A DNA stretch of 64,000 nucleotides, from the NCBI RefSeq assembly GCF_019336435.1, contig NZ_JAHWXQ010000002.1, positions 248,001 to 312,000 on the forward strand, written 5' to 3'. Every line of letters begins with the position of its first letter. Position 1 is the first letter of the stretch. This document shows positions 1-64,000 of this stretch, one piece after another. A program made the translations under genes and the position numbers. Below the pieces are notes generated by a model that did no database searches, had not been told where the DNA came from, and saw only the letters and a program-made list of their open reading frames with translations. Source of the stretch: Pontibacter populi. GTDB taxonomy: Bacteria > Bacteroidota > Bacteroidia > Cytophagales > Hymenobacteraceae.

Positions 1-528
1 CTGTGCGATCTGGTGAATGACTCCCGGAACTTCGGTGCCGGAACGTGCAGGCGTGGCATCTAATTGCTGTTGCAGAAGCAGTAAAAGTGTGTGCAAATGT
101 GATGCTGTGGAGCGAACCGGTGTCTGCAACTGGATGGTATCGGCGAAAGTAACCAAGCCTACCGCATCGCGCTGTTTGCGCAAAAGTGTGGCAATGGCTG
201 CTGCACAAAGTATACTGAATTTTATCTTTCCGTGCGCATCAACTGGGTAGTACATCGACGGCGAAACATCCAGCAATAGATGGCAGCGCAGGTTGGTTTC
301 TTCTTCGTAGCGCTTTACAAAAAGCTTATCGGTGCGGGCAAAAACTTTCCAGTCGATATGGCGGGTGCTTTCCCCGCTGTTGTAGAGACGATGTTCCGAA
401 AACTCGACTGAAAAACCGTGATAAGGAGATTGATGCAGCCCGGTAATAAAGCCTTCCACCAACTGCTTTGCCAGAAACTCCATGTTCTCGAACTTCTGAA
501 CATCGGCAAGAGTGATGGGCTGCTTCAT
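1..528 (-). CDS. DUF58 domain protein (partial, C-terminus beyond window)
   Basis: The frame opens with ATG at 526-528 on the minus strand and runs off the left edge, giving about 176 residues (MKQPITLADV...). The sequence matches the DUF58 family: a conserved HRLYNSGES..RHIDWKVFART block (residues ~52-70), followed by a von Willebrand A-like strand with a MIDAS motif, LLLDVSPSM (D-x-S-x-S), and a later GLVTFAD. DUF58 proteins are usually encoded beside MoxR AAA ATPases and contribute to cell-envelope or metal-dependent chaperone-like functions; the MoxR partner would lie outside the window. It follows the RlpA-like gene by 10 bp in the same direction, so co-transcription is possible. The family call is firm, the role is not. 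Confidence 0.85.
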   Translation of the reverse strand, partial: MKQPITLADVQKFENMEFLAKQLVEGFITGLHQSPYHGFSVEFSEHRLYNSGESTRHIDWKVFARTDKLFVKRYEEETNLRCHLLLDVSPSMYYPVDAHGKIKFSILCAAAIATLLRKQRDAVGLVTFADTIQLQTPVRSTASHLHTLLLLLQQQLDATPARSGTEVPGVIHQIAQ

Positions 529-538
529 GGGCTACATG

Positions 539-949
539 CTATTTTGAGTTGTCGGTTTTAGCTTCTGAAACGACAAAGGGAACGGCTTGTTGCTTTTCTT
601 CCGGAATTACTTCTTTTATAGTTACTACACCAACCCCGGCACGAATCATATCAATTTCTCTGGCCGCGGCTCTGGAGAGATCAATAATGCGGCTACCTTT
701 CGGCATGCGGTCATTAATCTTAACTATAACAGATTTACCGTTTGCCTGGTTTGTGACTTCTACCAAAGTATTAAAAGGAAGCGAAGAATGTGCGGCAGTC
801 AACTGCGTTTTGTCGTAGCGTTCGCCGCTGGCGGTGCGCTGCCCCTGCATACGGTCGGCGTAGTAAGAAGCCTTACCGTTAGCTATATAGGTTGTGTTAC
901 CCGATGAAAAAGAGAGAAGGAATACTAGTAAAAGTGAACATAAATTCAT
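539..949 (-). CDS. RlpA-like septal ring/cell-wall protein (double-psi beta-barrel)
   Basis: 136 residues with an N-terminal hydrophobic segment ([12 protein letters not shown]) that looks like a signal peptide, then a single RlpA-type double-psi beta-barrel. Visible landmarks are [46 protein letters not shown] and [11 protein letters not shown]; the ND and DLS motifs are typical of the family. RlpA proteins act on naked peptidoglycan glycans as lytic transglycosylases in some bacteria. This one lacks a SPOR domain and a clear lipobox, so it may simply be a periplasmic RlpA-fold protein. The ATG at 947-949 is the only start in front of the signal-like segment. The downstream DUF58 gene is 10 bp away. 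Confidence 0.85.
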
Positions 950-1081
950 GATTTACTATTTTGGTCCGGGGCCAAATATAAGACAAAAATTTAACTTCAA
1001 TTTTAAATTCAAATATTTTTATATATCAGAACAATATGTTACTTTTAGGTTCATTAAGTTGAACGTAACGTCTTATAAACG

Positions 1082-1438
1082 GTGGAAGAGAACAACGAAA
1101 AAGCAGAAATTTATTCCCAAAGAGTAAGAGCCGGGAAGAGAACGTATTTCTTTGATGTGAAATCAACTCGCTCAAACGACTTCTATGTGACCATCACAGA
1201 GAGCAAAAGAAAGTTCAAAGATGAGACTTTCTCCTACGAGAAACACAAGATCTTCCTTTATAAAGAAGACTTTGTGAAATTTATGGAAGCCCTGCAGGGA
1301 ACAATTGAACACGTTAAATCTGAGCTGCTTACCGAGGAAGCGCTTGCTGCTCTGGAGGCATCTGAAACGATAGAATCAACGGAGCCTGTAGCAGTAACTG
1401 CTGACGCAACTTTTGACGAAGAACTGAAGTGGGAGTAA
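1082..1438 (+). CDS. DUF3276 / PUR-alpha-like nucleic-acid-binding protein
   Basis: 118 residues. The body (residues ~8-80) matches the Bacteroidota/spirochaete PUR family: VRAGKRTYFFDVKSTRSND, FYVTITESKRKF and KHKIFLYKEDFVKFMEAL. This fold is known to bind single-stranded nucleic acid. The C-terminal tail is acidic and Ala/Glu/Thr-rich, which is usual for the family. The likely start is GTG at 1082, because no ATG precedes the conserved region in this frame. A strong intrinsic terminator follows 27 bp after the stop, so it is probably a monocistronic unit. The cellular role in Bacteroidota is not established. Confidence 0.85.
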   Translation: MEENNEKAEIYSQRVRAGKRTYFFDVKSTRSNDFYVTITESKRKFKDETFSYEKHKIFLYKEDFVKFMEALQGTIEHVKSELLTEEALAALEASETIESTEPVAVTADATFDEELKWE

Positions 1439-1465
1439 CCCTCTCTACTGCTTTATAACATACTG

Positions 1466-1497
1466 AAAGAGCCTGTAGTTAACGCTACAGGCTCTTT
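1466..1497 (+). terminator. Rho-independent terminator after DUF3276 gene
   Basis: Perfect 13-bp stem (AAAGAGCCTGTAG / CTACAGGCTCTTT) with a 6-nt loop TTAACG, followed by TTGTTTTT. It sits directly downstream of the gene ending at 1438. Confidence 0.9.
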
Positions 1498-1569
1498 TGT
1501 TTTTAATATGAATCAGGATTTACAGGATTAATGGATTTTCAGGATGGGGATTTGATATAGGTGAGGTCA

Positions 1570-2000
1570 TAATTCTATAGTTGCTCTTTTTCGCTGGCAC
1601 GGGTTTGCAACCCGTGTCTTAGAATGGTGTTGAGTTTGTAATTCAACTGGCCCGGCAGGGACAGGCAAAAGTAGGTGTGCTGCCTATAGTTCTATAGTTG
1701 GGCGTAGTCCCCCCTTTATCCCCTCCTTGTCTAAGGCGGGGAGCTTTCTGCCGCTACTTCTCCATATGTCATCCTGAAAGGATCTTGGTAGATGGTAAGT
1801 AATACCTTTGCTATGGATTATTTTATAGTTTTATAGTTGCGGTTTTAACCCAACCCTGCCCCTCCCGAGAGGGGAATTTCGGCTATAGTTATTGTTTGAG
1901 TTGCAGTTCTATAGCTACCGTTTTAACACCCCTATATTTCCTCCAAGGAGAATTCTGCTTTTACCTATTTCTAAACTATAGTTCTATCGTTACAATTATA
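1570..2000. repeat. REP-like dispersed repeat, copy A (upstream of ychF)
   Basis: About 430 bp of non-coding DNA that reappears, diverged, at 3292-3650 on the other side of ychF in the same orientation. Shared blocks in order are a hairpin CACGGGTT-TGC-AACCCGTG (1598-1616), a second hairpin-like GTTGAGTT-TGT-AATTCAAC (1629-1647), CAACTGGCCCGGCAGGGACA, GTCTAAGGCGGGGAGCTTT, GTCATCCTGAAAGGATCTTG and several CTATAGTT octamers. Copy A carries roughly 70 bp absent from copy B. Short ORFs here are not coding. The hairpins with GTTTGCAAC and GTTTGTAAC heads resemble REP palindromes; a link to a REP-associated transposase is inference. Confidence 0.75.
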
Positions 2001-2074
2001 CCCCTTCCCAACCTTACCCTGAAAACAGGGGAAGGAGCTTTAATATCAACTATAAATCAATCCACAAAAAATCG

Positions 2075-2082
2075 TATCTTTG
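2075..2082 (+). promoter_or_regulatory. Probable -7 promoter box of ychF
   Basis: TATCTTTG matches the Bacteroidota -7 consensus TAnnTTTG and lies 27 bp before the ychF ATG. No clear -33 TTG is visible at the usual spacing, so only the -7 element is called. Confidence 0.5.
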
Positions 2083-2109
2083 CAGCCTGAAATTAAGAAC
2101 TAAAGATAC

Positions 2110-3207
2110 ATGGGATTAAGATGCGGCATCGTGGGCTTGCCAAACGTAGGTAAGTCAACTTTATTTAACGCTATTTCTAACGCCAAGGCAGAATCTGCCA
2201 ACTACCCTTTCTGTACCATTGAGCCAAACGTGGGCGTAATTACTGTGCCAGATGAGCGTCTGCAGATACTGGAGGAATTAGTGCACCCGGAGCGTGTGTT
2301 ACCAACTGTAATTGAGTTTGTAGACATCGCCGGATTGGTAAAAGGAGCTAGCAAAGGCGAAGGTCTGGGTAACAAATTCCTGGCAAACATACGTGAAGTA
2401 GATGCGATTATACACGTAGTGCGCTGCTTCGAAGACCCGAACATTGTGCACGTTGCAGGTAAAGTAGACCCGATCTCAGACAAAGAAATTATAGATACAG
2501 AGCTTCAGTTGAAAGACCTGGAATCTGTTGACAAGAAATTGCTGAAAGTACAGCGCTCTGCAAAAGCTGGTGATGCCAAAGCAAAGAAAGAGTATGCCAG
2601 CTTAGAGAAATATAAGACCCACCTGGAGGCTGGTCTGAACGCCAGAAGCCTTGATGTAACTGAGGAAGATAAAGAAGCTGTAGAAGACCTGAATCTACTT
2701 ACAGCCAAACCGGTGATCTATGCCGCTAACGTAGACGAGGAATCTGTAAACACAGGTAACCAGTTCTCAAAAGCGCTGGAAGAGCACGTGAAAGCTGAAA
2801 ATGCTGAAGTTGTTCTGATCTCAGCTTCTATTGAAGCGCAGATCGCAGAGCTTACTGACGAAGAAGAAAAGGAAATGTTCCTGGCAGAATATAACCTGAA
2901 AGAGTCTGGGTTAAGCAAGCTGATAAAAGCATCTTATAGTTTACTGAACCTGATCACTTACTTTACAGCAGGTGTGAAAGAGGTACGCGCCTGGACAATT
3001 GGTAAAGGCTGGAAAGCGCCTGCAGCGGCTGGTGTAATTCACACTGATTTTGAGAAAGGCTTTATCCGCGCCGAGGTTATCAAACTGAAAGATTACCAGG
3101 AGTATAAATCAGAAGCCAAGATTAAAGAAGCTGGTAAAATGGCTGTAGAAGGTAAAGAATACGTGGTACAGGACGGCGATATTATGCACTTCCGTTTCAA
3201 CGTGTAA
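2110..3207 (+). CDS. ychF: Ribosome-associated ATPase YchF (Obg family)
   Basis: 365 residues, the usual YchF length. The P-loop GLPNVGKST (residues 8-16) is followed by FCTIEPNVG and the DIAGLVKGASKGEG switch region. The G4 motif reads NVDE (near residue 207) instead of NKxD, the signature that makes YchF prefer ATP over GTP. A helical insertion (about 125-175) and a C-terminal TGS domain (FTAGVKEVRAWTIGKGWKAP onward) complete the architecture. YchF binds ribosomes and is implicated in stress and translation control. It is flanked on both sides by copies of the same REP-like repeat, and a terminator follows 20 bp after the stop, so it is a single-gene unit. Confidence 0.98.
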   Translation: MGLRCGIVGLPNVGKSTLFNAISNAKAESANYPFCTIEPNVGVITVPDERLQILEELVHPERVLPTVIEFVDIAGLVKGASKGEGLGNKFLANIREVDAIIHVVRCFEDPNIVHVAGKVDPISDKEIIDTELQLKDLESVDKKLLKVQRSAKAGDAKAKKEYASLEKYKTHLEAGLNARSLDVTEEDKEAVEDLNLLTAKPVIYAANVDEESVNTGNQFSKALEEHVKAENAEVVLISASIEAQIAELTDEEEKEMFLAEYNLKESGLSKLIKASYSLLNLITYFTAGVKEVRAWTIGKGWKAPAAAGVIHTDFEKGFIRAEVIKLKDYQEYKSEAKIKEAGKMAVEGKEYVVQDGDIMHFRFNV

Positions 3208-3227
3208 ATTATACTTTTGAGAGATAG

Positions 3228-3257
3228 AAAAGGGCAGCTTTATAGGTGCCCTTTTTT
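3228..3257 (+). terminator. Rho-independent terminator of ychF
   Basis: The stem AAAAGGGCA / TGCCCTTTTT has a 10-nt loop and ends in a run of six T, 20 bp after the ychF stop codon. Confidence 0.85.
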
Positions 3258-3291
3258 GTTTGTCTGAACCAGGTTTTTTTAGGGTGTGACT

Positions 3292-3650
3292 TTTACTATA
3301 GTTTAAGCTTCAGTATTTTTGCTAGCGCGGGTTTGCAACCCGTGTCTAACTATGTTGTTGAGTTTGTAACTCAACTGGCCCGATAGGGACAAGCATAGTA
3401 GTAGCGTTGACTATTTCCTATAGTTGACGTAATTCAACCACCCCTAACCCCTCGTTGTCTAAGGCTGGGAGCTTTAATAGCTACTTCTTCACCTGTCATC
3501 CTGAAAGGATCTTGGTAGAAGTGAGATAAGACCTTTGCTATAGTCATCTTATAGTTTTATAGTTTCCGTAATAACACCCCTGTAATCCCCTCAAGGGGAC
3601 AATTGCGCCATTACCTATTTCTAATCTATAGTTCTATAGTTACAGCCAGC
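3292..3650. repeat. REP-like dispersed repeat, copy B (downstream of ychF)
   Basis: About 360 bp collinear with the repeat at 1570-2000. It contains the hairpin CGCGGGTT-TGC-AACCCGTG (3326-3344), a perfect hairpin GTTGAGTT-TGT-AACTCAAC (3357-3375), GTTGTCTAAGGCTGGGAGCT, GTCATCCTGAAAGGATCTTG and TACCTATTTCTAATCTATAG near its right end. Compensated changes keep the hairpins paired in both copies, suggesting the structure is what is conserved. No gene is visible in 3258-3684. Confidence 0.75.
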
Positions 3651-3684
3651 ATGCAGACTAATCGAACTTGTTCTGTAACAATAA

Positions 3685-4314
3685 CTATACTTTCTGCAAA
3701 AGCACAGTTAAAATTCTGGGAGGCTGCGAGCGATCGTTATTGTCGAAGAATTCGTTGATATCTGCAACTATAAAACCGTGTTGTTTGGCGGCTTGTGTGA
3801 AATCTGAAATATGGTGGGTGTAACATTCCAGCACCTGGCGGCCTTCATCTGAATCGAAGCGGGCTTTGGAACCGGTATATTGCTTAAATGGGTGCAGCTC
3901 GCCAATGTAAACATAACCACCTGTAGATAAAACATCTGCAACCTGCTCAAAAATATGGTCCAGGTGCTCAATATGCTCCAGTACAAGACTGAAAGTTACC
4001 AGATCATATTTTCCATCAACAAACGACCAGCTCCGTGTTATATAAGCTTGTTTAAACTCCACCTTCTCAGAAGTAATTTTCTCTTTTGCTTTAGCCAGCA
4101 TCTCTTCCGAAAAATCCACAGCGGTAACTTGGGTAGCATTTTCCTGGAGCCAGACGGTATTCTTACCAGTTCCGCAGCCAATTTCCAGAACCCGCTCAAA
4201 ATCTATAGTTGCAAGTGTTTCCCGAATTGCCTGTGCTTCCAGATCACGGGTGCGGTTTTGGTTAGTATCGTATTGTGCTGCCCAACTGTTGTAGGCTTTT
4301 TTAATGTTGGACAT
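3685..4314 (-). CDS. Class I SAM-dependent methyltransferase
   Basis: 209 residues. Motif I is VLEIGCGTGKN (near residues 41-51), the acidic end of beta-2 is VTAVDFSEEML, and motif IV/post-I features (YDLVTFSLVLEHIEHLDH) are all in place for a UbiE/BioC-like methyltransferase domain (Methyltransf_11/25 type). The substrate cannot be read from sequence. The C-terminus (HHISDFTQAAKQHGF, PPRILTVLLQK) resembles small-molecule methyltransferases. It is preceded by unrelated genes and there is no clear operon partner, so the substrate stays open. Confidence 0.88.
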   Translation of the reverse strand: MSNIKKAYNSWAAQYDTNQNRTRDLEAQAIRETLATIDFERVLEIGCGTGKNTVWLQENATQVTAVDFSEEMLAKAKEKITSEKVEFKQAYITRSWSFVDGKYDLVTFSLVLEHIEHLDHIFEQVADVLSTGGYVYIGELHPFKQYTGSKARFDSDEGRQVLECYTHHISDFTQAAKQHGFIVADINEFFDNNDRSQPPRILTVLLQKV

Positions 4315-4406
4315 TGGAATACTTTATTTTACATAACGTGCTTGTGCAGCTGATGGCGAAGCGTAGCTGAGCATAAAAGCTGCACCTTGTTGGTGTTTGT
4401 TTTTCT

Positions 4407-4916
4407 TTAGTCCGCCTGGTGTATCCAAACGTACTTGCCTTCTTTCCAGGCTACTGTAGCGCCACCTTCTTCTTCCGTTCCTATATAAAAGGCTGGGTAG
4501 TCAAGCTTAACGTCGCGGCTTCCGTCAATGTCACCTTCTTCCATAAAAGTAACTTCGTTGGTCATGCTGTCTGTAACAAGGTTCCAATTCTTTACCCAAT
4601 CGAAGTCATCACCACCATTTCCGAAATCATTTCCAGCACCTATGATATATTCTTCGTTAGTGTTTCCGTGCTTTATTCTGATGCCTTTTTTGTTATTGAT
4701 GATTATTGCAATGGCTGTATCTATATGACCGTCACCGTTGAAATCAGCTGTTAGGTATTGTGGATTTAGCCAGTTTGCTTCTTTATCTGGAGCTTTTAAT
4801 TCTGAACTGTCTACAGCTACAATTTTCTCTGCAGTTTCTGTTTCTAACTTACTTTCCTGCTGTTCACAGGAAATAAGACCAGCCAAGGCAATAAAGTAGA
4901 GGCTCTTTTTTATCAT
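4407..4916 (-). CDS. Lipoprotein with Ca-binding-like DxDGD motif, function unknown
   Basis: The chosen start is ATG at 4914-4916, which gives MIKKSLYFIALAGLISC, a signal peptide with lipobox LISC; the open frame extends 37 codons further upstream, but that extension would bury the signal. The mature part is about 150 residues with ADFNGDGHIDTAI, an EF-hand/FG-GAP-like calcium loop, and a second acidic stretch EEGDIDGSRDVKLDYP that may form another loop. Probably anchored in the outer or inner membrane facing the periplasm. No specific family is recognised. The upstream T9SS plug gene on the same strand ends 79 bp away. Confidence 0.7.
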   Translation of the reverse strand: MIKKSLYFIALAGLISCEQQESKLETETAEKIVAVDSSELKAPDKEANWLNPQYLTADFNGDGHIDTAIAIIINNKKGIRIKHGNTNEEYIIGAGNDFGNGGDDFDWVKNWNLVTDSMTNEVTFMEEGDIDGSRDVKLDYPAFYIGTEEEGGATVAWKEGKYVWIHQAD

Positions 4917-4995
4917 TTCTATAAATTCAAATACACACCAACTATAGTATAGCAGTAAACATACGCTTATCTGAATTATGTATGTAGTATAACTC

Positions 4996-6303
4996 CTACC
5001 TCCTCCTGTTAAACAAGATCTCTTCATACCCGATCAGTAAATCGGCGCGTGAGCCTGGTGGGCGGTAATAGATCAGGATGTCGTAGGAGTTTTCTGTCTG
5101 GAAGTGACTGCCTTCGTAGTAACTATAATCTATCGTTTGGTTTTGCTGTAGTACATATTGATAGTTGTAGTATCCCTGTTTTAGTAGTAACCTGCCGTTG
5201 TAAACCTGCTTTTCAGCGTTGTAGCGCATGCGGGCATCGGAGGAAATTTTCCAGTCGGTTAGCGCACCCAGAATATAAACCTGCCCTGTTTGCTCTTCAG
5301 ACGCTTTCAGTTCAAAATCAACCCAAGTATAGTCGCTGTTCACGTCGCCGTTGCCGTACTCGCGGTTATTAAAAAGCATCTTGCCATTAATGTCCGGTTC
5401 CTGGCTGTACACTTCTCCGGAGCGGTTCTTATCTATCTGCAGAAACACTTCTATCGGGTTTGCTTCTGCGTTTACACTGCTTACGCGTATGCCATTGTAG
5501 CGCACACTGCGGGTATCAAATGGCCGGTACTCAGCCAGGCCCAGAAAATTATCTTTCGGCTCGAAGAACACATATTCCAGGCGTTTCAGGTGGTCGCGCA
5601 CAAAGGTTGGTGAAGGAATGAACTTGGCATTGTCCCAGCGATGGTTCTGGCGCAGCACAGCCTTTACTTCCATAGCCGGGTTTATAAGTTCATAGTCCTG
5701 GTAAAATACATTGAATTCAACCGGCTGCCTTGTCTGCCTGCCTGATGGCCCGGCCGGTAAACCTAATTTTGAGGTTACTGCAGTAAGGTTCTCATACACC
5801 ATCATGCGGCGGGTAAGTAGCAAGTTTCCACCTTCTTCCCTTACCTCCAGCACATAATTACCACTCATTTTCACGCGCGGCACCCGGAAACGGTAATGCA
5901 CATATGGCACGCGCGTATTTACCGAATTCTGCACATCCGTTATAAAGAACTCATTAAAGTCGTTGAGGTATTGGGTCTCGGTAAGGTTAGAGGGTGTCCA
6001 GTTATAGTTGCAATGAATAAGTTTTGCTACCAAACGCTGCGGCCCTGCTTTCAGCCTGTCGAATTCCAGCAAGATCGGCCTTCCCTGCTGCAACGATGTT
6101 ACTGCCGGTTCCAACACTTCGTCGGGTACACCGGTTGCCTGGTAAAACTGTACCGACTTTATAGTTTCGTTGTAAATATAATCTTCGTACCGGATCGGGG
6201 TCTGCTGGTTAGAAGTACCACTTTGCCCCTGCTCCTCTATAGGTACGCAGCCAGTTAACAGTGAAAATACGAGTGAAAGAACAAATACAAATCTTCTGGA
6301 CAT
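4996..6303 (-). CDS. Type IX secretion system plug protein (DUF5103 family lipoprotein)
   Basis: 435 residues starting MSRRFVFVLSLVFSLLTGC, a lipoprotein signal with lipobox LTGC. The N-terminal beta-sandwich (EDYIYNETIKSVQFY..., RPILLEFDRL, LVAKLIHCNYNW) and the C-terminal part (WVDFELKASEEQTGQVYILG, GYYNYQYVL) match the DUF5103 / T9SS plug family. In Flavobacterium the plug closes the periplasmic side of the SprA translocon when it is not exporting. Its presence supports a Bacteroidota host with T9SS. No other T9SS gene lies nearby, which is normal because these genes are scattered. Confidence 0.88.
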   Translation of the reverse strand: MSRRFVFVLSLVFSLLTGCVPIEEQGQSGTSNQQTPIRYEDYIYNETIKSVQFYQATGVPDEVLEPAVTSLQQGRPILLEFDRLKAGPQRLVAKLIHCNYNWTPSNLTETQYLNDFNEFFITDVQNSVNTRVPYVHYRFRVPRVKMSGNYVLEVREEGGNLLLTRRMMVYENLTAVTSKLGLPAGPSGRQTRQPVEFNVFYQDYELINPAMEVKAVLRQNHRWDNAKFIPSPTFVRDHLKRLEYVFFEPKDNFLGLAEYRPFDTRSVRYNGIRVSSVNAEANPIEVFLQIDKNRSGEVYSQEPDINGKMLFNNREYGNGDVNSDYTWVDFELKASEEQTGQVYILGALTDWKISSDARMRYNAEKQVYNGRLLLKQGYYNYQYVLQQNQTIDYSYYEGSHFQTENSYDILIYYRPPGSRADLLIGYEEILFNRRR

Positions 6304-6392
6304 AGGCTGAAAAGCAACTATAGTTTTGAGTATAGCCGCCCTGGTTACACGTTACGAATATACCGAAATCAGGAAGAGTAGCAAACTATAGC

Positions 6393-6827
6393 TTAGCCGT
6401 TCACCAGTTCCGTCTGTATTACAATTCCGGCCTGCAGTGTTTTTTGTACCGGGCATTTAGAAGAGATAATTTCCAACCGGAGGCGTTGTTCCTGGGTAAG
6501 ATCCCCAACCAGTTTCAGTTTCTTTGTTATCTGGGATATTTTGGCTGATTTATCATCGCATTGTTCACAGTCGGCAGCATATACACGTTCATGACTAAGG
6601 ACCACTTCTGCGCGCTGCAGAGGCCATTGTTTGCGTTGCGCGTACATGTGCAAGGTAATAACAGTGCAGGCTCCCAGTGCGCTCATAATATAGTCGTACG
6701 GCGTAGGTCCGGTATCAATTCCTTCAGCAATTCCGCTTTCATCGATCGAAAACTGCTGGTCTCCCATCTGGATATTGGCAACAAGCCCATTGGGCTGCTC
6801 GGCGCTTATAGTTACTGTTCTGCTCAT
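6393..6827 (-). CDS. OsmC/Ohr-family protein
   Basis: 144 residues of the OsmC fold. The two redox-active cysteines expected of the family are present: GACTVITLHMYA (Cys near residue 53) and SSKCPVQKTL (Cys near 124). These proteins reduce organic hydroperoxides using lipoyl or thiol donors. An unusual CEQCDD pair sits in the central loop (residues ~87-92) and could bind metal or form a disulfide; many YhfA-type OsmC proteins in this phylum have it. Nothing in the flanks suggests an OhrR-type repressor. Confidence 0.9.
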   Translation of the reverse strand: MSRTVTISAEQPNGLVANIQMGDQQFSIDESGIAEGIDTGPTPYDYIMSALGACTVITLHMYAQRKQWPLQRAEVVLSHERVYAADCEQCDDKSAKISQITKKLKLVGDLTQEQRLRLEIISSKCPVQKTLQAGIVIQTELVNG

Positions 6828-6893
6828 ACTGTATAGTTGCTTACTACACCTATACGCACCCGGCTGTACTTATGGTCAGGCTATAGTTTGAAC

Positions 6894-8249
6894 TCAGAAA
6901 CTTAAAGTGAAAGCTGTACCCTCGCCAAGTTTAGAATCCACAGATATATTGCCCTGATGCAGACGCATAATCTGTCGGGAAAGACTAAGCCCGATACCAG
7001 AACCGGTTTTTTTGGTAGTATAGAACGGGATAAAGATCTTTTGCATGGCTTCTTCTGTCAGGCCCTGCCCATTATCGCAAACCATGATCCGGGCACGGCT
7101 ACGGTCGTCGAGGGTGGCCTGTAATTTTATAGTTGCATCTGATTTTTCGTGCAGCGCCTCAACAGCATTTTTCACCAGGTTTATCAGCACTTGCTCCACC
7201 ATGCCGCGGTCAGCAGAGAGCAAAATATCTTCGGATGGTACTTCTACTTTTAACTGTACCTGTTGTCTGGATAGTTGTTCCCGCATCAGCATCTTTATTT
7301 CGTGCAGGAGCTCTCCTACTTTAAATACTGTTTTTTGCGGAACAGAAATGGTGGTCAGGTTGCGGAAGTCGTTCACAAAACGGATCAAACTATCAGAACG
7401 GCGACTTATAGTTTGCAGGCATTTCCCTACATCGTCCAGCTCTTCGCGCAGTATGGTTATCTCATCGGCTTCGGTATCAGTGTAACTGCTGATCTCTTCG
7501 GATGCACTTGCCGAAAGCGAAGCAATTGGCGTTACGGAGTTCATGATCTCATGTGTGAGTACTTTAATCAGGTTGTGCCATGCTTCCATCTCCTTCTCTT
7601 CCAACTCACGCTGAATGTTCTGGATAGATGCCAACCTTATCCGGTCGCCGAGCAGCGAAAGCTCCATTACATGCACTGTCAGGTTTGCCTGTTCTCCACC
7701 CTTCCGGATCGGGACCAGCACCTTGTCGCCATGTTCAAGTTGCTGCAGGCCAAGAGCGAGTTCCGGACTAACCTTTTCAAACTCGCTTATGTTGTTAGCC
7801 TGTGTTAAATGTACCAGCTTTTTGGCAGCATTATTCAGCATCATAATGTCTCCGTTAGGTTTGTAGGTTATGATGCCGATACCGATGTGTTGCACTATAA
7901 CTTCGAAGTAATGAAGATGGGCTTCTTTCTCGGCTCGAACTACCCGGAACTTCTGCATCACATCGTTTAACCCATGAGCAAGCTGGCTTTGTACTTTTCC
8001 TTCGCCGGTCACATGAAATTGCTCTGTAAAATCGTCGTATTTTATAGAGTTCAGGAAACGTAAAAATTGCCTATTTGTGCGTTCGTGATAATAAATAAGA
8101 AGTAAGATCTGAGCAACTATAAAAGTGAGCAGCCCGATAAAAGTCCCTCTGTACTCCTGGTCAACCCCAACTATAGCCAGGGCGTAAATTGAAGCTGTAA
8201 GCAACAGAATACGCAGCAGCAGCTGAAGCCTGTAGTTCTTAAAGCTCAT
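6894..8249 (-). CDS. Membrane sensor histidine kinase (NtrY/AtoS-like)
   Basis: 451 residues: two transmembrane helices (about 8-28 and 36-55) with almost no periplasmic loop, a HAMP-like/PAS region (110-215, HIGIGIITYKPNGDIMMLNN), then the kinase core. The H box is LIKVLTHEIMNSVTP with H233; NLVKNAVEAL (N box), CDNGQGL and GSGIGLSLSRQIM are intact. The tiny extracytoplasmic loop suggests sensing of a membrane or cytoplasmic signal. It overlaps the 3' end of the response regulator gene by 11 bp, so the two are translationally coupled as a two-component pair. Confidence 0.92.
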   Translation of the reverse strand: MSFKNYRLQLLLRILLLTASIYALAIVGVDQEYRGTFIGLLTFIVAQILLLIYYHERTNRQFLRFLNSIKYDDFTEQFHVTGEGKVQSQLAHGLNDVMQKFRVVRAEKEAHLHYFEVIVQHIGIGIITYKPNGDIMMLNNAAKKLVHLTQANNISEFEKVSPELALGLQQLEHGDKVLVPIRKGGEQANLTVHVMELSLLGDRIRLASIQNIQRELEEKEMEAWHNLIKVLTHEIMNSVTPIASLSASASEEISSYTDTEADEITILREELDDVGKCLQTISRRSDSLIRFVNDFRNLTTISVPQKTVFKVGELLHEIKMLMREQLSRQQVQLKVEVPSEDILLSADRGMVEQVLINLVKNAVEALHEKSDATIKLQATLDDRSRARIMVCDNGQGLTEEAMQKIFIPFYTTKKTGSGIGLSLSRQIMRLHQGNISVDSKLGEGTAFTLSF

Positions 8250-9624
8250 ACTTCTCCAGTCTTCGGTACAATGCCCCGCGCGACAGGCCTAATTCTTTTG
8301 CAGCCTTTGAGACATTACCGTCATGTTTCTCCAGCGCTCGCTGCACAGCTTCCCGTTCCAGATCGTCCAGGCGGCGGGCATCGTTTGAGGGTAAAGCTAT
8401 AGTTGCTGGAGTTTCTGATTCAGCTAAAAAGAAGAAATCATCGGCCTGCAGCTCCCGGTTATCACTCATAATAGAGGCACGCTCCAGTACATGCTGTAAC
8501 TCGCGCACATTACCCGGCCAACTATAGAGGCGAAGTCTGGCGAGGCCGCTATCGGAAAGTCGTTTTAAAGGCTGTTTGTACTTGCGTGCATAGACCCCTA
8601 AGAAATGCTCTGAAAAAACAGGAATATCATCAAGCCGGTTGCGTAACGGTGGCAGGTTAAGCTCCACTGTATTGATGCGATAAAGCAAATCCTGCCGGAA
8701 TTCATTTCGTGCCACCATCTCTTTTAATGGCATGTTGGTAGCACAGATCAGGCGTACATTAACGGGGGTTGGCTTGTTGGTCCCAACTCTAATCACTTCG
8801 CGGCGCTGCAGCACGGTCAGTAATTTTGCCTGCATGGCAAGCGATAAATTCCCGATCTCATCCAGGAACAACGTACCGCCATTGGCGGCTTCTATCCTAC
8901 CAACCCTGTCCTCTTTTGCATCGGTAAAAGCGCCTTTTTTGTGCCCGAATAATTCACTCTCGAACAGGGATTCTGTAACAGCGCCCATATCCACGGTAAC
9001 AAATACTTTATCGGCGCGGGAAGAGCGCTGGTGTATCGTTCGGGCAATCACTTCCTTGCCGGTTCCGTTTTCGCCTAGCAGTAAAATATCAGCATCTGTT
9101 TTAGCTACTTTATCAATAATAGAAAAAAGTTGCTGCATGGGCTGGCTGGTACCGGTAATGATATCTGAAGTTGAGTTGAGCTCCGCTGTAAGAGTCCGGT
9201 TCATTTCTTTAAGCTGAGATACTTCTTTATAGGAGCTCCGTAGTTTTGAGGCTGCCGAAAGCGTAGCAATCAATTTTTCGTTTTGCCAGGGTTTGAGCAC
9301 GAAGTCGGTTGCGCCTTCTTTTACTGCCCGCACAGCCATTTCCACATCGCCAAACGCGGTGATCATCACCACTACCGCCGACGGATCATATTTCAGGATT
9401 TCCTGTAGCCAGTAAAAACCTTCCTGCCCGCTGGTAATGTCCTGGCTATAGTTCATATCGAGTAGGATGATGTCGAACTCATAGTTGGTAAGCAGAAATG
9501 GAATTTTCTTCGGATTCTTCTCCATCACCACTTCTTTGGCATGTTTGCGCAGCAGCATTTTAGCAGAGAAAAGCACATCCTCGTTATCGTCAATTACCAG
9601 TATGCGTCCCAGGTTATTTTCCAT
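8239..9624 (-). CDS. Sigma-54-dependent response regulator (NtrC family)
   Basis: 461 residues with three domains. The receiver (1-125) has acidic pair D12/D13, phosphoacceptor D56 (IILLDMNYS) and K111. The AAA+ domain (about 155-380) has Walker A GENGTGKE (184-191) and Walker B TLFLDEIGNL. The Fis-type HTH at the C-terminus reads DGNVSKAAKELGLSRGALYR. The sigma-54 contact loop reads GAFTDA (231-236) rather than GAFTGA. It is encoded just ahead of its kinase and divergently from an ABC permease gene. The shared intergenic region holds two TGTCC-N6-GGACA palindromes and a -24/-12-like site, the probable targets of this regulator. Confidence 0.94.
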   Translation of the reverse strand: MENNLGRILVIDDNEDVLFSAKMLLRKHAKEVVMEKNPKKIPFLLTNYEFDIILLDMNYSQDITSGQEGFYWLQEILKYDPSAVVVMITAFGDVEMAVRAVKEGATDFVLKPWQNEKLIATLSAASKLRSSYKEVSQLKEMNRTLTAELNSTSDIITGTSQPMQQLFSIIDKVAKTDADILLLGENGTGKEVIARTIHQRSSRADKVFVTVDMGAVTESLFESELFGHKKGAFTDAKEDRVGRIEAANGGTLFLDEIGNLSLAMQAKLLTVLQRREVIRVGTNKPTPVNVRLICATNMPLKEMVARNEFRQDLLYRINTVELNLPPLRNRLDDIPVFSEHFLGVYARKYKQPLKRLSDSGLARLRLYSWPGNVRELQHVLERASIMSDNRELQADDFFFLAESETPATIALPSNDARRLDDLEREAVQRALEKHDGNVSKAAKELGLSRGALYRRLEKYEL

Positions 9625-9721
9625 GGCAGGTGGGTTATAGTTTATACTTTACAGTAAAATATTGTGCCAAGCTAATACAAGCGTAATTTATGGGAAATTA
9701 ACCGGAAAAAGTAGTACCTGC

Positions 9722-9758
9722 TGTCCATTGCCGGACAAATAGTGTCCACGCCCGGACA
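9722..9758. promoter_or_regulatory. Two tandem palindromic activator sites (TGTCC-N6-GGACA)
   Basis: 9722-9737 is TGTCC-ATTGCC-GGACA and 9743-9758 is TGTCC-ACGCCC-GGACA. Both are perfect inverted repeats, and their starts are exactly 21 bp apart (two helical turns), placing them on the same DNA face. They lie about 53 bp upstream of a sigma-54-like promoter and 98 bp from the start of the NtrC-like gene, the expected layout of enhancer sites. Confidence 0.75.
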
Positions 9759-9810
9759 GTATTTTATCTTCTAAGTTTGCTGGATGCGCAGGAATCGGGA
9801 TTTATAGATT

Positions 9811-9826
9811 TGGCACAGCACTTGGC
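9811..9826 (+). promoter_or_regulatory. Probable sigma-54 (-24/-12) promoter of the ABC permease gene
   Basis: TGGCACAGCACTTGGC matches the TGGCAC-N5-TTGCW consensus with correct spacing and a single mismatch in the -12 element (TTGG for TTGC). It faces the permease gene at 9888 and is preceded by two palindromic enhancer-like sites. Confidence 0.6.
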
Positions 9827-9887
9827 CTATAGGTTACAACCGATTTTACATTACGGACTTTTGATATAACTCCACATTCCTAAAACT

Positions 9888-12290
9888 ATGTTTAAGATCT
9901 ATTTTCTTACAGCTATACGGTCACTGGTCCGTAACAAAAGTTACAGCATCCTGAACATTGCCGGCCTGGCACTTGGAATTACCTGTAGCATCCTGCTTTT
10001 TCTGGTTATCCAGTACCAGCTCAGTTACGATGGGTTTCACACAAAAGCTGACAGAATATACCGTCTGGTTGTCTCCTTTCCGGAAACGAATTTTAATACG
10101 CCTGCTTCTCATTTCCCCTTAGCTGCAAACATGCGCAGCAACAGCAACTTAGGATTTGAAGAAGTAACTCAGATTAAAGGGGATGTAGGCGCACAAATAA
10201 ACATTCCGGCGAAAGGTACAGCTACCGGTAAAAAATTTCTGGTTGAAGAAAACATTGGGTTCATTGAGCCAAGCTTCTTCAATGTATTTAATTTTAATAC
10301 AGGTGCTGTTGATGTGAAGTCCCAGTTTTCGGAGCCTAACGTGGTGATACTAACCCAAACGCTTGCTGACAAGTTTTTCCCCGGCGAAAATGTAGTTGGA
10401 AAAGTGATCAGGTATAACAACCAGTACAACCTGAAAGTGGTCTCTGTAATGCCTGATATGCCTGGTAACACAGAGTTTCCGTTTGTGATGCTGGTATCTT
10501 ATGAAACTATAAGAAAGACACTGCCCACGGATTGGGGTAATTTATCAAGTGATCATCAGACATTTGTAGTTTTACCTGAAAAATTACCTGTTGCTGCAGC
10601 AGAAACGAACGTTAACCAGTTTGTCAGAAAGCATGCGCAGTCAGAGATTCCGGAAAAGGGTATTTTGTACTCTTTACAACCTTTAGAAGACATTCATTAT
10701 AACCCGAACTTTTATGGAGCTTTCGCTCAGACTCCTATTACGAAAGAACTGATCTGGGCCATGGCTATAGTTGGCATTGTGTTGCTTCTAACCGCCTGTA
10801 TAAACTTTATAAACCTTGCAACAGCACAAGCCATCAGACGCGCCAAAGAAGTTGGTGTACGCAAAGTAATGGGCAGCAGCCGCACACAATTGGTTGTGCA
10901 GTTTTTATGCGAAACCCTTTTAATAGTACTTTGTGCTACTTTTCTGTCAGTTATTCTCACGGAGCTGGCTTTACCCTACCTAAATACCCTACTCGACCTG
11001 CAGATAACTTTCAGTTTGTTTGATGATAAAGTACTGCTACTTTTCCTGCTAGTTCAAACGATACTGGTCACGCTTTTTGCCGGATTTTACCCTGCCTTTG
11101 TTTTATCGAGTTTCCAACCCATTACTGCATTGCGCAGCCGCATGAGTGTACAACGTTTTGGCGGCATATCCTTGCGCCAGGTGTTAGTGGTTATGCAATT
11201 CACCATTTGCCAGGTGCTCATCATTTGTACCCTCTTGGTAAATGAGCAAATGAACTTCTTCCGCAACAAATCCTTAGGCTTTAACAAGGAAGCAGTAATC
11301 ACCGTTTTTTTACCTCAAAGCACAGGAGATAAAATTCAGCCGCTGCGCCAGGAGTTATTAAGTAATCCCGCCATCAGGGAAATTAGCTTTGCCTCCGATG
11401 CTCCTTCCTCTGGCAACATCAGCTACGGTAACTTCTTCTATAATCATGCTGCAAAAGATGCCGATTTTCAGACACACAAAAAGTTTGTAGACCCTTACTA
11501 CTTTAGTTTGTTTGATATGAAGTTTCTGGCAGGCAAAGCGTATCCGAATGGCGACTCAATACATTACATGGTGATCAATGACACAATGCGTCGCAAGCTC
11601 GGCCTCAAAACACCGGAAGATGCCATCGGTAAACACCTATCATTAGGTGACAGAAGATTTGCCGGATCTATAGTTGGTGTGGTAGCTGATTTTCATCAGG
11701 CATCACTGGCATCGCCCATTGAGCCGATCATTATGACAAAAAACCCGGAAGCTTATAGTGTAATCTCTGCGAAAATTGACATGACCCAACAGAAAGAAGC
11801 GCTGCAGCACCTGGAAAAAGTTTGGGAGAAGGTCTACCCGGACGACGTATTTAATTATAAATACCTGGATGAATCTATAGCAGAGTTTTATGAGGATGAG
11901 GCCAGGCAAAATACTCTCTTCAAAGTATTTTCTCTGATTGCAATTTTTATTGGCTGCTTGGGTTTATATGGGCTGGTCGCGTTTATGGCTGCACAGCGCA
12001 CTAAAGAAGTAGGGATCCGAAAAGTGTTGGGTGCCTCCGTATTCAACATCACCGTACTGTTCTCCAAAGAATTTATTAAACTCGTTTTAATTGCCTTCGT
12101 GATCGCTGTTCCGATAGCCTACTATTTAATGAACTTATGGTTGCAGGACTTTACGTACCGGATTTCACTTGGGTACAGTGCATTTTTACTGGCAGGTGTG
12201 GCTACATTAACTATAGCACTACTCACGATGAGTACACAAGCAATAAAAGCAGCACTTACGAACCCTGTTATCTCGTTAAAGAGTGAATAG
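9888..12290 (+). CDS. ABC transporter permease, FtsX/MacB family (two-repeat type)
   Basis: 800 residues with the duplicated layout common in Bacteroidota. The N-terminus MFKIYFLTAIRSLVRNKSYS precedes the first TM helix (about 21-43). A MacB-type periplasmic domain follows, then three TM helices carrying RRAKEVGVRKVMGSSR after the first FtsX helix. A second periplasmic domain and final FtsX block follow, with QRTKEVGIRKVLGAS. Such permeases export lipoproteins, peptides or antimicrobials with a separate ATPase, which is not in this window. The divergent two-component genes and the enhancer/sigma-54 sites suggest induction by envelope stress or an antimicrobial, as an inference from layout. 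Confidence 0.92.
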   Translation: MFKIYFLTAIRSLVRNKSYSILNIAGLALGITCSILLFLVIQYQLSYDGFHTKADRIYRLVVSFPETNFNTPASHFPLAANMRSNSNLGFEEVTQIKGDVGAQINIPAKGTATGKKFLVEENIGFIEPSFFNVFNFNTGAVDVKSQFSEPNVVILTQTLADKFFPGENVVGKVIRYNNQYNLKVVSVMPDMPGNTEFPFVMLVSYETIRKTLPTDWGNLSSDHQTFVVLPEKLPVAAAETNVNQFVRKHAQSEIPEKGILYSLQPLEDIHYNPNFYGAFAQTPITKELIWAMAIVGIVLLLTACINFINLATAQAIRRAKEVGVRKVMGSSRTQLVVQFLCETLLIVLCATFLSVILTELALPYLNTLLDLQITFSLFDDKVLLLFLLVQTILVTLFAGFYPAFVLSSFQPITALRSRMSVQRFGGISLRQVLVVMQFTICQVLIICTLLVNEQMNFFRNKSLGFNKEAVITVFLPQSTGDKIQPLRQELLSNPAIREISFASDAPSSGNISYGNFFYNHAAKDADFQTHKKFVDPYYFSLFDMKFLAGKAYPNGDSIHYMVINDTMRRKLGLKTPEDAIGKHLSLGDRRFAGSIVGVVADFHQASLASPIEPIIMTKNPEAYSVISAKIDMTQQKEALQHLEKVWEKVYPDDVFNYKYLDESIAEFYEDEARQNTLFKVFSLIAIFIGCLGLYGLVAFMAAQRTKEVGIRKVLGASVFNITVLFSKEFIKLVLIAFVIAVPIAYYLMNLWLQDFTYRISLGYSAFLLAGVATLTIALLTMSTQAIKAALTNPVISLKSE

Positions 12291-12388
12291 TTTTGAGTTT
12301 TGCTGCTCAACCATGAAGGAGTAGCAAAAATTTCTACCTGAGATACAACTAGATAGCCTTGTGCTTTAAAAAATTAGTGAGGCAAGTA

Positions 12389-12418
12389 TTGCAGTTTAGT
12401 TTCAGTCCCCTATATTTG
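12389..12418 (+). promoter_or_regulatory. Bacteroidota-type promoter of tRNA-Glu
   Basis: TTG (12389-12391), a 19-bp spacer and TATATTTG (12411-12418) fit the -33/-7 consensus exactly. The tRNA begins 20 bp downstream of the -7 box. Confidence 0.8.
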
Positions 12419-12437
12419 CACCACAATTCATTAGCAC

Positions 12438-12509
12438 GGTCCGTTCGTCTAGGGGTTAGGACTTCAGATTTTCATTCTGGCAACAGGGGTTCGATTCCCC
12501 TACGGACTA
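12438..12509 (+). tRNA. tRNA-Glu (anticodon TTC)
   Basis: 72-nt cloverleaf: acceptor GGTCCGT/ACGGACT (G-U at 1-72), D arm GTCTAGGGGTTAGGAC, anticodon arm TCAGA-TTTTCAT-TCTGG with anticodon TTC, T arm CAGGGGTTCGATTCCCCT, discriminator A. CCA is not encoded. Its 3' half is read on the opposite strand as the last codons of the serine recombinase gene, so it is the probable attachment site of the adjacent element. Confidence 0.95.
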
Positions 12510-14253
12510 CTGAAAGGGAAAAGTGATTATTTTGATCGCTTTTCCCTTTTTCTTTTTCCACTAAAAACTGCTGCACGAGGCTGGAAAGGGCGAAAAATCC
12601 ATTTACCCGTTGGGTTCGATAACCCTCCATTTCACGGTCAAAATACACACCTTCGGGAAACATCATCGCTTGCAGTTGTTTACGTCCTTGCACAGTTGCT
12701 TTACTCCATGATTGTGAGACAGTTACCGCTTTTTCCAAGCCCATTTTAATGAACTCTTTTGGGTTCGATAAGCCTGAGGCGCACTTTTCCAGATTCTGCT
12801 CGATTTCCAGCAGCTCGGCTTTCAGTTCCGAGCTGAACTTTACGAAGAGGTCTTTCTCTATTTCCCCAAAAGCGTAGCGCCGCTCTAGCATGTCCAGTTT
12901 CTTTTTCAACTCGGTATGCTGCATAGTCAATCGCTTCTCTTCGCTGCGACTTTCTTGGGTTAACTTACGATAAGTCTCTTCCATGATCTCAGCAAGCTTC
13001 GCTAAATACCTGGGATCGACTTCTAATTCTGATAAAAAGCCTTCGTACAGGTTGTGCATCTTATTAGCATTACGATTGAGTTTACAGCCTAGGGTATTGC
13101 ACTTGTAGTAATGGATCTGCTTTTTCTTCATCTCGTAACCCGTAAGCGGCTTACGGCAGCTACCACACTTGATGTGATGGCGTAGGGGCAGTTCTTCGTC
13201 TTCTTTCACCTGGGTGTAGCCATGGGCATTCTGGGCCTGCAAGCCATTTACCTTTAAAAATAGCTGGCGCGTGATTAAAGGCTCGTGCTGGCCTTCTACC
13301 ACTTCGCCGTCTTCCAGTAAGCCATGCGAGATCAAACCGCAGTAGAAGGGGTTTTTAAAGAGTTTGGTGATGGTTTGGTTATATAATACCAAGCCTTGTG
13401 TTTTCAAGCGCTTAATAATGTCGGTATTACTTAACCCCTGTTCAGCTTTCAGCTGAAAAGCCAGGCGAATAAGTTTACCGGTCTTGTTAGGCTTTAAAAC
13501 CACGTCTTTACCCACAATTACTTTATCATAGCCCATCGGTACCTTTCCTACCCACAAACCACGTCTAACGCGCGCCTCCATGCCCGTCATACACTTTTCT
13601 CTTCTTTGGTCATTATCAAACTGCGAGAAGAGAAATTGGATACCCTGCTGTAACTTACCAGCTGCGGTCTGGGTATCCACTGGCTGGGTGACAGCTACTA
13701 CCGAGATACCCATGCGCCCTAATTCATCCACGATACCAATGGCCGAAGAGCCGGTACGAGAAAAGCGATCGTGCGAGTAGACAATGATGTGGCCTACCCG
13801 GAGCTTACTTTTCTTTACAAACTCCAGCATTTTCTGAAACTCCTTGCGCTCGTCAGATTTCGCGCTTTCATAGGTGCCACCGAATTTGCCTACCACCTGG
13901 TAGCCGTGGCGCTCGGCATAAGCCGTACAGCGCTCTAACTGGGTGGATAAGCTTTGGTTTGTCTCGGCCTGCTCTTTGGTGGATACGCGTGTGTAAATGA
14001 TAGCTACCTTGCCCCGTGGCGTGGCTTTCTTGCTGCCCTTCTGCAGTGGCCGTGCATAGATGCTTAGGTCATTCCCTTTCCCTGCAGTAGCCCGAAGCGC
14101 TGAAGGCTTTTTAACTGATGTCATCTTGTTAACAACAGCCTTGGTTTTAGCTTTAGCTTTTGAAGTTGTTGACTTAGCTGATTTAGGTGATTTCTTGGCT
14201 TTCGGTGCAGCCTTAGCTACTTCAAGCACGGCTGCGGTGGTTTGCTTTTTCAT
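12472..14253 (-). CDS. Large serine recombinase (integrase of a tRNA-Glu-associated element)
   Basis: 593 residues. A Lys/Ala/Ser-rich, histone-H1-like N-terminal extension (1-45) precedes the resolvase domain (IIYTRVSTKEQ with nucleophile S91; HIIVYSHDRFSRTG). A recombinase domain follows (RRGLWVGKVPMGYDKV), then a zinc ribbon near 362-395 (CGSCRKPLTGYE...CNTLGCKLNR) and a C-terminal coiled coil (about 430-510). The last 12 codons (VVRRGIEPLLPE) are the complement of the tRNA-Glu 3' half, and the codons before them cross the tRNA terminator. The gene therefore ends inside its likely att site, the classic arrangement of an integrated element. ATG at 14253 is used; a second Met at residue 44 would drop the basic extension. 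Confidence 0.93.
   Translation of the reverse strand: MKKQTTAAVLEVAKAAPKAKKSPKSAKSTTSKAKAKTKAVVNKMTSVKKPSALRATAGKGNDLSIYARPLQKGSKKATPRGKVAIIYTRVSTKEQAETNQSLSTQLERCTAYAERHGYQVVGKFGGTYESAKSDERKEFQKMLEFVKKSKLRVGHIIVYSHDRFSRTGSSAIGIVDELGRMGISVVAVTQPVDTQTAAGKLQQGIQFLFSQFDNDQRREKCMTGMEARVRRGLWVGKVPMGYDKVIVGKDVVLKPNKTGKLIRLAFQLKAEQGLSNTDIIKRLKTQGLVLYNQTITKLFKNPFYCGLISHGLLEDGEVVEGQHEPLITRQLFLKVNGLQAQNAHGYTQVKEDEELPLRHHIKCGSCRKPLTGYEMKKKQIHYYKCNTLGCKLNRNANKMHNLYEGFLSELEVDPRYLAKLAEIMEETYRKLTQESRSEEKRLTMQHTELKKKLDMLERRYAFGEIEKDLFVKFSSELKAELLEIEQNLEKCASGLSNPKEFIKMGLEKAVTVSQSWSKATVQGRKQLQAMMFPEGVYFDREMEGYRTQRVNGFFALSSLVQQFLVEKEKGKSDQNNHFSLSVVRRGIEPLLPE
12513..12549 (+). terminator. Terminator of tRNA-Glu, overlapped by recombinase coding sequence
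   Basis: A 15-bp stem, AAAGGGAAAAGTGAT / ATCGCTTTTCCCTTT (one G-T pair), with a 7-nt loop and further T residues, starts 4 bp after the tRNA. It lies wholly inside the 3' coding part of the recombinase on the other strand. Confidence 0.75.
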
Positions 14254-14264
14254 GTTCTGTCGGG

Positions 14265-14696
14265 TTAACGGGAAAGGGATTCTGTTACTTTTTTGTTACT
14301 CTTGCCTTTCGGCTTTTGCACTTTAGCTGACTTAACTCCTAATTCAGCTACATCATCTATAGTTGCTATCAGCTGTTCAGCTAAGTGCTGGTTGAAAACC
14401 CAGGCCGAAAAGCGCAGTATAAAATCTATTTGTTCTTCGGCTTCGTCTTCAGTTAAATCTTCCAGCCCCGGTGTTTGCCTAAGCTCGCGTACATGGCGCT
14501 CTATTGTTTCTACTTCTTCTGAGAGCTGTTTATAGTAGCTATCATAGCCACTTTGCAGTTCCTCTTCAGGTTGTGCGGTTGCAGCAAGGGTATTGATGCT
14601 GCTAGATCCTTCTACATTTTGTTTACTCTTTGGTCTTTGGTTTTTCTGTTGTTGGTTTTTAGTTAAGGTTTTCACTTTTGTATTTGCCAGTGCCAC
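14265..14696 (-). CDS. Small basic/coiled-coil protein of the integrated element, unknown function
   Basis: 143 residues. The N-terminus is Lys/Gln/Asn-rich (TKNQQQKNQRPKSKQN), the middle is acidic and helical with coiled-coil character (YKQLSEEVETIERHVRELR; DEAEEQIDFILRFSAWVFNQHL), and the C-terminus is again Lys-rich. It ends 11 bp before the recombinase start in the same direction, so it is probably co-transcribed and may be an accessory (directionality or DNA-binding) factor. No family is recognised, and that role is a guess from position and charge. Confidence 0.65.
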   Translation of the reverse strand: MALANTKVKTLTKNQQQKNQRPKSKQNVEGSSSINTLAATAQPEEELQSGYDSYYKQLSEEVETIERHVRELRQTPGLEDLTEDEAEEQIDFILRFSAWVFNQHLAEQLIATIDDVAELGVKSAKVQKPKGKSNKKVTESLSR

Positions 14697-14803
14697 AAGT
14701 CCGGGGCAACCGGTACCAGGGCGGGCTATACTTTAGAGTGCGGGTCAACCGCTACCCTTGGCTCCTGCCTGATCAGTGCCAGGCAAGAGTAAGCGAATAG
14801 GTA

Positions 14804-15745
14804 TTAAATTCTACGACGGTGTTCTTTGGTAAACTTAAGCTTCGAACCACCCCGGTTTTCGAGCTCCACGGATTGATAATTCTTCAATGCCAGTGTTTCG
14901 ATCAGTTGCTTTGACATGCGTTCATCCAGCAGGCCATCTGATGTTGTGCGCAGCGTGATCTGACGCTTTTCATCAAAGGTGATGGTGACCTGCCGAAAGG
15001 TTTTGTTGCGAATGGCTCGCACGACCTGCAATTCTTCTTCTGAGAGCAACGATAAACGCGGAATATAATCGGTTTTGTCTTCGTCCAAAATAAAAGCAGC
15101 CAGGTGCTGGGTAATGGACAGAAACACATGTGTTCTACCCAGCAGCACTTGCGCTTCAGGACCCATGCCCTGCATCTCGTCCAGCCACGGTGCCAGATCG
15201 CCCGAAGGGAAGATCAGGATGCCCGCTTCCTGCTTTCGATACAATGCCGAATACACCAGCGTTTCAAGCAGCGAAAACTGTATGTCATAGTTTGCTTGTG
15301 CTGCCTGTGTCTGCCCGCTTAGGTATTCTTCTATCCAGGCATCTGCTAGCTTCGGGGGCATCGTTTTAATCAACTCTTCCCGGAGCTTTGCAATCAGTTC
15401 TGGTGTCAGGGCTTCTGCTGGAAACTCCTGCACACCGAACAGGTATTCGCGTACCGCTTTTACCCGTGCCAGCGGCAAACCCAGCTCCCGTAGTTCTTTG
15501 GCCATCTTTAGCCACAGGTACTCCAGAAACGAAAGCTTGGTCCAGGCCTGCTCTTCCGTTTTTGGGGCCAGCCCGGCTTTCTTCCAGTCCACGTAAAGCT
15601 TGGGCGCTATACCGGTTTGCTTTAAGGAAAAGATCGGCTCGCGAAGCTTTTCATACAACTCAGGTAGTTGCTCCATTTCCTGCAGGTCCAGCTGCAAAGC
15701 GAAATCTTCTGTACTGGTTTCTGGCTGTGGTGTCTCCTCTCTCAT
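14804..15745 (-). CDS. MerR-like HTH protein of the integrated element
   Basis: 313 residues. Residues ~50-105 resemble a MerR winged-helix: LYVDWKKAGLAP, an insertion, then LSFLEYLWLKMAKELRELG and LPLARVKAVREYLF, matching the 'lRelGlsleeIkelL' part of MerR proteins. The remainder is helical and unrecognised, with a conserved-looking C-terminus ending in KLKFTKEHRRRI. It lies upstream of the recombinase genes on the same strand and borders the TTCCG/CGGAA repeat block, so it could regulate the element or bind that block. It has no effector domain typical of metal-sensing MerR proteins. Confidence 0.6.
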   Translation of the reverse strand: MREETPQPETSTEDFALQLDLQEMEQLPELYEKLREPIFSLKQTGIAPKLYVDWKKAGLAPKTEEQAWTKLSFLEYLWLKMAKELRELGLPLARVKAVREYLFGVQEFPAEALTPELIAKLREELIKTMPPKLADAWIEEYLSGQTQAAQANYDIQFSLLETLVYSALYRKQEAGILIFPSGDLAPWLDEMQGMGPEAQVLLGRTHVFLSITQHLAAFILDEDKTDYIPRLSLLSEEELQVVRAIRNKTFRQVTITFDEKRQITLRTTSDGLLDERMSKQLIETLALKNYQSVELENRGGSKLKFTKEHRRRI

Positions 15746-15919
15746 GGGCAGTTAAATACTATATTTTACCCAAAGGTAATATTTAGATTTAACTATACAA
15801 CAACTTTGTAATATTTGTTTTATTTCAGGATAAAATATTTTTATGAACTAGTCTATGAGCCAGAAACAGCGACGTTAGTAGTCATAAAAGAAAGTACTAA
15901 AAAACTGAAAACGGATCTC

Positions 15920-15937
15920 GCGTGTGCGCATACACGC
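15920..15937. repeat. Inverted repeat GCGTGT-GCGCAT-ACACGC with GCGCA iterations
   Basis: A perfect 6-bp-arm palindrome in otherwise AT-rich DNA. GCGCA/TGCGC words recur in the next 30 bp (to about 15960) and again at 16097-16105. It could be an operator for the adjacent MerR-like gene, whose start is 175 bp away. Confidence 0.5.
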
Positions 15938-16005
15938 GCACATGATGCGCAGGCGGGCGCGATTATAGAAGTGTTAATGCTAGTTGCGGAGGTAGAAAAC
16001 AAGGC

Positions 16006-16862
16006 CGGAAAAGCAGTATTTATGGTACCCATCCACCAATTCCGTAACTTAACTTCAAACACATGCTTTGCGAACAATTTTACGGAAAGCTAAGTTGCGT
16101 GCGCACAAGTAGTTACACACACTTTTTAGTATACTGAAAACAGGAAATTCAAAGGCCGGAGTATGGGGTTTTTACGTGCGTAAATACGCCGGAAACGATA
16201 GTTTTCAGATCTAAATGACGGAATCTCCAAAATCACCTTCCGCAACAAGCTTACGGAAAAGTTGTTAGATCAAGAAACTATAGCAAGCTTAAATAACGGC
16301 GTATCAATTAGTTATAACAATATTTTGAACCCAGAAAATAGACAAAAATAGCGTGTTCCGGTGTTCCGTACTTCCAGGCTCAAAAATGAACTATACAACC
16401 TTCGTCCTGCAGCGCAAAATTTCACTGTCTATTCTCATGGTAAAATACTACAAATACCATGTGCTTACCCATTAAATAAGTGCGACGGAATAAAGTACGG
16501 TAAAAAGCGGTAAATCCGTACGCGGAAAACACTTTGTAGCCCTACCGAAACAACATGTTTTGTGATCTATAAAAACTCCGCCAAATCATTTAATTTCCGG
16601 CAGTTAAACTATAGGCTGGATCACGTTTCGTTACGGAACATTTTTCCGTAGCCGGAAAGCCTGTTACAGAAAGTTACACGCATTTCCGGCCACTCTTTTT
16701 GTTCTGCACTTCTTATATTTTTTAGATTACTTTGCTACGGTAAAAGTGGCTATTTCCGTAAGCGGACTATAGCTATTTTTACCGCAAGTTTCCAAGCCAG
16801 TGAATCAAGGCCTGAAATCACAAATTTCCGCAGTACGGAGTAGACTGTTTCCACGGTTTCCG
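16006..16862. repeat. Dense TTCCG/CGGAA word cluster (iteron-like), non-coding
   Basis: In 857 bp I count 19 TTCCG or CGGAA words, on both strands, many extended to TTCCGTA or TACGGAA. Starts are 16006, 16040, 16083, 16190, 16219, 16238, 16254, 16356, 16364, 16486, 16523, 16595, 16634, 16644, 16653, 16684, 16754, 16826 and 16858. About one would be expected by chance at this base composition. No credible ORF covers the block. The rest of the gene-free stretch, 15746-17240, shows nothing else I can name. Iteron-like clusters usually bind a replication, transfer or recombination protein; which applies here is unknown. Confidence 0.8.
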
Positions 16863-17240
16863 GCACAAATTTTCAGATTTATATACTCCTGTTTTAATCC
16901 AACTATAGCACTCATTTTTAAGGTCTGATATCGGATTCTTTACCCTTTTTACAAAATAACCTAAAACACTACATCACTCAGTTGCATTTTCACAAGCCAG
17001 CATCAACTTTAAACTGTACTACAACCTCGGCTCCTATCCTACTGCTAAATGTCTCTATAAGCACAGCATTTTGGCTGTACCTTACCTGTTAATTGACATA
17101 CGCTGCAGTAGGTTCAAATGACCGTTAACATGCTAAGCAGTTCAAACTCATTCTATTTGTTTGTCCAAGCAAAACGCACCTTTGTACTTTGTAACTTCAC
17201 GGATTACAATAGATTTATGTGATACCAAAATAACAGCCTT

Positions 17241-17384
17241 ATGGTGGCAACTACTTCGCTACCAGAATGGGAAACAGTTTTGACAGTAAGTATTATAATA
17301 GGGTTAGTGGTGGCCACGTTATACTCGGAAATGCCTTCAGTCGCATTCAGTGCCTACTTTACGACACTTAACAGATCCAGTTAA
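17241..17384 (+). CDS. Possible small single-pass membrane protein (47 aa)
   Basis: ATG at 17241 opens a 47-codon frame (MVATTSLPEW..., stop 17382-17384) with one strongly hydrophobic segment, VLTVSIIIGLVVATLY (residues ~13-28). It is the only short frame with membrane-protein character in the gap between the repeat block and the hypothetical gene at 17556. No similarity is recognised and there is no ribosome-binding evidence, so it may be spurious. Confidence 0.3.
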   Translation: MVATTSLPEWETVLTVSIIIGLVVATLYSEMPSVAFSAYFTTLNRSS

Positions 17385-17555
17385 TAATGGCTAGAATTGC
17401 AGATTTTTCATATTTCCCAGAGTAAGAACTGTGATAACGCGTATAAAGTGTTGAACCAAATATCGTTTATTGATGTCAATATCAACTCTTATCCAGAAAA
17501 GACTGCAGGTATAAAAAAGAACTCGAGTTAACCCCGTGTTTAAGTAAACTAGGTC

Positions 17556-18104
17556 TTATAATGGCTTTCTTATACTTCGGACATTCAACATTAACTCATC
17601 ACCTTTTTTTGTTAGCTTCCAGTATTGATCATCTTCTAAAAATTTCCTTTTTTCATTAGCCTCATTTATTAAACCAAGCGCTCGCATCTGTATGAGAATT
17701 GTATGGAAAGATTCCTTAAGGATACAGAAGTTTGTAAATCCTTCTTTCTTCCCATACTCCCTTTCATAGGCTTTAGTAATTAAAAAATTTAAAGGCTCAA
17801 TCAACGACTTTTCCTTTTCACCATTAGCTAAAGTAGGCGCAATGGCGCCAAAAATCTCATTCCAAGTTAATTGGAATTGATAGTAATTTCCGGTAAAGGT
17901 CCCGAATTTATCTGAATAAAGAGAAGTGTAGCTTACTGAATATTCTATATTAAATATATCATTGCCTTGGGCTAAATGATTTACAGTACTAGCAATTGAC
18001 AGTGAAGGATTTTTTAAGTAGGTGCGCCCTTCCGTTCCTCGATGTTTACCCTCCAATAATCGTGTGGAAGTCTTACTCTCAGATACTGTTTTCTTTCGAG
18101 CCAT
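17556..18104 (-). CDS. Hypothetical protein, last gene of the restriction/HEPN cluster
   Basis: 182 residues, with a basic Lys/Ser/Thr-rich N-terminus (MARKKTVSESKTSTRLLEGK) and a C-terminal region (about 115-175) predicted helical, ending WKLTKKGDELMLNVRSI, which looks like the wing of a winged-helix. No family is recognised. It follows the HEPN-like gene by 77 bp on the same strand and shares its AT-rich composition, unlike the type I restriction genes upstream, so the two were probably acquired together. It could be a partner or regulator of the HEPN protein, which is inference only. Confidence 0.6.
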   Translation of the reverse strand: MARKKTVSESKTSTRLLEGKHRGTEGRTYLKNPSLSIASTVNHLAQGNDIFNIEYSVSYTSLYSDKFGTFTGNYYQFQLTWNEIFGAIAPTLANGEKEKSLIEPLNFLITKAYEREYGKKEGFTNFCILKESFHTILIQMRALGLINEANEKRKFLEDDQYWKLTKKGDELMLNVRSIRKPL

Positions 18105-18181
18105 GATAATTCAACTTTAATCAGATATACTACTCATACTTTAGTATCATTAATCTATGTGATTGGTGATACTGACTGAGA

Positions 18182-19618
18182 TTACTTCACTAATTTAGTT
18201 TTAGAAACCTCAGTAATTCCGAAGTACTTAAGTATAACGGTTCCTACAAACATTGGTAAACGCTTGTAAGAATTTATTTGGTGTAGTAATTCTATGTTCT
18301 CACTTACTGGTCTACCATGAAAAATGGAGTCTCTTAAAGACTTTATTTGAACAAAGTCAAGCTCAAAATCTTCTACCTGAATATTTATAAAGTTAAAGAA
18401 GCTCTGGAACTGATTTGTCATCGAGAAGACTTTGATAGGAGTAAGTTTAAATGGGACATCTTTTATAAACTGTTCTTGATGCTCTTCATCAATTATTTCA
18501 GCAACCTTCATTAATTGTTCTTTAATGAAGTTATCTGCCTTTTTTTTGCTGGTTGTGAAAGTGTATTCCTCCTTTACTCTATTCAAATTAGGCGGGTCAC
18601 CTGCTCTTTCTTGTTCTATATGTTTACTCAATATGTATTGATTTCTAATTTGCTCTAAGATGTTGTACAAGATCATAAATCTTGATTCTCCTTTTGTTTC
18701 TAAAGCATAATTAAAGCGCTCAATGATAAGTAACACAAATTCCAAATTCTCTAACAGGTGTGGTATATCTACCTGAAGGATAAGATTGAGTGGATCCTGA
18801 AAGAATACCCACCTGAAAAGTCCGTGTTCATTTGAAACTGCTTTGTCCTCTACATCTTTAACTTCAATATGCAATTTGTCATCTGTATAAATCCTTGACA
18901 ATGAATAGGTGATGTTCTGGTGGGAATAAAATGAGTATAAAGCACAGATTAAAAGAATATGGTTTTTAATTTCTGCTGCAGTTAGCTCAGAATACTGTAC
19001 GGAAAATTTTGGTTCCTTTTTTATGCTAACTACTGATTCGGTGCTATTAGATGCATAGAAATAATGTTCAGGTTTAAAATGTATTCCATTAAAAGAGATA
19101 AATTCTTTGACTTTATGCAGTGGCTTCCACTTATAGGCACTTGTGTTCCAGGGAAAGTTCGAGTGATAACGATAGTTATTCTCAATTAATTGGAAAGCCT
19201 GCTGATTGAGAAAAAAAACACTATTGTCCTGTTCTGAATTGTTATAAATGAACCTTACACCTTTTAGATGGATAGTAAAATATTTAAAGCCTTTCCTGTA
19301 CAGGGACGTGCCACTAGTAATTCCCTTATAACCATATTCTAGGAATGAGATATTTTCTAAATTATCTGGCTGAAGAATGTCCATTATCTCAAACTTTGAG
19401 AGCATTAAGTTTTCATTTTCTCCCTCCCATCTCATTACCTTATGATCCAAGTACTCTTTACCGTCATAAAATATCTTCAGACTTACTGCATTGCTGTTGT
19501 TTTCGTCAACCAGAATTTCGGCATTATAGATACCAGAAAAAGTACCAACATTTGGTGAATAAATATCTAGTTCAGGTATGTTAATTCTTAATTTAAAAAG
19601 TATACTATCCTTCATCAA
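18182..19618 (-). CDS. Probable HEPN-domain (ApeA-like) defence nuclease
   Basis: 478 residues. The C-terminal ~180 residues are helical and contain LRDSIFHG, giving the HEPN catalytic signature R-x4-H (R429, H434), followed by a helix ending VGTVILKYFG. The N-terminal half (about 1-150) is beta-rich (GTFSGIYNAEILVDENNS, YFTIHLKGVRF) and resembles the N-terminal domain of ApeA-type HEPN proteins. These proteins cleave RNA or tRNA during phage infection and cause abortive infection. It lies 46 bp downstream of hsdR in the same direction and is much more AT-rich, consistent with a defence gene added to the restriction locus. The HEPN motif is visible; the ApeA assignment is tentative. Confidence 0.65.
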   Translation of the reverse strand: MMKDSILFKLRINIPELDIYSPNVGTFSGIYNAEILVDENNSNAVSLKIFYDGKEYLDHKVMRWEGENENLMLSKFEIMDILQPDNLENISFLEYGYKGITSGTSLYRKGFKYFTIHLKGVRFIYNNSEQDNSVFFLNQQAFQLIENNYRYHSNFPWNTSAYKWKPLHKVKEFISFNGIHFKPEHYFYASNSTESVVSIKKEPKFSVQYSELTAAEIKNHILLICALYSFYSHQNITYSLSRIYTDDKLHIEVKDVEDKAVSNEHGLFRWVFFQDPLNLILQVDIPHLLENLEFVLLIIERFNYALETKGESRFMILYNILEQIRNQYILSKHIEQERAGDPPNLNRVKEEYTFTTSKKKADNFIKEQLMKVAEIIDEEHQEQFIKDVPFKLTPIKVFSMTNQFQSFFNFINIQVEDFELDFVQIKSLRDSIFHGRPVSENIELLHQINSYKRLPMFVGTVILKYFGITEVSKTKLVK

Positions 19619-19664
19619 ATTTAAAAGTGTGTAAGCTAACTAGTACATATACGTTTTTATAACT

Positions 19665-22529
19665 CTACAACCTCGCTCCCATCCCACTAATAAACGTCTC
19701 CACAAACCCAAGCATTTTAGCGGTTATGCGCTCGGCGATTGGCTTGCGCTCCAGCAGCTTTGGCTTGGCGGGCAGCATGTCCAGTACTTCATCTCTTAAA
19801 GGGGCACGTTCCGTGAACAGGTAATTACCCAGCACGGCTTGCAGCTTTACCGGATCCAGCTGTTCTTCTTTGCTCATCTTCTCGAAGGCGGCCATTTGCT
19901 CCCTAGCCCAGAAGTTTTCAAACTGTTCCGGAATATCGTCTATATCTTCAATGTGCGGCAGGTTTTCTTCAATGAACTTGCGGATCAACTCGCGTTTGCT
20001 GCGCAGGGTGGCTTCGCCGGTCAGCGTGTCCAGGATGGCTTTTTTCTGGCGCTCTTTGTCTTCATCGCTGGCGCTGTTGAGCTTGGCCAGTAGTTTCAGG
20101 ATATAGGCCACGTTGATCTCGTCACGGTGGATCAGCTCCAGCTCGAAATCAACATCATCCAGTATCGATTCCTTTTCTTTAGCAGTGCCTGTTTTTACTT
20201 TATCGTACAGGTCTAAGTACTTGCTTTTGTAGTCTTCAAAGCTTTGCTCTGTCATAGCCAGCTGGTCGAAGCTGAAATCGGCGAAGGTGGTAAGCACGTT
20301 CTTCAGGCGCATCAACTCCCGGAACGCCTTTACAAACTCCAGCTCTTCTTCCTCGCTTGGTAGGCTATCTACACTACCTACAGTTGGCGCAATCTTCAAT
20401 AACTCGCCAAAGGCGATGTTGAATTTAGCTACATAGTCTTCGTAAGGCTCTACCAGGATAATTTCTTTGGCATCCTTATTCGAGAAAAGGGCTATGGCAT
20501 CGTCTGTGGCTTGTTTCAGGTTGCGGAACACCACAATGTTTCCCTGCGACTTCTGCTCGGTGTAGAGCCTGTTGGTGCGGCTGTAGGCTTGAATCAGGCC
20601 GTGGTATTTCAGGTTCTTATCTACATACAGCGTACTGAGCGGCGGTGAGTCAAAACCGGTCAGGTACATGTTCACGACCAGCAGGATGTCTATTTCTTTG
20701 TTCTTTACCCGCTTCGAGATGTCGTTGTAGTAGTTGTAAAACGACTGGCTGTCTTTGGTGGAGAACTTTGTGTTGAACAAGGTGTTATAGTCCACTATGA
20801 ACGCATCCAGTTTCTCGCGGGTGTGGCTGTTGGCCGTGTATGCTATAGTTGGTTCTGCGGCGATGGCTATCTCTTCGTCTTCCAGCATGTAATCGCCGGT
20901 GGCGCCCTTGTCTTCTTCGTTGGCGGTGTAACTGAAGATGGTAGCAATCTTCAAGTTGTGTTTGCCTTCGGCTTTGCGCTGCTGGAACAGCTCATAATAG
21001 CGGATCAGTACATCAACGCTGCTCACACAGAACATGCCCGTAAACTCTTTGCCATGCGTTTTACGCGGGTGGTGCTCTATGATGTAGTCCACGATCTTTT
21101 CCAGGCGCTGTGGGGCTTCCAACAGCTCTTTGGTGTCGATGTCTTCTACTTCTATGTCAATCTCGGTATTGCTGCCTTCCTTCTCCCTGTACCTGCCCAC
21201 ATACTCAACAGAAAATTTAAGCACGTTCTCGTCTTTGATGGCATCCGTGATCAGGTATTTGTGCAGGCACTCGTCGAACAGGTCACGGGTGGTGCGCTTG
21301 CCTAGGTCGTTTTTAATCACGTTCTCGGCAAAGATAGGTGTGCCGGTGAAGCCGAATAGTTGGGCTTTGGTAAAAAAGCTTTTGATGCGGTTGTGCGTTT
21401 CGCCGAACTGGCTGCGATGGCACTCATCAAAAATAAACACTACGCGCTCCTCCCGTAGCTTTTCCAGTTTGCCGGAGAAACGGGCGCTGCCGATGGCGTT
21501 GTTCAGTTTCTGTATGGTGGTAACGATGAGTTTGGTGTCGCCGGAAAGCTGACTGACCAGGGCGCGGGTATCGTCGGTGCCGTCTATGCTGCCTGCCGAA
21601 AAGCTGTTGAACTCTTTGGTGGTCTGGTAATCCAGGTCCTTGCGGTCTACAACGAATACTACTTTGTGCACCTTGGGCAGTTGCATAAGCAACTGGCTGG
21701 CCTTAAAAGACGTGAGCGTTTTGCCTGAGCCGGTGGTGTGCCAGATGTAGCCGTTCTTATCCGAGTTTTTTACCTTATCAATAATAGCTTCGGTGGCGTA
21801 AAATTGGTAAGGCCGCAGCACCATCAGGATCTTGTGCGTCTCGCTGAGCACAATGTATTTGGTCACCATTTTAGCCAGGTGGCAGGGCTCCAGAAACGCT
21901 TTGGTAAAGGCCTCTATCTGGGTGATGAGCTTGTTATTTGGATCGGCCCAGTAGAAGGTTTGCTTAAACGACTGGCGGCGGTTGTTAGCGTAATACTTGG
22001 TGTTCACGCCGTTGCTGATCACAAACAGCTGCACGTACTGGAACAAGCCATGCGATGCCCCAAAGGTATGGCGGTGGTAGCGGTTGACCTGGTTAAAGGC
22101 TTCCTTCAGCTCCAGGCCGCGGCGCTTCAGCTCTATCTGCACCAGCGGCAAACCGTTTACGAGCAGCGTTACGTCGTAGCGGTTTTTGTAGGTGCCATCT
22201 ATCGTTACCTGCTGGGTTACCTGGAACAGGTTCTGGCACCAGTGCTCCTGCTGCAAAAACTCCAGGTACACGCTCGTGCCATCGTCCTTGGTGAGCTGCA
22301 TTTTATCCCGGAGCACCTTGGCACGGTCGAACACATTGCCTTTGTTCAGGTGGTTGAGCACGCGCTCGAACTCCTTCTCCGTTAGCGATACCTGGTTGTG
22401 CTTTTCCAGCTGGGTTTTCAGGTTGGCCAGCAGGGCCTGCTCGTCTTTTATCGTGACGTAACTATAGCCCAGCCCCTGCAGCTGCTTTACCAAGTTGTCT
22501 TCGAGTACCTGCTCCGGTTGTGTTCCCAC
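19665..22529 (-). CDS. hsdR: Type I restriction enzyme, R subunit
   Basis: 954 residues. The N-terminal PD-(D/E)XK nuclease has D119, E133 and K135 (YDVTLLV...VQIELKRR). The SF2 translocase has Walker A TTGSGKT (265-271), motif II DECH (368-371), FGFTGTPIF and the late helicase motifs YLTGFDSPPLSTLYVDK and LIQAYSRTNR. A helical C-terminal domain contacts the methylase core. HsdR uses ATP to pull in DNA and cut non-methylated DNA far from the site. Its start overlaps the stop of the upstream nuclease gene by 1 bp. The full-length, intact motifs argue that it is active. Confidence 0.97.
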   Translation of the reverse strand: MGTQPEQVLEDNLVKQLQGLGYSYVTIKDEQALLANLKTQLEKHNQVSLTEKEFERVLNHLNKGNVFDRAKVLRDKMQLTKDDGTSVYLEFLQQEHWCQNLFQVTQQVTIDGTYKNRYDVTLLVNGLPLVQIELKRRGLELKEAFNQVNRYHRHTFGASHGLFQYVQLFVISNGVNTKYYANNRRQSFKQTFYWADPNNKLITQIEAFTKAFLEPCHLAKMVTKYIVLSETHKILMVLRPYQFYATEAIIDKVKNSDKNGYIWHTTGSGKTLTSFKASQLLMQLPKVHKVVFVVDRKDLDYQTTKEFNSFSAGSIDGTDDTRALVSQLSGDTKLIVTTIQKLNNAIGSARFSGKLEKLREERVVFIFDECHRSQFGETHNRIKSFFTKAQLFGFTGTPIFAENVIKNDLGKRTTRDLFDECLHKYLITDAIKDENVLKFSVEYVGRYREKEGSNTEIDIEVEDIDTKELLEAPQRLEKIVDYIIEHHPRKTHGKEFTGMFCVSSVDVLIRYYELFQQRKAEGKHNLKIATIFSYTANEEDKGATGDYMLEDEEIAIAAEPTIAYTANSHTREKLDAFIVDYNTLFNTKFSTKDSQSFYNYYNDISKRVKNKEIDILLVVNMYLTGFDSPPLSTLYVDKNLKYHGLIQAYSRTNRLYTEQKSQGNIVVFRNLKQATDDAIALFSNKDAKEIILVEPYEDYVAKFNIAFGELLKIAPTVGSVDSLPSEEEELEFVKAFRELMRLKNVLTTFADFSFDQLAMTEQSFEDYKSKYLDLYDKVKTGTAKEKESILDDVDFELELIHRDEINVAYILKLLAKLNSASDEDKERQKKAILDTLTGEATLRSKRELIRKFIEENLPHIEDIDDIPEQFENFWAREQMAAFEKMSKEEQLDPVKLQAVLGNYLFTERAPLRDEVLDMLPAKPKLLERKPIAERITAKMLGFVETFISGMGARL

Positions 22530-23734
22530 TATCTTATACTTATTAAGAAGTCTTTAACTTTTTCAGTTTCTTTTATAAGATATTGTTCTACTTCTTCTAC
22601 AATATGATTTTCAAACTTATCTCTGAAGGAGTTATCGGAATTAAGCTTTTGCAGCAAATCACCGTGCTTTAGGTTTGCTTCATAATGTTCGTATTCATTC
22701 AAAACATAAGCATTGTACCACCGATGCTTATAAAATTTATTGTTCCTTGTGTATTCGTTCTCACCATCAAGCAAGTTAATTGTACCGATGAACAAAGCTC
22801 CTCCAAAATGCCCTTGCCCATTGCCACTAAAAGATTCCAAACCAAAAAATATAGGTTCTTCTTCCATACCCTTGATTTTAATCCATATCTGGGAGTAAAA
22901 CTTTTCGGCAGGGTGACCTGAAACTATGGTATGGTGATCTCCTAAACGTTCTTTTAACTTTTTAAGAACACTTTGTCTTAATCTCTCTTTGATGGCTGTA
23001 CTAACTCTTATAAAATTAGCTGCTACGTATTCAGATTCTTTGAAATACTTAATCATTAAATCCGTAAGCTCCTGCTGATCTTTCCCTTGCATAGTGGCAG
23101 TAATATTTTGTATTAAAAGTTTGTATTGCTTAATTGACTCTCTCAAAATTGGTACTTCGGCGGCTTCTTTAATGCATAGGTCTAGCCACTCTATGATATG
23201 CTTTCGGTAAGAAATCAAGAAGAAATCTTTACCGGCTTCTAAACCTCCTCTGCTACCTGCAGATGGCTCGGCTCCATTTAAGGTTAGATAATAAACCTTA
23301 TTTCTTTCTTTGTTATGATTACAGTAGCGCTCTATTTGTGCATGTTGGTCACCTGCATCAATTTTATTCTCTATTGAAATGCTATTGCCAGCTTCATCCC
23401 AGATATAAATATCAATTCTGCCGCCTGTTTTGGATTTGTTATCTTTGAGACCAACATGATGCTCAGGTTTTACTTTAACTTTTTTGGTTTCTAGATTGTC
23501 AGTTTCAATAACCTGCAAAAACAATTTTAAAAAGGCATCTTCTTTATAGTGCGAGCCTTTGGGATTCAACAGTTCGGCTAGGAACGCAGAATGAGTACTG
23601 TTCTCGCGGCGCTCCATTTTAAGTATAGAAAACACATTAAACGTTTCCCCACGCTGTTTCTTTAACTCACGTTGGTGTGCAAGTATGCGTTTAGTGCTGT
23701 TTAGTAAATAACTGAGTTTGTCTTCGCTTATCAT
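22529..23734 (-). CDS. PD-(D/E)XK nuclease family protein inside the type I RM operon
   Basis: 401 residues of the PDDEXK_4 type. The family entry motif RRENSTHSAFLAELLNP (residues ~42-58) is followed by the active-site pieces GGRIDIYI (D108) and ISIENKI (E122, K124), then HAQIERY. The C-terminal half (WIKIKG...FFGLESFSGNGQG) has no named domain. It sits between hsdS and hsdR, 10 bp after hsdS and overlapping hsdR by 1 bp, so it is an integral part of the operon rather than a neighbour by chance. Possible roles are an extra nuclease against modified DNA or a restriction-associated effector; neither is shown by sequence. Confidence 0.85.
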   Translation of the reverse strand: MISEDKLSYLLNSTKRILAHQRELKKQRGETFNVFSILKMERRENSTHSAFLAELLNPKGSHYKEDAFLKLFLQVIETDNLETKKVKVKPEHHVGLKDNKSKTGGRIDIYIWDEAGNSISIENKIDAGDQHAQIERYCNHNKERNKVYYLTLNGAEPSAGSRGGLEAGKDFFLISYRKHIIEWLDLCIKEAAEVPILRESIKQYKLLIQNITATMQGKDQQELTDLMIKYFKESEYVAANFIRVSTAIKERLRQSVLKKLKERLGDHHTIVSGHPAEKFYSQIWIKIKGMEEEPIFFGLESFSGNGQGHFGGALFIGTINLLDGENEYTRNNKFYKHRWYNAYVLNEYEHYEANLKHGDLLQKLNSDNSFRDKFENHIVEEVEQYLIKETEKVKDFLISIR

Positions 23735-23744
23735 TTATTTTTCA

Positions 23745-25007
23745 TTACACAAACAGCTGCTGCAGCAAGCCTTTCTTGAATTGCTGCGCCTGTTCCAGTT
23801 GTTTAGAAGTATAGTTTAGTTTATTGTCTACTGCTGTTAAAAACTCAGTAATCTTCTTCTGCTCTTCTTTGCATGGTTGTGGTATCGGAAGCTTAAGAAA
23901 GTCTTCATTCGTTATACTCATCCTGTCGTGACGAGCGCCATAGTTGGCTATACTTTTCATGTATTTATGCCATGCTGTAGTTTCAAAGAAGAATTCCAAA
24001 AACTCAAGATTACGATTTTCAAACCTGAAAACTGTATACAAAGGCGACATAACTCCTTTAACCAGTTTATTTCGTTTTATTGGGCCAACCGGAGCTGTAG
24101 CTGAGATACGTGGATTGTAAATAAAATCATCAACATCCACTACATAATAACCTTCCAGATTTTCTTGGTTCGCTATGTCTTTATCAAAGTATTCTTGCTG
24201 ACTAACTATACCTTGTGTAGCTGAGTTGGTAAGTACAAAATTGACATCATTCGATTTATTCTTCTGAGTAACTCTTTTAGCTACCTCAACCAATTTCTTA
24301 TCTTCCCACTCCGGAAAGTCACTACCGTTATCGTCCTTGAAGCGGATCTGCTGGGAGAAGATTTGCTGCATCGCCCCTTTTTTATACTTCTCCAACAGCT
24401 CCTTCTTCTTGCTCAACTGCTGGATTTTATCTGTTACCGACGACAAAAAGTCTGATATTATTTTTTGTTCATCAAGTGAAGGAATTTGTACTGATATACC
24501 TTCTATCTTTTGGGGTGAAGTATGACGTACTTTTGTTCCAGCAGCTGTTCTTGAAAATTCAGTTCTTAAGTACTCCGTTGCCATATAGTAAGCTAAAAAC
24601 TTACGTTCAACATCTTGATTAACCTGAAATAAACCAAGCCGCTGATTATGTAAGAATAAGCCAGACTTCGGAACAATGAGAGCACTCCCAATCAATCCAA
24701 CAGCTTGCTCTGTCATTACAGTTAGTAAATCGCCTTCCTCTAAAATATAATCTTTGGGAAAATCGTCGCTTACATAGTACTTCTCTTTTTCACCTTGATA
24801 CCTAAATCCACCTTCTGGATTAAAATTACCCGGGGTTAAAACTATGTATGGTCCATTATCACTAAAATATTCTCCTTTGAAAGCAAATCCATGCTTTACC
24901 TTACATAATTCACCAATTTTTTTTGACTGCCACTCCCCTTCAAACTCCGGAAAGCGAAGCGCAGGCACGCTCTTCACGGCTGCTGTTATTTCTGCTGTTG
25001 CTTCCAT
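23745..25007 (-). CDS. hsdS: Type I restriction enzyme, S (specificity) subunit
   Basis: 420 residues from ATG at 25005-25007, chosen because it lies 2 bp after the hsdM stop; an upstream in-frame Met at 25043 would overlap hsdM. Two target-recognition domains are visible. The first starts LRFPEFEGEWQSKKIGEL and ends at a coiled-coil spacer (DFLSSVTDKIQQLSKKKELL). The second starts DDNGSDFPEWEDKKLVEVAK and ends with a matching coiled coil (ITEFLTAVDNKLNYTSKQ, QFKKGLLQQLF). Each target-recognition domain reads one half of a bipartite site. The two halves are diverged, as expected for an asymmetric target. Confidence 0.95.
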   Translation of the reverse strand: MEATAEITAAVKSVPALRFPEFEGEWQSKKIGELCKVKHGFAFKGEYFSDNGPYIVLTPGNFNPEGGFRYQGEKEKYYVSDDFPKDYILEEGDLLTVMTEQAVGLIGSALIVPKSGLFLHNQRLGLFQVNQDVERKFLAYYMATEYLRTEFSRTAAGTKVRHTSPQKIEGISVQIPSLDEQKIISDFLSSVTDKIQQLSKKKELLEKYKKGAMQQIFSQQIRFKDDNGSDFPEWEDKKLVEVAKRVTQKNKSNDVNFVLTNSATQGIVSQQEYFDKDIANQENLEGYYVVDVDDFIYNPRISATAPVGPIKRNKLVKGVMSPLYTVFRFENRNLEFLEFFFETTAWHKYMKSIANYGARHDRMSITNEDFLKLPIPQPCKEEQKKITEFLTAVDNKLNYTSKQLEQAQQFKKGLLQQLFV

Positions 25008-25009
25008 AG

Positions 25010-26587
25010 TTAAAACGGTTTGGCTATTCCCAGTTCGTCGCAAAAGGCAGCTATAGTTTGGTCGGTGCTTTGCATCTCGTCTTCCAGCTGGGCCAGGCCG
25101 GCGGCTACTTCGTTCAGGTCTATTGTTTCCTCTTCTTCAAAGGTGTCCACGTAGCGCGGAATGTTCAGGTTGTAGTCGTTTTCTGCTATCTCCTGCAGGC
25201 TGGCCACATAGCTATACTTCGGTTCAGGTTTGCGCGCTCGGTAGGTCGTGATGATCTTCTCAATATCGGAGACGCGCAGGTAGCATTGCGTTTTGGCTTT
25301 CTCGTAGTGCTGGCTGGCATCAATAAACAGGATGTTATCGGCCTGCTCGCGCCATTTCTTAAACACCAAAATACAGGTTGGTATGCTGGTGCCATAAAAG
25401 ATGTTGGCCGGCAACCCGATCACGGCATCCAGGTAGTTGCGGTCCTCTATCAGGTACTTGCGGATGTGCCCTTCGGCTGCTCCCCTGAACAGCACGCCAT
25501 GCGGCAGTACCACGGCCATAGTTCCATTTTTGGCCAGGTGGTGCACCATGTGCTGCACAAAAGCAAAGTCGGCTTTAGAGCCCGGGGCCAGCTTGCCGTA
25601 CTGGCTAAAGCGGTCGTCGGACATATGCAATGGGCTAGCGCTCCATTGCGCCGAGAACGGCGGGTTGGCAACTATAGCCTCAAAGCGGTGCTCCAGGTGC
25701 TGCGGGTGCTCCAGCGTGTCTTCCTGCCGTATGTCAAACTTCTGGAAGTGAACATCGTGCAGGATCATGTTCATGCGGGCCAAGTTATAGGTGGTGCGGT
25801 TCAGCTCCTGCCCGTAAAAGTCAGACACCTCGTCTACTTCCTTGGCAACGCGCAACAACAAAGAGCCCGAGCCGCAGGTAGGGTCATACACCGATTTGAG
25901 CTTGGTTTTGCCGGTGGTCACCAGCTTGGCCAGCACTTTCGATACCTCCTGCGGGGTATAAAACTCACCGGCTTTCTTGCCCGCACCACTTGCAAACTGC
26001 CCGATCAGGTACTCGTAGGCATCGCCCAGCACATCGGCTTCGGTGTCTTCCAGCTTAAAATCGATCTTGTCTAAGTGGCCCAGCACTTTAGCGATCAGGT
26101 CATTCTTGGCAGCCTCAGTGCGGCCCAATTTGGTAGATGTTAGGTCCAGGTCCTCGAAGAGCTTGTTAAAGTCGTCTTCGCTCTCGGTGCCCATCGTGCT
26201 CTGCTCAATGTGCTTGAGCACCTGTGTTAGCTCATCCAGTATAAAGTTGCTCGCGCCCTCCTCTTTGCTGTTGGCGTTGCCTTTACGTGCCAGCTCTTTA
26301 AACAGCTCCGTCGGCTTCAAAAAATAGCCTAAATGAAGAAGTGCATCTTCTTTAATGGCCTCAAGCATTTCTTGACCATCATCGGTGCTTTCACTTATAT
26401 CGGTATACTTTATGTCGTCTTCTGCCAGTATTTTATTAGCATGTAACTCCATCTTCTCAGACAGATACTTGAAAAAGATAAAGCCTAAAATGTAGTCCCG
26501 GAACTCATCAGCATCCATTTTGCCGCGCAATGTATTAGCAATATTCCAGAGTTGTTGTTCTATTTGTCTTTTGTAGTTTTCAGACAT
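25010..26587 (-). CDS. hsdM: Type I restriction enzyme, M (methylase) subunit
   Basis: 525 residues from ATG at 26585-26587 (MSENYKRQIEQQ); an in-frame Met 16 codons upstream is less likely because the family starts here. The N-terminal helical domain is followed by the N6-adenine methylase core: GEFYTPQEVSKVL, DPTCGSGSLL (SAM motif I, residues 235-244) and NPPF (308-311). It heads the operon hsdM-hsdS-nuclease-hsdR and would methylate host sites with hsdS. The methylase is the first gene, which would let modification be established before cutting. Confidence 0.97.
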   Translation of the reverse strand: MSENYKRQIEQQLWNIANTLRGKMDADEFRDYILGFIFFKYLSEKMELHANKILAEDDIKYTDISESTDDGQEMLEAIKEDALLHLGYFLKPTELFKELARKGNANSKEEGASNFILDELTQVLKHIEQSTMGTESEDDFNKLFEDLDLTSTKLGRTEAAKNDLIAKVLGHLDKIDFKLEDTEADVLGDAYEYLIGQFASGAGKKAGEFYTPQEVSKVLAKLVTTGKTKLKSVYDPTCGSGSLLLRVAKEVDEVSDFYGQELNRTTYNLARMNMILHDVHFQKFDIRQEDTLEHPQHLEHRFEAIVANPPFSAQWSASPLHMSDDRFSQYGKLAPGSKADFAFVQHMVHHLAKNGTMAVVLPHGVLFRGAAEGHIRKYLIEDRNYLDAVIGLPANIFYGTSIPTCILVFKKWREQADNILFIDASQHYEKAKTQCYLRVSDIEKIITTYRARKPEPKYSYVASLQEIAENDYNLNIPRYVDTFEEEETIDLNEVAAGLAQLEDEMQSTDQTIAAFCDELGIAKPF

Positions 26588-26872
26588 GGGTAAGCTAAAA
26601 ATGTATTTGTAAGGCAGGGTTGGCCTTTTAATCAAAAGTAGTAAATTAAACTATAGCATATTCAGGAAAATATATGTTTCTCAGCTTCTGTTCGGTTTCA
26701 GATTTTGAGTTGTAAAATAATACCTACAGAATGAAATAACTATGTTGCTATATTACCCTGCCATAAGTATTACATTGACTGCCCCATATCATCGAGTATA
26801 TTTTTGAGCGTATACTGTAATTGTTAAGCTCACTATTCTGTGCACTTAAACATCTGTTATTTTATATCTGAA

Positions 26873-27205
26873 CTATTTCAAGAAAGGGGCTACTCCTGCT
26901 CTAATCTCTTCGATTAATTCAGGGTCCATGAACTGGTAATCATCTGGTATGTCTAAAACTATCACTTTGCCGCTAATAATATCAATGCCGAACTTTTCCT
27001 GAATTCTCTGTCGGTGCCGCTTCTCCATAACAAAAATCAAGTCTGCCCACTCTAAAGTCTTAGCAGTTAGCCTAACTCTGGCTGATGGCTCTGTGCCAGC
27101 TGAACGAACATGTAATCCTGGCTCATCTTTATAGATAGTCTCTGCCGTGGGGCTTCTCCATTGGTTTCGACTACAAACAAATAATATATTCACTTTGGGA
27201 ATCAA
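26873..27205 (-). CDS. Low-molecular-weight protein tyrosine phosphatase-like protein
   Basis: 110 residues, shorter than classical LMW-PTPs (about 150). The P-loop is C11-SRNQW-R17-S18 (C-x5-R-S) and the C-terminal acid region is IPDDYQFMDPEL. Such short versions are often annotated as protein-tyrosine phosphatases in Bacteroidota and are frequently encoded in accessory regions. It is flanked by the restriction operon and by an FAD oxidoreductase. The FVCSRNQWRSPTAE motif and the central LEWADLIFVME are strong family markers. The substrate is unknown; RNA or nucleotide phosphates cannot be excluded. Confidence 0.82.
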   Translation of the reverse strand: MIPKVNILFVCSRNQWRSPTAETIYKDEPGLHVRSAGTEPSARVRLTAKTLEWADLIFVMEKRHRQRIQEKFGIDIISGKVIVLDIPDDYQFMDPELIEEIRAGVAPFLK

Positions 27206-27348
27206 TTATCATGGGTGCTGGCATCTGTTTATACTGCTAACTATAAATGACGCCCACTAAGAAAGTAAAAGCAATAATAAGACGGTTGCTAATGAGGTAT
27301 TTTAAGAAAATATACACACATTATCGCTATCTATTACTGTTAGCAGCT

Positions 27349-28812
27349 TTATTTATAGTGCTCGTAGAATTTGTTACTGAAAATTTCCTTCGGGTCATAT
27401 TTCGTTTTCAACTCAAAGAATGTATCAGCTTGCGGATACGCCATTCGCATTGTTTCCCTATCGATATGCAGGCGGTACGGAAGATAAAATGTTCCTCCAT
27501 TTCTGATGGCTACATCAACTAGCTGATTCGTCAACACCCGCATTGCTTCTTCCTGTGATTTGGTCTTTTTTTGGTTGAAGAGGAAAACAAAACCAAATAC
27601 ACTTTCTCTTGCATAGTTCAGGTAACTGTCCTCATCCTTTTGCACCCCACGGATGGTAATGTTAAGCAAGTCAAGCTCTGATTTTTGTAGCACCGTTTTG
27701 ATCTCTTCTATAAACCGGTTAAAATTCCTTTCCGGTATAAAGTACTCTTGCAACAGGTCAGTTGAACTAGTATCCTTGTTCTCAATCATGGAAACGTGAT
27801 CATTTAATAGCTCATTTCGGGAGTACACATTGTTTTTTGTTACTTTATTCATTCCGGTTTCTAAGTCCCAGCGCAACCGCTTTCCATATTCACTGTCTAC
27901 ACTGCTTCGAAACACCAAGCGCTTGTTTTCATCATTATTCTGCTGCTGAACAGGCAAAGGTGCTTCGCTGACTTTCTCGAAGAAGTTAAGTGTTGCTTCT
28001 TCTAGAAAAAGCTTATCTGAGATGCGCAAGCGACCGAATACCAAGTCTACTTTCGGATTGCTGGAAACAAAATTTTTATAGTGCGCCACATAGTTTTCAG
28101 GGCTGAGACGGACATACTTGAATTGCAGCGCTGTGTTTTCAACTACCCTCAGCTTAACATCTAGAATGATACCAAAAAGTCCATATCCTCCAATTACTAA
28201 CTTGAAGAGTTCTGGATTTTCGGTCCGACTACATTGTAAGATATTGCCGTTGTAATCCATCAAGCTAAAGGAAAGGACACTGGATGATACGGGCGGCAAA
28301 TCTTTCTGCCATCCGTGCCCATTAACACTGATAGAACCACCTACAGAAAAGGAACTAAAGGCCTGCATAACAGCAATTGATTTACCGTGCTTATCTAAAT
28401 ACCTGATCGCCTCTTCCCACAGCGCTCCAGATCCAATGGTTAAGATATTACTAATTGTATCCAGCTCCATGTGCTTGTAGGGAAGCATATTGATTAAAAT
28501 GCCACCAGGATAAATGGTATGCCCACCCATACTATGTTGTGCACCCGCTATGGAAACCTTTAGATCATTTTCCTGAGCATACCTTAAGATGCTTCGGAGC
28601 TTATACTCTATGTTTGCTTTGCTATTTTCTACCTGAATGATAGTATCTACCTGTGTCAAATTAAGCTGACTGGCATCATTGGTGTAACCAACAGGAGTGT
28701 TATTGCTTACAACTGTTTCTTTCCACTTTGTTCCAAGAACATGTAGGAATGGAATGGATATAAATAACAAAGCAAGTAGGATTCCTAAGATCCAAAGGTA
28801 TTTTTTCTTCAT
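27349..28812 (-). CDS. FAD-binding (PCMH/VAO-type) oxidoreductase, membrane-anchored
   Basis: 487 residues beginning with a hydrophobic signal or anchor (YLWILGILLALLFISIPFLH). The PCMH-type FAD domain shows VSIAGAQHSMGGHTIYPGG (with a His that can carry flavin in this family), LTIGSGALWEEAIRYL and SFSVGGSISVNGHGW. The C-terminal half contains the substrate cap and ends FELKTKYDPKEIFSNKFY, typical of the aldonolactone/alditol-oxidase branch. It lies between the phosphatase and the WYL-PhyH regulator, all on the minus strand, but the spacing gives no proof of an operon. The substrate is not predictable. Confidence 0.85.
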   Translation of the reverse strand: MKKKYLWILGILLALLFISIPFLHVLGTKWKETVVSNNTPVGYTNDASQLNLTQVDTIIQVENSKANIEYKLRSILRYAQENDLKVSIAGAQHSMGGHTIYPGGILINMLPYKHMELDTISNILTIGSGALWEEAIRYLDKHGKSIAVMQAFSSFSVGGSISVNGHGWQKDLPPVSSSVLSFSLMDYNGNILQCSRTENPELFKLVIGGYGLFGIILDVKLRVVENTALQFKYVRLSPENYVAHYKNFVSSNPKVDLVFGRLRISDKLFLEEATLNFFEKVSEAPLPVQQQNNDENKRLVFRSSVDSEYGKRLRWDLETGMNKVTKNNVYSRNELLNDHVSMIENKDTSSTDLLQEYFIPERNFNRFIEEIKTVLQKSELDLLNITIRGVQKDEDSYLNYARESVFGFVFLFNQKKTKSQEEAMRVLTNQLVDVAIRNGGTFYLPYRLHIDRETMRMAYPQADTFFELKTKYDPKEIFSNKFYEHYK

Positions 28813-28859
28813 CTAGTTAATAGGGATAAGGTAGGCTTAGTCTAAGATTCAGCTAGTGT

Positions 28860-30617
28860 TTACTGTGCTAAATTATGCAGCACGTCTTCCCGTTCTAGCC
28901 ACTCCAGCCCATCAGGTAACTCTTTGCTATTAAACTCCAGATGAATTACACGTCGGTGCTTTTCGTTGAGTGTTTTCGAAGAGGCATGCAGAGTCAACGG
29001 TTTTAACAAGTGCACGCCACCTTTTAGCACTTTGCAGCTCTTGCTTTCAGCTGATTCTCTCAGTTCAGCAACCTCAGCATCTGAAAGGATACTAAAATGT
29101 GTTCTAGGTATTACTTTTAGGGCCCCGTTTTCTTCGTCTGTATTATCCAGATGTATGCGTAAGGTAAAAGCACTCTGCAGGTATTCTAGCGGTGGCCTTA
29201 CACTTACTAGTCCAGCCTTATTGGTCCAACTACTAAAACCATCTACTTCTTTTTTTTCGACTACATTGATCGGAACATCCTGGTGCCAGGTCACGTACCA
29301 ATTCGACTTTGGCGGCTTGTCAAAGTAAATGGCTTTGGTCAGGAAGTAGCCTTCCCCAAAACCTTCCCGGATGATCTTGCACAGGTTCTCGTTAAAAATA
29401 TGCTGCTTTAAGGTAGGGATCTCCTTGAGTAAACTTCTGATGGCAAACAGATCATCCGTTTTGCGAAAGCGTTCTTCGTTCTCTGTTGCCCTGGTGATCG
29501 TAGAAAGCATCTTCCCTACTTCTTTGCTCGTGTAGATGTTTTCCAGCACAGCGTAGCCCCTACGCTGTACTTTGGTTATGCTGTGACTAAGTTCTGTCAG
29601 GTTTAGCTCCTTTTCATACTGCTCTGCGGCATTGCACATTTTCTCATGAATCCTGCGCTTAAGCTTGTGAGGCTTTAGCACCTTCACGCAATCCCCAAAG
29701 CCTAATATCTCCCGTTCGAGCTCAAAGTTAAGTTGTACCTGCAGCCGCACAATAATGCCGTTACTGGTCCGCTCCATCAGTTGCTGGGAATGGTGCAGGG
29801 GTTTGGTAAGTACATAAGGGGCATTTTCCCGGTTAAAGTAGAGCTCTACTTCTTCAGGTTCTTCATACGGGTTTACCGATACGCCCAGGACATGCTTAAA
29901 ATAGTCTGCCAAGTTCAAGGTAGTATTCTCCAGGTAAGGCTCATGAGACTCCCCCACCTCCAGGATACGATCTAATGCCAGCACCAACACTGGTTGGCTA
30001 TTTTTCTTAATCCCTAATACAAACCAACGATTGCGATACTCTTTTAGCAGGTAAGGATGAAACGTGAAGGTTTGCGCCTCCCTAGCTTTAAAAGATTGAT
30101 ACGACAGCTGCACTGGGCGCTTTTTAATGATTGCCTGGTAAAGTGCATCGATGTGTTCCAGCCCTTTTAAGTGATCGTTCTTTTCCAAATCGATCACCGG
30201 TGCCTGCTTGGTCTTGGCCGTATGGATGCGGTCCTCCAAGCGCTGCACCATCCCATTGAGTTCATGGAAGTGCGTGAAGCCTTTGAACTGCCTTAAAATG
30301 TCTGCTACTTCGGTCAGTTTGCCTAGGTCCTGCTCTGTAAGGGGAATGTTGGTGATAGAATACTCCGGGTCCTCGTAGGCATAGTACTTCTTATCAATGA
30401 CAATGATCGGCGCGTTATAGCCCAGCTTATCGGAGCGCATCATCTGCAAATCCATCTGCACCGTACGCCGGCTCACCCCCTTGTCAATACCTTCGTACTC
30501 GTACAGGGCATCTGAGCAGGCATCGATCAAGTCCTCGAGCGTCCATTTTCTATACTTGTTGCGCAGGCAGTTATCGAGCGTGCGGTAACGGATCAGGGCG
30601 TTGCGGTTTACAGGCAT
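28860..30617 (-). CDS. WYL-domain regulator fused to a phytanoyl-CoA-hydroxylase-like dioxygenase
   Basis: 585 residues with an unusual fusion. Residues 1-70 form a winged-helix (SRRTVQMDLQMMRSD), ~158-225 are the WYL domain (PVQLSYQSF, PYLLKEYRNRWFVLGI) and ~253-335 the WCX extension. From about 345 the chain continues into a PhyH-type Fe(II)/2-oxoglutarate oxygenase: WHQD (H445, D447), distal H544 in LTLHASS and R555/R556 as the 2OG anchor. WYL domains sense ligands, often nucleic acid or nucleotides. It is divergent from the RNA-repair genes, and the spacer carries the operator-like TGCGCA pair, so it probably controls the island and itself. The oxygenase substrate is unknown. Confidence 0.85.
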   Translation of the reverse strand: MPVNRNALIRYRTLDNCLRNKYRKWTLEDLIDACSDALYEYEGIDKGVSRRTVQMDLQMMRSDKLGYNAPIIVIDKKYYAYEDPEYSITNIPLTEQDLGKLTEVADILRQFKGFTHFHELNGMVQRLEDRIHTAKTKQAPVIDLEKNDHLKGLEHIDALYQAIIKKRPVQLSYQSFKAREAQTFTFHPYLLKEYRNRWFVLGIKKNSQPVLVLALDRILEVGESHEPYLENTTLNLADYFKHVLGVSVNPYEEPEEVELYFNRENAPYVLTKPLHHSQQLMERTSNGIIVRLQVQLNFELEREILGFGDCVKVLKPHKLKRRIHEKMCNAAEQYEKELNLTELSHSITKVQRRGYAVLENIYTSKEVGKMLSTITRATENEERFRKTDDLFAIRSLLKEIPTLKQHIFNENLCKIIREGFGEGYFLTKAIYFDKPPKSNWYVTWHQDVPINVVEKKEVDGFSSWTNKAGLVSVRPPLEYLQSAFTLRIHLDNTDEENGALKVIPRTHFSILSDAEVAELRESAESKSCKVLKGGVHLLKPLTLHASSKTLNEKHRRVIHLEFNSKELPDGLEWLEREDVLHNLAQ

Positions 30618-30657
30618 TGGCTAAAATATTTTATGAAATATAGAAAATAAAATCTGC

Positions 30658-30693
30658 TGCGCAAAAACACTGCGCAGTGCCCTTCTACCTTTG
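30658..30693 (+). promoter_or_regulatory. Operator/promoter 1 of the RNA-repair regulon
   Basis: TGCGCA at 30658-30663 and TGCGCA at 30671-30676 (13 bp start to start, spacer AAAACAC) are followed 15 bp later by the -7 box TACCTTTG (30686-30693, a perfect TAnnTTTG). It lies between the divergent WYL-PhyH gene and the first nucleotidyltransferase gene. The boxes cover the -33 region. Confidence 0.8.
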
Positions 30694-30713
30694 GTGTATT
30701 AACAACAAAGGCT

Positions 30714-31475
30714 ATGCAAGAACAGATACTACAAAAGCTAAGAGAGATTGAGGCACAATACAAAGTACAAATCCTACTTGCCTCAGAAACAGGCAGCCGG
30801 GCCTGGGGTTTTCCTTCGCCTGACAGCGACTACGATGTGCGCTTTATTTACCGCCACACCCGTGACTGGTACCTGAGCATAGACGAGCAGCGCGACACCA
30901 TTGAGTACTTAAGTGGAGATCTGGACCTGGTGGGCTGGGACATCCGCAAGTGCCTGCGCCTTTTGCGTAAATCTAACATTGCCATGTTCGAGCGCCTGTC
31001 TTCACCTATCGTGTACCTGGAGCAGACGGATCTCAGGAAACAATTGCAGAAACTCGCTTCTAATTATTTCTCCTGTCGTGCCGGGCTGCACCACTACGCC
31101 AGCATGGCCGGCAACTACTACAAGGCATGTGAAGCTGCTGATATGGTAAAGCTAAAGAGCTACTTCTACCTCTTGCGCACTACCCTGTGTAGTCTCTGGA
31201 TTGTGGAAAAGCAAAGCATACCGCCGTTGGCTTTCCAGAAGTTACTGCCTTTAGTAGAGAACCAAACATTAAGAACTAAGATAGAAGAATTGTTAATCCT
31301 TAAGGCACAGGTAGATGAAACATACCTGCACCCAAAGGAACTGGAACTAGAGCAATACCTGAAACGAATGCTTGATTACTGCGACACAAGGGCAATTGAA
31401 TTTGAAAAACATCAAGGCGAAACAGCGCCATTAAACCAACTATTTAGTGAAACGATAGCAAAGCCATGGCATTAA
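30714..31475 (+). CDS. RlaP-family nucleotidyltransferase (YcgL-like), copy 1
   Basis: 253 residues of the DNA-polymerase-beta-fold RlaP family, named for its association with RNA-repair pathways. The active site reads ETGSRAWGFPSPDSDYDVR: GS plus the D-x-D metal ligands, with a third acid in DLDLVGWDI. The rest is helical (SNYFSCRAGLHHYASMAGN is a family signature). It is the first gene after operator 1, and its last 10 bp overlap the next nucleotidyltransferase gene, so the two are co-translated. The likely job is adding nucleotides to RNA ends or otherwise modifying them; this has not been shown biochemically for this family as far as I know. Confidence 0.85.
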   Translation: MQEQILQKLREIEAQYKVQILLASETGSRAWGFPSPDSDYDVRFIYRHTRDWYLSIDEQRDTIEYLSGDLDLVGWDIRKCLRLLRKSNIAMFERLSSPIVYLEQTDLRKQLQKLASNYFSCRAGLHHYASMAGNYYKACEAADMVKLKSYFYLLRTTLCSLWIVEKQSIPPLAFQKLLPLVENQTLRTKIEELLILKAQVDETYLHPKELELEQYLKRMLDYCDTRAIEFEKHQGETAPLNQLFSETIAKPWH

Positions 31476-32530
31476 CGATAGATGATCTAAAGGCAAAGAA
31501 CCTGTTGCTGCTGGAGTGCATCAGCGGCAGCAGGGCCTATGGCCTGAGCACCCCTACGTCTGATACTGACATTCGCGGTGTATTTGTGCTTCCGGAGGAA
31601 GACTACTTTGGACTCAATTATGTAGAGCAAATCAGCAACGAGAGCAACGACGTGGTGTACTATGAGTTGAAGCGTTTCGTGGAGTTGCTATCTAAAAATA
31701 ACCCGAATATGCTCGAGTTGTTGGCTATGCCCGATGATTGTATTCGCTTTAAGCATCCGCTCTTCGACCGGTTCAAAACTGAAGCTTTTCTCTCAAAGCT
31801 TTGCAGGACCACCTTTGCTGGGTATGCGCTTGCGCAGGTAAAGAAGGCACGGGGACTAAAGAAAAAGATCGTGAATCCAGTAGAGCCGGAACGACGCTCG
31901 GTGCTGGACTTTTGCTACGTGGCGCAGGGACAAGGCTCAGTGCCGGTACAAGAGTTTCTGGCTCAACATAACTTGCGCCAGGAAGCGTGCGGGCTGACCA
32001 ACATCCCGCACATGCCCGATCTATATGCACTATTCCATGAGCCGAATGCCAAGCTCAAAGGTATTGTACAAAGCGAGAAGGCAAACGATGTGTCGCTGAG
32101 TTCTATACCCAAAGGGTTGCAGCCACTAGCGGTAATGAGCTTTAACAAGAATGCCTACTCTACCTACTGTAAAGAATACAAGGAGTACTGGGAATGGGTG
32201 GAAAAGCGCAACCAGACCCGATACGAGAATACGCTATCGCACGGTAAGAACTACGATGCCAAAAATCTGATGCACACCTTCCGCCTGCTTGATATGGCTG
32301 AAGAAATTGCTACGCAAAAGCAGATCATTGTGCGCCGGCCTAATCGGGAGTTCCTGTTACAAATCAAGGTCGGTGCATTTGAGTATGCCGAATTACTAGC
32401 AATAGCTGAAGAACGCATTGCCAAGATGGATGAACTGTATTGGACATCTGATCTGCCGGAAGAGCCAGACTTAGAGAAGTTAAATGAGCTGATGGTAGAG
32501 GTACGAAAAAAATTTTACAACAAAAATTAA
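31466..32530 (+). CDS. RlaP-family nucleotidyltransferase, copy 2
   Basis: 354 residues with the same polymerase-beta active site (ISGSRAYGLSTPTSDTDIRG) but longer and clearly diverged from the gene before it. It has an extra central segment (about 150-240) and a distinct helical C-terminus (HGKNYDAKNLMHTFRLLDMA, a hallmark of this subfamily). It overlaps copy 1 by 10 bp. Two different RlaP enzymes in tandem suggest different RNA or protein targets, or a heteromeric enzyme. The operator for the next transcription unit (rtcB) begins 1 bp after its stop codon. Confidence 0.85.
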   Translation: MALTIDDLKAKNLLLLECISGSRAYGLSTPTSDTDIRGVFVLPEEDYFGLNYVEQISNESNDVVYYELKRFVELLSKNNPNMLELLAMPDDCIRFKHPLFDRFKTEAFLSKLCRTTFAGYALAQVKKARGLKKKIVNPVEPERRSVLDFCYVAQGQGSVPVQEFLAQHNLRQEACGLTNIPHMPDLYALFHEPNAKLKGIVQSEKANDVSLSSIPKGLQPLAVMSFNKNAYSTYCKEYKEYWEWVEKRNQTRYENTLSHGKNYDAKNLMHTFRLLDMAEEIATQKQIIVRRPNREFLLQIKVGAFEYAELLAIAEERIAKMDELYWTSDLPEEPDLEKLNELMVEVRKKFYNKN

Positions 32531-32531
32531 C

Positions 32532-32567
32532 TGCGCAAAAAGACTGCGCAATAGGCTAATTCCTTTG
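32532..32567 (+). promoter_or_regulatory. Operator/promoter 2 of the RNA-repair regulon (rtcB)
   Basis: TGCGCA at 32532-32537 and 32545-32550 (13 bp apart, spacer AAAAGAC), then the -7 box TTCCTTTG at 32560-32567, exactly 15 bp after the second box starts. It has the same geometry as sites 1 and 3 and lies 23 bp before the rtcB ATG. Confidence 0.8.
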
Positions 32568-32590
32568 TATCAACACAACGAAACAAGACA

Positions 32591-34006
32591 ATGAACACAT
32601 TTACACTAACAGGAAAAGACTTATTGGAAATAGGCTATAAACCAGGCAAAGCCCTCGGTACGGCTTTGTCTATTATGGAAACAGCATATCCGGATTTATC
32701 AAAAGAAGAGCAGCTAACGAAACTAGCTACTATACTTGCCTCACCTGCTGATTACCAGCAGGACGAGCTATGGGCGCCAGTTGCTGAAGCCCTGGTACCA
32801 CCAAAGCAGGAAGAGCTGATTTCGCTATTGCCTGAAGCGAAGGAATATGTGATTTATGGGGCAGAAGGCATTGAAGTCGGTGCTATCAACCAGATGGATA
32901 CAGCCATGCGCCTGCCTGTTTCTGTTGGGGGAGCCCTGATGCCGGATGCGCACCAAGGCTATGGACTACCGATCGGTGGCGTGCTGGCTACAAAAGGTGC
33001 TGTAATTCCCTATGCAGTAGGGGTAGACATTGGGTGCCGTATGAGCATGAGCCTGTATGCCATTGATTCAGGTATTCTGACTACGCAGTCGGATCAGCTA
33101 AAGCGCATATTGCTTGACAATACTAGGTTCGGTACGGCTACCTTTAAAAACCCGAAAGATCATGCCATCATGGAGCGTCCTGAGTTCGCTGCCATACCTA
33201 TTGTAAGGAGCCTGAAAGACCGGGCCTATAGCCAGCTTGGATCTTCGGGAGGCGGTAATCACTTTGTAGAATTTGGGGTGGTAGAACTCCATAATGCGGA
33301 AAATGAGTTCGGACTGCCAGCAGGACAATACCTGTCGGCTCTCTCCCACTCCGGCTCCCGTGGTTTGGGTGCCAACATTGCAGGCCACTATACTAAGCTG
33401 GCGATGCAAAATTGTCGACTGCCTCAGGAGGCACGACACCTGGCATGGCTGGACCTTAAAACAGCCGAAGGGCAAGAGTACTGGCTGGCGATGAACCTGG
33501 CAGGTGATTATGCTTCAGCCTGTCATCACCAGATACATGAGCGCTTGGCTATAGCCTTGGGTGAGCAGCCACTGGCGGTAGTGGAGAACCACCACAACTT
33601 CGCCTGGAAGGAAAAAGATGCGCCAGGAAACGAGGTGATCGTGCACCGGAAGGGCGCTACACCGGCAGGTCAAGGGGTGCTGGGGATTATACCTGGCTCT
33701 ATGGCTACACCAGGTTTCATTGTGCGTGGTAAAGGTGAGGCAAACTCCCTGAACTCGGCTTCGCACGGAGCAGGCAGAGTCATGTCCAGAACTAAAGCCA
33801 AGCAAACGCTTTCGCTGCCACAGGTGCAGCAGTTCTTGCAAGAAGCAGGTGTGGAAGTGATCGGGTCAGGACTGGACGAAGCGCCTATGGTTTACAAGGA
33901 CATCCGCCAGGTGATGAACTCGCAGCAGGATCTTGTGGATGTAGTGGGAACCTTCACTCCAAAGATCGTCCGGATGTGTGGAGATGAGAAGTATATGAAG
34001 TATTAG
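32591..34006 (+). CDS. rtcB: RNA-splicing ligase RtcB
   Basis: 471 residues with all RtcB landmarks: GVDIGCRM (D146, C149), GGGNHFVE (H224), SHSGSRGLG (H253), ENHHNFAW (H334/H335), VHRKGATPAG and SHGAGR with H392, the residue that becomes guanylylated. RtcB uses GTP and Mn2+ to join an RNA 2',3'-cyclic phosphate or 3'-phosphate to a 5'-OH, the ends left by toxin and colicin-type RNases. It has its own copy of the shared operator/promoter. Neither an RtcA cyclase nor an archease gene accompanies it, and the sigma-54 regulator RtcR, usual in proteobacteria, is replaced here by the WYL-PhyH protein. Confidence 0.97.
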   Translation: MNTFTLTGKDLLEIGYKPGKALGTALSIMETAYPDLSKEEQLTKLATILASPADYQQDELWAPVAEALVPPKQEELISLLPEAKEYVIYGAEGIEVGAINQMDTAMRLPVSVGGALMPDAHQGYGLPIGGVLATKGAVIPYAVGVDIGCRMSMSLYAIDSGILTTQSDQLKRILLDNTRFGTATFKNPKDHAIMERPEFAAIPIVRSLKDRAYSQLGSSGGGNHFVEFGVVELHNAENEFGLPAGQYLSALSHSGSRGLGANIAGHYTKLAMQNCRLPQEARHLAWLDLKTAEGQEYWLAMNLAGDYASACHHQIHERLAIALGEQPLAVVENHHNFAWKEKDAPGNEVIVHRKGATPAGQGVLGIIPGSMATPGFIVRGKGEANSLNSASHGAGRVMSRTKAKQTLSLPQVQQFLQEAGVEVIGSGLDEAPMVYKDIRQVMNSQQDLVDVVGTFTPKIVRMCGDEKYMKY

Positions 34007-34153
34007 TGTAATAAGATAATGCTTTAGATATACTTTATCTCTACCTATAACACACTATCCACTTGAAAGTATAGCTAATATATATAATAAAACTTATATT
34101 TAGATACAGAGTTATGAGATAAATTTTTAAACGAACTTTAAATATTATTACCA

Positions 34154-37144
34154 TTGGCGCTAACAACTGAAGAGATTATAGCTACCTGGAATGGAGCACT
34201 TCAAATTAAAGGAGAAGAATATGACAAAAATGGAAACGTCGTTAGTGCAGGACTTAGAACACCACAGATTGGCGCTTATTATAGTGCTTTAGCACATTGG
34301 ACTATATCTAAGCGTCATGCAATAATTGTTATGCCAACTGGTACAGGTAAAACTGATACAATGGTAACATTAATGGTCGGTAACTTAATGGACAAGTTAC
34401 TAATTATTGTTCCTTCAAAAGCACTACGTGAACAAATAGGTGAGAGAATAAGTAAATTTGGAGTTCTTTCAGAACTAGGCTGTATTTCTGAATCAGCCAC
34501 TCCACCTAGAATTGGTTATCTTAAAAAAGGTTTGAAGACACTTTCTGATATAGAGGAGTTCTTCACCAAGTTTAATGTTATTATAGCAACAGCTTCAATA
34601 TTTAGGAACTTTCCCAATGGTCATTTAATTAAAGTAGCTTCATTATGTAGCCACCTTTTTCTTGATGAAGCCCATCACTCACAAGCTCCCAAAACATGGA
34701 TGAAAATCCAAAAGGCTTTTCAGAATAAGCCAGCTCTTCTTTTTACAGCTACACCATACCGTAATGACGAACTGAAATTAGATGGAGTAGAAATTTATAA
34801 CTACCCACTGTCAAAAGCACAAAGAGAAGGATATTTTACGGAGATCGAGCAACACCCAATTTATGAAGATAACCTAAAACTGGCAGATGAAGCCATTGCG
34901 AAAAAAGCAGTTGAGTTATTAGAAAAAGATCATAAAACATTTCCAAAGCACTTGCTGATGGCACGAGCAAATTCTATTGCAAGAGCTGAAGAGATATTTA
35001 CAATATATCACAAATTTTATCCTCAGTATAATCCCGTACTTGTACATTCTAATCTTCCAGAAAAGAAGAGAAAGGAGCTTCAATTACAGTTTGAAAATGG
35101 CGAGTCTAAAATTGCTGTTTGCGTTGACATGTTCGGCGAGGGTTATGATTTGCCAGAGATAAAAATAGGCGCATTTCATGACATGAGGCGAAATATCACT
35201 ACAGCCCTTCAACTTATTGGTAGATTTACAAGAACAAAAAAAGGTCTAGGTAAGGCTAAATTTGTTTTTAATGCAGCTGAAGAGCAAGCAGCTAAGGAAA
35301 TACAAAAATTACTTGGTGAAGATGCGAATTGGAACATATTAATTCCTAATTTGACTGAAGGTAAAAGCAGAAAAGAACAAGAGCTGAGTACTTTTGTTAA
35401 GTCTTTTAATCTTCCAACTAAACTACCTGTTCAAAATTTAAGACCTGCTCTAAGTCTAGTTGTGTATAAGTCAGCTCAAGACTTTTGGACTCCAGAGAAA
35501 TTCAGAGAACACTTCAATTCTAAAAATTTATTTCATATAAACGATTTAAGTAACAAGAAAAACACTCTCATTATTGTTACTGCAGAAAAAATACAGCTAG
35601 ACTGGATGAAGAGCCAAGAGTATTTTAATATTGAACACCATCTATATGTTGTTCATTGGCTGAAAAAGGAAAAACTGTTGCTGATTCATAGTTCCAAAAC
35701 AAATGGCAATTATTATAAAGGTTTAGCGAAAGCCTTAATTGGTAACGACTGCAGATTGGTTAACGGCGAAAATGTGTATAGAGCCTTACAAGGTATAGAG
35801 CGGCTTAAATTCCATGGCGTGGGTCTTCAGGAGCCTCATGGAACAAGCGTATCTTATGTTCAAAGAGCTGGTAAAAATGTTGTATTAGGTACATCTGCTT
35901 CTGATTTATTAAATCGCTCCAAAAGACTACTTCAAGGCTCTGGTTATAAAAATGGTGATCAGACAAACTTTGGAGTATCAAGTAAAGGTAGGATTTGGTC
36001 TCTACAGAGGGAGAATATTGTTGACTTGATTTCTTGGGGTAATGAAATAGCTTTAAAAATTACTGATAGCTCGATAGATACCAGTAGCTTTATAAATCAT
36101 GTAGCTTTTCCTCAACTCATTGAGAAAAGACCGCAAGTTAGACCATTCTTTATTGAGTGGAACTCATCTCTTTACTCAACAACATACCTTAAATTCTCAA
36201 TATCAACCCTTAGCGACAAGTTCTACTATATACCAAACCTTGACCTTCAACTCCACAACCCTTCATCAAATGGTAATCTGAGTTTTAAAATAGCTACCAA
36301 TGACTTCGTATCTCATTATGAACTTAGAATTAACAAGGGGCAGCAGTTTGAAATAGAACATGTAGGCGGACCTTCCCTTTATTTTCATGATCCCAGTAGA
36401 AAATCTTTAACAGAGTGGTTAACTGAAAACCCTCCTACAATATATTTTATTGATGGGTCATATCTTTTTGATGGAAATAGCTATGTGAAGCTTGGTCAAA
36501 AATTAAGACAATTCGATTTTGATAAGATTCGAACTATTGATTGGAAGACAAATGGTGTTAATATCAGGCGAGAATCAAAGGGGTTTGAAAATCCTGAAAA
36601 AACATCAATTCAGTTCTTTTTAATAGAAAATCTTAAACAGAAGGACTCTAATTATGATTTAATTTTTAATGATGATGATAAAGAGGAAACTGCAGACATA
36701 GTTACAGCCAAAATTAATGATCAAACAAACCAAATCTTTATTGAGTTGTACCATTGCAAGTATTCATCAGAAGATAATGAAGGCTGCAGAGTTGGCGATC
36801 TGTATGAAGTATTGGGACAAGCTCAAAAAAATATAAGGTGGCTCGACGACAGTTACTCGTTCTTCCAAAGATTAATTAGTAGAGAAAACTCCCTTATTAA
36901 TAAAAACTCTAAGCTCACAAGGATTGAAAAAGGTGATTTGGCACTGCTTAGGTCGTTATCAAATAAAGCAAGAAGAGATTACCAAATCCTTATAAAAGTA
37001 TTTGCTGTACAGCCTGGAATGTCTAAATCTAAATTTCTTAAGAGGTCCGAAGATAGTAATGAAGTAGAAAGATTATTTGCTGTGACTGAAGATTACATAA
37101 AAGCTACGAAACAAGGCGACTTTTTTGTTATATGCAGTTCCTAA
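34154..37144 (+). CDS. DEAD/DEAH-box SF2 helicase with C-terminal extension
   Basis: 996 residues. Walker A PTGTGKT (61-67), DEAH (171-174), LFTATPYR and motif VI QLIGRFTR (353-360) define an SF2 core. The C-terminal ~600 residues include a conserved-looking patch near 870-905 (IELYHCKYS...DLYEVLGQAQKNIRW) seen in defence-type helicases, possibly a degenerate nuclease. The start is TTG at 34154, as no ATG lies upstream in frame. The gene is far more AT-rich than rtcB and the Ro gene on each side, lacks the TGCGCA operator in front and ends just before operator 3. It therefore looks like an insertion into the RNA-repair locus. Confidence 0.82.
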   Translation: MALTTEEIIATWNGALQIKGEEYDKNGNVVSAGLRTPQIGAYYSALAHWTISKRHAIIVMPTGTGKTDTMVTLMVGNLMDKLLIIVPSKALREQIGERISKFGVLSELGCISESATPPRIGYLKKGLKTLSDIEEFFTKFNVIIATASIFRNFPNGHLIKVASLCSHLFLDEAHHSQAPKTWMKIQKAFQNKPALLFTATPYRNDELKLDGVEIYNYPLSKAQREGYFTEIEQHPIYEDNLKLADEAIAKKAVELLEKDHKTFPKHLLMARANSIARAEEIFTIYHKFYPQYNPVLVHSNLPEKKRKELQLQFENGESKIAVCVDMFGEGYDLPEIKIGAFHDMRRNITTALQLIGRFTRTKKGLGKAKFVFNAAEEQAAKEIQKLLGEDANWNILIPNLTEGKSRKEQELSTFVKSFNLPTKLPVQNLRPALSLVVYKSAQDFWTPEKFREHFNSKNLFHINDLSNKKNTLIIVTAEKIQLDWMKSQEYFNIEHHLYVVHWLKKEKLLLIHSSKTNGNYYKGLAKALIGNDCRLVNGENVYRALQGIERLKFHGVGLQEPHGTSVSYVQRAGKNVVLGTSASDLLNRSKRLLQGSGYKNGDQTNFGVSSKGRIWSLQRENIVDLISWGNEIALKITDSSIDTSSFINHVAFPQLIEKRPQVRPFFIEWNSSLYSTTYLKFSISTLSDKFYYIPNLDLQLHNPSSNGNLSFKIATNDFVSHYELRINKGQQFEIEHVGGPSLYFHDPSRKSLTEWLTENPPTIYFIDGSYLFDGNSYVKLGQKLRQFDFDKIRTIDWKTNGVNIRRESKGFENPEKTSIQFFLIENLKQKDSNYDLIFNDDDKEETADIVTAKINDQTNQIFIELYHCKYSSEDNEGCRVGDLYEVLGQAQKNIRWLDDSYSFFQRLISRENSLINKNSKLTRIEKGDLALLRSLSNKARRDYQILIKVFAVQPGMSKSKFLKRSEDSNEVERLFAVTEDYIKATKQGDFFVICSS

Positions 37145-37182
37145 GAAATAAAAATTTCAGATAAATCAATATTTTTTTACTC

Positions 37183-37218
37183 TACGCAAAAAGACTGCGC
37201 ACTAGCCCCTGAACTTTG
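37183..37218 (+). promoter_or_regulatory. Operator/promoter 3 of the RNA-repair regulon (Ro-Y RNA-hen1-pnkp)
   Basis: TACGCA (37183-37188, one change from TGCGCA) and TGCGCA (37196-37201) are 13 bp apart with spacer AAAAGAC. The -7-like box GAACTTTG (37211-37218) starts exactly 15 bp after the second box. It lies 23 bp before the Ro gene ATG. Confidence 0.75.
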
Positions 37219-37241
37219 GTCTATCATTAAAGGAAAAGGCC

Positions 37242-38759
37242 ATGAAGTTCAACATTCTCACTTCCAAAAAGCACCAGACCACGAACCACGAAGGAGCGCT
37301 GGCCTGGAAAATAGGTCCAGCCGCCGAGCTGTATGCAGCTGTTGTAACAGCCTCGCTGAGCGACAAATTCTACGAGAACGGAAACCAGCGCCTGGAACGT
37401 ATCCGGGAGCTGATCGCGCAGAACGACCCGGTATTTGTGGCGAAGCTGGCCATGTATGCCCGCACGCAAATGCACCTGCGCAGTGTGCCGTTGGTGTTGC
37501 TGGTGGAACTGGCGAAAGTGCACTCCGGCGATGACCTGGTGAGCCGCACTGTGGCCGGTGTGGTACAGCGTGCCGATGAGATCACAGAGCTGCTGGCCTA
37601 CTACAGCCTGAGCAACGGTCGCACCGGCACTAAGAAGCTGGGCCGCCTCTCCAAGCAACTGCAGAAAGGACTGGCCCTAGCCTTCAATCGATTTGATGAG
37701 TACCAGTTCGCCAAGTATAATCGGGCCACAGAGGTAAAGCTGCGCGATGCGCTGTTCCTGGTGCACCCGAAGTCTAAAGACGAAACGCAGCGGGCGCTCT
37801 TCGATAAGATTGCCACCGATACACTGGCTATACCTTATACCTGGGAGACCAAACTGTCGGAGCTGGGGCAGCAGGCTTTTGAAAACGCAGAAGCCAAAGC
37901 GGCAGCGGTACGAGCCAAGTGGGAGGAGCTGATCGATAGCGGCAGGCTAGGCTACATGGCTCTGCTACGCAACCTGCGTAACATCCTGCAGGCAGAGGTG
38001 TCAGCTGTGCACATGCAACGCGTATGTGCCATACTCTCTGATGCACGCGCTGTGCAGAAGGCAAAGCAGATGCCGTTCCGCTACCAGTCCGCTTACCGGG
38101 AATTGCTGCAGCTAAAGTCCGGCTATACTGCCATGGTGCTTGATGCGCTGGAGCAAGCCGTGCAGGTGAGCGTACAGAACATGCAGGGCTTCGATGAGAC
38201 AGTTCGTGTGGTGGTTGCCTGTGATGTGTCAGGCTCCATGCAACGCCCGATCTCCGCCAGAAGTAAAGTGCTGAACTACGACATCGGTTTGATGCTGGGT
38301 ATGCTCCTGCAGCACCGCTGCCATAACGTGGTAACAGGAATGTTCGGCGACAGCTGGAAGGTAATCAACCTACCACAACGCCAGGTGCTATCCAATGTGC
38401 AGGAGTTCTACCGCCGCGAAGGCGAAGTAGGTTATTCGACCAACGGGTACCTGGTGATCCGTGACCTGATCAAGCGCCGGGTGCAGGCCGATAAAGTGAT
38501 GCTATTCACCGATTGCCAGCTTTGGGACAATACCTGCTATAACCAGAGCATAAGTGAGGAATGGAAGAAGTACAAACCTATTGCACCCAATGCCAGACTC
38601 TACCTTTTCGACCTTGCAGGCTACGGCAACTCACCACTCAACCTGGTGCGGGACGATGTATTTTTGATCGCTGGCTGGAGCGATAAAGTGTTTGATGTAC
38701 TGGAAGCTATCGAGAACGGTAGTACAGCCTTAACAGCTATTGAGGCGATGGAATTATAA
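37242..38759 (+). CDS. rsr: Ro60/Rsr ortholog, TROVE + von Willebrand A domain
   Basis: 505 residues. The N-terminal HEAT-like TROVE ring (about 1-320) shows the typical AKLAMYARTQMHLRSVPLVL and LGYMALLRNLRNIL helices. The C-terminal vWA domain has an intact MIDAS, ACDVSGSM (D328, S330, S332). Ro proteins form a ring that binds Y RNAs on the outside and misfolded RNA ends in the central hole, and in bacteria they work with PNPase and RNA ligases. The first Y-RNA-like stem begins 7 bp after the stop codon, so protein and RNAs are on one transcript. It is driven by operator 3. Confidence 0.95.
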   Translation: MKFNILTSKKHQTTNHEGALAWKIGPAAELYAAVVTASLSDKFYENGNQRLERIRELIAQNDPVFVAKLAMYARTQMHLRSVPLVLLVELAKVHSGDDLVSRTVAGVVQRADEITELLAYYSLSNGRTGTKKLGRLSKQLQKGLALAFNRFDEYQFAKYNRATEVKLRDALFLVHPKSKDETQRALFDKIATDTLAIPYTWETKLSELGQQAFENAEAKAAAVRAKWEELIDSGRLGYMALLRNLRNILQAEVSAVHMQRVCAILSDARAVQKAKQMPFRYQSAYRELLQLKSGYTAMVLDALEQAVQVSVQNMQGFDETVRVVVACDVSGSMQRPISARSKVLNYDIGLMLGMLLQHRCHNVVTGMFGDSWKVINLPQRQVLSNVQEFYRREGEVGYSTNGYLVIRDLIKRRVQADKVMLFTDCQLWDNTCYNQSISEEWKKYKPIAPNARLYLFDLAGYGNSPLNLVRDDVFLIAGWSDKVFDVLEAIENGSTALTAIEAMEL

Positions 38760-38766
38760 AACAAGT

Positions 38767-38879
38767 ACAGGAGGTGCCGTAAGTGCGTGATACTTCGTGG
38801 TGTAGTCCTTTGGGACGAGCAGGTTCGAGCCCTGCACGCTGCCTGCAGCGTAAGCACGTGCTGCCTTTCGCCCTCCTGT
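38767..38879 (+). ncRNA. Y-RNA-like RNA, unit 1
   Basis: 113 nt closed by a perfect outer stem ACAGGAGG (38767-38774) / CCTCCTGT (38872-38879). Inside lie the shared 5' box TGCCGTA, an 8-bp inner stem AGTGCGTG / CACGTGCT (two G-T pairs), the shared TACTTCG, a T-arm mimic GCAGG-TTCGAGC-CCTGC, an acceptor-like hairpin ACGCTG-CCTG-CAGCGT and the 3' box TTTCGCC. No D-arm is visible, so the tRNA-like module is partial. Ends are inferred from pairing, not from transcript data. Confidence 0.8.
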
Positions 38880-38893
38880 TTCTTTAAAAAATT

Positions 38894-39038
38894 TGAGCGG
38901 TGCCGTAGGTCGGAGTTACTTCGATTTGGGTTCGGATGCTGCAGGTTCGACTCCTGCTTTACGCTTCCTACTCGGGAGCGGAAATGGTGTAAATGGCAAC
39001 ACGTCAAAAAAGCACTCCGGCTGCCTGTCGCCCGCTCA
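38894..39038 (+). ncRNA. Y-RNA-like RNA, unit 2 (full tRNA-like module)
   Basis: 145 nt: outer stem TGAGCGG (38894-38900) / CCGCTCA (39032-39038), 5' box TGCCGTA, inner stem GTCGGAGT / ACTCCGGC, TACTTCG and T-arm GCAGG-TTCGACT-CCTGC. Then come an acceptor mimic closed by a loop (CGCTTCC-TACTC-GGGAGCG), a D-arm (GTG-TAAATGGCAA-CAC) and the 3' box TGTCGCC. The order T-arm, acceptor, D-arm is a circular permutation of tRNA, as known for YrlA-type bacterial Y RNAs. Confidence 0.85.
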
Positions 39039-39050
39039 TTATTAAATTTG

Positions 39051-39186
39051 AAAGTTGTGCCGTAGATACGGGTTACTTCGTGTGTCGCAGGTTCGATTCC
39101 TGCCAGCGCCTTGAGGTGCTGTAGCTCAGCTGGTAGAGCAACGCCTTGTAAAAGGTTTAAGTCCCTTATCGCCTGTCGCCCACTTT
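39051..39186 (+). ncRNA. Y-RNA-like RNA, unit 3 (tRNA-Thr-like permuted module)
   Basis: 136 nt: outer stem AAAGTTG / CCACTTT (one mismatch), 5' box TGCCGTA, inner stem GATACGGG / CCCTTATC (one mismatch), TACTTCG, T-arm GCAGG-TTCGATT-CCTGC, acceptor CAGCGCC-TTGA-GGTGCTG, D-arm GCTCAGCTGGTAGAGC and 3' box TGTCGCC. After the D-arm it continues with ACGCCTTGTAAAAGG, which looks like an anticodon arm with TGT (Thr). It may be miscalled as a tRNA or pseudo-tRNA by annotation tools. Confidence 0.85.
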
Positions 39187-39199
39187 TATTAGTAAGGTA

Positions 39200-39267
39200 T
39201 AGAGTGCCGTTAAATGGAGATACTTCGCCTGTCACGCAAAACCAGCTCCATTTGCTCATCGCCTCTA
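39200..39267 (+). ncRNA. Y-RNA-like RNA, unit 4 (minimal, no tRNA-like module)
   Basis: 68 nt: outer stem TAGAG / CTCTA, 5' box TGCCGTT, perfect inner stem AAATGGAG (39212-39219) / CTCCATTT (39246-39253), TACTTCG in the apical loop, and 3' box CATCGCC. It keeps every element shared by the other four units but lacks T-arm, acceptor and D-arm, so it is a pure Ro-binding-type stem-loop. Confidence 0.75.
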
Positions 39268-39275
39268 GACTAACT

Positions 39276-39404
39276 GGAACAGGTGCCGTAGGCAAGCGTT
39301 ACTTCGACTTTTAACCGGCTGGTCGCGGGTTCGACTCCCGCCACTCCTTGGAGTGTAGCTCAGTGGTAGAGCAGCATGTCGCTAGCCGTTTGTCGCCCTG
39401 CTCC
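39276..39404 (+). ncRNA. Y-RNA-like RNA, unit 5 (full tRNA-like module)
   Basis: 129 nt: outer stem GGAACAGG / CCTGCTCC (one mismatch), 5' box TGCCGTA, inner stem GGCAAGCG / CGCTAGCC (one mismatch), TACTTCG, T-arm GCGGG-TTCGACT-CCCGC, acceptor mimic CACTCC-TT-GGAGTG, D-arm TAGCTCAGTGGTAGAGCA and 3' box TGTCGCC. It is followed by TTTTTA (39405-39410), so the outer stem may also act as a terminator or processing signal. Confidence 0.85.
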
Positions 39405-39410
39405 TTTTTA

Positions 39411-39458
39411 TTACCCTGTAGATGCCTGTGGCTAATATGCCATGGGTGTCTCGGGTAA
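39411..39458 (+). other. Structured leader hairpin between Y RNA array and hen1
   Basis: Outer stem TTACCC / GGGTAA (39411-39416 / 39453-39458) and inner stem CCTGTGGC / GCCATGGG (two G-T pairs) around loop TAATAT, with an internal loop between. It resembles the Y RNA two-stem plan but lacks the TGCCGTA and TACTTCG boxes. It could be a sixth, degenerate unit or an RNA-level switch for hen1-pnkp. Confidence 0.45.
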
Positions 39459-39507
39459 AAAGCTTATATTGAATTTTGTGCATGTTTGAAGAAGAAACAC
39501 AAACCAC

Positions 39508-40884
39508 ATGATATTAGAAATTACTACCACGCACCAACCTGCCACGGACCTGGGGTACCTGCTGCACAAGCATCCGGACAAGGTGCAGTCGGTAGAACTG
39601 GCAGCGGGAAAAGCCCATATCTTTTATACCGAAGCGACAGCTGAACGCTGCACCGCCTGTCTGATGCTCGACATCAATCCGGTGGACCTGGTACGGGTGC
39701 GAAAAGGAAATTATGCCCTGCAGGACCAGTACGTAAACGACAGGCCCTACACCACTAACTCCTTTTTGAGCACTGCCATTGCCAAAGCATTTGGCTCTGC
39801 CCTCAACGGCCGCTGCAACCCAAGGCCGGAGCTGCCGGAAACGTCGATGCCCTTTTCCTGTAAGCTCACTTCATTACGTGTGGATGCAGAATTGGAGACC
39901 GTAGAACGACTGTTTCTGCCGCTGGGCTATGCACTGGAAATAGAAACCATCCCCTTAGACCCCGCTTTTCCTGGTTGGGGGCTGAGTAAGTATACTAATT
40001 TAACTTTGAGTAAAACCTGCACCTTGCAGGAGTTACTTTCGCACCTGTACGTGCTGATCCCGGTGCTCGACAACAGCCGCCATAGCTGGGTGGCCCAGCA
40101 CGACATTGAGATCCTGATGCAGAAAGGACAGGGCTGGCTCGAACAACATCCGGAGCGCGACTGGATCACCAGACGCTTCCTGCGCAACATCCGCACCATT
40201 ACAAGCGAAGCCATCCTGCGTTTGGCCGGTGAAGATGCCTTACCGCCTGAAGAAGACGAATCGCCGCTGCAAGAAAGCCTGCACCAGCAGCGCCTGAACC
40301 GGGCTTTCGAACGGCTACGTGAAAGTGGTGCCACAAAGGTACTGGACCTGGGCTGTGGCTCTGGCAAGCTATTAAAGCTACTTCTAAAAGAAGGGCAGTT
40401 CCGGAAGATCACCGGTATGGATGTTTCATTTTCAGAGCTACAACTGGCAAAAGAGAACCTGTATCTGGACGAAGCCTCCCCTGCCCTACGCCAACGTCTC
40501 TCGCTTTTTCAAGGGTCAGTTACCTACCTGGACGAACGGATGAAAGGCTATGATGCTGTTGCACTGGTTGAAGTGATCGAGCACCTGGATGAAGTAAGAC
40601 TGCCAGCCATGGAGAAAGTGGTCTTTGGTTATGCAGCACCGGAAACAGTCGTGCTCTCTACACCTAACGCAGAGTACAATGTCGTTTACAAGCGGCTAGA
40701 TCCGGAAGCCTTCCGGCACGAAGACCACCGTTTTGAGTGGACACGGCAGCAATTTAGAAACTGGTGTGATACCGTTGGCGAACGCTTTGGCTATGAGGTG
40801 CGCATTGAGTCGGTAGGTCAAGAAGAACCTAATATAGGTGCACCTTCCCAGCTGGCTGTATTTAAAAATAAATTAACCCTATGA
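39508..40884 (+). CDS. hen1: 3'-terminal RNA ribose 2'-O-methyltransferase Hen1
   Basis: 458 residues: an N-terminal Hen1-specific domain (1-250; ERCTACLMLDINPVDLVRV, YTTNSFLSTAIAKAFG) and a C-terminal methyltransferase. The SAM motif is VLDLGCGSGK (278-287). The Mn-binding set specific to Hen1 is present as E355 and E358-H359 (VEVIEHLDE) plus H404/H407 (RHEDHRFEW). Bacterial Hen1 methylates the 2'-OH at the break before Pnkp seals it, so the same site cannot be cut again. Its stop overlaps the pnkp start (ATGA, 4 bp), and Hen1 and Pnkp are known to work as one complex. Confidence 0.96.
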   Translation: MILEITTTHQPATDLGYLLHKHPDKVQSVELAAGKAHIFYTEATAERCTACLMLDINPVDLVRVRKGNYALQDQYVNDRPYTTNSFLSTAIAKAFGSALNGRCNPRPELPETSMPFSCKLTSLRVDAELETVERLFLPLGYALEIETIPLDPAFPGWGLSKYTNLTLSKTCTLQELLSHLYVLIPVLDNSRHSWVAQHDIEILMQKGQGWLEQHPERDWITRRFLRNIRTITSEAILRLAGEDALPPEEDESPLQESLHQQRLNRAFERLRESGATKVLDLGCGSGKLLKLLLKEGQFRKITGMDVSFSELQLAKENLYLDEASPALRQRLSLFQGSVTYLDERMKGYDAVALVEVIEHLDEVRLPAMEKVVFGYAAPETVVLSTPNAEYNVVYKRLDPEAFRHEDHRFEWTRQQFRNWCDTVGERFGYEVRIESVGQEEPNIGAPSQLAVFKNKLTL

Positions 40885-43430
40885 AAGAAATAGAATTACC
40901 GGAACTGGCCTTGGTGCTGCTGGTGGGGCCAAGCAGCTCCGGCAAAAGCACATTCGCGCGTAAATACTTTTTAGGAACCGAAGTAATCTCTTCTGACTAC
41001 TGCCGCGCGCTGGTTTCAGATGATGAGAACAACCTGGATGCCACCAGCGATGCTTTTGATGTGCTGAACTTCTTAGCTGCCAAGCGCCTGAAGCGGGGGA
41101 AGCTAACGGTAATCGATGCGCTTAACCTGCACAAAGAAGACCGGGCTAAGCTCGTGCAACTGGCAAAAGAAAATTACGCCCTGGCTGCTGCCATTGTGCT
41201 GGACACGCCGATCCGCAAGCTGCATGAACGTCATGAGCTTCGAACAGACCGGAACTTTGGCCGGCAAGTGATCGAGAAGCAGTATGATAACTACAAGCGC
41301 ACACTAAAGTCAATCAAGCGCGAAGGCTTTGGCTATACCTATGTGGTGAACCCGGAAGAAGAGCTGCAGATCGTGCGTCAGCCGCTTTGGAATAACAAAC
41401 AGCAGGAAACGGGACCTTTTGATATTATCGGGGATGTGCACGGCTGCTTTGACGAGCTGCTGGAACTCCTGACAACCCTGGGCTATAGTATAAACCTAAA
41501 GCAGGAAGAGGCTTTTGAAGTGCAAGCTCCGCACGGCAGAAAAGTGATTTTCCTGGGAGACCTGACAGACCGCGGGCCAAAGTCACCTGAAGTGCTGCGC
41601 CTAGTAATGGATATGGTTAACGCCGGGCAGGCGCTTTGCATCCGGGGCAACCACGACGATAAACTCTTGCGCTACCTGCAGGGCAAGAATGTGAACCTGG
41701 ACCATGGGCTGGACAAGACCGTGCAGCAGTTGGCTGCCACATCTTCTGAATTCAAAAAAGAAGTAGAAGCTTTCCTGGATAGTCTAATTGCGCATTATGT
41801 GTTGGATGCCGGAAAGCTGGTGGTAGCCCATGCTGGCTTGCCGGAAGAAATGCACGGTAGAGCCGCATCTGCTGTCAGGGCTTTCTGTCTTTACGGGGAG
41901 ACTACCGGAGAAGTAGATGAATTCGGATTGCCGGTGCGCCACGACTGGGCTAAAAACTACCGGGGCAAAGCCATGGTGGTCTATGGGCATACGCCAGTAC
42001 CCGGCATTGATTGGCTCAACAACACACTGAACGTAGACACAGGGTGCGTGTTCGGTGGCCGGTTGACCGCCCTGCGCTACCCGGAGCGGGAGACGGTTTC
42101 CGTGGACAGTAAAGCAGTTTACAGTGAGCCAGTAAGGCCAATTTTAGCTGATAATATAGCAGCTATAACAGCTCAGCAGGAACAGGACGATATGCTCGAT
42201 ACAAGCATGATCCGGGACAAGTACATCGTTGATACCAGTGTAGGCAAGCGCGTCATTATTCGGGAGGAAAATGCTGTAGCAGCCCTTGAGGTGATGAGCC
42301 GGTTTGCAATAGACCCGAAATGGCTCTTATACTTGCCTCCAACAATGTCGCCACCGGAGACCAGCGCCCTGCCCGATTACCTGGAGCACCCGCTGGAAGT
42401 GTTCAGCTATTACCGCAAAAATGGTGTTCGAAACCTGGTCTGCGAAGAAAAGCACATGGGATCTAGGGCAATTGCTGTTATCTGCAAATATCCAGAAGTA
42501 GCCGTTACACGCTTTGGCATGCAATCCCCTGCCCCAGGTATTATCTATACCCGCACAGGGCGCAGGTTCTTTAGCGATGCAGCCACCGAGTCGGATTTCC
42601 TGGATGTGTTGAACAAAGCACTGACGGCCGCAAACTTCTGGGAACACTTTGACACCGACTGGATATGCCTGGATGGGGAACTACTTCCTTGGTCTTCGAA
42701 AGCCAAAGACCTGATCGTAAACCAGTATGCAGCCGTAGGCGCTTCTGCTTCCAATGGCCTGGCCAGAACGGCCGAGGTATTGCAGCAGGCAAAAGCTCGA
42801 AAGCTGCCGGTAGATAATATGCTTGAAGAGGTACAGCAACGTGCACAGGCAATCGACAAATACATCGCTTCCTACCATAACTATACACGGGAGACGGAAG
42901 GCATTAAAGGCTTGTCTTTTGCTCCTTTTCATATCCTGGCCACAGAAGGCAAGGTGCACGTGAGTCAGGCGCATACCTGGCACATGGAGCAGGTAAAAAA
43001 AATCTGCCGGCAGGATGAGCAGTACTTGCTCATGACCTCGCTACGCTTTGTGGATTTGGAAGATGAAGCCAGTGTTACGGAAGCTGTGAACTGGTGGACG
43101 GAACTGACTGCTACTGGCGGCGAAGGCATGGTCGTTAAACCGCTTGAGTTTATACCTACACCTAAAGACAAACTGATTCAGCCAGCCATGAAGTGCCGTG
43201 GCAGCGAGTACCTGCGCATCATCTATGGCCCGGAGTACGATCTTGGCGAAAACCTGGTGAGGTTAAAGCAACGGAACGTAAAGGCAAAGCGGGAACTGGC
43301 CTTGCAGGAGTTTTCGCTGGGTATAGAGGCATTGGAACGGTTCGTGCGAAAAGAGCCCCTGCGGCGCGTCCACGAATGCGTGTTCGGGGTGCTGGCACTG
43401 GAGAGTGAGGCCGTGGATCCAAGGTTATAA
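40881..43430 (+). CDS. pnkp: Polynucleotide kinase-phosphatase-ligase Pnkp
   Basis: 849 residues in three modules. The kinase (1-170) has P-loop GPSSSGKS (16-23). The metallophosphatase (about 180-400) has GDVHG (184-188), GDLTDRG (226-232), GNHDD and VVAHAG. The ligase-like adenylyltransferase (about 480-849) has motif I EEKHMGSR with K524. It phosphorylates the 5'-OH, removes 2',3'-cyclic phosphate and, with Hen1, seals the RNA. It is the last gene of the Ro operon, overlapping hen1 by 4 bp. All three active sites are intact. Confidence 0.96.
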   Translation: MKEIELPELALVLLVGPSSSGKSTFARKYFLGTEVISSDYCRALVSDDENNLDATSDAFDVLNFLAAKRLKRGKLTVIDALNLHKEDRAKLVQLAKENYALAAAIVLDTPIRKLHERHELRTDRNFGRQVIEKQYDNYKRTLKSIKREGFGYTYVVNPEEELQIVRQPLWNNKQQETGPFDIIGDVHGCFDELLELLTTLGYSINLKQEEAFEVQAPHGRKVIFLGDLTDRGPKSPEVLRLVMDMVNAGQALCIRGNHDDKLLRYLQGKNVNLDHGLDKTVQQLAATSSEFKKEVEAFLDSLIAHYVLDAGKLVVAHAGLPEEMHGRAASAVRAFCLYGETTGEVDEFGLPVRHDWAKNYRGKAMVVYGHTPVPGIDWLNNTLNVDTGCVFGGRLTALRYPERETVSVDSKAVYSEPVRPILADNIAAITAQQEQDDMLDTSMIRDKYIVDTSVGKRVIIREENAVAALEVMSRFAIDPKWLLYLPPTMSPPETSALPDYLEHPLEVFSYYRKNGVRNLVCEEKHMGSRAIAVICKYPEVAVTRFGMQSPAPGIIYTRTGRRFFSDAATESDFLDVLNKALTAANFWEHFDTDWICLDGELLPWSSKAKDLIVNQYAAVGASASNGLARTAEVLQQAKARKLPVDNMLEEVQQRAQAIDKYIASYHNYTRETEGIKGLSFAPFHILATEGKVHVSQAHTWHMEQVKKICRQDEQYLLMTSLRFVDLEDEASVTEAVNWWTELTATGGEGMVVKPLEFIPTPKDKLIQPAMKCRGSEYLRIIYGPEYDLGENLVRLKQRNVKAKRELALQEFSLGIEALERFVRKEPLRRVHECVFGVLALESEAVDPRL

Positions 43431-43482
43431 GAAATGAATTTTTAGTACCGTTTGGACTCTCCTACTGAGTCAATAACATAAC

Positions 43483-43537
43483 ACAGCCCATTGGTAAAGC
43501 AACAGAAAACAGTACTGTAGCTTGACCAATGGGCTGT
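43483..43537. terminator. Long inverted repeat after pnkp (possible terminator)
   Basis: A perfect 13-bp inverted repeat, ACAGCCCATTGGT / ACCAATGGGCTGT, around 29 nt that can extend the stem by AAGC/GCTT and pair internally. It starts 52 bp after the pnkp stop, with only a short T-run (TATTTTG). The rest of the gene-free gap 43431-43841 is AT-rich and shows nothing else. Confidence 0.55.
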
Positions 43538-43841
43538 ATTTTGATGATTGGTTGATTTTATAGTAATTCTCAGGAAAACGAGGGTTTCTTGAGACAACAT
43601 TAGTTATTAACAAATAACAGCCTTTCGTATATAGACTGGATGTTGTATACCATTTAATTGAGGTGTTGTGAGACATTATTTTAGGACTAGATGATAAGTT
43701 ACATTAACAAATTACATCTATGTTAAAGCTTGTTAAAATAACTCTCCATTTTTCTACCTAAAAGCCTTTAATTGCTGTTCACTAACTTTGAAACCATAGC
43801 CCAATTTTATATTTTGCCTTGTTTTAATTTACCTTTACCAC

Positions 43842-44393
43842 ATGCATTTTCACCAGAAGAAAAACAAGAACAACATCTCCCTCGCATTCGGTGAAGATCA
43901 CCTATTATACACCCTCAAGGACGAGACTACCAACAGAACAGAAAAGGTGTCTTATGAGAACATCCTGAACGAAAAATACGAGTTCTACGAAAACAACAAA
44001 GCCTATAAGAATAACGCCATCTACGCTGGCGTGGTCGGAGCTATCTTTCTGGCAATAAACATCTTCTACGGCACCAAGCTTTGGGCTTGGCTGTTCATGC
44101 TTGCCTGCCCGATCTTCTTTTACCTATACTACAGATCAAAGGCAGCATTTACCGTGATTAAGACGGATGGCGACATCAACATGTTCATCCTGCAAGACGA
44201 GCAACATGACGAGGTAATAGAGAGCATTTATAAGAGTAGAAACAGCTATCTGCAAGACAAGTATCTGAGTATTAACTATGACAATGATCCACAACTGGAA
44301 ATGAACAAATTTGCTTGGCTACTTGAGCTTGGCGTGATCAATGGACGTGAATTTCGGGTTATTCGGGATGAAATCGAGAACAGCTTAGCATAA
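43842..44393 (+). CDS. Two-helix membrane protein, unknown function
   Basis: 183 residues: a cytosolic-looking N-terminal region (HLLYTLKDETTNRTEKVSYENI), two adjacent TM helices (about 63-80 and 84-100, with AIYAGVVGAIFLAINIFYG) and a C-terminal region with an acidic run (QDEQHDEVIESIYKSRNSYL). The N-terminal part plus paired helices resembles PH-like membrane proteins, but I do not recognise the family. It is followed 7 bp later by a DUF2569 gene, so the two probably form a small operon. Confidence 0.7.
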   Translation: MHFHQKKNKNNISLAFGEDHLLYTLKDETTNRTEKVSYENILNEKYEFYENNKAYKNNAIYAGVVGAIFLAINIFYGTKLWAWLFMLACPIFFYLYYRSKAAFTVIKTDGDINMFILQDEQHDEVIESIYKSRNSYLQDKYLSINYDNDPQLEMNKFAWLLELGVINGREFRVIRDEIENSLA

Positions 44394-44400
44394 TCAATAC

Positions 44401-44814
44401 ATGAAAAGCATTCTGAACGAAAATGCATTCGAAGACGAAGGAAGCAAAACAGGTTATGGTCTTTGGCTCTATCTCCTGCTGTTTATGGTTGGCATCAACG
44501 GCGTAAAAGCAGCAATGACCTTGATTCAAAATGCCTCACTTGATCTGGTAAACTTGGTCTATGCCGTTCTTTTGGCCTTTATAGCCATTGCAACTACTAT
44601 CGGTTTCTTTGCCAGAAAGCGATGGACACCTATGCTTTTCATTTCCTTTTTTGTGCTGAATCTGCTCTATATTTTCTATATCTCAATTGCGCTTGCAGCT
44701 AACTATCCCGATCAGATCGACTACTTTTCTTTGGTTCGGGTGGTTGTCATGTGCCTATTGGTAATCCCGTACATGCTGCGTTCCGAGAGAGTTAGAGAGG
44801 TATTTGCAAACTGA
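44401..44814 (+). CDS. DUF2569 family membrane protein
   Basis: 137 residues with about four TM helices. The family ending VIPYMLRSERVREVFAN and the opening GYGLWLYLLLFMVGING are characteristic of DUF2569. Function is unknown; these genes often sit near stress or defence loci. It starts 7 bp after the preceding gene. The next genes (44841 onward) are on the other strand and converge on it. Confidence 0.8.
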   Translation: MKSILNENAFEDEGSKTGYGLWLYLLLFMVGINGVKAAMTLIQNASLDLVNLVYAVLLAFIAIATTIGFFARKRWTPMLFISFFVLNLLYIFYISIALAANYPDQIDYFSLVRVVVMCLLVIPYMLRSERVREVFAN

Positions 44815-44840
44815 ATTACTACTCGTAAAAATATTCAATT

Positions 44841-45719
44841 CTACATTACCATTACACCTGCGATGGCACCTATCACTTTCAGCCAAATCAGGAAAAAGTA
44901 GAAGAAAAGCCCAACAAAAACGAGCAGCAAACTTACATATCGCCTTACATGGAGCCTTTTCGCCCATATGACGTTAATCAGGCTTAGCAGCACCATCGCT
45001 AAAGTTGTCGTGTGCAGAATAACGAAAAAAACAGCAACAACTGACTCTGATCTTCCCAATACACCAATTGCCAATGCCCATAATGCGAACAGGGCAAATG
45101 GAAGAATAACTGTTATTCTGTAATAAAGAGGGTAAAGTCCTTTTTTGGAGAGCCTATAGCCAACTACTATAATTAGAGACAATGTTATAAGGAACGGCAG
45201 TATCGTATAGAAAACGGAAATCCCTTGTTCATAATAGCTATGATTGATGATGTGCCAGTGGAAATCACGGCTTCCATTTTCTGAGCCGTACTTCCAAAAA
45301 CCTACCTTTTCCCAATTGTCGAATTCCCCTTCTGCTTTTAGTTGCCCGTTTCTGTGAAAGTACTGCGCCTTTCCGTGTCGAACGTTATCTTGATACCGCT
45401 CGATATGTAATAGATTTGGGCTATCACCATAGTACTGGTAAATGGTATAATAAGGACTTTTTTTCAAGAAGTAGGCAGCGGAAGAATCACCCGTATCTCC
45501 AAAGGAGTTATAAGAGTACACAACACTTTTCTGCAAATCCCATTTATGTTTCCTATTCCCGTTCTCAAGGTAAACCATCTCTGAGAGAATATTCCGTTGC
45601 TGCACAACTTTTACTGCTTTTACTTTGCCATTAGGGTAATAAGTATAAATGGTATCAACGGGGGTAGCAACAGCAGCTTTGGAGAGAATAAAAAGCCATA
45701 CAAAGAAGTAATGTCTCAT
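44841..45719 (-). CDS. Signal-peptide MORN/YwqK-like protein with C-terminal membrane domain
   Basis: 292 residues. A signal peptide is followed by beta-hairpin repeats of the MORN_2/YwqK kind (IYTYYPNGKVKAVKVVQQ; HGKAQYFHRNGQLKAEGEF; WEKVGFWKYG). From ~170 on there are about four TM helices (VFYTILPFLITLSLIIVVGY onward). YwqK-like repeat proteins often act as immunity or envelope proteins. The membrane half is unusual for the family. It is the downstream-most gene of a run of minus-strand genes reaching to 52538. Confidence 0.7.
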   Translation of the reverse strand: MRHYFFVWLFILSKAAVATPVDTIYTYYPNGKVKAVKVVQQRNILSEMVYLENGNRKHKWDLQKSVVYSYNSFGDTGDSSAAYFLKKSPYYTIYQYYGDSPNLLHIERYQDNVRHGKAQYFHRNGQLKAEGEFDNWEKVGFWKYGSENGSRDFHWHIINHSYYEQGISVFYTILPFLITLSLIIVVGYRLSKKGLYPLYYRITVILPFALFALWALAIGVLGRSESVVAVFFVILHTTTLAMVLLSLINVIWAKRLHVRRYVSLLLVFVGLFFYFFLIWLKVIGAIAGVMVM

Positions 45720-45730
45720 GCAGCAAGCAA

Positions 45731-46369
45731 TTATTTATTTGCAGTTCTTCTCACTGATATAGCAAATGGATGCTCGCCTGCTTTTATTTGTGCTAAAGCT
45801 TCAGGCAGAGCGTAGATGGTATTCGAATAGCTTAAATCATTTCTAAACACGATTTCATCTTTTGACATCTTCCAATGAAATACCATCTCACCGTTTCTTC
45901 GCACCCATGAGAGAGTTCGGTTAAACCACTTCCTGAATTCATCTCCAAACACATTGATACTCGATTGCGGAGATACGATGTAACTTGGTATTCGATACCC
46001 TTCTTTTAGGTTTCCCCTTTTGTAAGTTATCAAAGGGGAACATTCCAGATCCAACATCTTCGATACTTCTCGCTCCTTCTTTACTCGCTTCCAATCAACT
46101 ATGGCTAATACAGATTGCACCAACTTGCTGTGAGAAGATTCATCCAGCGATGGTATCTTAGAATAGAAGTTTATTTCCCCTATATCGGATTTCCAGATGT
46201 TAAGTATCAGTTCTTCTTCATAGGGTGGCAATTCGACTGCATCAAGGGAAACCCAATCAGTTAGCCTGTCTCCTATAACTGTACAAATCATCAGAGATTT
46301 GTCTTTGGCTAAGTGCGTGAATAATTCTCGTTCGTCCGCTACGGTCGCAAAGAACTCTATTTGAGCCAT
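45731..46369 (-). CDS. Hypothetical protein
   Basis: 212 residues, no signal peptide or TM segment, mixed alpha/beta. Visible features are an N-terminal VADERELFTHLAKDKSLMICTV and FGDEFRKWFNRTLSWVRRNGE near 140-160. No family is recognised. It ends 11 bp before the start of the YwqK-like gene, and the next gene upstream ends 81 bp away, so it is probably part of the same minus-strand run. Confidence 0.6.
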   Translation of the reverse strand: MAQIEFFATVADERELFTHLAKDKSLMICTVIGDRLTDWVSLDAVELPPYEEELILNIWKSDIGEINFYSKIPSLDESSHSKLVQSVLAIVDWKRVKKEREVSKMLDLECSPLITYKRGNLKEGYRIPSYIVSPQSSINVFGDEFRKWFNRTLSWVRRNGEMVFHWKMSKDEIVFRNDLSYSNTIYALPEALAQIKAGEHPFAISVRRTANK

Positions 46370-46450
46370 ATCTAATAAGTAGTAAAAAATTAATAATGTG
46401 CAAACAACTACTCTGTGGTGAAATACAAAGTTGGCTCTTTACCTACTTTG

Positions 46451-47542
46451 TTAGTTCATAAAACGGTTGAAGGACATCCAGTACTTATCCTTGTACAAAT
46501 CGAAGCTAATTTCAATCTGGTCGGCATACTTCATCTGGATGTTATGCATCACTTTCGAGGGTTTTCTAAAGTCTTTGCAAGCAAAGTAGATCTCACGCAT
46601 GCTATCAGCAGTTTGCCTGCCGATGTTCAGGTAACCATCCACATCCTTTAATTTCGCTAAAATTTCGTCCTCCACTTCGTTTAGCAGCTTGTAAATTTCA
46701 TCATCTGGCATCCCATTGTTACTTTCACCATCGTAAGGTATCTCCACAGTCATGATCCACGGGTGCGAGGCTTTGCCATCCCATTCCAGTAGATCAGTGT
46801 TTATTACCGCCAGTAATGTATTTCCGCTTTCCAGTTCTGCTTCCAGCATGGAGTGATTGTCGTTTTCGGTGTCATGCCTTACACCCTCGTACTTTTCCAC
46901 AAATTCCTTTTGCCGCCACCCCAGATACGCCTGTAGCTTTGCGATAGGAATCAGCTCTTCCTGTACTTCCACTTTTGCAGCAATAACTATATTATCAATG
47001 ATGGTAGCTGATTCTAACTCCCCAAGATAGTTGTCCAGAAAAATGTAAACACCGTTTGTGATGGCTGCTTTGTTCTCTTCATTAAAGTCATCATACACAA
47101 TGGTGATGTCTATTTCATCAGGATAGTTTGGATTGAGGTTCGGATAAAAGTGCAGGGTTTCTGCACTGAAGGTGTAGCCTTGCATGTTTATGCCGAAATC
47201 TTCACTTGGCATAGCTGGTTTATGGGCTGTGATTCGCCAGTTACCTATCTGGGGCGCAGCATCAACAAGTTCCTCCACGAACACAAAATTCCTCACCGTA
47301 CCATCTGCTGTCAGAACCAGTTCAGCCGTATTGTCGTCATACATGCCTGTCAGAAAGAAAAAGCCATCTTTCAGATCTGCAAGCTTAGGCGATAGCTTGT
47401 CGAAGAAATCTCTTTCCAAATTCCCTTCATTCTTTACCACCTGATAAAAAGCACGTTCATTCTTTTGAAACCAAGCCCAGAACTCTTCATAAGAACGAAC
47501 TGGTTTATCTTCCTTTTGCAGCATGCTTCTTAGTAACTTCAT
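46451..47542 (-). CDS. DUF695 family protein
   Basis: 363 residues. The N-terminal third (SYEEFWAWFQKNERAFY; DGFFFLTGMYDDNTAELVLTAD) matches a Bacteroidota family that measures short acidic alpha/beta domains. The C-terminal part (about 230-363) fits DUF695: ESGNTLLAVINTDLLEWDG, HPWIMTVEIPYDG, NGMPDDEIYKLLNEVEDEI. DUF695 proteins are cytosolic, and many occur next to polymorphic toxin or immunity genes. It overlaps the preceding gene by 4 bp (ATGA), so they are translated together. Confidence 0.72.
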   Translation of the reverse strand: MKLLRSMLQKEDKPVRSYEEFWAWFQKNERAFYQVVKNEGNLERDFFDKLSPKLADLKDGFFFLTGMYDDNTAELVLTADGTVRNFVFVEELVDAAPQIGNWRITAHKPAMPSEDFGINMQGYTFSAETLHFYPNLNPNYPDEIDITIVYDDFNEENKAAITNGVYIFLDNYLGELESATIIDNIVIAAKVEVQEELIPIAKLQAYLGWRQKEFVEKYEGVRHDTENDNHSMLEAELESGNTLLAVINTDLLEWDGKASHPWIMTVEIPYDGESNNGMPDDEIYKLLNEVEDEILAKLKDVDGYLNIGRQTADSMREIYFACKDFRKPSKVMHNIQMKYADQIEISFDLYKDKYWMSFNRFMN

Positions 47543-48405
47543 ATATTAACTTTTTCAAAACCAGTAGCCTGCAGAAAACTGATTAGCCCTTCTCTGGTTA
47601 GACTGTTTGCTGGTCTGTAATGCCAGTGATGGAAACCAAATTCCAGATTATAAAACTCTCGTGTCTGTTCGTATCCCAAACTCGTTACCTGCTCGATGAA
47701 TGACTGAAACACATCTTCGCTTTTCGTGTGGAGCTGAATCTTCTTATGGTCATCCAGTGTTAAATTCGTTTCCTCTGTTGAAGAATGCACCACCAACTTT
47801 ACGTACCCATTTTTGATGGTGTTCACTTTTTGATTCATAAGTAAATCCACTATCTGCTCCTTTTCAGTGAGGTGTAATGCATACCAAAGCTCCATTTCAC
47901 CGTTCTCCCAATGGTCTTGCATATACATCCAGAATCCATCGACTACAGGCAGGAAATCCAATGCTTTTAGGAATGTTTGGGTAAGTTTTTCCTTTCCCAC
48001 GACCAGCTCCAGCTCAAAGATACCGTTCTCGTCCTGACCATAAGCTACAAACTGCTCTGAAATCAAATCATAATCGTACTCGTCCTCACCTGTTGCCTTT
48101 ACAATCCCTATAGGTGGTATAAATTCTCGATCTAGATCATTCAGTGGGTAGGTGTAGGTAGTATTCCGCATGTACACGCTATCAGAGAGCTGCAGTAATT
48201 CATCCTTGTCTTCGATCACTTCAAAGCTATCCAACAAAGAAGCCTCCACAACATTTGCATTGCTGAAGTCTTCAAGCATAGCTGCAATGAAAGTATTTTG
48301 CAAAGCATCTCCCAAATGCTCCCCGTAAGCATAGAAGTTACCGTACATTCCAGATTCTTCATCAGCATCCCCGCTTATGAGAAAGTACCAGAGTTCTTGA
48401 TTCAC
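47539..48405 (-). CDS. Hypothetical acidic cytosolic protein, coupled to DUF695 gene
   Basis: 288 residues, strongly acidic, with no signal peptide. The opening ELWYFLISGDADEESGMYG and GNFYAYGEHLGDALQNTF are reminiscent of SUFU-type or DUF4303-like immunity proteins but not enough to name a family. It overlaps the DUF695 gene by 4 bp. It could be a paralogous immunity-like protein; this is a guess from size, charge and context. Confidence 0.6.
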   Translation of the reverse strand: MNQELWYFLISGDADEESGMYGNFYAYGEHLGDALQNTFIAAMLEDFSNANVVEASLLDSFEVIEDKDELLQLSDSVYMRNTTYTYPLNDLDREFIPPIGIVKATGEDEYDYDLISEQFVAYGQDENGIFELELVVGKEKLTQTFLKALDFLPVVDGFWMYMQDHWENGEMELWYALHLTEKEQIVDLLMNQKVNTIKNGYVKLVVHSSTEETNLTLDDHKKIQLHTKSEDVFQSFIEQVTSLGYEQTREFYNLEFGFHHWHYRPANSLTREGLISFLQATGFEKVNI

Positions 48406-48457
48406 CTTAAGAAAGATTTAAAGTGAGTTATATATAAGGAAGGATTATAGCACATTT

Positions 48458-48811
48458 TTATCTGCTATTCATGTTTCTGGTGTTGATCAGAACCGTGTGC
48501 TCTTTGGCTTTGTCACCGTAAATTGCCTTTGCTGCCTGTAAAGAAAGCACCTCAACGGCTATTAGATCCGATGGCTTCAGTTCTTTTAGTTTTGCCACTT
48601 CCTGTGGATCTACCAGATAACCATCCATAACGAAGAGATACTCTGATGGAGCATTCGCACAGGCTTCAACCTTCTCTACCAGTTTCTCATGCAAGGCTAA
48701 TGCGTTCTCAGAATAATGGGATATGGTAGCATTCTGATTTACTCTTGGGCTACAGGAAACTGTAACCAACATCAGGACAGCAGGAATCAAAAGCTTCTTT
48801 ATCGTGATCAT
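48458..48811 (-). CDS. Small lipoprotein with TonB-plug-like segment
   Basis: 117 residues from ATG at 48809-48811 (MITIKKLLIPAVLMLVTVSC, lipobox VSC); a longer frame to 48859 would hide the signal. The C-terminal part (DLIAVEVLSLQAAKAIYGDKAK, EHTVLINTR) strikingly resembles the plug of TonB-dependent receptors (IEVLK..AIYG..VVLI-T). Such stand-alone plug-like pieces are known at the ends of some M56 and carboxypeptidase-like proteins. It lies between two membrane-related genes on the same strand. Role unknown. Confidence 0.65.
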   Translation of the reverse strand: MITIKKLLIPAVLMLVTVSCSPRVNQNATISHYSENALALHEKLVEKVEACANAPSEYLFVMDGYLVDPQEVAKLKELKPSDLIAVEVLSLQAAKAIYGDKAKEHTVLINTRNMNSR

Positions 48812-48855
48812 ATTCAAATTGAAGGTTAAAGTTACTGGTAAGAACAATGACGTTA

Positions 48856-49182
48856 TCAATTGGAGAAGAACAGGAACGTTCCCACTAACGCTCCCACACT
48901 TAGGATAACCAAAGAAATGGCAGCGACTTTAATCGGATAGTCTCTATTGATCGCCACTACACCTAACCTGTAAACAAGCCAGTTCAGAACCCATATACCC
49001 ACAGAGACAATAAAAGGGAGAATAAAGAAACCGAGAAATCTCTTTAGGAAGCTTGATACCAGTTCCTCCTTTAGCTTTGCGTAGCTGTACTCGCTGCCAA
49101 GGTAGAACACAGCAGACCAAAAGCTTATGAAGCAAAGGGCAACCAGTGTAAGAGCTATATTAAGAACTCGCAGGATGAGCAT
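48856..49182 (-). CDS. Three-helix membrane protein, unknown function
   Basis: 108 residues with three hydrophobic helices (about 9-28, 50-72 and 84-105), the last being VAAISLVILSVGALVGTFLF. No family is recognised. It is separated by 44 bp from the lipoprotein start and 23 bp from the following secreted protein gene on the same strand, so it probably belongs to one operon with them. Confidence 0.6.
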   Translation of the reverse strand: MLILRVLNIALTLVALCFISFWSAVFYLGSEYSYAKLKEELVSSFLKRFLGFFILPFIVSVGIWVLNWLVYRLGVVAINRDYPIKVAAISLVILSVGALVGTFLFFSN

Positions 49183-49205
49183 ACAGCAGGGATAAGCAAC
49201 CTACC

Positions 49206-49832
49206 TTACTCTTTCGCCTGCATACCCTCAGGTAAATCAAAGTCACCTTCGGTAAATTCCATCGGTATAACCTCTGTTGCGGTGGAAGTCCACACAAAAC
49301 CGTTCTTTTTGCTTGTCATCACAAACTTAAGCGTTAGGGCACCATCTGTAGCGTCCAGATACTTGTTCCACTCCCCGTAGGTATGCTTTGCGAATACTTC
49401 CTTGTCCACCCTTACTTCAGGAGAATAATAATACACGGTGGAAGCATCATCTGTCTCTACTTTGACCGCCTTACAAGCATAGCCTGCCACGTTCTCTGTT
49501 ACATTAAGCGGTGTAATGATACACTTCTTGGATGTTTGCGTGCTGCCGCTGATCTTTTTGACATCCAAACCATTGGTAACAACATAGTAAGTGTTGGTGG
49601 CGGAGTGGTAAAGCTGTTGTAGCTTATCCTGACTGTAGGACTTATAGTTTTTGCTGTCAATATAGTAGTGCTGATCGCTGCCCACGTAAGGTGTCAGCCT
49701 GTCGCTGATGTCATTGCCCTTCAAGTCGGTGAATGAGTACTTGTACAGGATCTTCCCCGTGAACGGCTTCTCCCCTATTCGGAAAGCCGTTAGGAGGATA
49801 ACAGCAGAAATGAGTAGTAAAATTTTTCTCAT
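49206..49832 (-). CDS. Secreted protein, GLPGLI/DUF4412-like
   Basis: 208 residues: signal peptide MRKILLLISAVILLTAF, then an exported beta-rich domain with FTGKILYKYSFTD, SQDKLQQLYHSATNTYYVVT, CIITPLNVTENVAGYACK and EVIPMEFTEGDFDLP. This order (a 'GKI.Y' start, 'iaGy.ckkA', 'f.lP.g' end) resembles the GLPGLI / DUF4412 type of Bacteroidota secreted proteins, but it is too divergent to assign firmly. It is in line with other secreted proteins in the run. Confidence 0.65.
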   Translation of the reverse strand: MRKILLLISAVILLTAFRIGEKPFTGKILYKYSFTDLKGNDISDRLTPYVGSDQHYYIDSKNYKSYSQDKLQQLYHSATNTYYVVTNGLDVKKISGSTQTSKKCIITPLNVTENVAGYACKAVKVETDDASTVYYYSPEVRVDKEVFAKHTYGEWNKYLDATDGALTLKFVMTSKKNGFVWTSTATEVIPMEFTEGDFDLPEGMQAKE

Positions 49833-49866
49833 ATGGTTGTGTTAGGTTACTATAGTACTGTGAAGA

Positions 49867-50382
49867 CTAATAGCGTAGACTGGATGCTACTTTGTCAAAC
49901 AGCGGCTTAAATTGAGGAAAATTCTCAGAAGTGGTAACCATAGTCAGGATCAGCACTTTGCCTTGTTTATTGGCAAGCAACACATAGTTGTGCATGCTTT
50001 CCCCACTGTGCTTGTTTTTATGCTTCTCGATTAGGTATTTGTAGCGCCTTTCGTTGATGGTGGTATCGCCCTGCTCAATAACTTTAAAATCCTCTGCTTC
50101 GCCAACGCTTAGAAGGAATTCTTTGAAAGTCTTGTCCAAGTCCTGCTCTTTGCGGTGCAGAATGTTGATGTTGTAGTTTTCTCTCGGTACATCTGCCTCG
50201 GTCCCCTTCTGCCTAAGAGCGATAAAGCTCACAGACTGGTTTGCAGGAACTCCGTAACGCCAACCTACGGGAACGCCCACTTCGAAGCCGTTCACCGTAT
50301 CCCGTACCATGGTAAGGTCTTGACAAAGGCTAACGGTGCTAAAGCTGAATATAAATAGGATACTTAGTAAGTAGTGTTTCAT
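49867..50382 (-). CDS. Secreted protein, unknown function
   Basis: 171 residues from ATG at 50380-50382 (MKHYLLSILFIFSFSTVSLC, a clean signal peptide); the frame is open 28 codons further upstream, but those residues have no signal and are rejected. The mature part contains NGFEVGVPVGWRYGVP, KTFKEFLLSVGEAEDF and KGKVLILTMVTTSENF, a layout like periplasmic proteins of the DUF1795/PsbP type. Confidence in the family is low. Confidence 0.62.
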   Translation of the reverse strand: MKHYLLSILFIFSFSTVSLCQDLTMVRDTVNGFEVGVPVGWRYGVPANQSVSFIALRQKGTEADVPRENYNINILHRKEQDLDKTFKEFLLSVGEAEDFKVIEQGDTTINERRYKYLIEKHKNKHSGESMHNYVLLANKQGKVLILTMVTTSENFPQFKPLFDKVASSLRY

Positions 50383-50531
50383 AGCCTTTGGAATATTTTT
50401 TAGTACTTCAGTATCTGTTGCATTGTCAAATTTTATTGTCTCGCAATGTGCCATGCTTCCATTCAAGTAGCAGAAAATATTCTCAGCTTATTCTCCCAAA
50501 CGAATATTCCCCCTCTTCCCCTTGCTGATCA

Positions 50532-52538
50532 TCAGTAAGCTGATTGTCTCACCTTTTTACGGTACATGAAGTCTGCTATTTTGAATAGCGCATAGTTCTT
50601 TTCTGTTGCTGCGCTCAGGAAGAAGTTGCCCTTCGTCAGGTCATCTACCATTCGTCCAAAGTGGATGGAGTTGGACTTAAACTTCAATCCTTCAAAATCC
50701 ACCGTCCATGGCACATGAAGGTAATTTGGCTTATCGCTTGAGCTTTCGACAATCAGTTTCTTGCCATCTTCTAAGACAAAGATAACCCTTCTCCATTCTG
50801 TTGTAGTACTCCAATTGCCGTAGTCCTGCATAAAAGCTTCATCTATCAGTTCGTTGGGTATATAAGACAAGGAATCTGCAATGCCTTTATAGAAGGCAAA
50901 GTTGATGTTCTCACCAAGGAAGGCATATAGATCATCTGTTTTGAACCTGTCGATGCCTGTTTTCTTTATCCGCTTTTCCTCTTTATCTATAAAATTTTTG
51001 AACTCGGCTATATCTTTATCGGATAGCTGCAAGCTCGTAATGGCTACAGTCTGTAACCTTGATTCATCAACTGCCTCGATGCACTTGTTAAGCAGATTAC
51101 TATCTACTTCGTTAGGCATGCTGGACAAATATCCAGCCGTTGATCGTTTAGTATCCAGTACCAGCCGATTACCCTTTCTTACATAACTTCTTCTGCTGTT
51201 GTCGGAATGAAAGCACCCTTGGCTACCTGTCTCGATGTGAAATTCAGCTATGCTGTTCTGTGAGGTGTCGAAGAAGTTTTGAGGTAGTTTATATGCTTCG
51301 AGTTTCTTATCTGTAGCATCCAACAAGAAATACTGTTTTAGGGATGGATCGGCAACAAGCAACCTATTATCAAAAACTGTTGCGTTTCCGATAGGAAAGT
51401 CTGCTATCATGTAGCGGTACCAGCGCTTACTCTTCTTATCGTATCGCAGGATATCCTTATTTTGAAATCCATAAACTTCGCCATCATACTTAACTGTAGC
51501 ATATGGCTCTGGAATCGGGACTTCATCGGTGAACAAGTCAGACGACATGAACACCTTTGGATTGACTTTGTAAACTGTCTCGTAAGTGAGTGCAAAAAGG
51601 CTTTCATTGCGTACGGCAATTGCTGTAGGATTAGACTTCAGCTTTCTTTCTGATTTCCATACGTGTTTAAAACTGGAATCATATAACTCAACAGAGTGAT
51701 CATGCTTGACCACGTACAGTCTGTCAGACTCAGTAACTTCAAAATCAACAACATTACTTAGTTGCTCCCAATTAATGCTGTCGGACTTTGTGATGAACAC
51801 CCTGCCTTGTTGATTGATGATGTAGTACTCACCAAACATGCGCACCTTTCTGATGTCGGGCTTATCGTGCTTGGATAGCCTTGTATATTTACCTTGCGAT
51901 AGTGGTGTCGGTAGCTTTTCCCAAGATTTGCAGTTATCGGAAGTCCTGTATAGGACATTCCAGAACGAGCCAAAAAGCCCTGTTCTTTCATCGTCTGCAA
52001 AATGGATGGTTGAAAACCGAAGATTACCTGTTTGCTCTACCTTTGGAAAGGTCTTCCAAGTTTTGCCGTAATCACTTGTGTGGTAAATTAACTGCGAGCT
52101 TCCGCTCAGCCACGCTTTTCCATTATTATTAACATAGGCGGCATCAAGCCAACTACTATTGCCAAACTTTACTTTATCCCATGTTTTACCGTGGTTAACG
52201 GAGCGGTAGATAAAGTCTTGGTTTCCATCCTCCCCATGGATGAAACCTGAAATCATCATAGTATCCTCGGAAAAGAAACTTACTCGATCAAAAGAGCCAG
52301 TACTGGAATGAGAATATTCATCTTTAGAGGTGAAGGGACCGAAATGCCACAGCTCCCCTATCTGCTTTGTATAGTAGACACTTCCTGCCCTTGTGCCAAC
52401 CCAGATTTCCTCCGATGGGGATACACCAAGTTCAGATACTGCCCCTGAAATTGGCAGTCTCGCCAGATATTCACTCTGGCTGAAGCCAGTCAGAGGTAGA
52501 CATAGTAAAAGTACCGAGTGTAGTATGTTCTTTATCAT
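50532..52538 (-). CDS. Secreted beta-propeller protein (VPS10/BNR-type)
   Basis: 668 residues: signal peptide (SVLLLCLPLTGFSQS), then at least six propeller blades. Each has an Asp-box-like element, for example IYRSVNHGKTWDKV, IYHTSDYGKTWKTF and LYRTSDNCKSWEKL (S-x-N/D-x-G-x-T/S-W). Similar to sortilin/VPS10, BNR or YCF48-like proteins exported by Bacteroidota. No T9SS C-terminal sorting domain is apparent. It is the first gene of the minus-strand run of secreted proteins. Confidence 0.78.
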   Translation of the reverse strand: MIKNILHSVLLLCLPLTGFSQSEYLARLPISGAVSELGVSPSEEIWVGTRAGSVYYTKQIGELWHFGPFTSKDEYSHSSTGSFDRVSFFSEDTMMISGFIHGEDGNQDFIYRSVNHGKTWDKVKFGNSSWLDAAYVNNNGKAWLSGSSQLIYHTSDYGKTWKTFPKVEQTGNLRFSTIHFADDERTGLFGSFWNVLYRTSDNCKSWEKLPTPLSQGKYTRLSKHDKPDIRKVRMFGEYYIINQQGRVFITKSDSINWEQLSNVVDFEVTESDRLYVVKHDHSVELYDSSFKHVWKSERKLKSNPTAIAVRNESLFALTYETVYKVNPKVFMSSDLFTDEVPIPEPYATVKYDGEVYGFQNKDILRYDKKSKRWYRYMIADFPIGNATVFDNRLLVADPSLKQYFLLDATDKKLEAYKLPQNFFDTSQNSIAEFHIETGSQGCFHSDNSRRSYVRKGNRLVLDTKRSTAGYLSSMPNEVDSNLLNKCIEAVDESRLQTVAITSLQLSDKDIAEFKNFIDKEEKRIKKTGIDRFKTDDLYAFLGENINFAFYKGIADSLSYIPNELIDEAFMQDYGNWSTTTEWRRVIFVLEDGKKLIVESSSDKPNYLHVPWTVDFEGLKFKSNSIHFGRMVDDLTKGNFFLSAATEKNYALFKIADFMYRKKVRQSAY

Positions 52539-52622
52539 GATAGGCGTTGGTCTTCCTCGTCAGAAAAGCATGGCTGTCCATCAAGCAGCTATGATTTTTA
52601 GCTCTTATTATACACTTTCATT

Positions 52623-52765
52623 TTATTTTATTTTATTGTCTAAGAAGTCGTACTTCCCATTGATGAGTGCATTCAAAACCTCAATCACATCTTCTTTTGA
52701 CCAGCCAGTTACTTCTTTAAGATATTCAGGTTATCATTTTCTGTAAGTCCAAATAATTTCTTTGA
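52623..52765 (-). pseudogene. Short coding remnant
   Basis: Minus-strand reading of 52623 to about 52717 gives LKEVTGWSKEDVIEVLNAL... ending at a stop (52623-52625). A second frame just upstream gives KKLFGLTENDNLNI. Together they look like one small gene broken by a frameshift and lacking a start. Low confidence, but the codon pattern is protein-like. Nothing else is visible in the gap 52539-52861 except the terminator after it. Confidence 0.3.
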
Positions 52766-52798
52766 AAAGACCGCTCCACATTAAATGGAGCGGCCTTT
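52766..52798. terminator. Terminator-like hairpin downstream of the giant ATPase gene
   Basis: The core stem CCGCTCCA / TGGAGCGG (loop CATTAAA) is extended by flanking AAAAGA / CCTTTT. On the minus strand the T-run follows the stem, which suits the ATPase gene ending at 52862; it could also work on the plus strand. Confidence 0.7.
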
Positions 52799-52861
52799 TC
52801 GACTTTTATTAAAGTCGTGATCATCTTAAACTACTTTAGATTGAAAGGTTAGCTACCATTT

Positions 52862-55800
52862 TTATTTAGATTTAAAATGACTCAATACTTCCTTAATGCC
52901 TTCCAGACCACCAGAAATATTTTCCATTTGGGTAAGCACCTGCCCTACCTGATTATTACCTCCTAGGCCTTTTATGCGCTGGTTACGAACAAAGGTTGCT
53001 TTAATGTCTTCCCAGCGCTTTGTATCTTCGTCTGTGGCTATACCTATCAGTTGCTTAAACTTAAGCATATTGGCTTCCGCTCCTGAGGTGAGAGTCTGCG
53101 ACTCTGCTTCGTAATGGGAAAGTATGAGTGTCTGCAGTTCTTGCTCATTCATCACCGGCATTACCTTTTCAGTCAGCTTGTTCATGTTTCTATATGAGCC
53201 CTGTAGTTTAAAGGCCGGCTCTGTTCTGTATTCATCTGCCTGGGCTGCTGATCGAATATATTCTTTGTTCACCTTCAGAATCACATCCTGTATCTTCAGC
53301 AGCTTCTGCAGCACAAGCACATACTCATTCACTTCTTCCGGTGAATGGTTGCCTTCCAGTTCCATGCCTTCACTGTTGCCTGTTTCAGCTAGTTTGATCA
53401 GGGAGTATACATCTTTGTGGCTCTTCGCAGCAAGTTTTGCGAGCACAGTGTTGGAAGTAAGTGCATTTTCAATGTAGCTTAACTTAAATACGTCTTCTGT
53501 ATCACCAATAATGTCACCCAAGTTATAAATGTCGGCACGGTTGGCCAGCATGTCCGGAATACGGAACTTCTCTCCTGTTTCTGTGTAAGGGTTTCCGGCC
53601 ATCACCACACATACTTTCTTGCCCCTGAAATCATAGGTTTTGCTTCTACCTTTGTACACGCCTTCTATTTTGCGCTGGGCATCACATAGGGAGATGAATT
53701 TTTGCAGGAACTCCGGGTTGCAGTGCTGTATATCGTCCAGGTAGATCATCACGTTATCCCCCATCTCAAAAGACAGGTTCAGTTTCTCAAGCTCTTCACG
53801 AGCAGCAGCATTAGGCGCCTCAGTAGGGTCAAGGGCCGTTACCTGATGCCCGATGGCCGGACCGTTTATTTTCATGAAGATGATACCCAGGCGATTTGCC
53901 AGATACTCCATGATAGTAGTCTTACCGTAACCCGGAGGCGAGATCAGTAACAGCATTCCCATCAGGTCTGTGCGCTTTGTTTCGCCTGCGGTACCCATCT
54001 GCTTTGCCAGATTTGCACCTATCAGCGGCAGGTATACCTGGTCAATCAGTTTATTGCGCACAAAAGAAGACAACACCCGTGGCTTGAACTCTTGCAATCG
54101 CAGCTCTTCTTCAAACATATGTGTCATGTTCTTTTTCAGTTCTGTGAACTGTAAAAACTGTCTGGCAGTATGGGCGTTATAGTTTCCGAGTTTACTGATA
54201 AATTGATGGTACTGCAGCGCATACTGCTGGTCTTTGAAAACTGAATGAGTGCCCAGTAGTTTATCGAGCCGCTCTGTTAAAACTGTGTTCACCACATACT
54301 GACTGTTGAAGCTGTTTGTAAACAACAGTACAGAAGCTTCAACTACATATTCCAGTTTATCCTGTAAAGCAGCCTGCACAACAAAAGCTCGCACCCAGTG
54401 CTGCACCAGCTCAAACTGTTGCACCGGGTTTTCAGCCAATGCTTTCACAGAAGTCTCGAAAGCTTGAAGCACCCTATTCTCTGCCAGGTAATGCTTAAAA
54501 CCTTCGTACAGATCGGCAGCCTGCTTATCTATTATAAAATGATTGCCGCACGAGACCTCATGGAATAGGTATTCGCCTGCGTCCTTAGCGGACACTCCTA
54601 TACATAAACCTGTTGCAGTAATAAAGCTGTCAAGGTCTTCCTGAAGCTCCAGTATGATACTATCAAATTCATGCGTATCCGGGAATACCTGAAGTATAGC
54701 CCCCACTCCTTTTAACTGGTGATGCAATACATCCTTCCTTTTTTCTGAAGCAAAGCTCTTCCAGTATAGTTGAGCGCAGGCCCTGCTGGCAGATGAATAG
54801 CGCAGTAGATCGGCCGTTTTAATAAAGCGAACTACAGTAGCTAGAATAAGAGCTGCATCATGGTCATGTACCCCTTTCATGTAGCCTTCGTTAAAGCGCT
54901 GGGCCATGAAGCGACCCACATAATCTATCAGTTCTGTTTCAGTAAGCTTATGTAACTCTTCAATCGTGAGAACTCTGAAGCCATCCTCAGACTCAGCAGA
55001 ATGTATAACCTTCTCCTGTGCTGCTTCCAGCATTTTATAAGCCAGGTACTCAGAACGGTATACTTCATTATTCTCCGAAACCAATGACTGCTCCCAGACC
55101 GGACGGTAGCTCAGAAAGGCTTCATCTGTAATCTTCTCGAAAAAATTAGTACCTGCCAGGTGAAAGTACATACTGTTATCCTGGTATACTACGCTCAGCT
55201 CCAGCGGCTGTGTGTTTACCGTGAACTGGTGTTTGCCCAGTTTCAGGATATTAGCTCCGTCTACAAAAAGCTCCTGCTTGTCTTTCAGCTGTCGGATTGC
55301 ATCTTCCTTTACAGTTTTAAGCCTGCTCTGTATCGTATCAGCTTTAACGGTATCTCCTATCTTAAGCAATTCATCCACTGTATTCCGTACCTTCTCGATC
55401 ATCAGATCAGAAGCGAAATAACCGTTTATCTCGTTAACGCTGCTGAATTTGCTGACACGGTTATGGACGGCTTTCAGGATCCTGTCTGCTGCCTGTTGCA
55501 GGTTGCCGGCTCTTTTGTTCAGCGATTCCTGTAAGGCTACTTTCCTGGACTCAAAGGCACTATAAATTTCTTCACGTTTAGAAGATATTTGCTCTATAAA
55601 CTCATCGTAGTCCGGGAATTTGCCTTCCAGTTCTTCGAGCTGCACCATCAGCTTTGCCAGGTATTCCTCACACTTCTGTGGCGAATCACACACATCCAGG
55701 TAATTGATCACACTCTGGCTGATGAGCTTGATCTGAGAGTTAAATTCTGCCTTTCCTTCCTGACTCTGCAGTTCCTTCCGCTTGCGCTTTAGGGCAGCTT

Positions 55801-57808
55801 TTGTCTGGTTGAAATTGCCATAGATAGCCGAAATGGTATCGATGATTCGGGTAGTCTGCGTGGCATCATCTATCTTCAGGTTGCTCACTATATCGATCAG
55901 CATTTCAAGCTCAGATGCTATACTTGCTATCTCCTTATCTATGGCATCGGCTTCTACTACCTTTGCAACTACTTCAATAGATGCGTCTATAGTTTGCACC
56001 CGTTGCTCATATGGCTGCAATGCATCCGGTTTCAGTAGAAATGCTACCGTGGCATTGGCTGTATCTTGAGTAAAGTCCAGGAGTTGTAGCTCGTAGGCCT
56101 CCACCTTTATCAGGTCTGTGTATCGCAGATCCCGTAGCGAGATCACTTCGCCCCTGATGGTGCGCAACTCCGAAAGGTTCTTTACAAAATCATTGATGTG
56201 TGCTGCCCTTTGTATCTTTAGAGCATTTATCAGGTTATCGGCCTGGTTTAGCACCCGCTCTATTTCTGCTTTCGTATTCTTCTTGATGCTGAGTACCTTC
56301 TCATACTCATCAACTGTGGCAGTCGCTGTCTGACGGATTCCTGTCAGCGGACTGGCTAGTTCATAGGTTTCCTTCCTGCTCAGCCAATGGTAGGAGTCCA
56401 GCACATTGGTCGTGAGCTTGATCAGGTCTAAGTATAAGTTAGCATAGGAATCTTCCTTCTGCAGCAGGCTTAGCAGCTCGGTACATTCTGCCATTGCACG
56501 CACAATTTCCTTGTTGCCGATCTTGTACAGGTAAGAGTCCTGTGTTACAGGTATACTATAGTTCGGTCCAATGTAAGGTGTTTGCCAGATCTGAATAGCG
56601 TGATGCTTCTGCGCTTCTTCATCTGCCTTAAAATAACAAAGCTCCCCGTTTTCATAAATGGCATAACCATGGCAGATAACAGGTACCTCAATTTTCTGGT
56701 TGATCAGGTTGTAAGAGAGCAGCAGGTAAGTTCCCTGTTCCTTGTTGTAGAACACATATAGGAAGTCTTCACCGTTCGGCGAAACAATGCGCTTCTCAAA
56801 CAGCATATCTTGCAGGTTGTTGTCAAACTCTTTGTACTCCCCTGTCTGCAGGTAGTAGCCATACGGGTAAATAATTCCCTGGCCGTCCGGCAGTAACACA
56901 CAACTTTGCTCCAGCGCATCTATTCGCCTAACTTCATTTAATTTAGAATTGAAAACAAAGTAACGGTACTTGAGCTCTCGGTAAGGACGAATCTTCAGAA
57001 GTATAATATTTCCGATTATTGCGTAGTAGATCTCGGAGTCATCTAGAGTCTGATCTTTATCTTCTACAGTTTCAGAGTAGATGCCGCGGCCGGAATCTGT
57101 ATTATCTTCTACTTTAATGGTAAGGTCGCCATTGATCGTCTCTACAAAAACTTTATCTTCGATAGATACATGCGGGAACCTGCCTTTGCGTTGTGCATCG
57201 CGTGTGGTGCGTTTCCAGGCAAAATCATGCTGATCGGGGAATATGAATTCGTGGTCGCTGCGGTTGTCAATATAGGTTAATGTATTACCCTGAACTGCCC
57301 ACTTAAATGTTTTTATATCGCTAGCGCTTTTGCCCACCCGAAACACCATAAACAGATGACTCCCAATAACAGCAAACTTTACAAATTGCGTGTTCTTATA
57401 GTATTTGTATAGTTTCTGAAAGTCGTCTTTAAAGGTAGCATCACCGATCAGATCTAAAGCCTGCTGAAGAAAAGTATGATTCTCATAAGTATAAACGCCA
57501 AAAACATCACTCAGCTCCACTTCCGATTTTAACCCCAGATGCACATTATAGCCAAAGAGCAGGTTAGAGCCCACTGACACCATATCCCAGGGCACACAAT
57601 TATGCTCTGTTGTTATCCTGTCGGTAGCCACCAGTTTAGTTTCTATTGCACCGAAAACCTTCTTGCGTTCCTGGTTCAGCTGATTCAACTGTTCCCGGAG
57701 TTCGTTGCCATTTTTATGCAGGCGGTTACGCAGAATCTCATAGGTTCCTCCTTCCAGTTGCACGTTATCAGATTCTGAAGGAATGGCGGCTGTTTTCTGA
57801 TCTTCCAT
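52862..57808 (-). CDS. Giant coiled-coil AAA ATPase ('DNA repair ATPase' family)
   Basis: 1648 residues. The first ~400 residues form a beta-rich domain (FVVGSN.., YFVFNSKLNEV), the middle ~700 are long helices and coiled coil, and the C-terminal third holds an AAA domain. Its Walker A is SPPGYGKTTIM (about residue 1288) and its Walker B is NVMIYLDDIQ (about 1354), with sensor-like VVMAGNPYTETGEKFRIPD. The family is annotated as DNA repair ATPase in Bacteroidota, often beside flotillin and PspA genes. It lies 120 bp downstream of the flotillin gene, with a terminator between, so it may be partly independent. Confidence 0.8.
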   Translation of the reverse strand: MEDQKTAAIPSESDNVQLEGGTYEILRNRLHKNGNELREQLNQLNQERKKVFGAIETKLVATDRITTEHNCVPWDMVSVGSNLLFGYNVHLGLKSEVELSDVFGVYTYENHTFLQQALDLIGDATFKDDFQKLYKYYKNTQFVKFAVIGSHLFMVFRVGKSASDIKTFKWAVQGNTLTYIDNRSDHEFIFPDQHDFAWKRTTRDAQRKGRFPHVSIEDKVFVETINGDLTIKVEDNTDSGRGIYSETVEDKDQTLDDSEIYYAIIGNIILLKIRPYRELKYRYFVFNSKLNEVRRIDALEQSCVLLPDGQGIIYPYGYYLQTGEYKEFDNNLQDMLFEKRIVSPNGEDFLYVFYNKEQGTYLLLSYNLINQKIEVPVICHGYAIYENGELCYFKADEEAQKHHAIQIWQTPYIGPNYSIPVTQDSYLYKIGNKEIVRAMAECTELLSLLQKEDSYANLYLDLIKLTTNVLDSYHWLSRKETYELASPLTGIRQTATATVDEYEKVLSIKKNTKAEIERVLNQADNLINALKIQRAAHINDFVKNLSELRTIRGEVISLRDLRYTDLIKVEAYELQLLDFTQDTANATVAFLLKPDALQPYEQRVQTIDASIEVVAKVVEADAIDKEIASIASELEMLIDIVSNLKIDDATQTTRIIDTISAIYGNFNQTKAALKRKRKELQSQEGKAEFNSQIKLISQSVINYLDVCDSPQKCEEYLAKLMVQLEELEGKFPDYDEFIEQISSKREEIYSAFESRKVALQESLNKRAGNLQQAADRILKAVHNRVSKFSSVNEINGYFASDLMIEKVRNTVDELLKIGDTVKADTIQSRLKTVKEDAIRQLKDKQELFVDGANILKLGKHQFTVNTQPLELSVVYQDNSMYFHLAGTNFFEKITDEAFLSYRPVWEQSLVSENNEVYRSEYLAYKMLEAAQEKVIHSAESEDGFRVLTIEELHKLTETELIDYVGRFMAQRFNEGYMKGVHDHDAALILATVVRFIKTADLLRYSSASRACAQLYWKSFASEKRKDVLHHQLKGVGAILQVFPDTHEFDSIILELQEDLDSFITATGLCIGVSAKDAGEYLFHEVSCGNHFIIDKQAADLYEGFKHYLAENRVLQAFETSVKALAENPVQQFELVQHWVRAFVVQAALQDKLEYVVEASVLLFTNSFNSQYVVNTVLTERLDKLLGTHSVFKDQQYALQYHQFISKLGNYNAHTARQFLQFTELKKNMTHMFEEELRLQEFKPRVLSSFVRNKLIDQVYLPLIGANLAKQMGTAGETKRTDLMGMLLLISPPGYGKTTIMEYLANRLGIIFMKINGPAIGHQVTALDPTEAPNAAAREELEKLNLSFEMGDNVMIYLDDIQHCNPEFLQKFISLCDAQRKIEGVYKGRSKTYDFRGKKVCVVMAGNPYTETGEKFRIPDMLANRADIYNLGDIIGDTEDVFKLSYIENALTSNTVLAKLAAKSHKDVYSLIKLAETGNSEGMELEGNHSPEEVNEYVLVLQKLLKIQDVILKVNKEYIRSAAQADEYRTEPAFKLQGSYRNMNKLTEKVMPVMNEQELQTLILSHYEAESQTLTSGAEANMLKFKQLIGIATDEDTKRWEDIKATFVRNQRIKGLGGNNQVGQVLTQMENISGGLEGIKEVLSHFKSK

Positions 57809-57860
57809 TAATTGGATGATTTAGTGGTTTGTAAAAGTTTGCTTGGGACTGGTCACATGT

Positions 57861-57900
57861 AAAAAACACCCCCGCCTCCTTGCAGGAATAACAGGGGTGT
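57861..57900 (-). terminator. Terminator downstream of the flotillin operon
   Basis: Read on the minus strand: stem ACACCCC (57894-57900 side) / GGGGTGT (57866-57872 side) then a T run from the AAAAAA at 57861-57866, 29 bp after the flotillin stop. It separates the operon from the ATPase gene. Confidence 0.75.
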
Positions 57901-57928
57901 CTGGTTACTTACTGAACTAGTTTAAACT

Positions 57929-60064
57929 TTAGTTCAGGGAAATATAGGGCTTGTCGGCTATACCCATGGCGGTGGCAGTACTTGTTAACTGCTTCAGGGT
58001 ATTTAAGGTACTTTCGTCAGCACTGCTTTGCATCATTTTAAATAACAGAGATGACACACTCAGGTTTCGAACATCATCCGATGTCATTCCGAACTGGTTG
58101 ACAAAGCGCTGCAGGTTAGATTTGAAATCTACGTTACCGTCGCCATTTGCATGGAAGAAAGTATCCTTTACAGTTTCCAGCACATTGCTGTTGCCAACTA
58201 GCCTGTCTACTGCTTTACCTTTTGTTATGGAGCCTACAATCTGGTCGAAGAACATGGTCTCGCCACCCACAATATCAATCTTAGCAGCCTTCAACGCTTC
58301 AGATATAACTTCTGCCTGAGATGCGGCGATGTCTTTCTGAATATTGATCTGAGCAAGCTCAACTGACTTCTCTTTATCCAGACGCAGCTTGAACTCTTCG
58401 TGCTCTTTACCTACACCATCAAGTTTGCGCATAGCTTCGGCTTTCTCTTCTATACCTTTGGCATCTACTGTAAACTTCTCTCCGCTTACACGAGCTTCTG
58501 CCAGTCCTCTCTTCTCTTCGGCAGCAGCCAGGTTCTCCACTACACTTGCATCGGCCAAACCTTTCTCTTTGGCAATTTTAGCCGCGATCATACCAATCTT
58601 TTCATCAGCTTCGGCCTGTGCTTTCGCTTTGGCTAGTATAACTTCTGCTTCGGCTTCTCCTTCTTTTTGCATGGCCTGCGCTTTGGCTTCCATCACGTGC
58701 GCTTCAGATAAACCGATTGCAGCAGCCTGTGCAGCCTCAGCCTCAGCCATAGTTTTAATAGCCTGCGCACGGTTGTTAGCAGATACCTGCTCGGCTTCCG
58801 CATCTATGAGCATTTGCTTCGCTCTGAACTCAGCTGCCTGACGCGCAGCTTCTGCACTCTTAATCTCTTTTACTAAAGACTCTTCTGCTTCTCTTTCAGC
58901 ATTTTTGATGGCAACCGCCTTCGTACGATCTGCTTCTGCAAATGCCTTCGTGTCTTTGATCTTTTCTTCTTCTTCTACTACTGCTTTCTCAACCGTTACA
59001 CGCTCACGGATTATACCTTGAATGTTCTTACGCTCCTCTTCAATAGCCTTCTCTTTTTCTATCTGTGCAAGGGCTACAATACGTTCTTTCTCATTGGCTT
59101 CAAGTAGTCTTGCCTGCTCTACACGTTCAGTTTCAATAGCATCAGTACGTTGCTTGCTTCGCTCTGCCACCAGAATCTGACGGTCTTTATTTTGCTCCGC
59201 AATCTTTACTTCTTCGTCTGTTGCAATTCTAGCTTTCTCTGCCTTCAGACGTTCTTCATGGCGTACCTTTTCCATTTCCGCAAATTCGCGCGACTTGATG
59301 TTTGAAATCTCACGTTTCTGCTTTTCTTCGTTTTCGGCAAGCTGCTTTTCAAGCTCAAGTATTGTTTCCTGAGCTTCTACATTTTGCTTCTTTATGGTTT
59401 TCTCTCTCTCCCGCTCGATCAGGTTCGCCTGCACCTTCTGTCTAGCAGTCAGGTCAATAATTTTCTTAATACCTTCTGCATCAAGAATATTGTTCTCATT
59501 CAGGTTCGAAAGTGGGGTCTGCTCCAGGTAATCAATTGCACAGTCATCCAATACATAACCATTCAGGTCAGTACCAATTGTTTGCAGAATCTGGCGTTTA
59601 AAGTCATCACGGCTCTGATACAGGTCAACGAAATCAAAATGTTTACCTACCGTTTTCAGTGCCTCTGAGAATTTAGCATCAAACAAACTTTCAAGAGCGG
59701 AGTGGTCAGATGCTCTTTTACAACCGATAGATTGTGCTACCTGCACTACGTCTTCAGGAGTTTTATTAACACGCAGGAAGAAGTTCACTTTGATGTCAGC
59801 TCTCAGGTTGTCTTTACAGATCAATCCTTCAGAACCTGTACGGGAAATCACTATTGTTTTGATAGTGATATCCATCACCTCAAGCTTGTGAATAATAGGA
59901 ATTACAAAGATACCGGAGAAAGACACTTTAGTATCACCCAGACCTGTTCGTACCAGTGCTTCGCCTTGTATGGCTTTTTGGTACATTTTAATAACGATGG
60001 CAATTAAGCCTAGCACGACCACCGCCAGCACAACAACGACGGTCCAGGATAAAGTTGTAATCAT
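57929..60064 (-). CDS. Flotillin-family (YqiK-like) membrane protein
   Basis: 711 residues: one N-terminal TM helix (VVLAVVVLGLIAIVIKMY), an SPFH/band-7 domain (about 30-190), then a very long Ala/Glu/Lys-rich coiled coil (about 215-590) with repeats such as AEAEAAQAAAIG, the classical flotillin segment. The C-terminal ~120 residues are helical. These proteins build membrane microdomain scaffolds. The gene begins 4 bp after the YqiJ-like gene, as in the yqiJK pairs of other bacteria, and the two products are expected to interact. Confidence 0.93.
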   Translation of the reverse strand: MITTLSWTVVVVLAVVVLGLIAIVIKMYQKAIQGEALVRTGLGDTKVSFSGIFVIPIIHKLEVMDITIKTIVISRTGSEGLICKDNLRADIKVNFFLRVNKTPEDVVQVAQSIGCKRASDHSALESLFDAKFSEALKTVGKHFDFVDLYQSRDDFKRQILQTIGTDLNGYVLDDCAIDYLEQTPLSNLNENNILDAEGIKKIIDLTARQKVQANLIEREREKTIKKQNVEAQETILELEKQLAENEEKQKREISNIKSREFAEMEKVRHEERLKAEKARIATDEEVKIAEQNKDRQILVAERSKQRTDAIETERVEQARLLEANEKERIVALAQIEKEKAIEEERKNIQGIIRERVTVEKAVVEEEEKIKDTKAFAEADRTKAVAIKNAEREAEESLVKEIKSAEAARQAAEFRAKQMLIDAEAEQVSANNRAQAIKTMAEAEAAQAAAIGLSEAHVMEAKAQAMQKEGEAEAEVILAKAKAQAEADEKIGMIAAKIAKEKGLADASVVENLAAAEEKRGLAEARVSGEKFTVDAKGIEEKAEAMRKLDGVGKEHEEFKLRLDKEKSVELAQINIQKDIAASQAEVISEALKAAKIDIVGGETMFFDQIVGSITKGKAVDRLVGNSNVLETVKDTFFHANGDGNVDFKSNLQRFVNQFGMTSDDVRNLSVSSLLFKMMQSSADESTLNTLKQLTSTATAMGIADKPYISLN

Positions 60065-60068
60065 GTGA

Positions 60069-60701
60069 TTAAATTGTTTCGTAAGGTTCTATCAGATAAT
60101 ATTTGTTTTCAGTATTGTATTCAATTACCAGGGCAGTCTCGCCCTTCTTTAAGCTTCTACCTTGGGTTGTTTTTACATTAAGTAATAGCGGAGAGCCACT
60201 GGTCTTTACAGTTGCCTGCCCTAATTCCATTGTATCAGCAGGAAGTATAACCGTACAAACCTGCCCGATAATAGTAGCCGAAGAATCATGTTCTTTCTCA
60301 AGCGCTGCAAAGATCTTTACAAAAGGAGCCGTCAGGACTTTGGCAACAAATAAAGATACTATAAGGGATGGAATCAGGTACATCAGCCCCAGTAGTTCAT
60401 AATTGTTATTCAGATAGTGATTAGCAAGTATAGAGATGACCCATAAAGGCAGGGCCCAAAAAGTGAGAAACACCATGAGCGGCACTTTACCCAAATTAAA
60501 AAAGGCCAGGGCAGAGTTTAACCACGAAACAGAGGAAATGCCATCTACATCTACTTCTACTTCGGCTTCCACATCAGTATTCAAGAAATCAAGGTCCAGA
60601 AAACCAAAAATTACAGATAGCCAATAAAGTAGTACAAACACCAAAAAGGCGGTTGGAATAATGTTTACACTGGAAAAAGCGGCCTGTAACAGTTCTGACA
60701 T
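60069..60701 (-). CDS. YqiJ/NfeD-like membrane protein with OB-fold
   Basis: 210 residues. Two or three TM regions (IPTAFLVFVLLYWLSVIFGF; KVPLMVFLTFWALPLWVISI; MYLIPSLIVSLFVAKVL) precede a C-terminal NfeD-type OB domain (SSATIIGQVCTVILPADTM, GSPLLLNVKTTQ, KGETALVIEYN). An acidic loop (NTDVEAEVEVDVDG) follows the first helix. It is the usual partner of flotillin/YqiK genes, which follow 4 bp downstream. It probably anchors the flotillin scaffold. Confidence 0.82.
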   Translation of the reverse strand: MSELLQAAFSSVNIIPTAFLVFVLLYWLSVIFGFLDLDFLNTDVEAEVEVDVDGISSVSWLNSALAFFNLGKVPLMVFLTFWALPLWVISILANHYLNNNYELLGLMYLIPSLIVSLFVAKVLTAPFVKIFAALEKEHDSSATIIGQVCTVILPADTMELGQATVKTSGSPLLLNVKTTQGRSLKKGETALVIEYNTENKYYLIEPYETI

Positions 60702-60815
60702 AGGCTTTTAGTAACTATTAAACTATAAAACTAATACTATAACAACAGATAAACAGGCCCTTCACAAAATTTTAAAAATTTAGTATCAAAACAAGCTGTT
60801 ACCTATTATTCCAAA

Positions 60816-61547
60816 CTATTCCTGTCTGCCTTCTACTGGAGTTGTTGTAAGTCCTAACTTTGCTTTAAGAGCTGCAACATCTTCAGAAGCTTTACTTGCA
60901 GCACTTGTTTGTAAGGCTTTATCAATTTCCTGGTCAATGGTTTTGCTCTCATTTGCTATTTCTCCATAAGACTCAGCTAAGGCTTCCTCCACTGCTACTT
61001 TCTCTTTCATGCGTTCCAACAGAGCCACTGTACTGTGTGAGTCGATCTGGGCAAGTTGCTTGTTTATAGTTTTGGTAGCATTACTTACCGTAACCCGAGA
61101 CTTCAGTGTCTTGAGCTCGTTTTCCCATTTACTGATCGTAGACTTTAGCTGTTTAATATTCTGGTCGAGTTGCGCAACAGAACCTTCGAACTTATGTTGG
61201 TCCTGTAGCGCCTGTGCTGACAACTTGATATTTTCTTCTTTTCTCAGCAAGGCTTCACCGGCTAGTCTGTCTGCTTCTGTGGTACTTAAATCGCCTTTGT
61301 GAGCCCGTTGCAGCAACTGCACAGCTTTGTTCTCATACTCCTGTGCTTTTTCACGGTAATTTTCCACATCATTTCTAGCACGTATGGCCATAGCCTTTAC
61401 CTCAGCTAGCGCACGCAGACTTTTGTCCAGGTCTTCCTTCATATCACGGATACCTTGTTCCGACATTTTAATAGGGTTTTCTAGTTGATCAATGGCAGAA
61501 TGAGTTTCTGCCTGTCCTATTTTAAAGATGCGTTTAAATATATTCAT
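60816..61547 (-). CDS. pspA: PspA/IM30-family membrane-stress protein
   Basis: 243 residues, almost entirely helical coiled coil with the family opening MNIFKRIFKIGQAETHSAID and the typical NPIKMSEQGIRDMKEDL. PspA/IM30 proteins form ESCRT-III-like assemblies that protect leaky membranes. It is the second gene of the cluster, 11 bp after the YbjN-like gene and 114 bp before the YqiJ-like gene. PspF and PspBC are absent, so regulation must differ from the enterobacterial system. Confidence 0.93.
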   Translation of the reverse strand: MNIFKRIFKIGQAETHSAIDQLENPIKMSEQGIRDMKEDLDKSLRALAEVKAMAIRARNDVENYREKAQEYENKAVQLLQRAHKGDLSTTEADRLAGEALLRKEENIKLSAQALQDQHKFEGSVAQLDQNIKQLKSTISKWENELKTLKSRVTVSNATKTINKQLAQIDSHSTVALLERMKEKVAVEEALAESYGEIANESKTIDQEIDKALQTSAASKASEDVAALKAKLGLTTTPVEGRQE

Positions 61548-61558
61548 CGTATTATGCT

Positions 61559-61957
61559 TTAGTTTTTAGAGAATTGAATAAGCTGATCAGAATACTCGCT
61601 AAGTAGCAAAGCCAGTGAGTTAAAAGTCGCTTCTATTTCACACAGGTCCAGTGTTTCCATTTGTAGCGTGTCCCTGAAAATCACACGCTGGCCAGTTTCA
61701 TCCAGCACAAAGGCGCCATGTATAATATCCCGGTTCTTTTGCAGCAGGCTCCGGTATATCTCTGTTGTCTGAACGGGCAATTCCAGCACATACTGCTCCA
61801 TGATCAGCAAGGGATCTGTGCAGCCAATAACTAGGTTCTTTATACCTAAGCTTTCTTTCTCAACTACAAACACGCACTCCTGTTCGTCTTCGTGAATGAT
61901 TTGAAAATCGAGCTCAAGCAAATAACTTTTAACTTTTAAAAAGTAGTTGTTTATCAT
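61559..61957 (-). CDS. YbjN/T3SS-chaperone-fold-like protein
   Basis: 132 residues, no signal. The order of strands and helices (DFQIIHEDEQECVFVVEKESLG, LLIMEQYVLELP, RSLLQKNRDIIHGAFVLDETG, FRDTLQMETLDLCEIEATFNSLALLLSEY split into short motifs) fits YbjN-like proteins, known partners of PspA/flotillin genes in other Bacteroidota. It begins the membrane-stress cluster and is divergent from an XRE regulator gene, with 370 bp between them. Confidence 0.72.
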   Translation of the reverse strand: MINNYFLKVKSYLLELDFQIIHEDEQECVFVVEKESLGIKNLVIGCTDPLLIMEQYVLELPVQTTEIYRSLLQKNRDIIHGAFVLDETGQRVIFRDTLQMETLDLCEIEATFNSLALLLSEYSDQLIQFSKN

Positions 61958-62327
61958 AAAATGGATTCTTAAACAGTTGTCACAAATTATAGTCGGGCCT
62001 TAAAATCTTAAATCTTGTAATTAGGAAGATGTACAAACATTATCTGGAGTGAACCAATTAGCCACTTCAAACAGCTCTTTAAAACTCTCAGTTGCCACAG
62101 ATCAAAGCATGATAAAAACACCATTCCTATTACTTTTATAAGTATAGCTAATTTTGCTATATAAAAATAGAGCATCTTTAATATTATATTACCACATAAG
62201 AACTCAACATATGCTCATATTTATAGCACACCACTAGGTTTATTGCGTTTTATTAGCTTGATTTGTTGATGTAATTATACTATAAAAATAAATACGCTCA
62301 AAATATTAGCAAGGTTATTTTTTTATT
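61958..62327. promoter_or_regulatory. Divergent control region of the membrane-stress cluster
   Basis: 370 bp of AT-rich DNA between the YbjN-like gene (minus) and the XRE-like regulator (plus). The only clear symmetry is TATAGC-TAATTTT-GCTATA (62143-62161), a possible operator for the adjacent HTH protein. No other gene or RNA is evident. Confidence 0.45.
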
Positions 62328-63125
62328 ATGTCGTATATCGGGAAGAATATTAAGAAGATCAGGATGGTCAAAAAGCTAAGTCAGGCAGCCTTTGCCGAGC
62401 TATTTAACTTAGCCAGACCAAGTATTGGAGCCTACGAAGAAGGGCGTTCTGAGCCTAAAATCGAGACTTTAGTGCAAATATCTAAGCACTTTGGTTTATC
62501 TATTGATATGCTCCTAACCCAAGAATTAACTATAAATGACCTGTATGGATTTGATATATTTAAGCGAGACTATACAAAAGAAGAATCGCTCAAAAAAGTA
62601 GCAGACTTAAAGACAGTCACCGAACCGGCAACAGTACTGGTAGAAAGCAATCACGCTTTTACCTACATAGCTAACCTGCATAAACAGGAATACCTTCAAC
62701 AATTACCCGCTTTACAGTTTACAAGCAACACTTCTAACACAACGCGCGCTTTTGAAGTAAAAGGCAGCGAAATGCAATATGAACAGCATGGGCTACATGC
62801 TGGCGACATACTGGTTTGTTCTATAGTAGACAAGTCAGATGCTATTCAGCTTCAGCCAGGAAATATATATGTCATGGTAACTCAGAACCAGATCCTGGTC
62901 AGAAGACTTTCTAACATTTCTTCTGGAAATAACCTTCTCTTAAAAACCGACAACCCATACTATCCACCTCTTGAGGTAGCTTTAGCTGAAGTATTAGAAA
63001 TATGGGAAGTGATAGGGGTTTACAGCACTTCATTAAACCCACCCAGCATCGTAGAAGAACGCCTGACTCAGTTGGAGCAAACTGTTCGACAATTGACAAG
63101 CAAAATAACCAAGTTAGAAAAATAA
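62328..63125 (+). CDS. XRE-family regulator with degenerate LexA/CI-like (S24) domain
   Basis: 265 residues. The HTH (residues ~5-60) reads LSQAAFAELFNLARPSIGAYE. The C-terminal domain (about 140-235) has the S24 fold signature FEVKGSEMQYEQHGLHAGDILVC and LVRRLSNIS, and the tail is a coiled coil (ERLTQLEQTVRQL). The catalytic Ser of the G-D-S-M motif is replaced by Glu (GSEM) and the catalytic Lys by Arg (VRRL), so self-cleavage should not occur. It may act as a ligand- or stress-responsive switch. It is followed 9 bp later by a PLD-like gene. Confidence 0.85.
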   Translation: MSYIGKNIKKIRMVKKLSQAAFAELFNLARPSIGAYEEGRSEPKIETLVQISKHFGLSIDMLLTQELTINDLYGFDIFKRDYTKEESLKKVADLKTVTEPATVLVESNHAFTYIANLHKQEYLQQLPALQFTSNTSNTTRAFEVKGSEMQYEQHGLHAGDILVCSIVDKSDAIQLQPGNIYVMVTQNQILVRRLSNISSGNNLLLKTDNPYYPPLEVALAEVLEIWEVIGVYSTSLNPPSIVEERLTQLEQTVRQLTSKITKLEK

Positions 63126-63134
63126 CACTTGTCT

Positions 63135-63599
63135 ATGAAAGAAATAGAAAAACAGATCAATCGGGCATATTTTAGTCCGGGCACCGAGTGTCTCAATGCA
63201 ATTCTGGATAGTATAAATAATGCTGAGTACTCATTAAAGATTTGCGTTTTTACTATCAGTGATGACCGTATTACAGCAGCTATTATAAAAGCTCACCAGG
63301 AGGGGGTTCAGGTTAGACTGTTAACTGATAACGAGAAGCTTTTTGATAAGGGATCAGACATACGGGAATTGGCAGCAGCAGGTATAGAAACACGGGTAGA
63401 CGTAACACAGTACCACATGCACCACAAATTTGCCATCATAGACAATGAAGCTTTACTTACTGGCAGCTACAACTGGACCCGTAGTGCTGCCAACTATAAC
63501 CATGAAAACCTTCTAGTGACTAATCAACGGGATATTGTTACATCCTATCTTCTAGAGTTCGATAAGTTATGGGATGAGATGCCGCTATTTGATGAGTAG
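63135..63599 (+). CDS. Small phospholipase D-like (PLDc_2) protein
   Basis: 154 residues from ATG at 63135. It contains one HKD-type motif: HHKFAIIDNEALLTGSYNWTRSA (H-x-K-x4-D followed by G-S-x-N), with SLKICVFTISDDRITAAIIKAH as the first beta-alpha unit. Single-HKD proteins of this size dimerise to form nucleases (Nuc/EndA-like) or helper domains. It is co-oriented with the XRE-like regulator gene and begins 9 bp after it, so they are probably one transcript. The target is unknown; a nuclease role in stress or defence is plausible. Confidence 0.82.
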   Translation: MKEIEKQINRAYFSPGTECLNAILDSINNAEYSLKICVFTISDDRITAAIIKAHQEGVQVRLLTDNEKLFDKGSDIRELAAAGIETRVDVTQYHMHHKFAIIDNEALLTGSYNWTRSAANYNHENLLVTNQRDIVTSYLLEFDKLWDEMPLFDE

Positions 63600-63733
63600 A
63601 AATCACTTTCTACTCAGTTTAGGAAACACTGTAAGTGGTATTGAAAAAGTTTTCAATTATAGTTTAAAGTATCCATTTACAGCAGCCAAATCCTTGTGGA
63701 AATGGTTCGACGATTCCATCCTTTGGTCTACTT

Positions 63734-63765
63734 AAAAGCCCCTCAGTTAATTCTGAGGGGCTTTT
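63734..63765 (+). terminator. Rho-independent terminator
   Basis: Perfect 13-bp stem AAAAGCCCCTCAG / CTGAGGGGCTTTT with loop TTAATT, 135 bp downstream of the PLD-like gene. The rest of the gap 63600-63928 shows no gene. Confidence 0.85.
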
Positions 63766-63928
63766 ACTTTCTGCACGTATTCTATTCATCCACATTTTGC
63801 TTCATTATTAGCTACTCGGCATGTTTGTCTTTATTTTGTGAGGTGGCAATAGGCGCATTGGAGCAGAACGCTGAAATAAGCGTTAGGCTATATCTTACCG
63901 CCGGTTGGAATTATAAATTCTTAGAACC

Positions 63929-64000
63929 ATGCTTAAAGCCTTAGTTATCATTTTTGTTTGTGTAGGCTTCATTTACATTTTGTTTTATCCTTTTTTGAAG
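63929..64000 (+). CDS. Start of a small membrane protein (partial)
   Basis: ATG at 63929 opens a frame to the window edge: 24 codons, nearly all hydrophobic (MLKALVIIFVCVGFIYILF), consistent with an N-terminal membrane helix such as found in DUF4834-type proteins. The identity cannot be decided from 24 residues. Confidence 0.5.
   Translation, partial: MLKALVIIFVCVGFIYILFYPFLK

Follow-up and report, generated by a model that had tools for sequence, protein, structure and literature searches.

An RNA-repair operon of Pontibacter with five putative Y RNAs behind Ro60, two with a predicted complete circularly permuted tRNA

The window (the whole 64-kb stretch of Pontibacter DNA that was analyzed) encodes on its forward strand, in this order, two RNA repair pathway nucleotidyltransferases (RlaP), the RNA ligase RtcB, a helicase, Ro60, an array of five Y RNA-like units, Hen1 and Pnkp (Table 1). 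An RNA ligase and end-healing enzymes (RtcB, RlaP in two copies, Hen1, Pnkp) therefore adjoin Ro60, which is the arrangement expected of an RNA-repair operon. The Ro60 gene was the sole reading frame found when the genome was searched for TROVE; the vWA-like domain of its product matches Pfam vWA_Ro60 with 24.1 bits, slightly under the cut-off of 27.7. The locus shares the association of Ro60, Y RNAs and RtcB with rsr-yrlBA-rtcBA of Salmonella and similar operons, as these are described in the available part of the source (PMC7790460). It differs from the Salmonella operon in holding five Y units instead of two and in the addition of RlaP, Hen1 and Pnkp, whereas neither RtcA nor RtcR was detected among the eight proteins of the window that were scanned with Pfam.

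Three further features of the neighborhood were observed. The helicase between RtcB and Ro60 (34154-37144, 996 aa) has no relative at E 1e-10 within the covered stretches of the 80 Ro60 loci surveyed below, and this slot of the operon therefore seems to be variable. Divergently from the repair operon, a WYL/WCX regulator fused to a PhyH dioxygenase-like domain is encoded at 28860-30617, and a relative of this protein is found by tblastn upstream of the Ro60 stop codon in 45 of the 80 loci. Finally, a strong hairpin lies between unit 5 and Hen1 (39404-39462), which is kept with changed sequence in five other Pontibacter and is possibly a processing site, a leader or a terminator.

Table 1. Features of the repair operon and of its Y RNA-like array (positions in the window, except for the last row)
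Feature	Position	Strand	Basis and remarks
Two RlaP genes	30714..32530	+	Pfam RlaP E 6.2e-77, 5.2e-26
RtcB RNA ligase gene	32591..34006	+	Pfam RtcB E 2.8e-83
Ro60/Rsr gene	37242..38759	+	TROVE plus vWA-like domain, 505 aa; Pfam TROVE E 2e-27
Y unit 1	38767-38879	+	unit scan; T-arm, without D-arm
Unit 1, outer stem	38767-38774/38872-38879	+	
Unit 1, hairpin	38805-38816	+	
Unit 1, T-arm	38819-38835	+	
Unit 1, acceptor-like hairpin	38836-38851	+	
Y unit 2	38894-39038	+	unit scan; orthologues in five named Pontibacter genomes
Unit 2 head, predicted complete permuted tRNA	38922..39005	+	R1 46.6 bits (training member)
Unit 2, anticodon arm	38922-38934	+	CGA TTTGGGT TCG
Unit 2, positions 42-43	38935-38936	+	
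Unit 2, variable loop	38937-38940	+	
Unit 2, T-arm	38941-38957	+	
Unit 2, acceptor and closing loop	38958-38984	+	
Unit 2, D-arm	from 38987	+	
Unit 2, positions 26-28	39003-39005	+	
Y unit 3	39051-39186	+	YrlA-like permuted tRNA without anticodon loop
Unit 3, T-arm	39087-39103	+	
Unit 3, acceptor hairpin	39104-39121	+	
Unit 3, D-arm	39124-39139	+	
Unit 3, after the D-arm		+	short CGT/ACG stem, then 3'-side hairpin CCTTGTAAAAGG
Y unit 4	39197-39270	+	short, without tRNA-like module
Y unit 5	39277-39403	+	unit scan; orthologues in five named Pontibacter genomes
Unit 5 head, predicted complete permuted tRNA	39305..39375	+	R1 76.3 bits (training member)
Unit 5, anticodon arm	39305-39317	+	CGA CTTTTAA CCG
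Unit 5, positions 42-43	39318-39319	+	
Unit 5, variable loop	39320-39324	+	
Unit 5, T-arm	39325-39341	+	
Unit 5, acceptor hairpin	39342-39355	+	
Unit 5, D-arm	39358-39372	+	
Unit 5, positions 26-28	39373-39375	+	
Hen1 gene	39508..40884	+	Pfam Hen1_L E 1.2e-100
Pnkp gene	40881..43430	+	kinase-like, phosphoesterase and ligase domains; Pfam PNKP_ligase E 5e-173, AAA_33, Metallophos
L007, IS4/5-type transposase frames	349-1109 of L007	minus	DUF4096, DDE_Tnp_1; between array units 2 and 3

The array starts 7 bases past the stop codon of Ro60, i.e., in the direct neighborhood of a TROVE protein that is typical of Y RNA genes. Its five units follow a common plan (outer stem, TGCCGT, inner stem, TACTTCG, head, TCGCC, outer stem), and in each of them the ends pair in a stem that carries the conserved boxes, as in Y RNAs. 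An earlier note on this DNA had proposed five Y RNA-like units in the Ro operon, and all five are present with the boxes and stems that it described. They are also back to back as claimed, but the consecutive gaps measure 14, 12, 10 and 6 bases, which corrects the range of 8-14 bp to 6-14. In the 64-kb window, the unit scan finds these five on the Ro60 strand and none on the other, and neither ARAGORN nor Rfam at its gathering score makes a call in the array. A search for Y units elsewhere in the genome returned the five array boxes and five others; the control with a reversed pattern gave nine.

The units differ in their heads. Those of units 2, 3 and 5 contain T-arm, closed acceptor hairpin and D-arm in the circularly permuted order of YrlA, in agreement with the earlier reading, and this tRNA-like domain is absent from units 1 and 4. 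Unit 1 is partial, as had been noted, with a T-arm and an acceptor-like hairpin and the D-arm missing, and unit 4 has neither T-arm nor acceptor hairpin. In five named Pontibacter genomes the five boxes occur in the same order as in the window (the unit scan itself missed unit 2 of L014), and the order of types, i.e., T-arm, permuted, permuted, short, permuted, is identical in all six genomes. The array had been described as a graded loss of tRNA mimicry; this description finds no support, given that the five other Pontibacter keep the order of types and that T-arm-only and short units recur elsewhere.

The stems in which the earlier note saw evidence of RNA function indeed show compensatory changes between orthologues in the six genomes. 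Double changes that preserve pairing affect four pairs each in units 1, 2, 3 and 5 and one pair in unit 4, and they reach the outer stems of units 1, 2 and 4. Unit 1 has one doubly changed pair in each of its outer, inner, hairpin and acceptor-like stems, unit 3 has three in the acceptor and one in the inner stem, and in unit 4 the single double change falls into the outer stem, with 48 of 48 cells of the inner stem paired. In unit 5, the pairs 27 and 28 are both doubly changed; its outer stem is AACAGG with CCTGCT in the window and CCTGTT in L014 and L015. Broken cells are found in the inner stem and acceptor of unit 2 (31/36 and 35/42 paired), the acceptor of unit 5 (26/30) and the 3' hairpin of unit 3 (13/22). 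In L007, a Pontibacter relative, units 1 and 2 are followed by a transposase and then by the boxes of units 3 and 4, which reach to the end of the stretch. Another locus, L013 (G032:C1:2616857-2617126), holds a Ro60-like frame with matching first 90 residues and two stop codons, and is likely to be a degenerate copy from the same genus.

The proposed likeness to YrlA was borne out in part by the covariance model of this family (RF02553): unit 5 (E 7.8e-10, 49.4 bits) and unit 3 (E 5e-9, 46.7 bits) match, but both stay below the gathering threshold of 69 bits, and for units 1, 2 and 4 no match is listed up to E 1. The gathering score is a strict test here, because the YrlA matches in non-Bacteroidota comparison loci, ten of which were listed, likewise score less than 69 bits (best 68.8). 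Members of the family, such as Salmonella YrlA, lie beside Ro60 as the units here do, and the Rfam consensus has the same T-arm, closed acceptor hairpin and D-arm in permuted order, following an ACUACG stretch; it is, however, without an anticodon arm. The permuted order is hence already known from the Rfam consensus, as are two Y RNAs per operon from Salmonella, according to the portion of the source at hand (PMC7790460).

An anticodon arm, which the earlier note missed, is predicted from the sequence for units 2 and 5. In unit 2, positions 27-28 pair as UC/GA, a reading that needs a variable loop of 4 nt, whereas unit 5 pairs GC/GC at these positions and has the anticodon UUU and one A-C mismatch in the stem. 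After reordering of the pieces, ARAGORN calls unit 2 as tRNA-Pro(tgg) and unit 5 as tRNA-Lys(ttt). The D-arm of unit 2 is identical to tRNA-Gln of its own genome in 18 of 19 positions and its 3' half is closest to Tyr and Pro; an assignment to Gln throughout was rejected, since the likeness is confined to the D-arm. For unit 5, several tRNAs tie in the D-arm, so that this arm does not single out an isoacceptor. The anticodon arm of unit 5 is retained across genomes though its anticodon changes, from UUU in the window and L017 to GUU in L018, GCA in L014 and GCG in L015 and L016, and consequently no single isoacceptor is conserved. Unit 2 has an anticodon stretch of standard length in just three of the six genomes (the window, L016 and L018); the other three (L014, L015, L017) have a shorter segment of different shape ahead of the T-arm.

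For a broader view, the best 80 of 446 Ro60 relatives were surveyed with their surroundings (998,598 bases), all from Bacteroidota except two metagenome-assembled genomes labeled Limnohabitans (L062) and Williamsia (L068); as the closest relatives of this Ro60, they form a non-random sample. Using rules that were tuned on the same loci and a box pattern that also admits the form TGTCGT, the unit scan found 328 units on the Ro60 strand versus 5 on the opposite strand. This bias, together with the covariation of stems between orthologues, makes an origin of the units by chance very unlikely. Nearly all (312 of 328) lie within 3.5 kb downstream of the Ro60 stop codon, a distance that 72 of the 80 loci cover in full. 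Within it, no unit was counted in 3 loci, one in 6, two in 5, three in 19, four in 11, five in 24, six in 10, seven in 1 and eight in 1. At least three units are thus present in 66 of 80 loci, and the array of five, which in the earlier note looked undescribed, is ordinary as such and no rarity: 24 related loci have exactly five and 36 have five or more. Of 59 relatives from the same genus and order, just 11 gave a Ro60 match. One or more of RtcB, RlaP, Hen1 and Pnkp are encoded in 43 of the 80 loci. Over these loci, no association with full units was seen for RtcB (p 1.0), RlaP (p 0.24 and 0.27) or Pnkp (p 0.09), and the link with Hen1 is weak (p 0.045, 8 loci, uncorrected).

The anticodon arm recurs in this larger set. 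Among 333 units (window included), 108 have both T-arm and D-arm; 17 of them were dropped because their acceptor could not be placed, and the remaining 91 form 4-7 of 7 acceptor pairs each. In 66 of the 91, the 17-19 nt before the T-arm divide into a loop of 7 nt, 5 nt and a variable loop of 5 nt. Although the positions of the anticodon loop took no part in the selection of these 66 units, 63 of them have T at position 33 and 64 have a purine at position 37. The anticodon stem appears to be split, with positions 27-28 contributed by the strand that follows the D-arm and 29-31 by the end of the conserved ACTTCG motif. With the post-D-arm strand, 27-43 and 28-42 pair in 64 of 66 units each (28.3 and 26.6 expected; five pair types), and 30-40 (21; expected 21.1) and 31-39 (38; expected 37.9) are at chance. 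The exact break point may vary, since 29-41 also pairs with this strand in 37 units (20.8 expected). The inner pairs 29-31/39-41 change with the length of the stretch, being TCG/CGA at 17 nt (11/17), CGA/TCG at 18 (17/36) and GCA/CGC or GCA/TGC at 19 (8/13). All three form in 35 of 66 units and at least two in 54; 31 units miss one or more. When the 3' strands were shuffled 2,000 times over all units, full stems averaged 11.8 and reached 22 at most, a test whose force lies mainly in the comparison across length classes because the motif is nearly constant within one class. Registers shifted by 1-3 gave 0-10 full inner stems. Covariation extends to the tertiary Levitt pair 15-48 of tRNA, with G-C in 72 and A-T in 15 of the 91 units and four departures. 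Kinship was controlled for by taking the first unit of each of 25 genus-level groups, which were assigned by record title: U33, R37, 27-43 and 28-42 are present in all 25, 30-40 in 24, 31-39 and Levitt 15-48 in 23 each, and 29-41 in 17.

Once reordered, 64 of the 66 units, among them units 2 and 5, are read as tRNAs by ARAGORN, as would be expected of permuted tRNA genes, versus 4 of 66 in native order and a mean of 18.9 (range 11-26, 20 repeats) when halves were swapped between units. Among the 64 calls, four have an undetermined anticodon, one is UUA and one UCA; the commonest triplets are UUU (15/66) and GUU (8/66), each of which occurs in 4 of the 25 groups. An alignment (A1) was made of 54 of the 66 units, with 12 left out by hand as near-duplicates or ill-fitting, including the two that ARAGORN did not call. 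In A1, 95.7% of cells are paired versus 67.3 after shuffling, and covariation is 0.741 versus 0.200 (at most 0.155 when slid). Double changes occur in 19 of 22 pairs versus 15.0 shuffled; the excess of further pair types is weaker (61 versus 55.9, reached by 9 of 500 shuffles). In the counts for the 66 units, the 25 groups and A1, the variable loop of unit 2 and of its orthologues is taken as 5 nt, which shifts their anticodon loop by one, versus 4 nt in the reading by hand and in R1.

R1 is a covariance model built from A1, with units 2 and 5 in its training set and unit 3 outside it. On the 64-kb window, it scores unit 5 with 76.3, unit 3 with 61.5 and unit 2 with 46.6 bits and matches nothing else up to E 1. 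It is useless for mapping distribution over whole genomes, because real tRNA genes that lie next to each other match too: all 395 of 395 genomes have a match, and in the genome of the window three matches to tRNA pairs were compared with its tRNA list. Ten Ro60 loci came from plasmid and phage records, one of them (L137) a Bacteroides phage. R1 exceeds 50 bits in 6 of these 10, namely in Shinella (80.8), Rhizobium (74.6), Novosphingobium (65.8), Rhizobium phage (64.4 and 53.5), Deinococcus gobiensis (64.1) and Brevundimonas phage (53.8), and the other four have no match above 50 bits. By eye, Shinella and Rhizobium have complete anticodon stems of 5 bp, and the remaining matches show unusual loops or mismatches. 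Where the YrlA model is aligned to Shinella (L139) and Novosphingobium (L140), the anticodon arm or its remains appear as a lower-case insert, which suggests that the Rfam model puts an informative part of some members into an insert. In the literature covered, to which the primary Y RNA papers do not belong, no anticodon arm was mentioned for any Y RNA, and the available text of a review names D, T and acceptor arms as the likeness of YrlA to tRNA (PMC8394870).

From the sequence, the conserved order of the units, their covariation, the tRNA geometry and the operon context, we infer that this stretch encodes five putative Y RNAs that would bind Ro60, and that those from units 2 and 5 would carry whole permuted tRNAs and recruit tRNA-acting enzymes, an interpretation that we consider fairly probable. 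The tRNA of units 2 and 5 would be permuted at the junction of positions 28 and 29, its acceptor end being closed and its anticodon loop preserved; unit 3 would represent the plain YrlA form, unit 1 only T-arm and acceptor-like hairpins, and unit 4 a bare loop. Ro60 might grip the stem that is common to all units, and each head might then serve as a separate handle. A tRNA that cannot be charged and lacks a free acceptor end, with elbow and anticodon loop on show, could draw tRNA-acting enzymes to the Ro60 ring, foremost those for repair that the operon itself encodes (RtcB, Pnkp-Hen1, RlaP) and perhaps an anticodon-loop nuclease. Such a handle for tRNA-acting enzymes, most likely those of repair, is proposed on the basis of the head geometry and of published roles of Ro60 and Y RNAs: in the accessible parts of these sources, Y RNA tethers the bacterial Ro60 of Deinococcus to PNPase (PMC7790460), YrlA is modified by TruB and DusA (PMC8394870), and Ro60 with a tRNA-like partner is called a platform for RNA repair (PMC7824862). 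Several findings speak against this reading: the inner anticodon stem is incomplete in 31 of the 66 units, the arm of unit 2 is confined to three of six genomes, repair genes are not enriched at loci with full units apart from the weak link with Hen1, and YrlA of Salmonella escapes cleavage by the anticodon nuclease (PMC7790460). The partner of Ro60-Y RNA could also be PNPase or another factor.

The main rival is that the heads are decoys, which bait, titrate or sense anticodon nucleases and whose anticodons shift in an arms race. Intact anticodon loops within an RNA-repair operon and the switching anticodon of unit 5 within Pontibacter would suit this role, as would the predominance of UUU and GUU, although 7 of the 15 UUU units come from the single genus Flavobacterium. 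Hughes et al. envision YrlA as a competitive inhibitor (PMC7790460). Yet a decoy made in few copies per Ro60 would probably soon be saturated, and short and T-arm-only units would be unable to act in this way; we regard decoys as rather unlikely.

Circularly permuted tRNA genes of algae and archaea have the 3' half before the 5' half, and the same order is found in these units. If the units were precursors of this kind, they would be turned into functional tRNAs by RtcB, which is encoded in the window, or by the repair enzymes, and the ARAGORN calls after reordering would fit. In the units, however, the break lies at 28/29, the Y RNA stem is inserted there, the acceptor ends are closed by a tight loop, and maturation to tRNA has left no sign. 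The acceptor loops are very short, with nothing beyond the 7+7 nt in 9 of 66 units and NCCA next in 3 of 66; some triplets are stop codons (UUA, UCA); the genome already has normal Lys(UUU) and Pro(UGG) tRNAs; and the remainder of each unit is a conserved Y scaffold, all of which makes such precursors highly improbable. Two-piece tmRNA, as far as it is described in the text available (PMC3978253), is likewise a bacterial RNA gene with a permuted tRNA-like part, but the units here are tied to Ro60, and ARAGORN calls no tmRNA. Least credible of all are functionless pieces of tandem tRNA genes caught behind Ro60, which could arise easily, given that R1 matches the 3' half of a real tRNA gene with the next 5' half, but which would hardly keep their order in six genomes with compensatory changes or share stems and boxes with units that lack tRNA parts. 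As to origin, we guess that the permuted pieces could have been captured from the stretch between neighboring tRNA genes, since R1 also matches such pairs.

With regard to the recruitment of tRNA-acting enzymes by the heads, the question addressed is the purpose of tRNA-like heads in bacterial Y RNAs. If most Y RNAs of Bacteroidota with T-arm and D-arm carry a full tRNA, their target would read the whole tRNA; the anticodon loop would then be the obvious element to mutate, and the RNA-repair setting supplies concrete candidates. As a more tentative extension, Ro60 Y RNA arrays may be fast-changing display libraries of whole tRNAs with readable anticodon loops (including an initiator copy), heads with a bare T-arm and, as seen in certain species, a segment of 23S rRNA (helix 69-71), each of which would be displayed on Ro60 as bait or jig for toxins that cut such RNAs and for enzymes that repair them.

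Several other head types were seen in the surveyed loci. Y-box units of five loci have a head that starts like 23S rRNA (CCTAAGGTAGC; L039 10854-10886, L046 5186, L062 9004, L077 12555, L091 4897). The stretch in L039, which we take to lie around helices 69-71, agrees with Pontibacter 23S rRNA (L181) in 32 of 33 bases. Compared with 200 shuffles, the heads of L046 and L062 score above the best and those of L077 and L091 just equal it; Rfam named no rRNA at the 23S-like heads of the four loci scanned, and a common type was dismissed, since none of 395 genomes of the phylum contains the exact pattern. L039 also has a unit (10555-10649) with a CAU loop and the D-arm GGAGCAATTGGTAGCTCG, similar to the tRNA-Met of the window genome in L108, which is presumably a permuted initiator tRNA. 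In another recurrent type (by rule 42 of 333 units; L034 8304, L037 7751, L043 7759, L069 7641, L049 7609 and others), GGGG/CCCC closes the head, which has an inner hairpin plus either a T-arm or a T-loop; such heads resemble a tRNA attached via its acceptor stem, and some have the loop UGCAAAU. T-arm heads without D-arm, to which unit 1 of the window may belong, are found in L066 (7945), L089 (8633) and L070 (8339), and in the latter two a hairpin immediately precedes the T-arm and resembles the variable and T arms of class II tRNAs. In Xanthocytophaga (L046 3581-9056), real tRNA genes are interleaved with Y units near Ro60, which could be a setting for the capture of tRNA pieces. Finally, permuted-tRNA-like heads in L049 (8038), L070 (8036) and L076 (7976) have the T-loop UAAAAAU instead of UUCRANN and keep U54 and A58.
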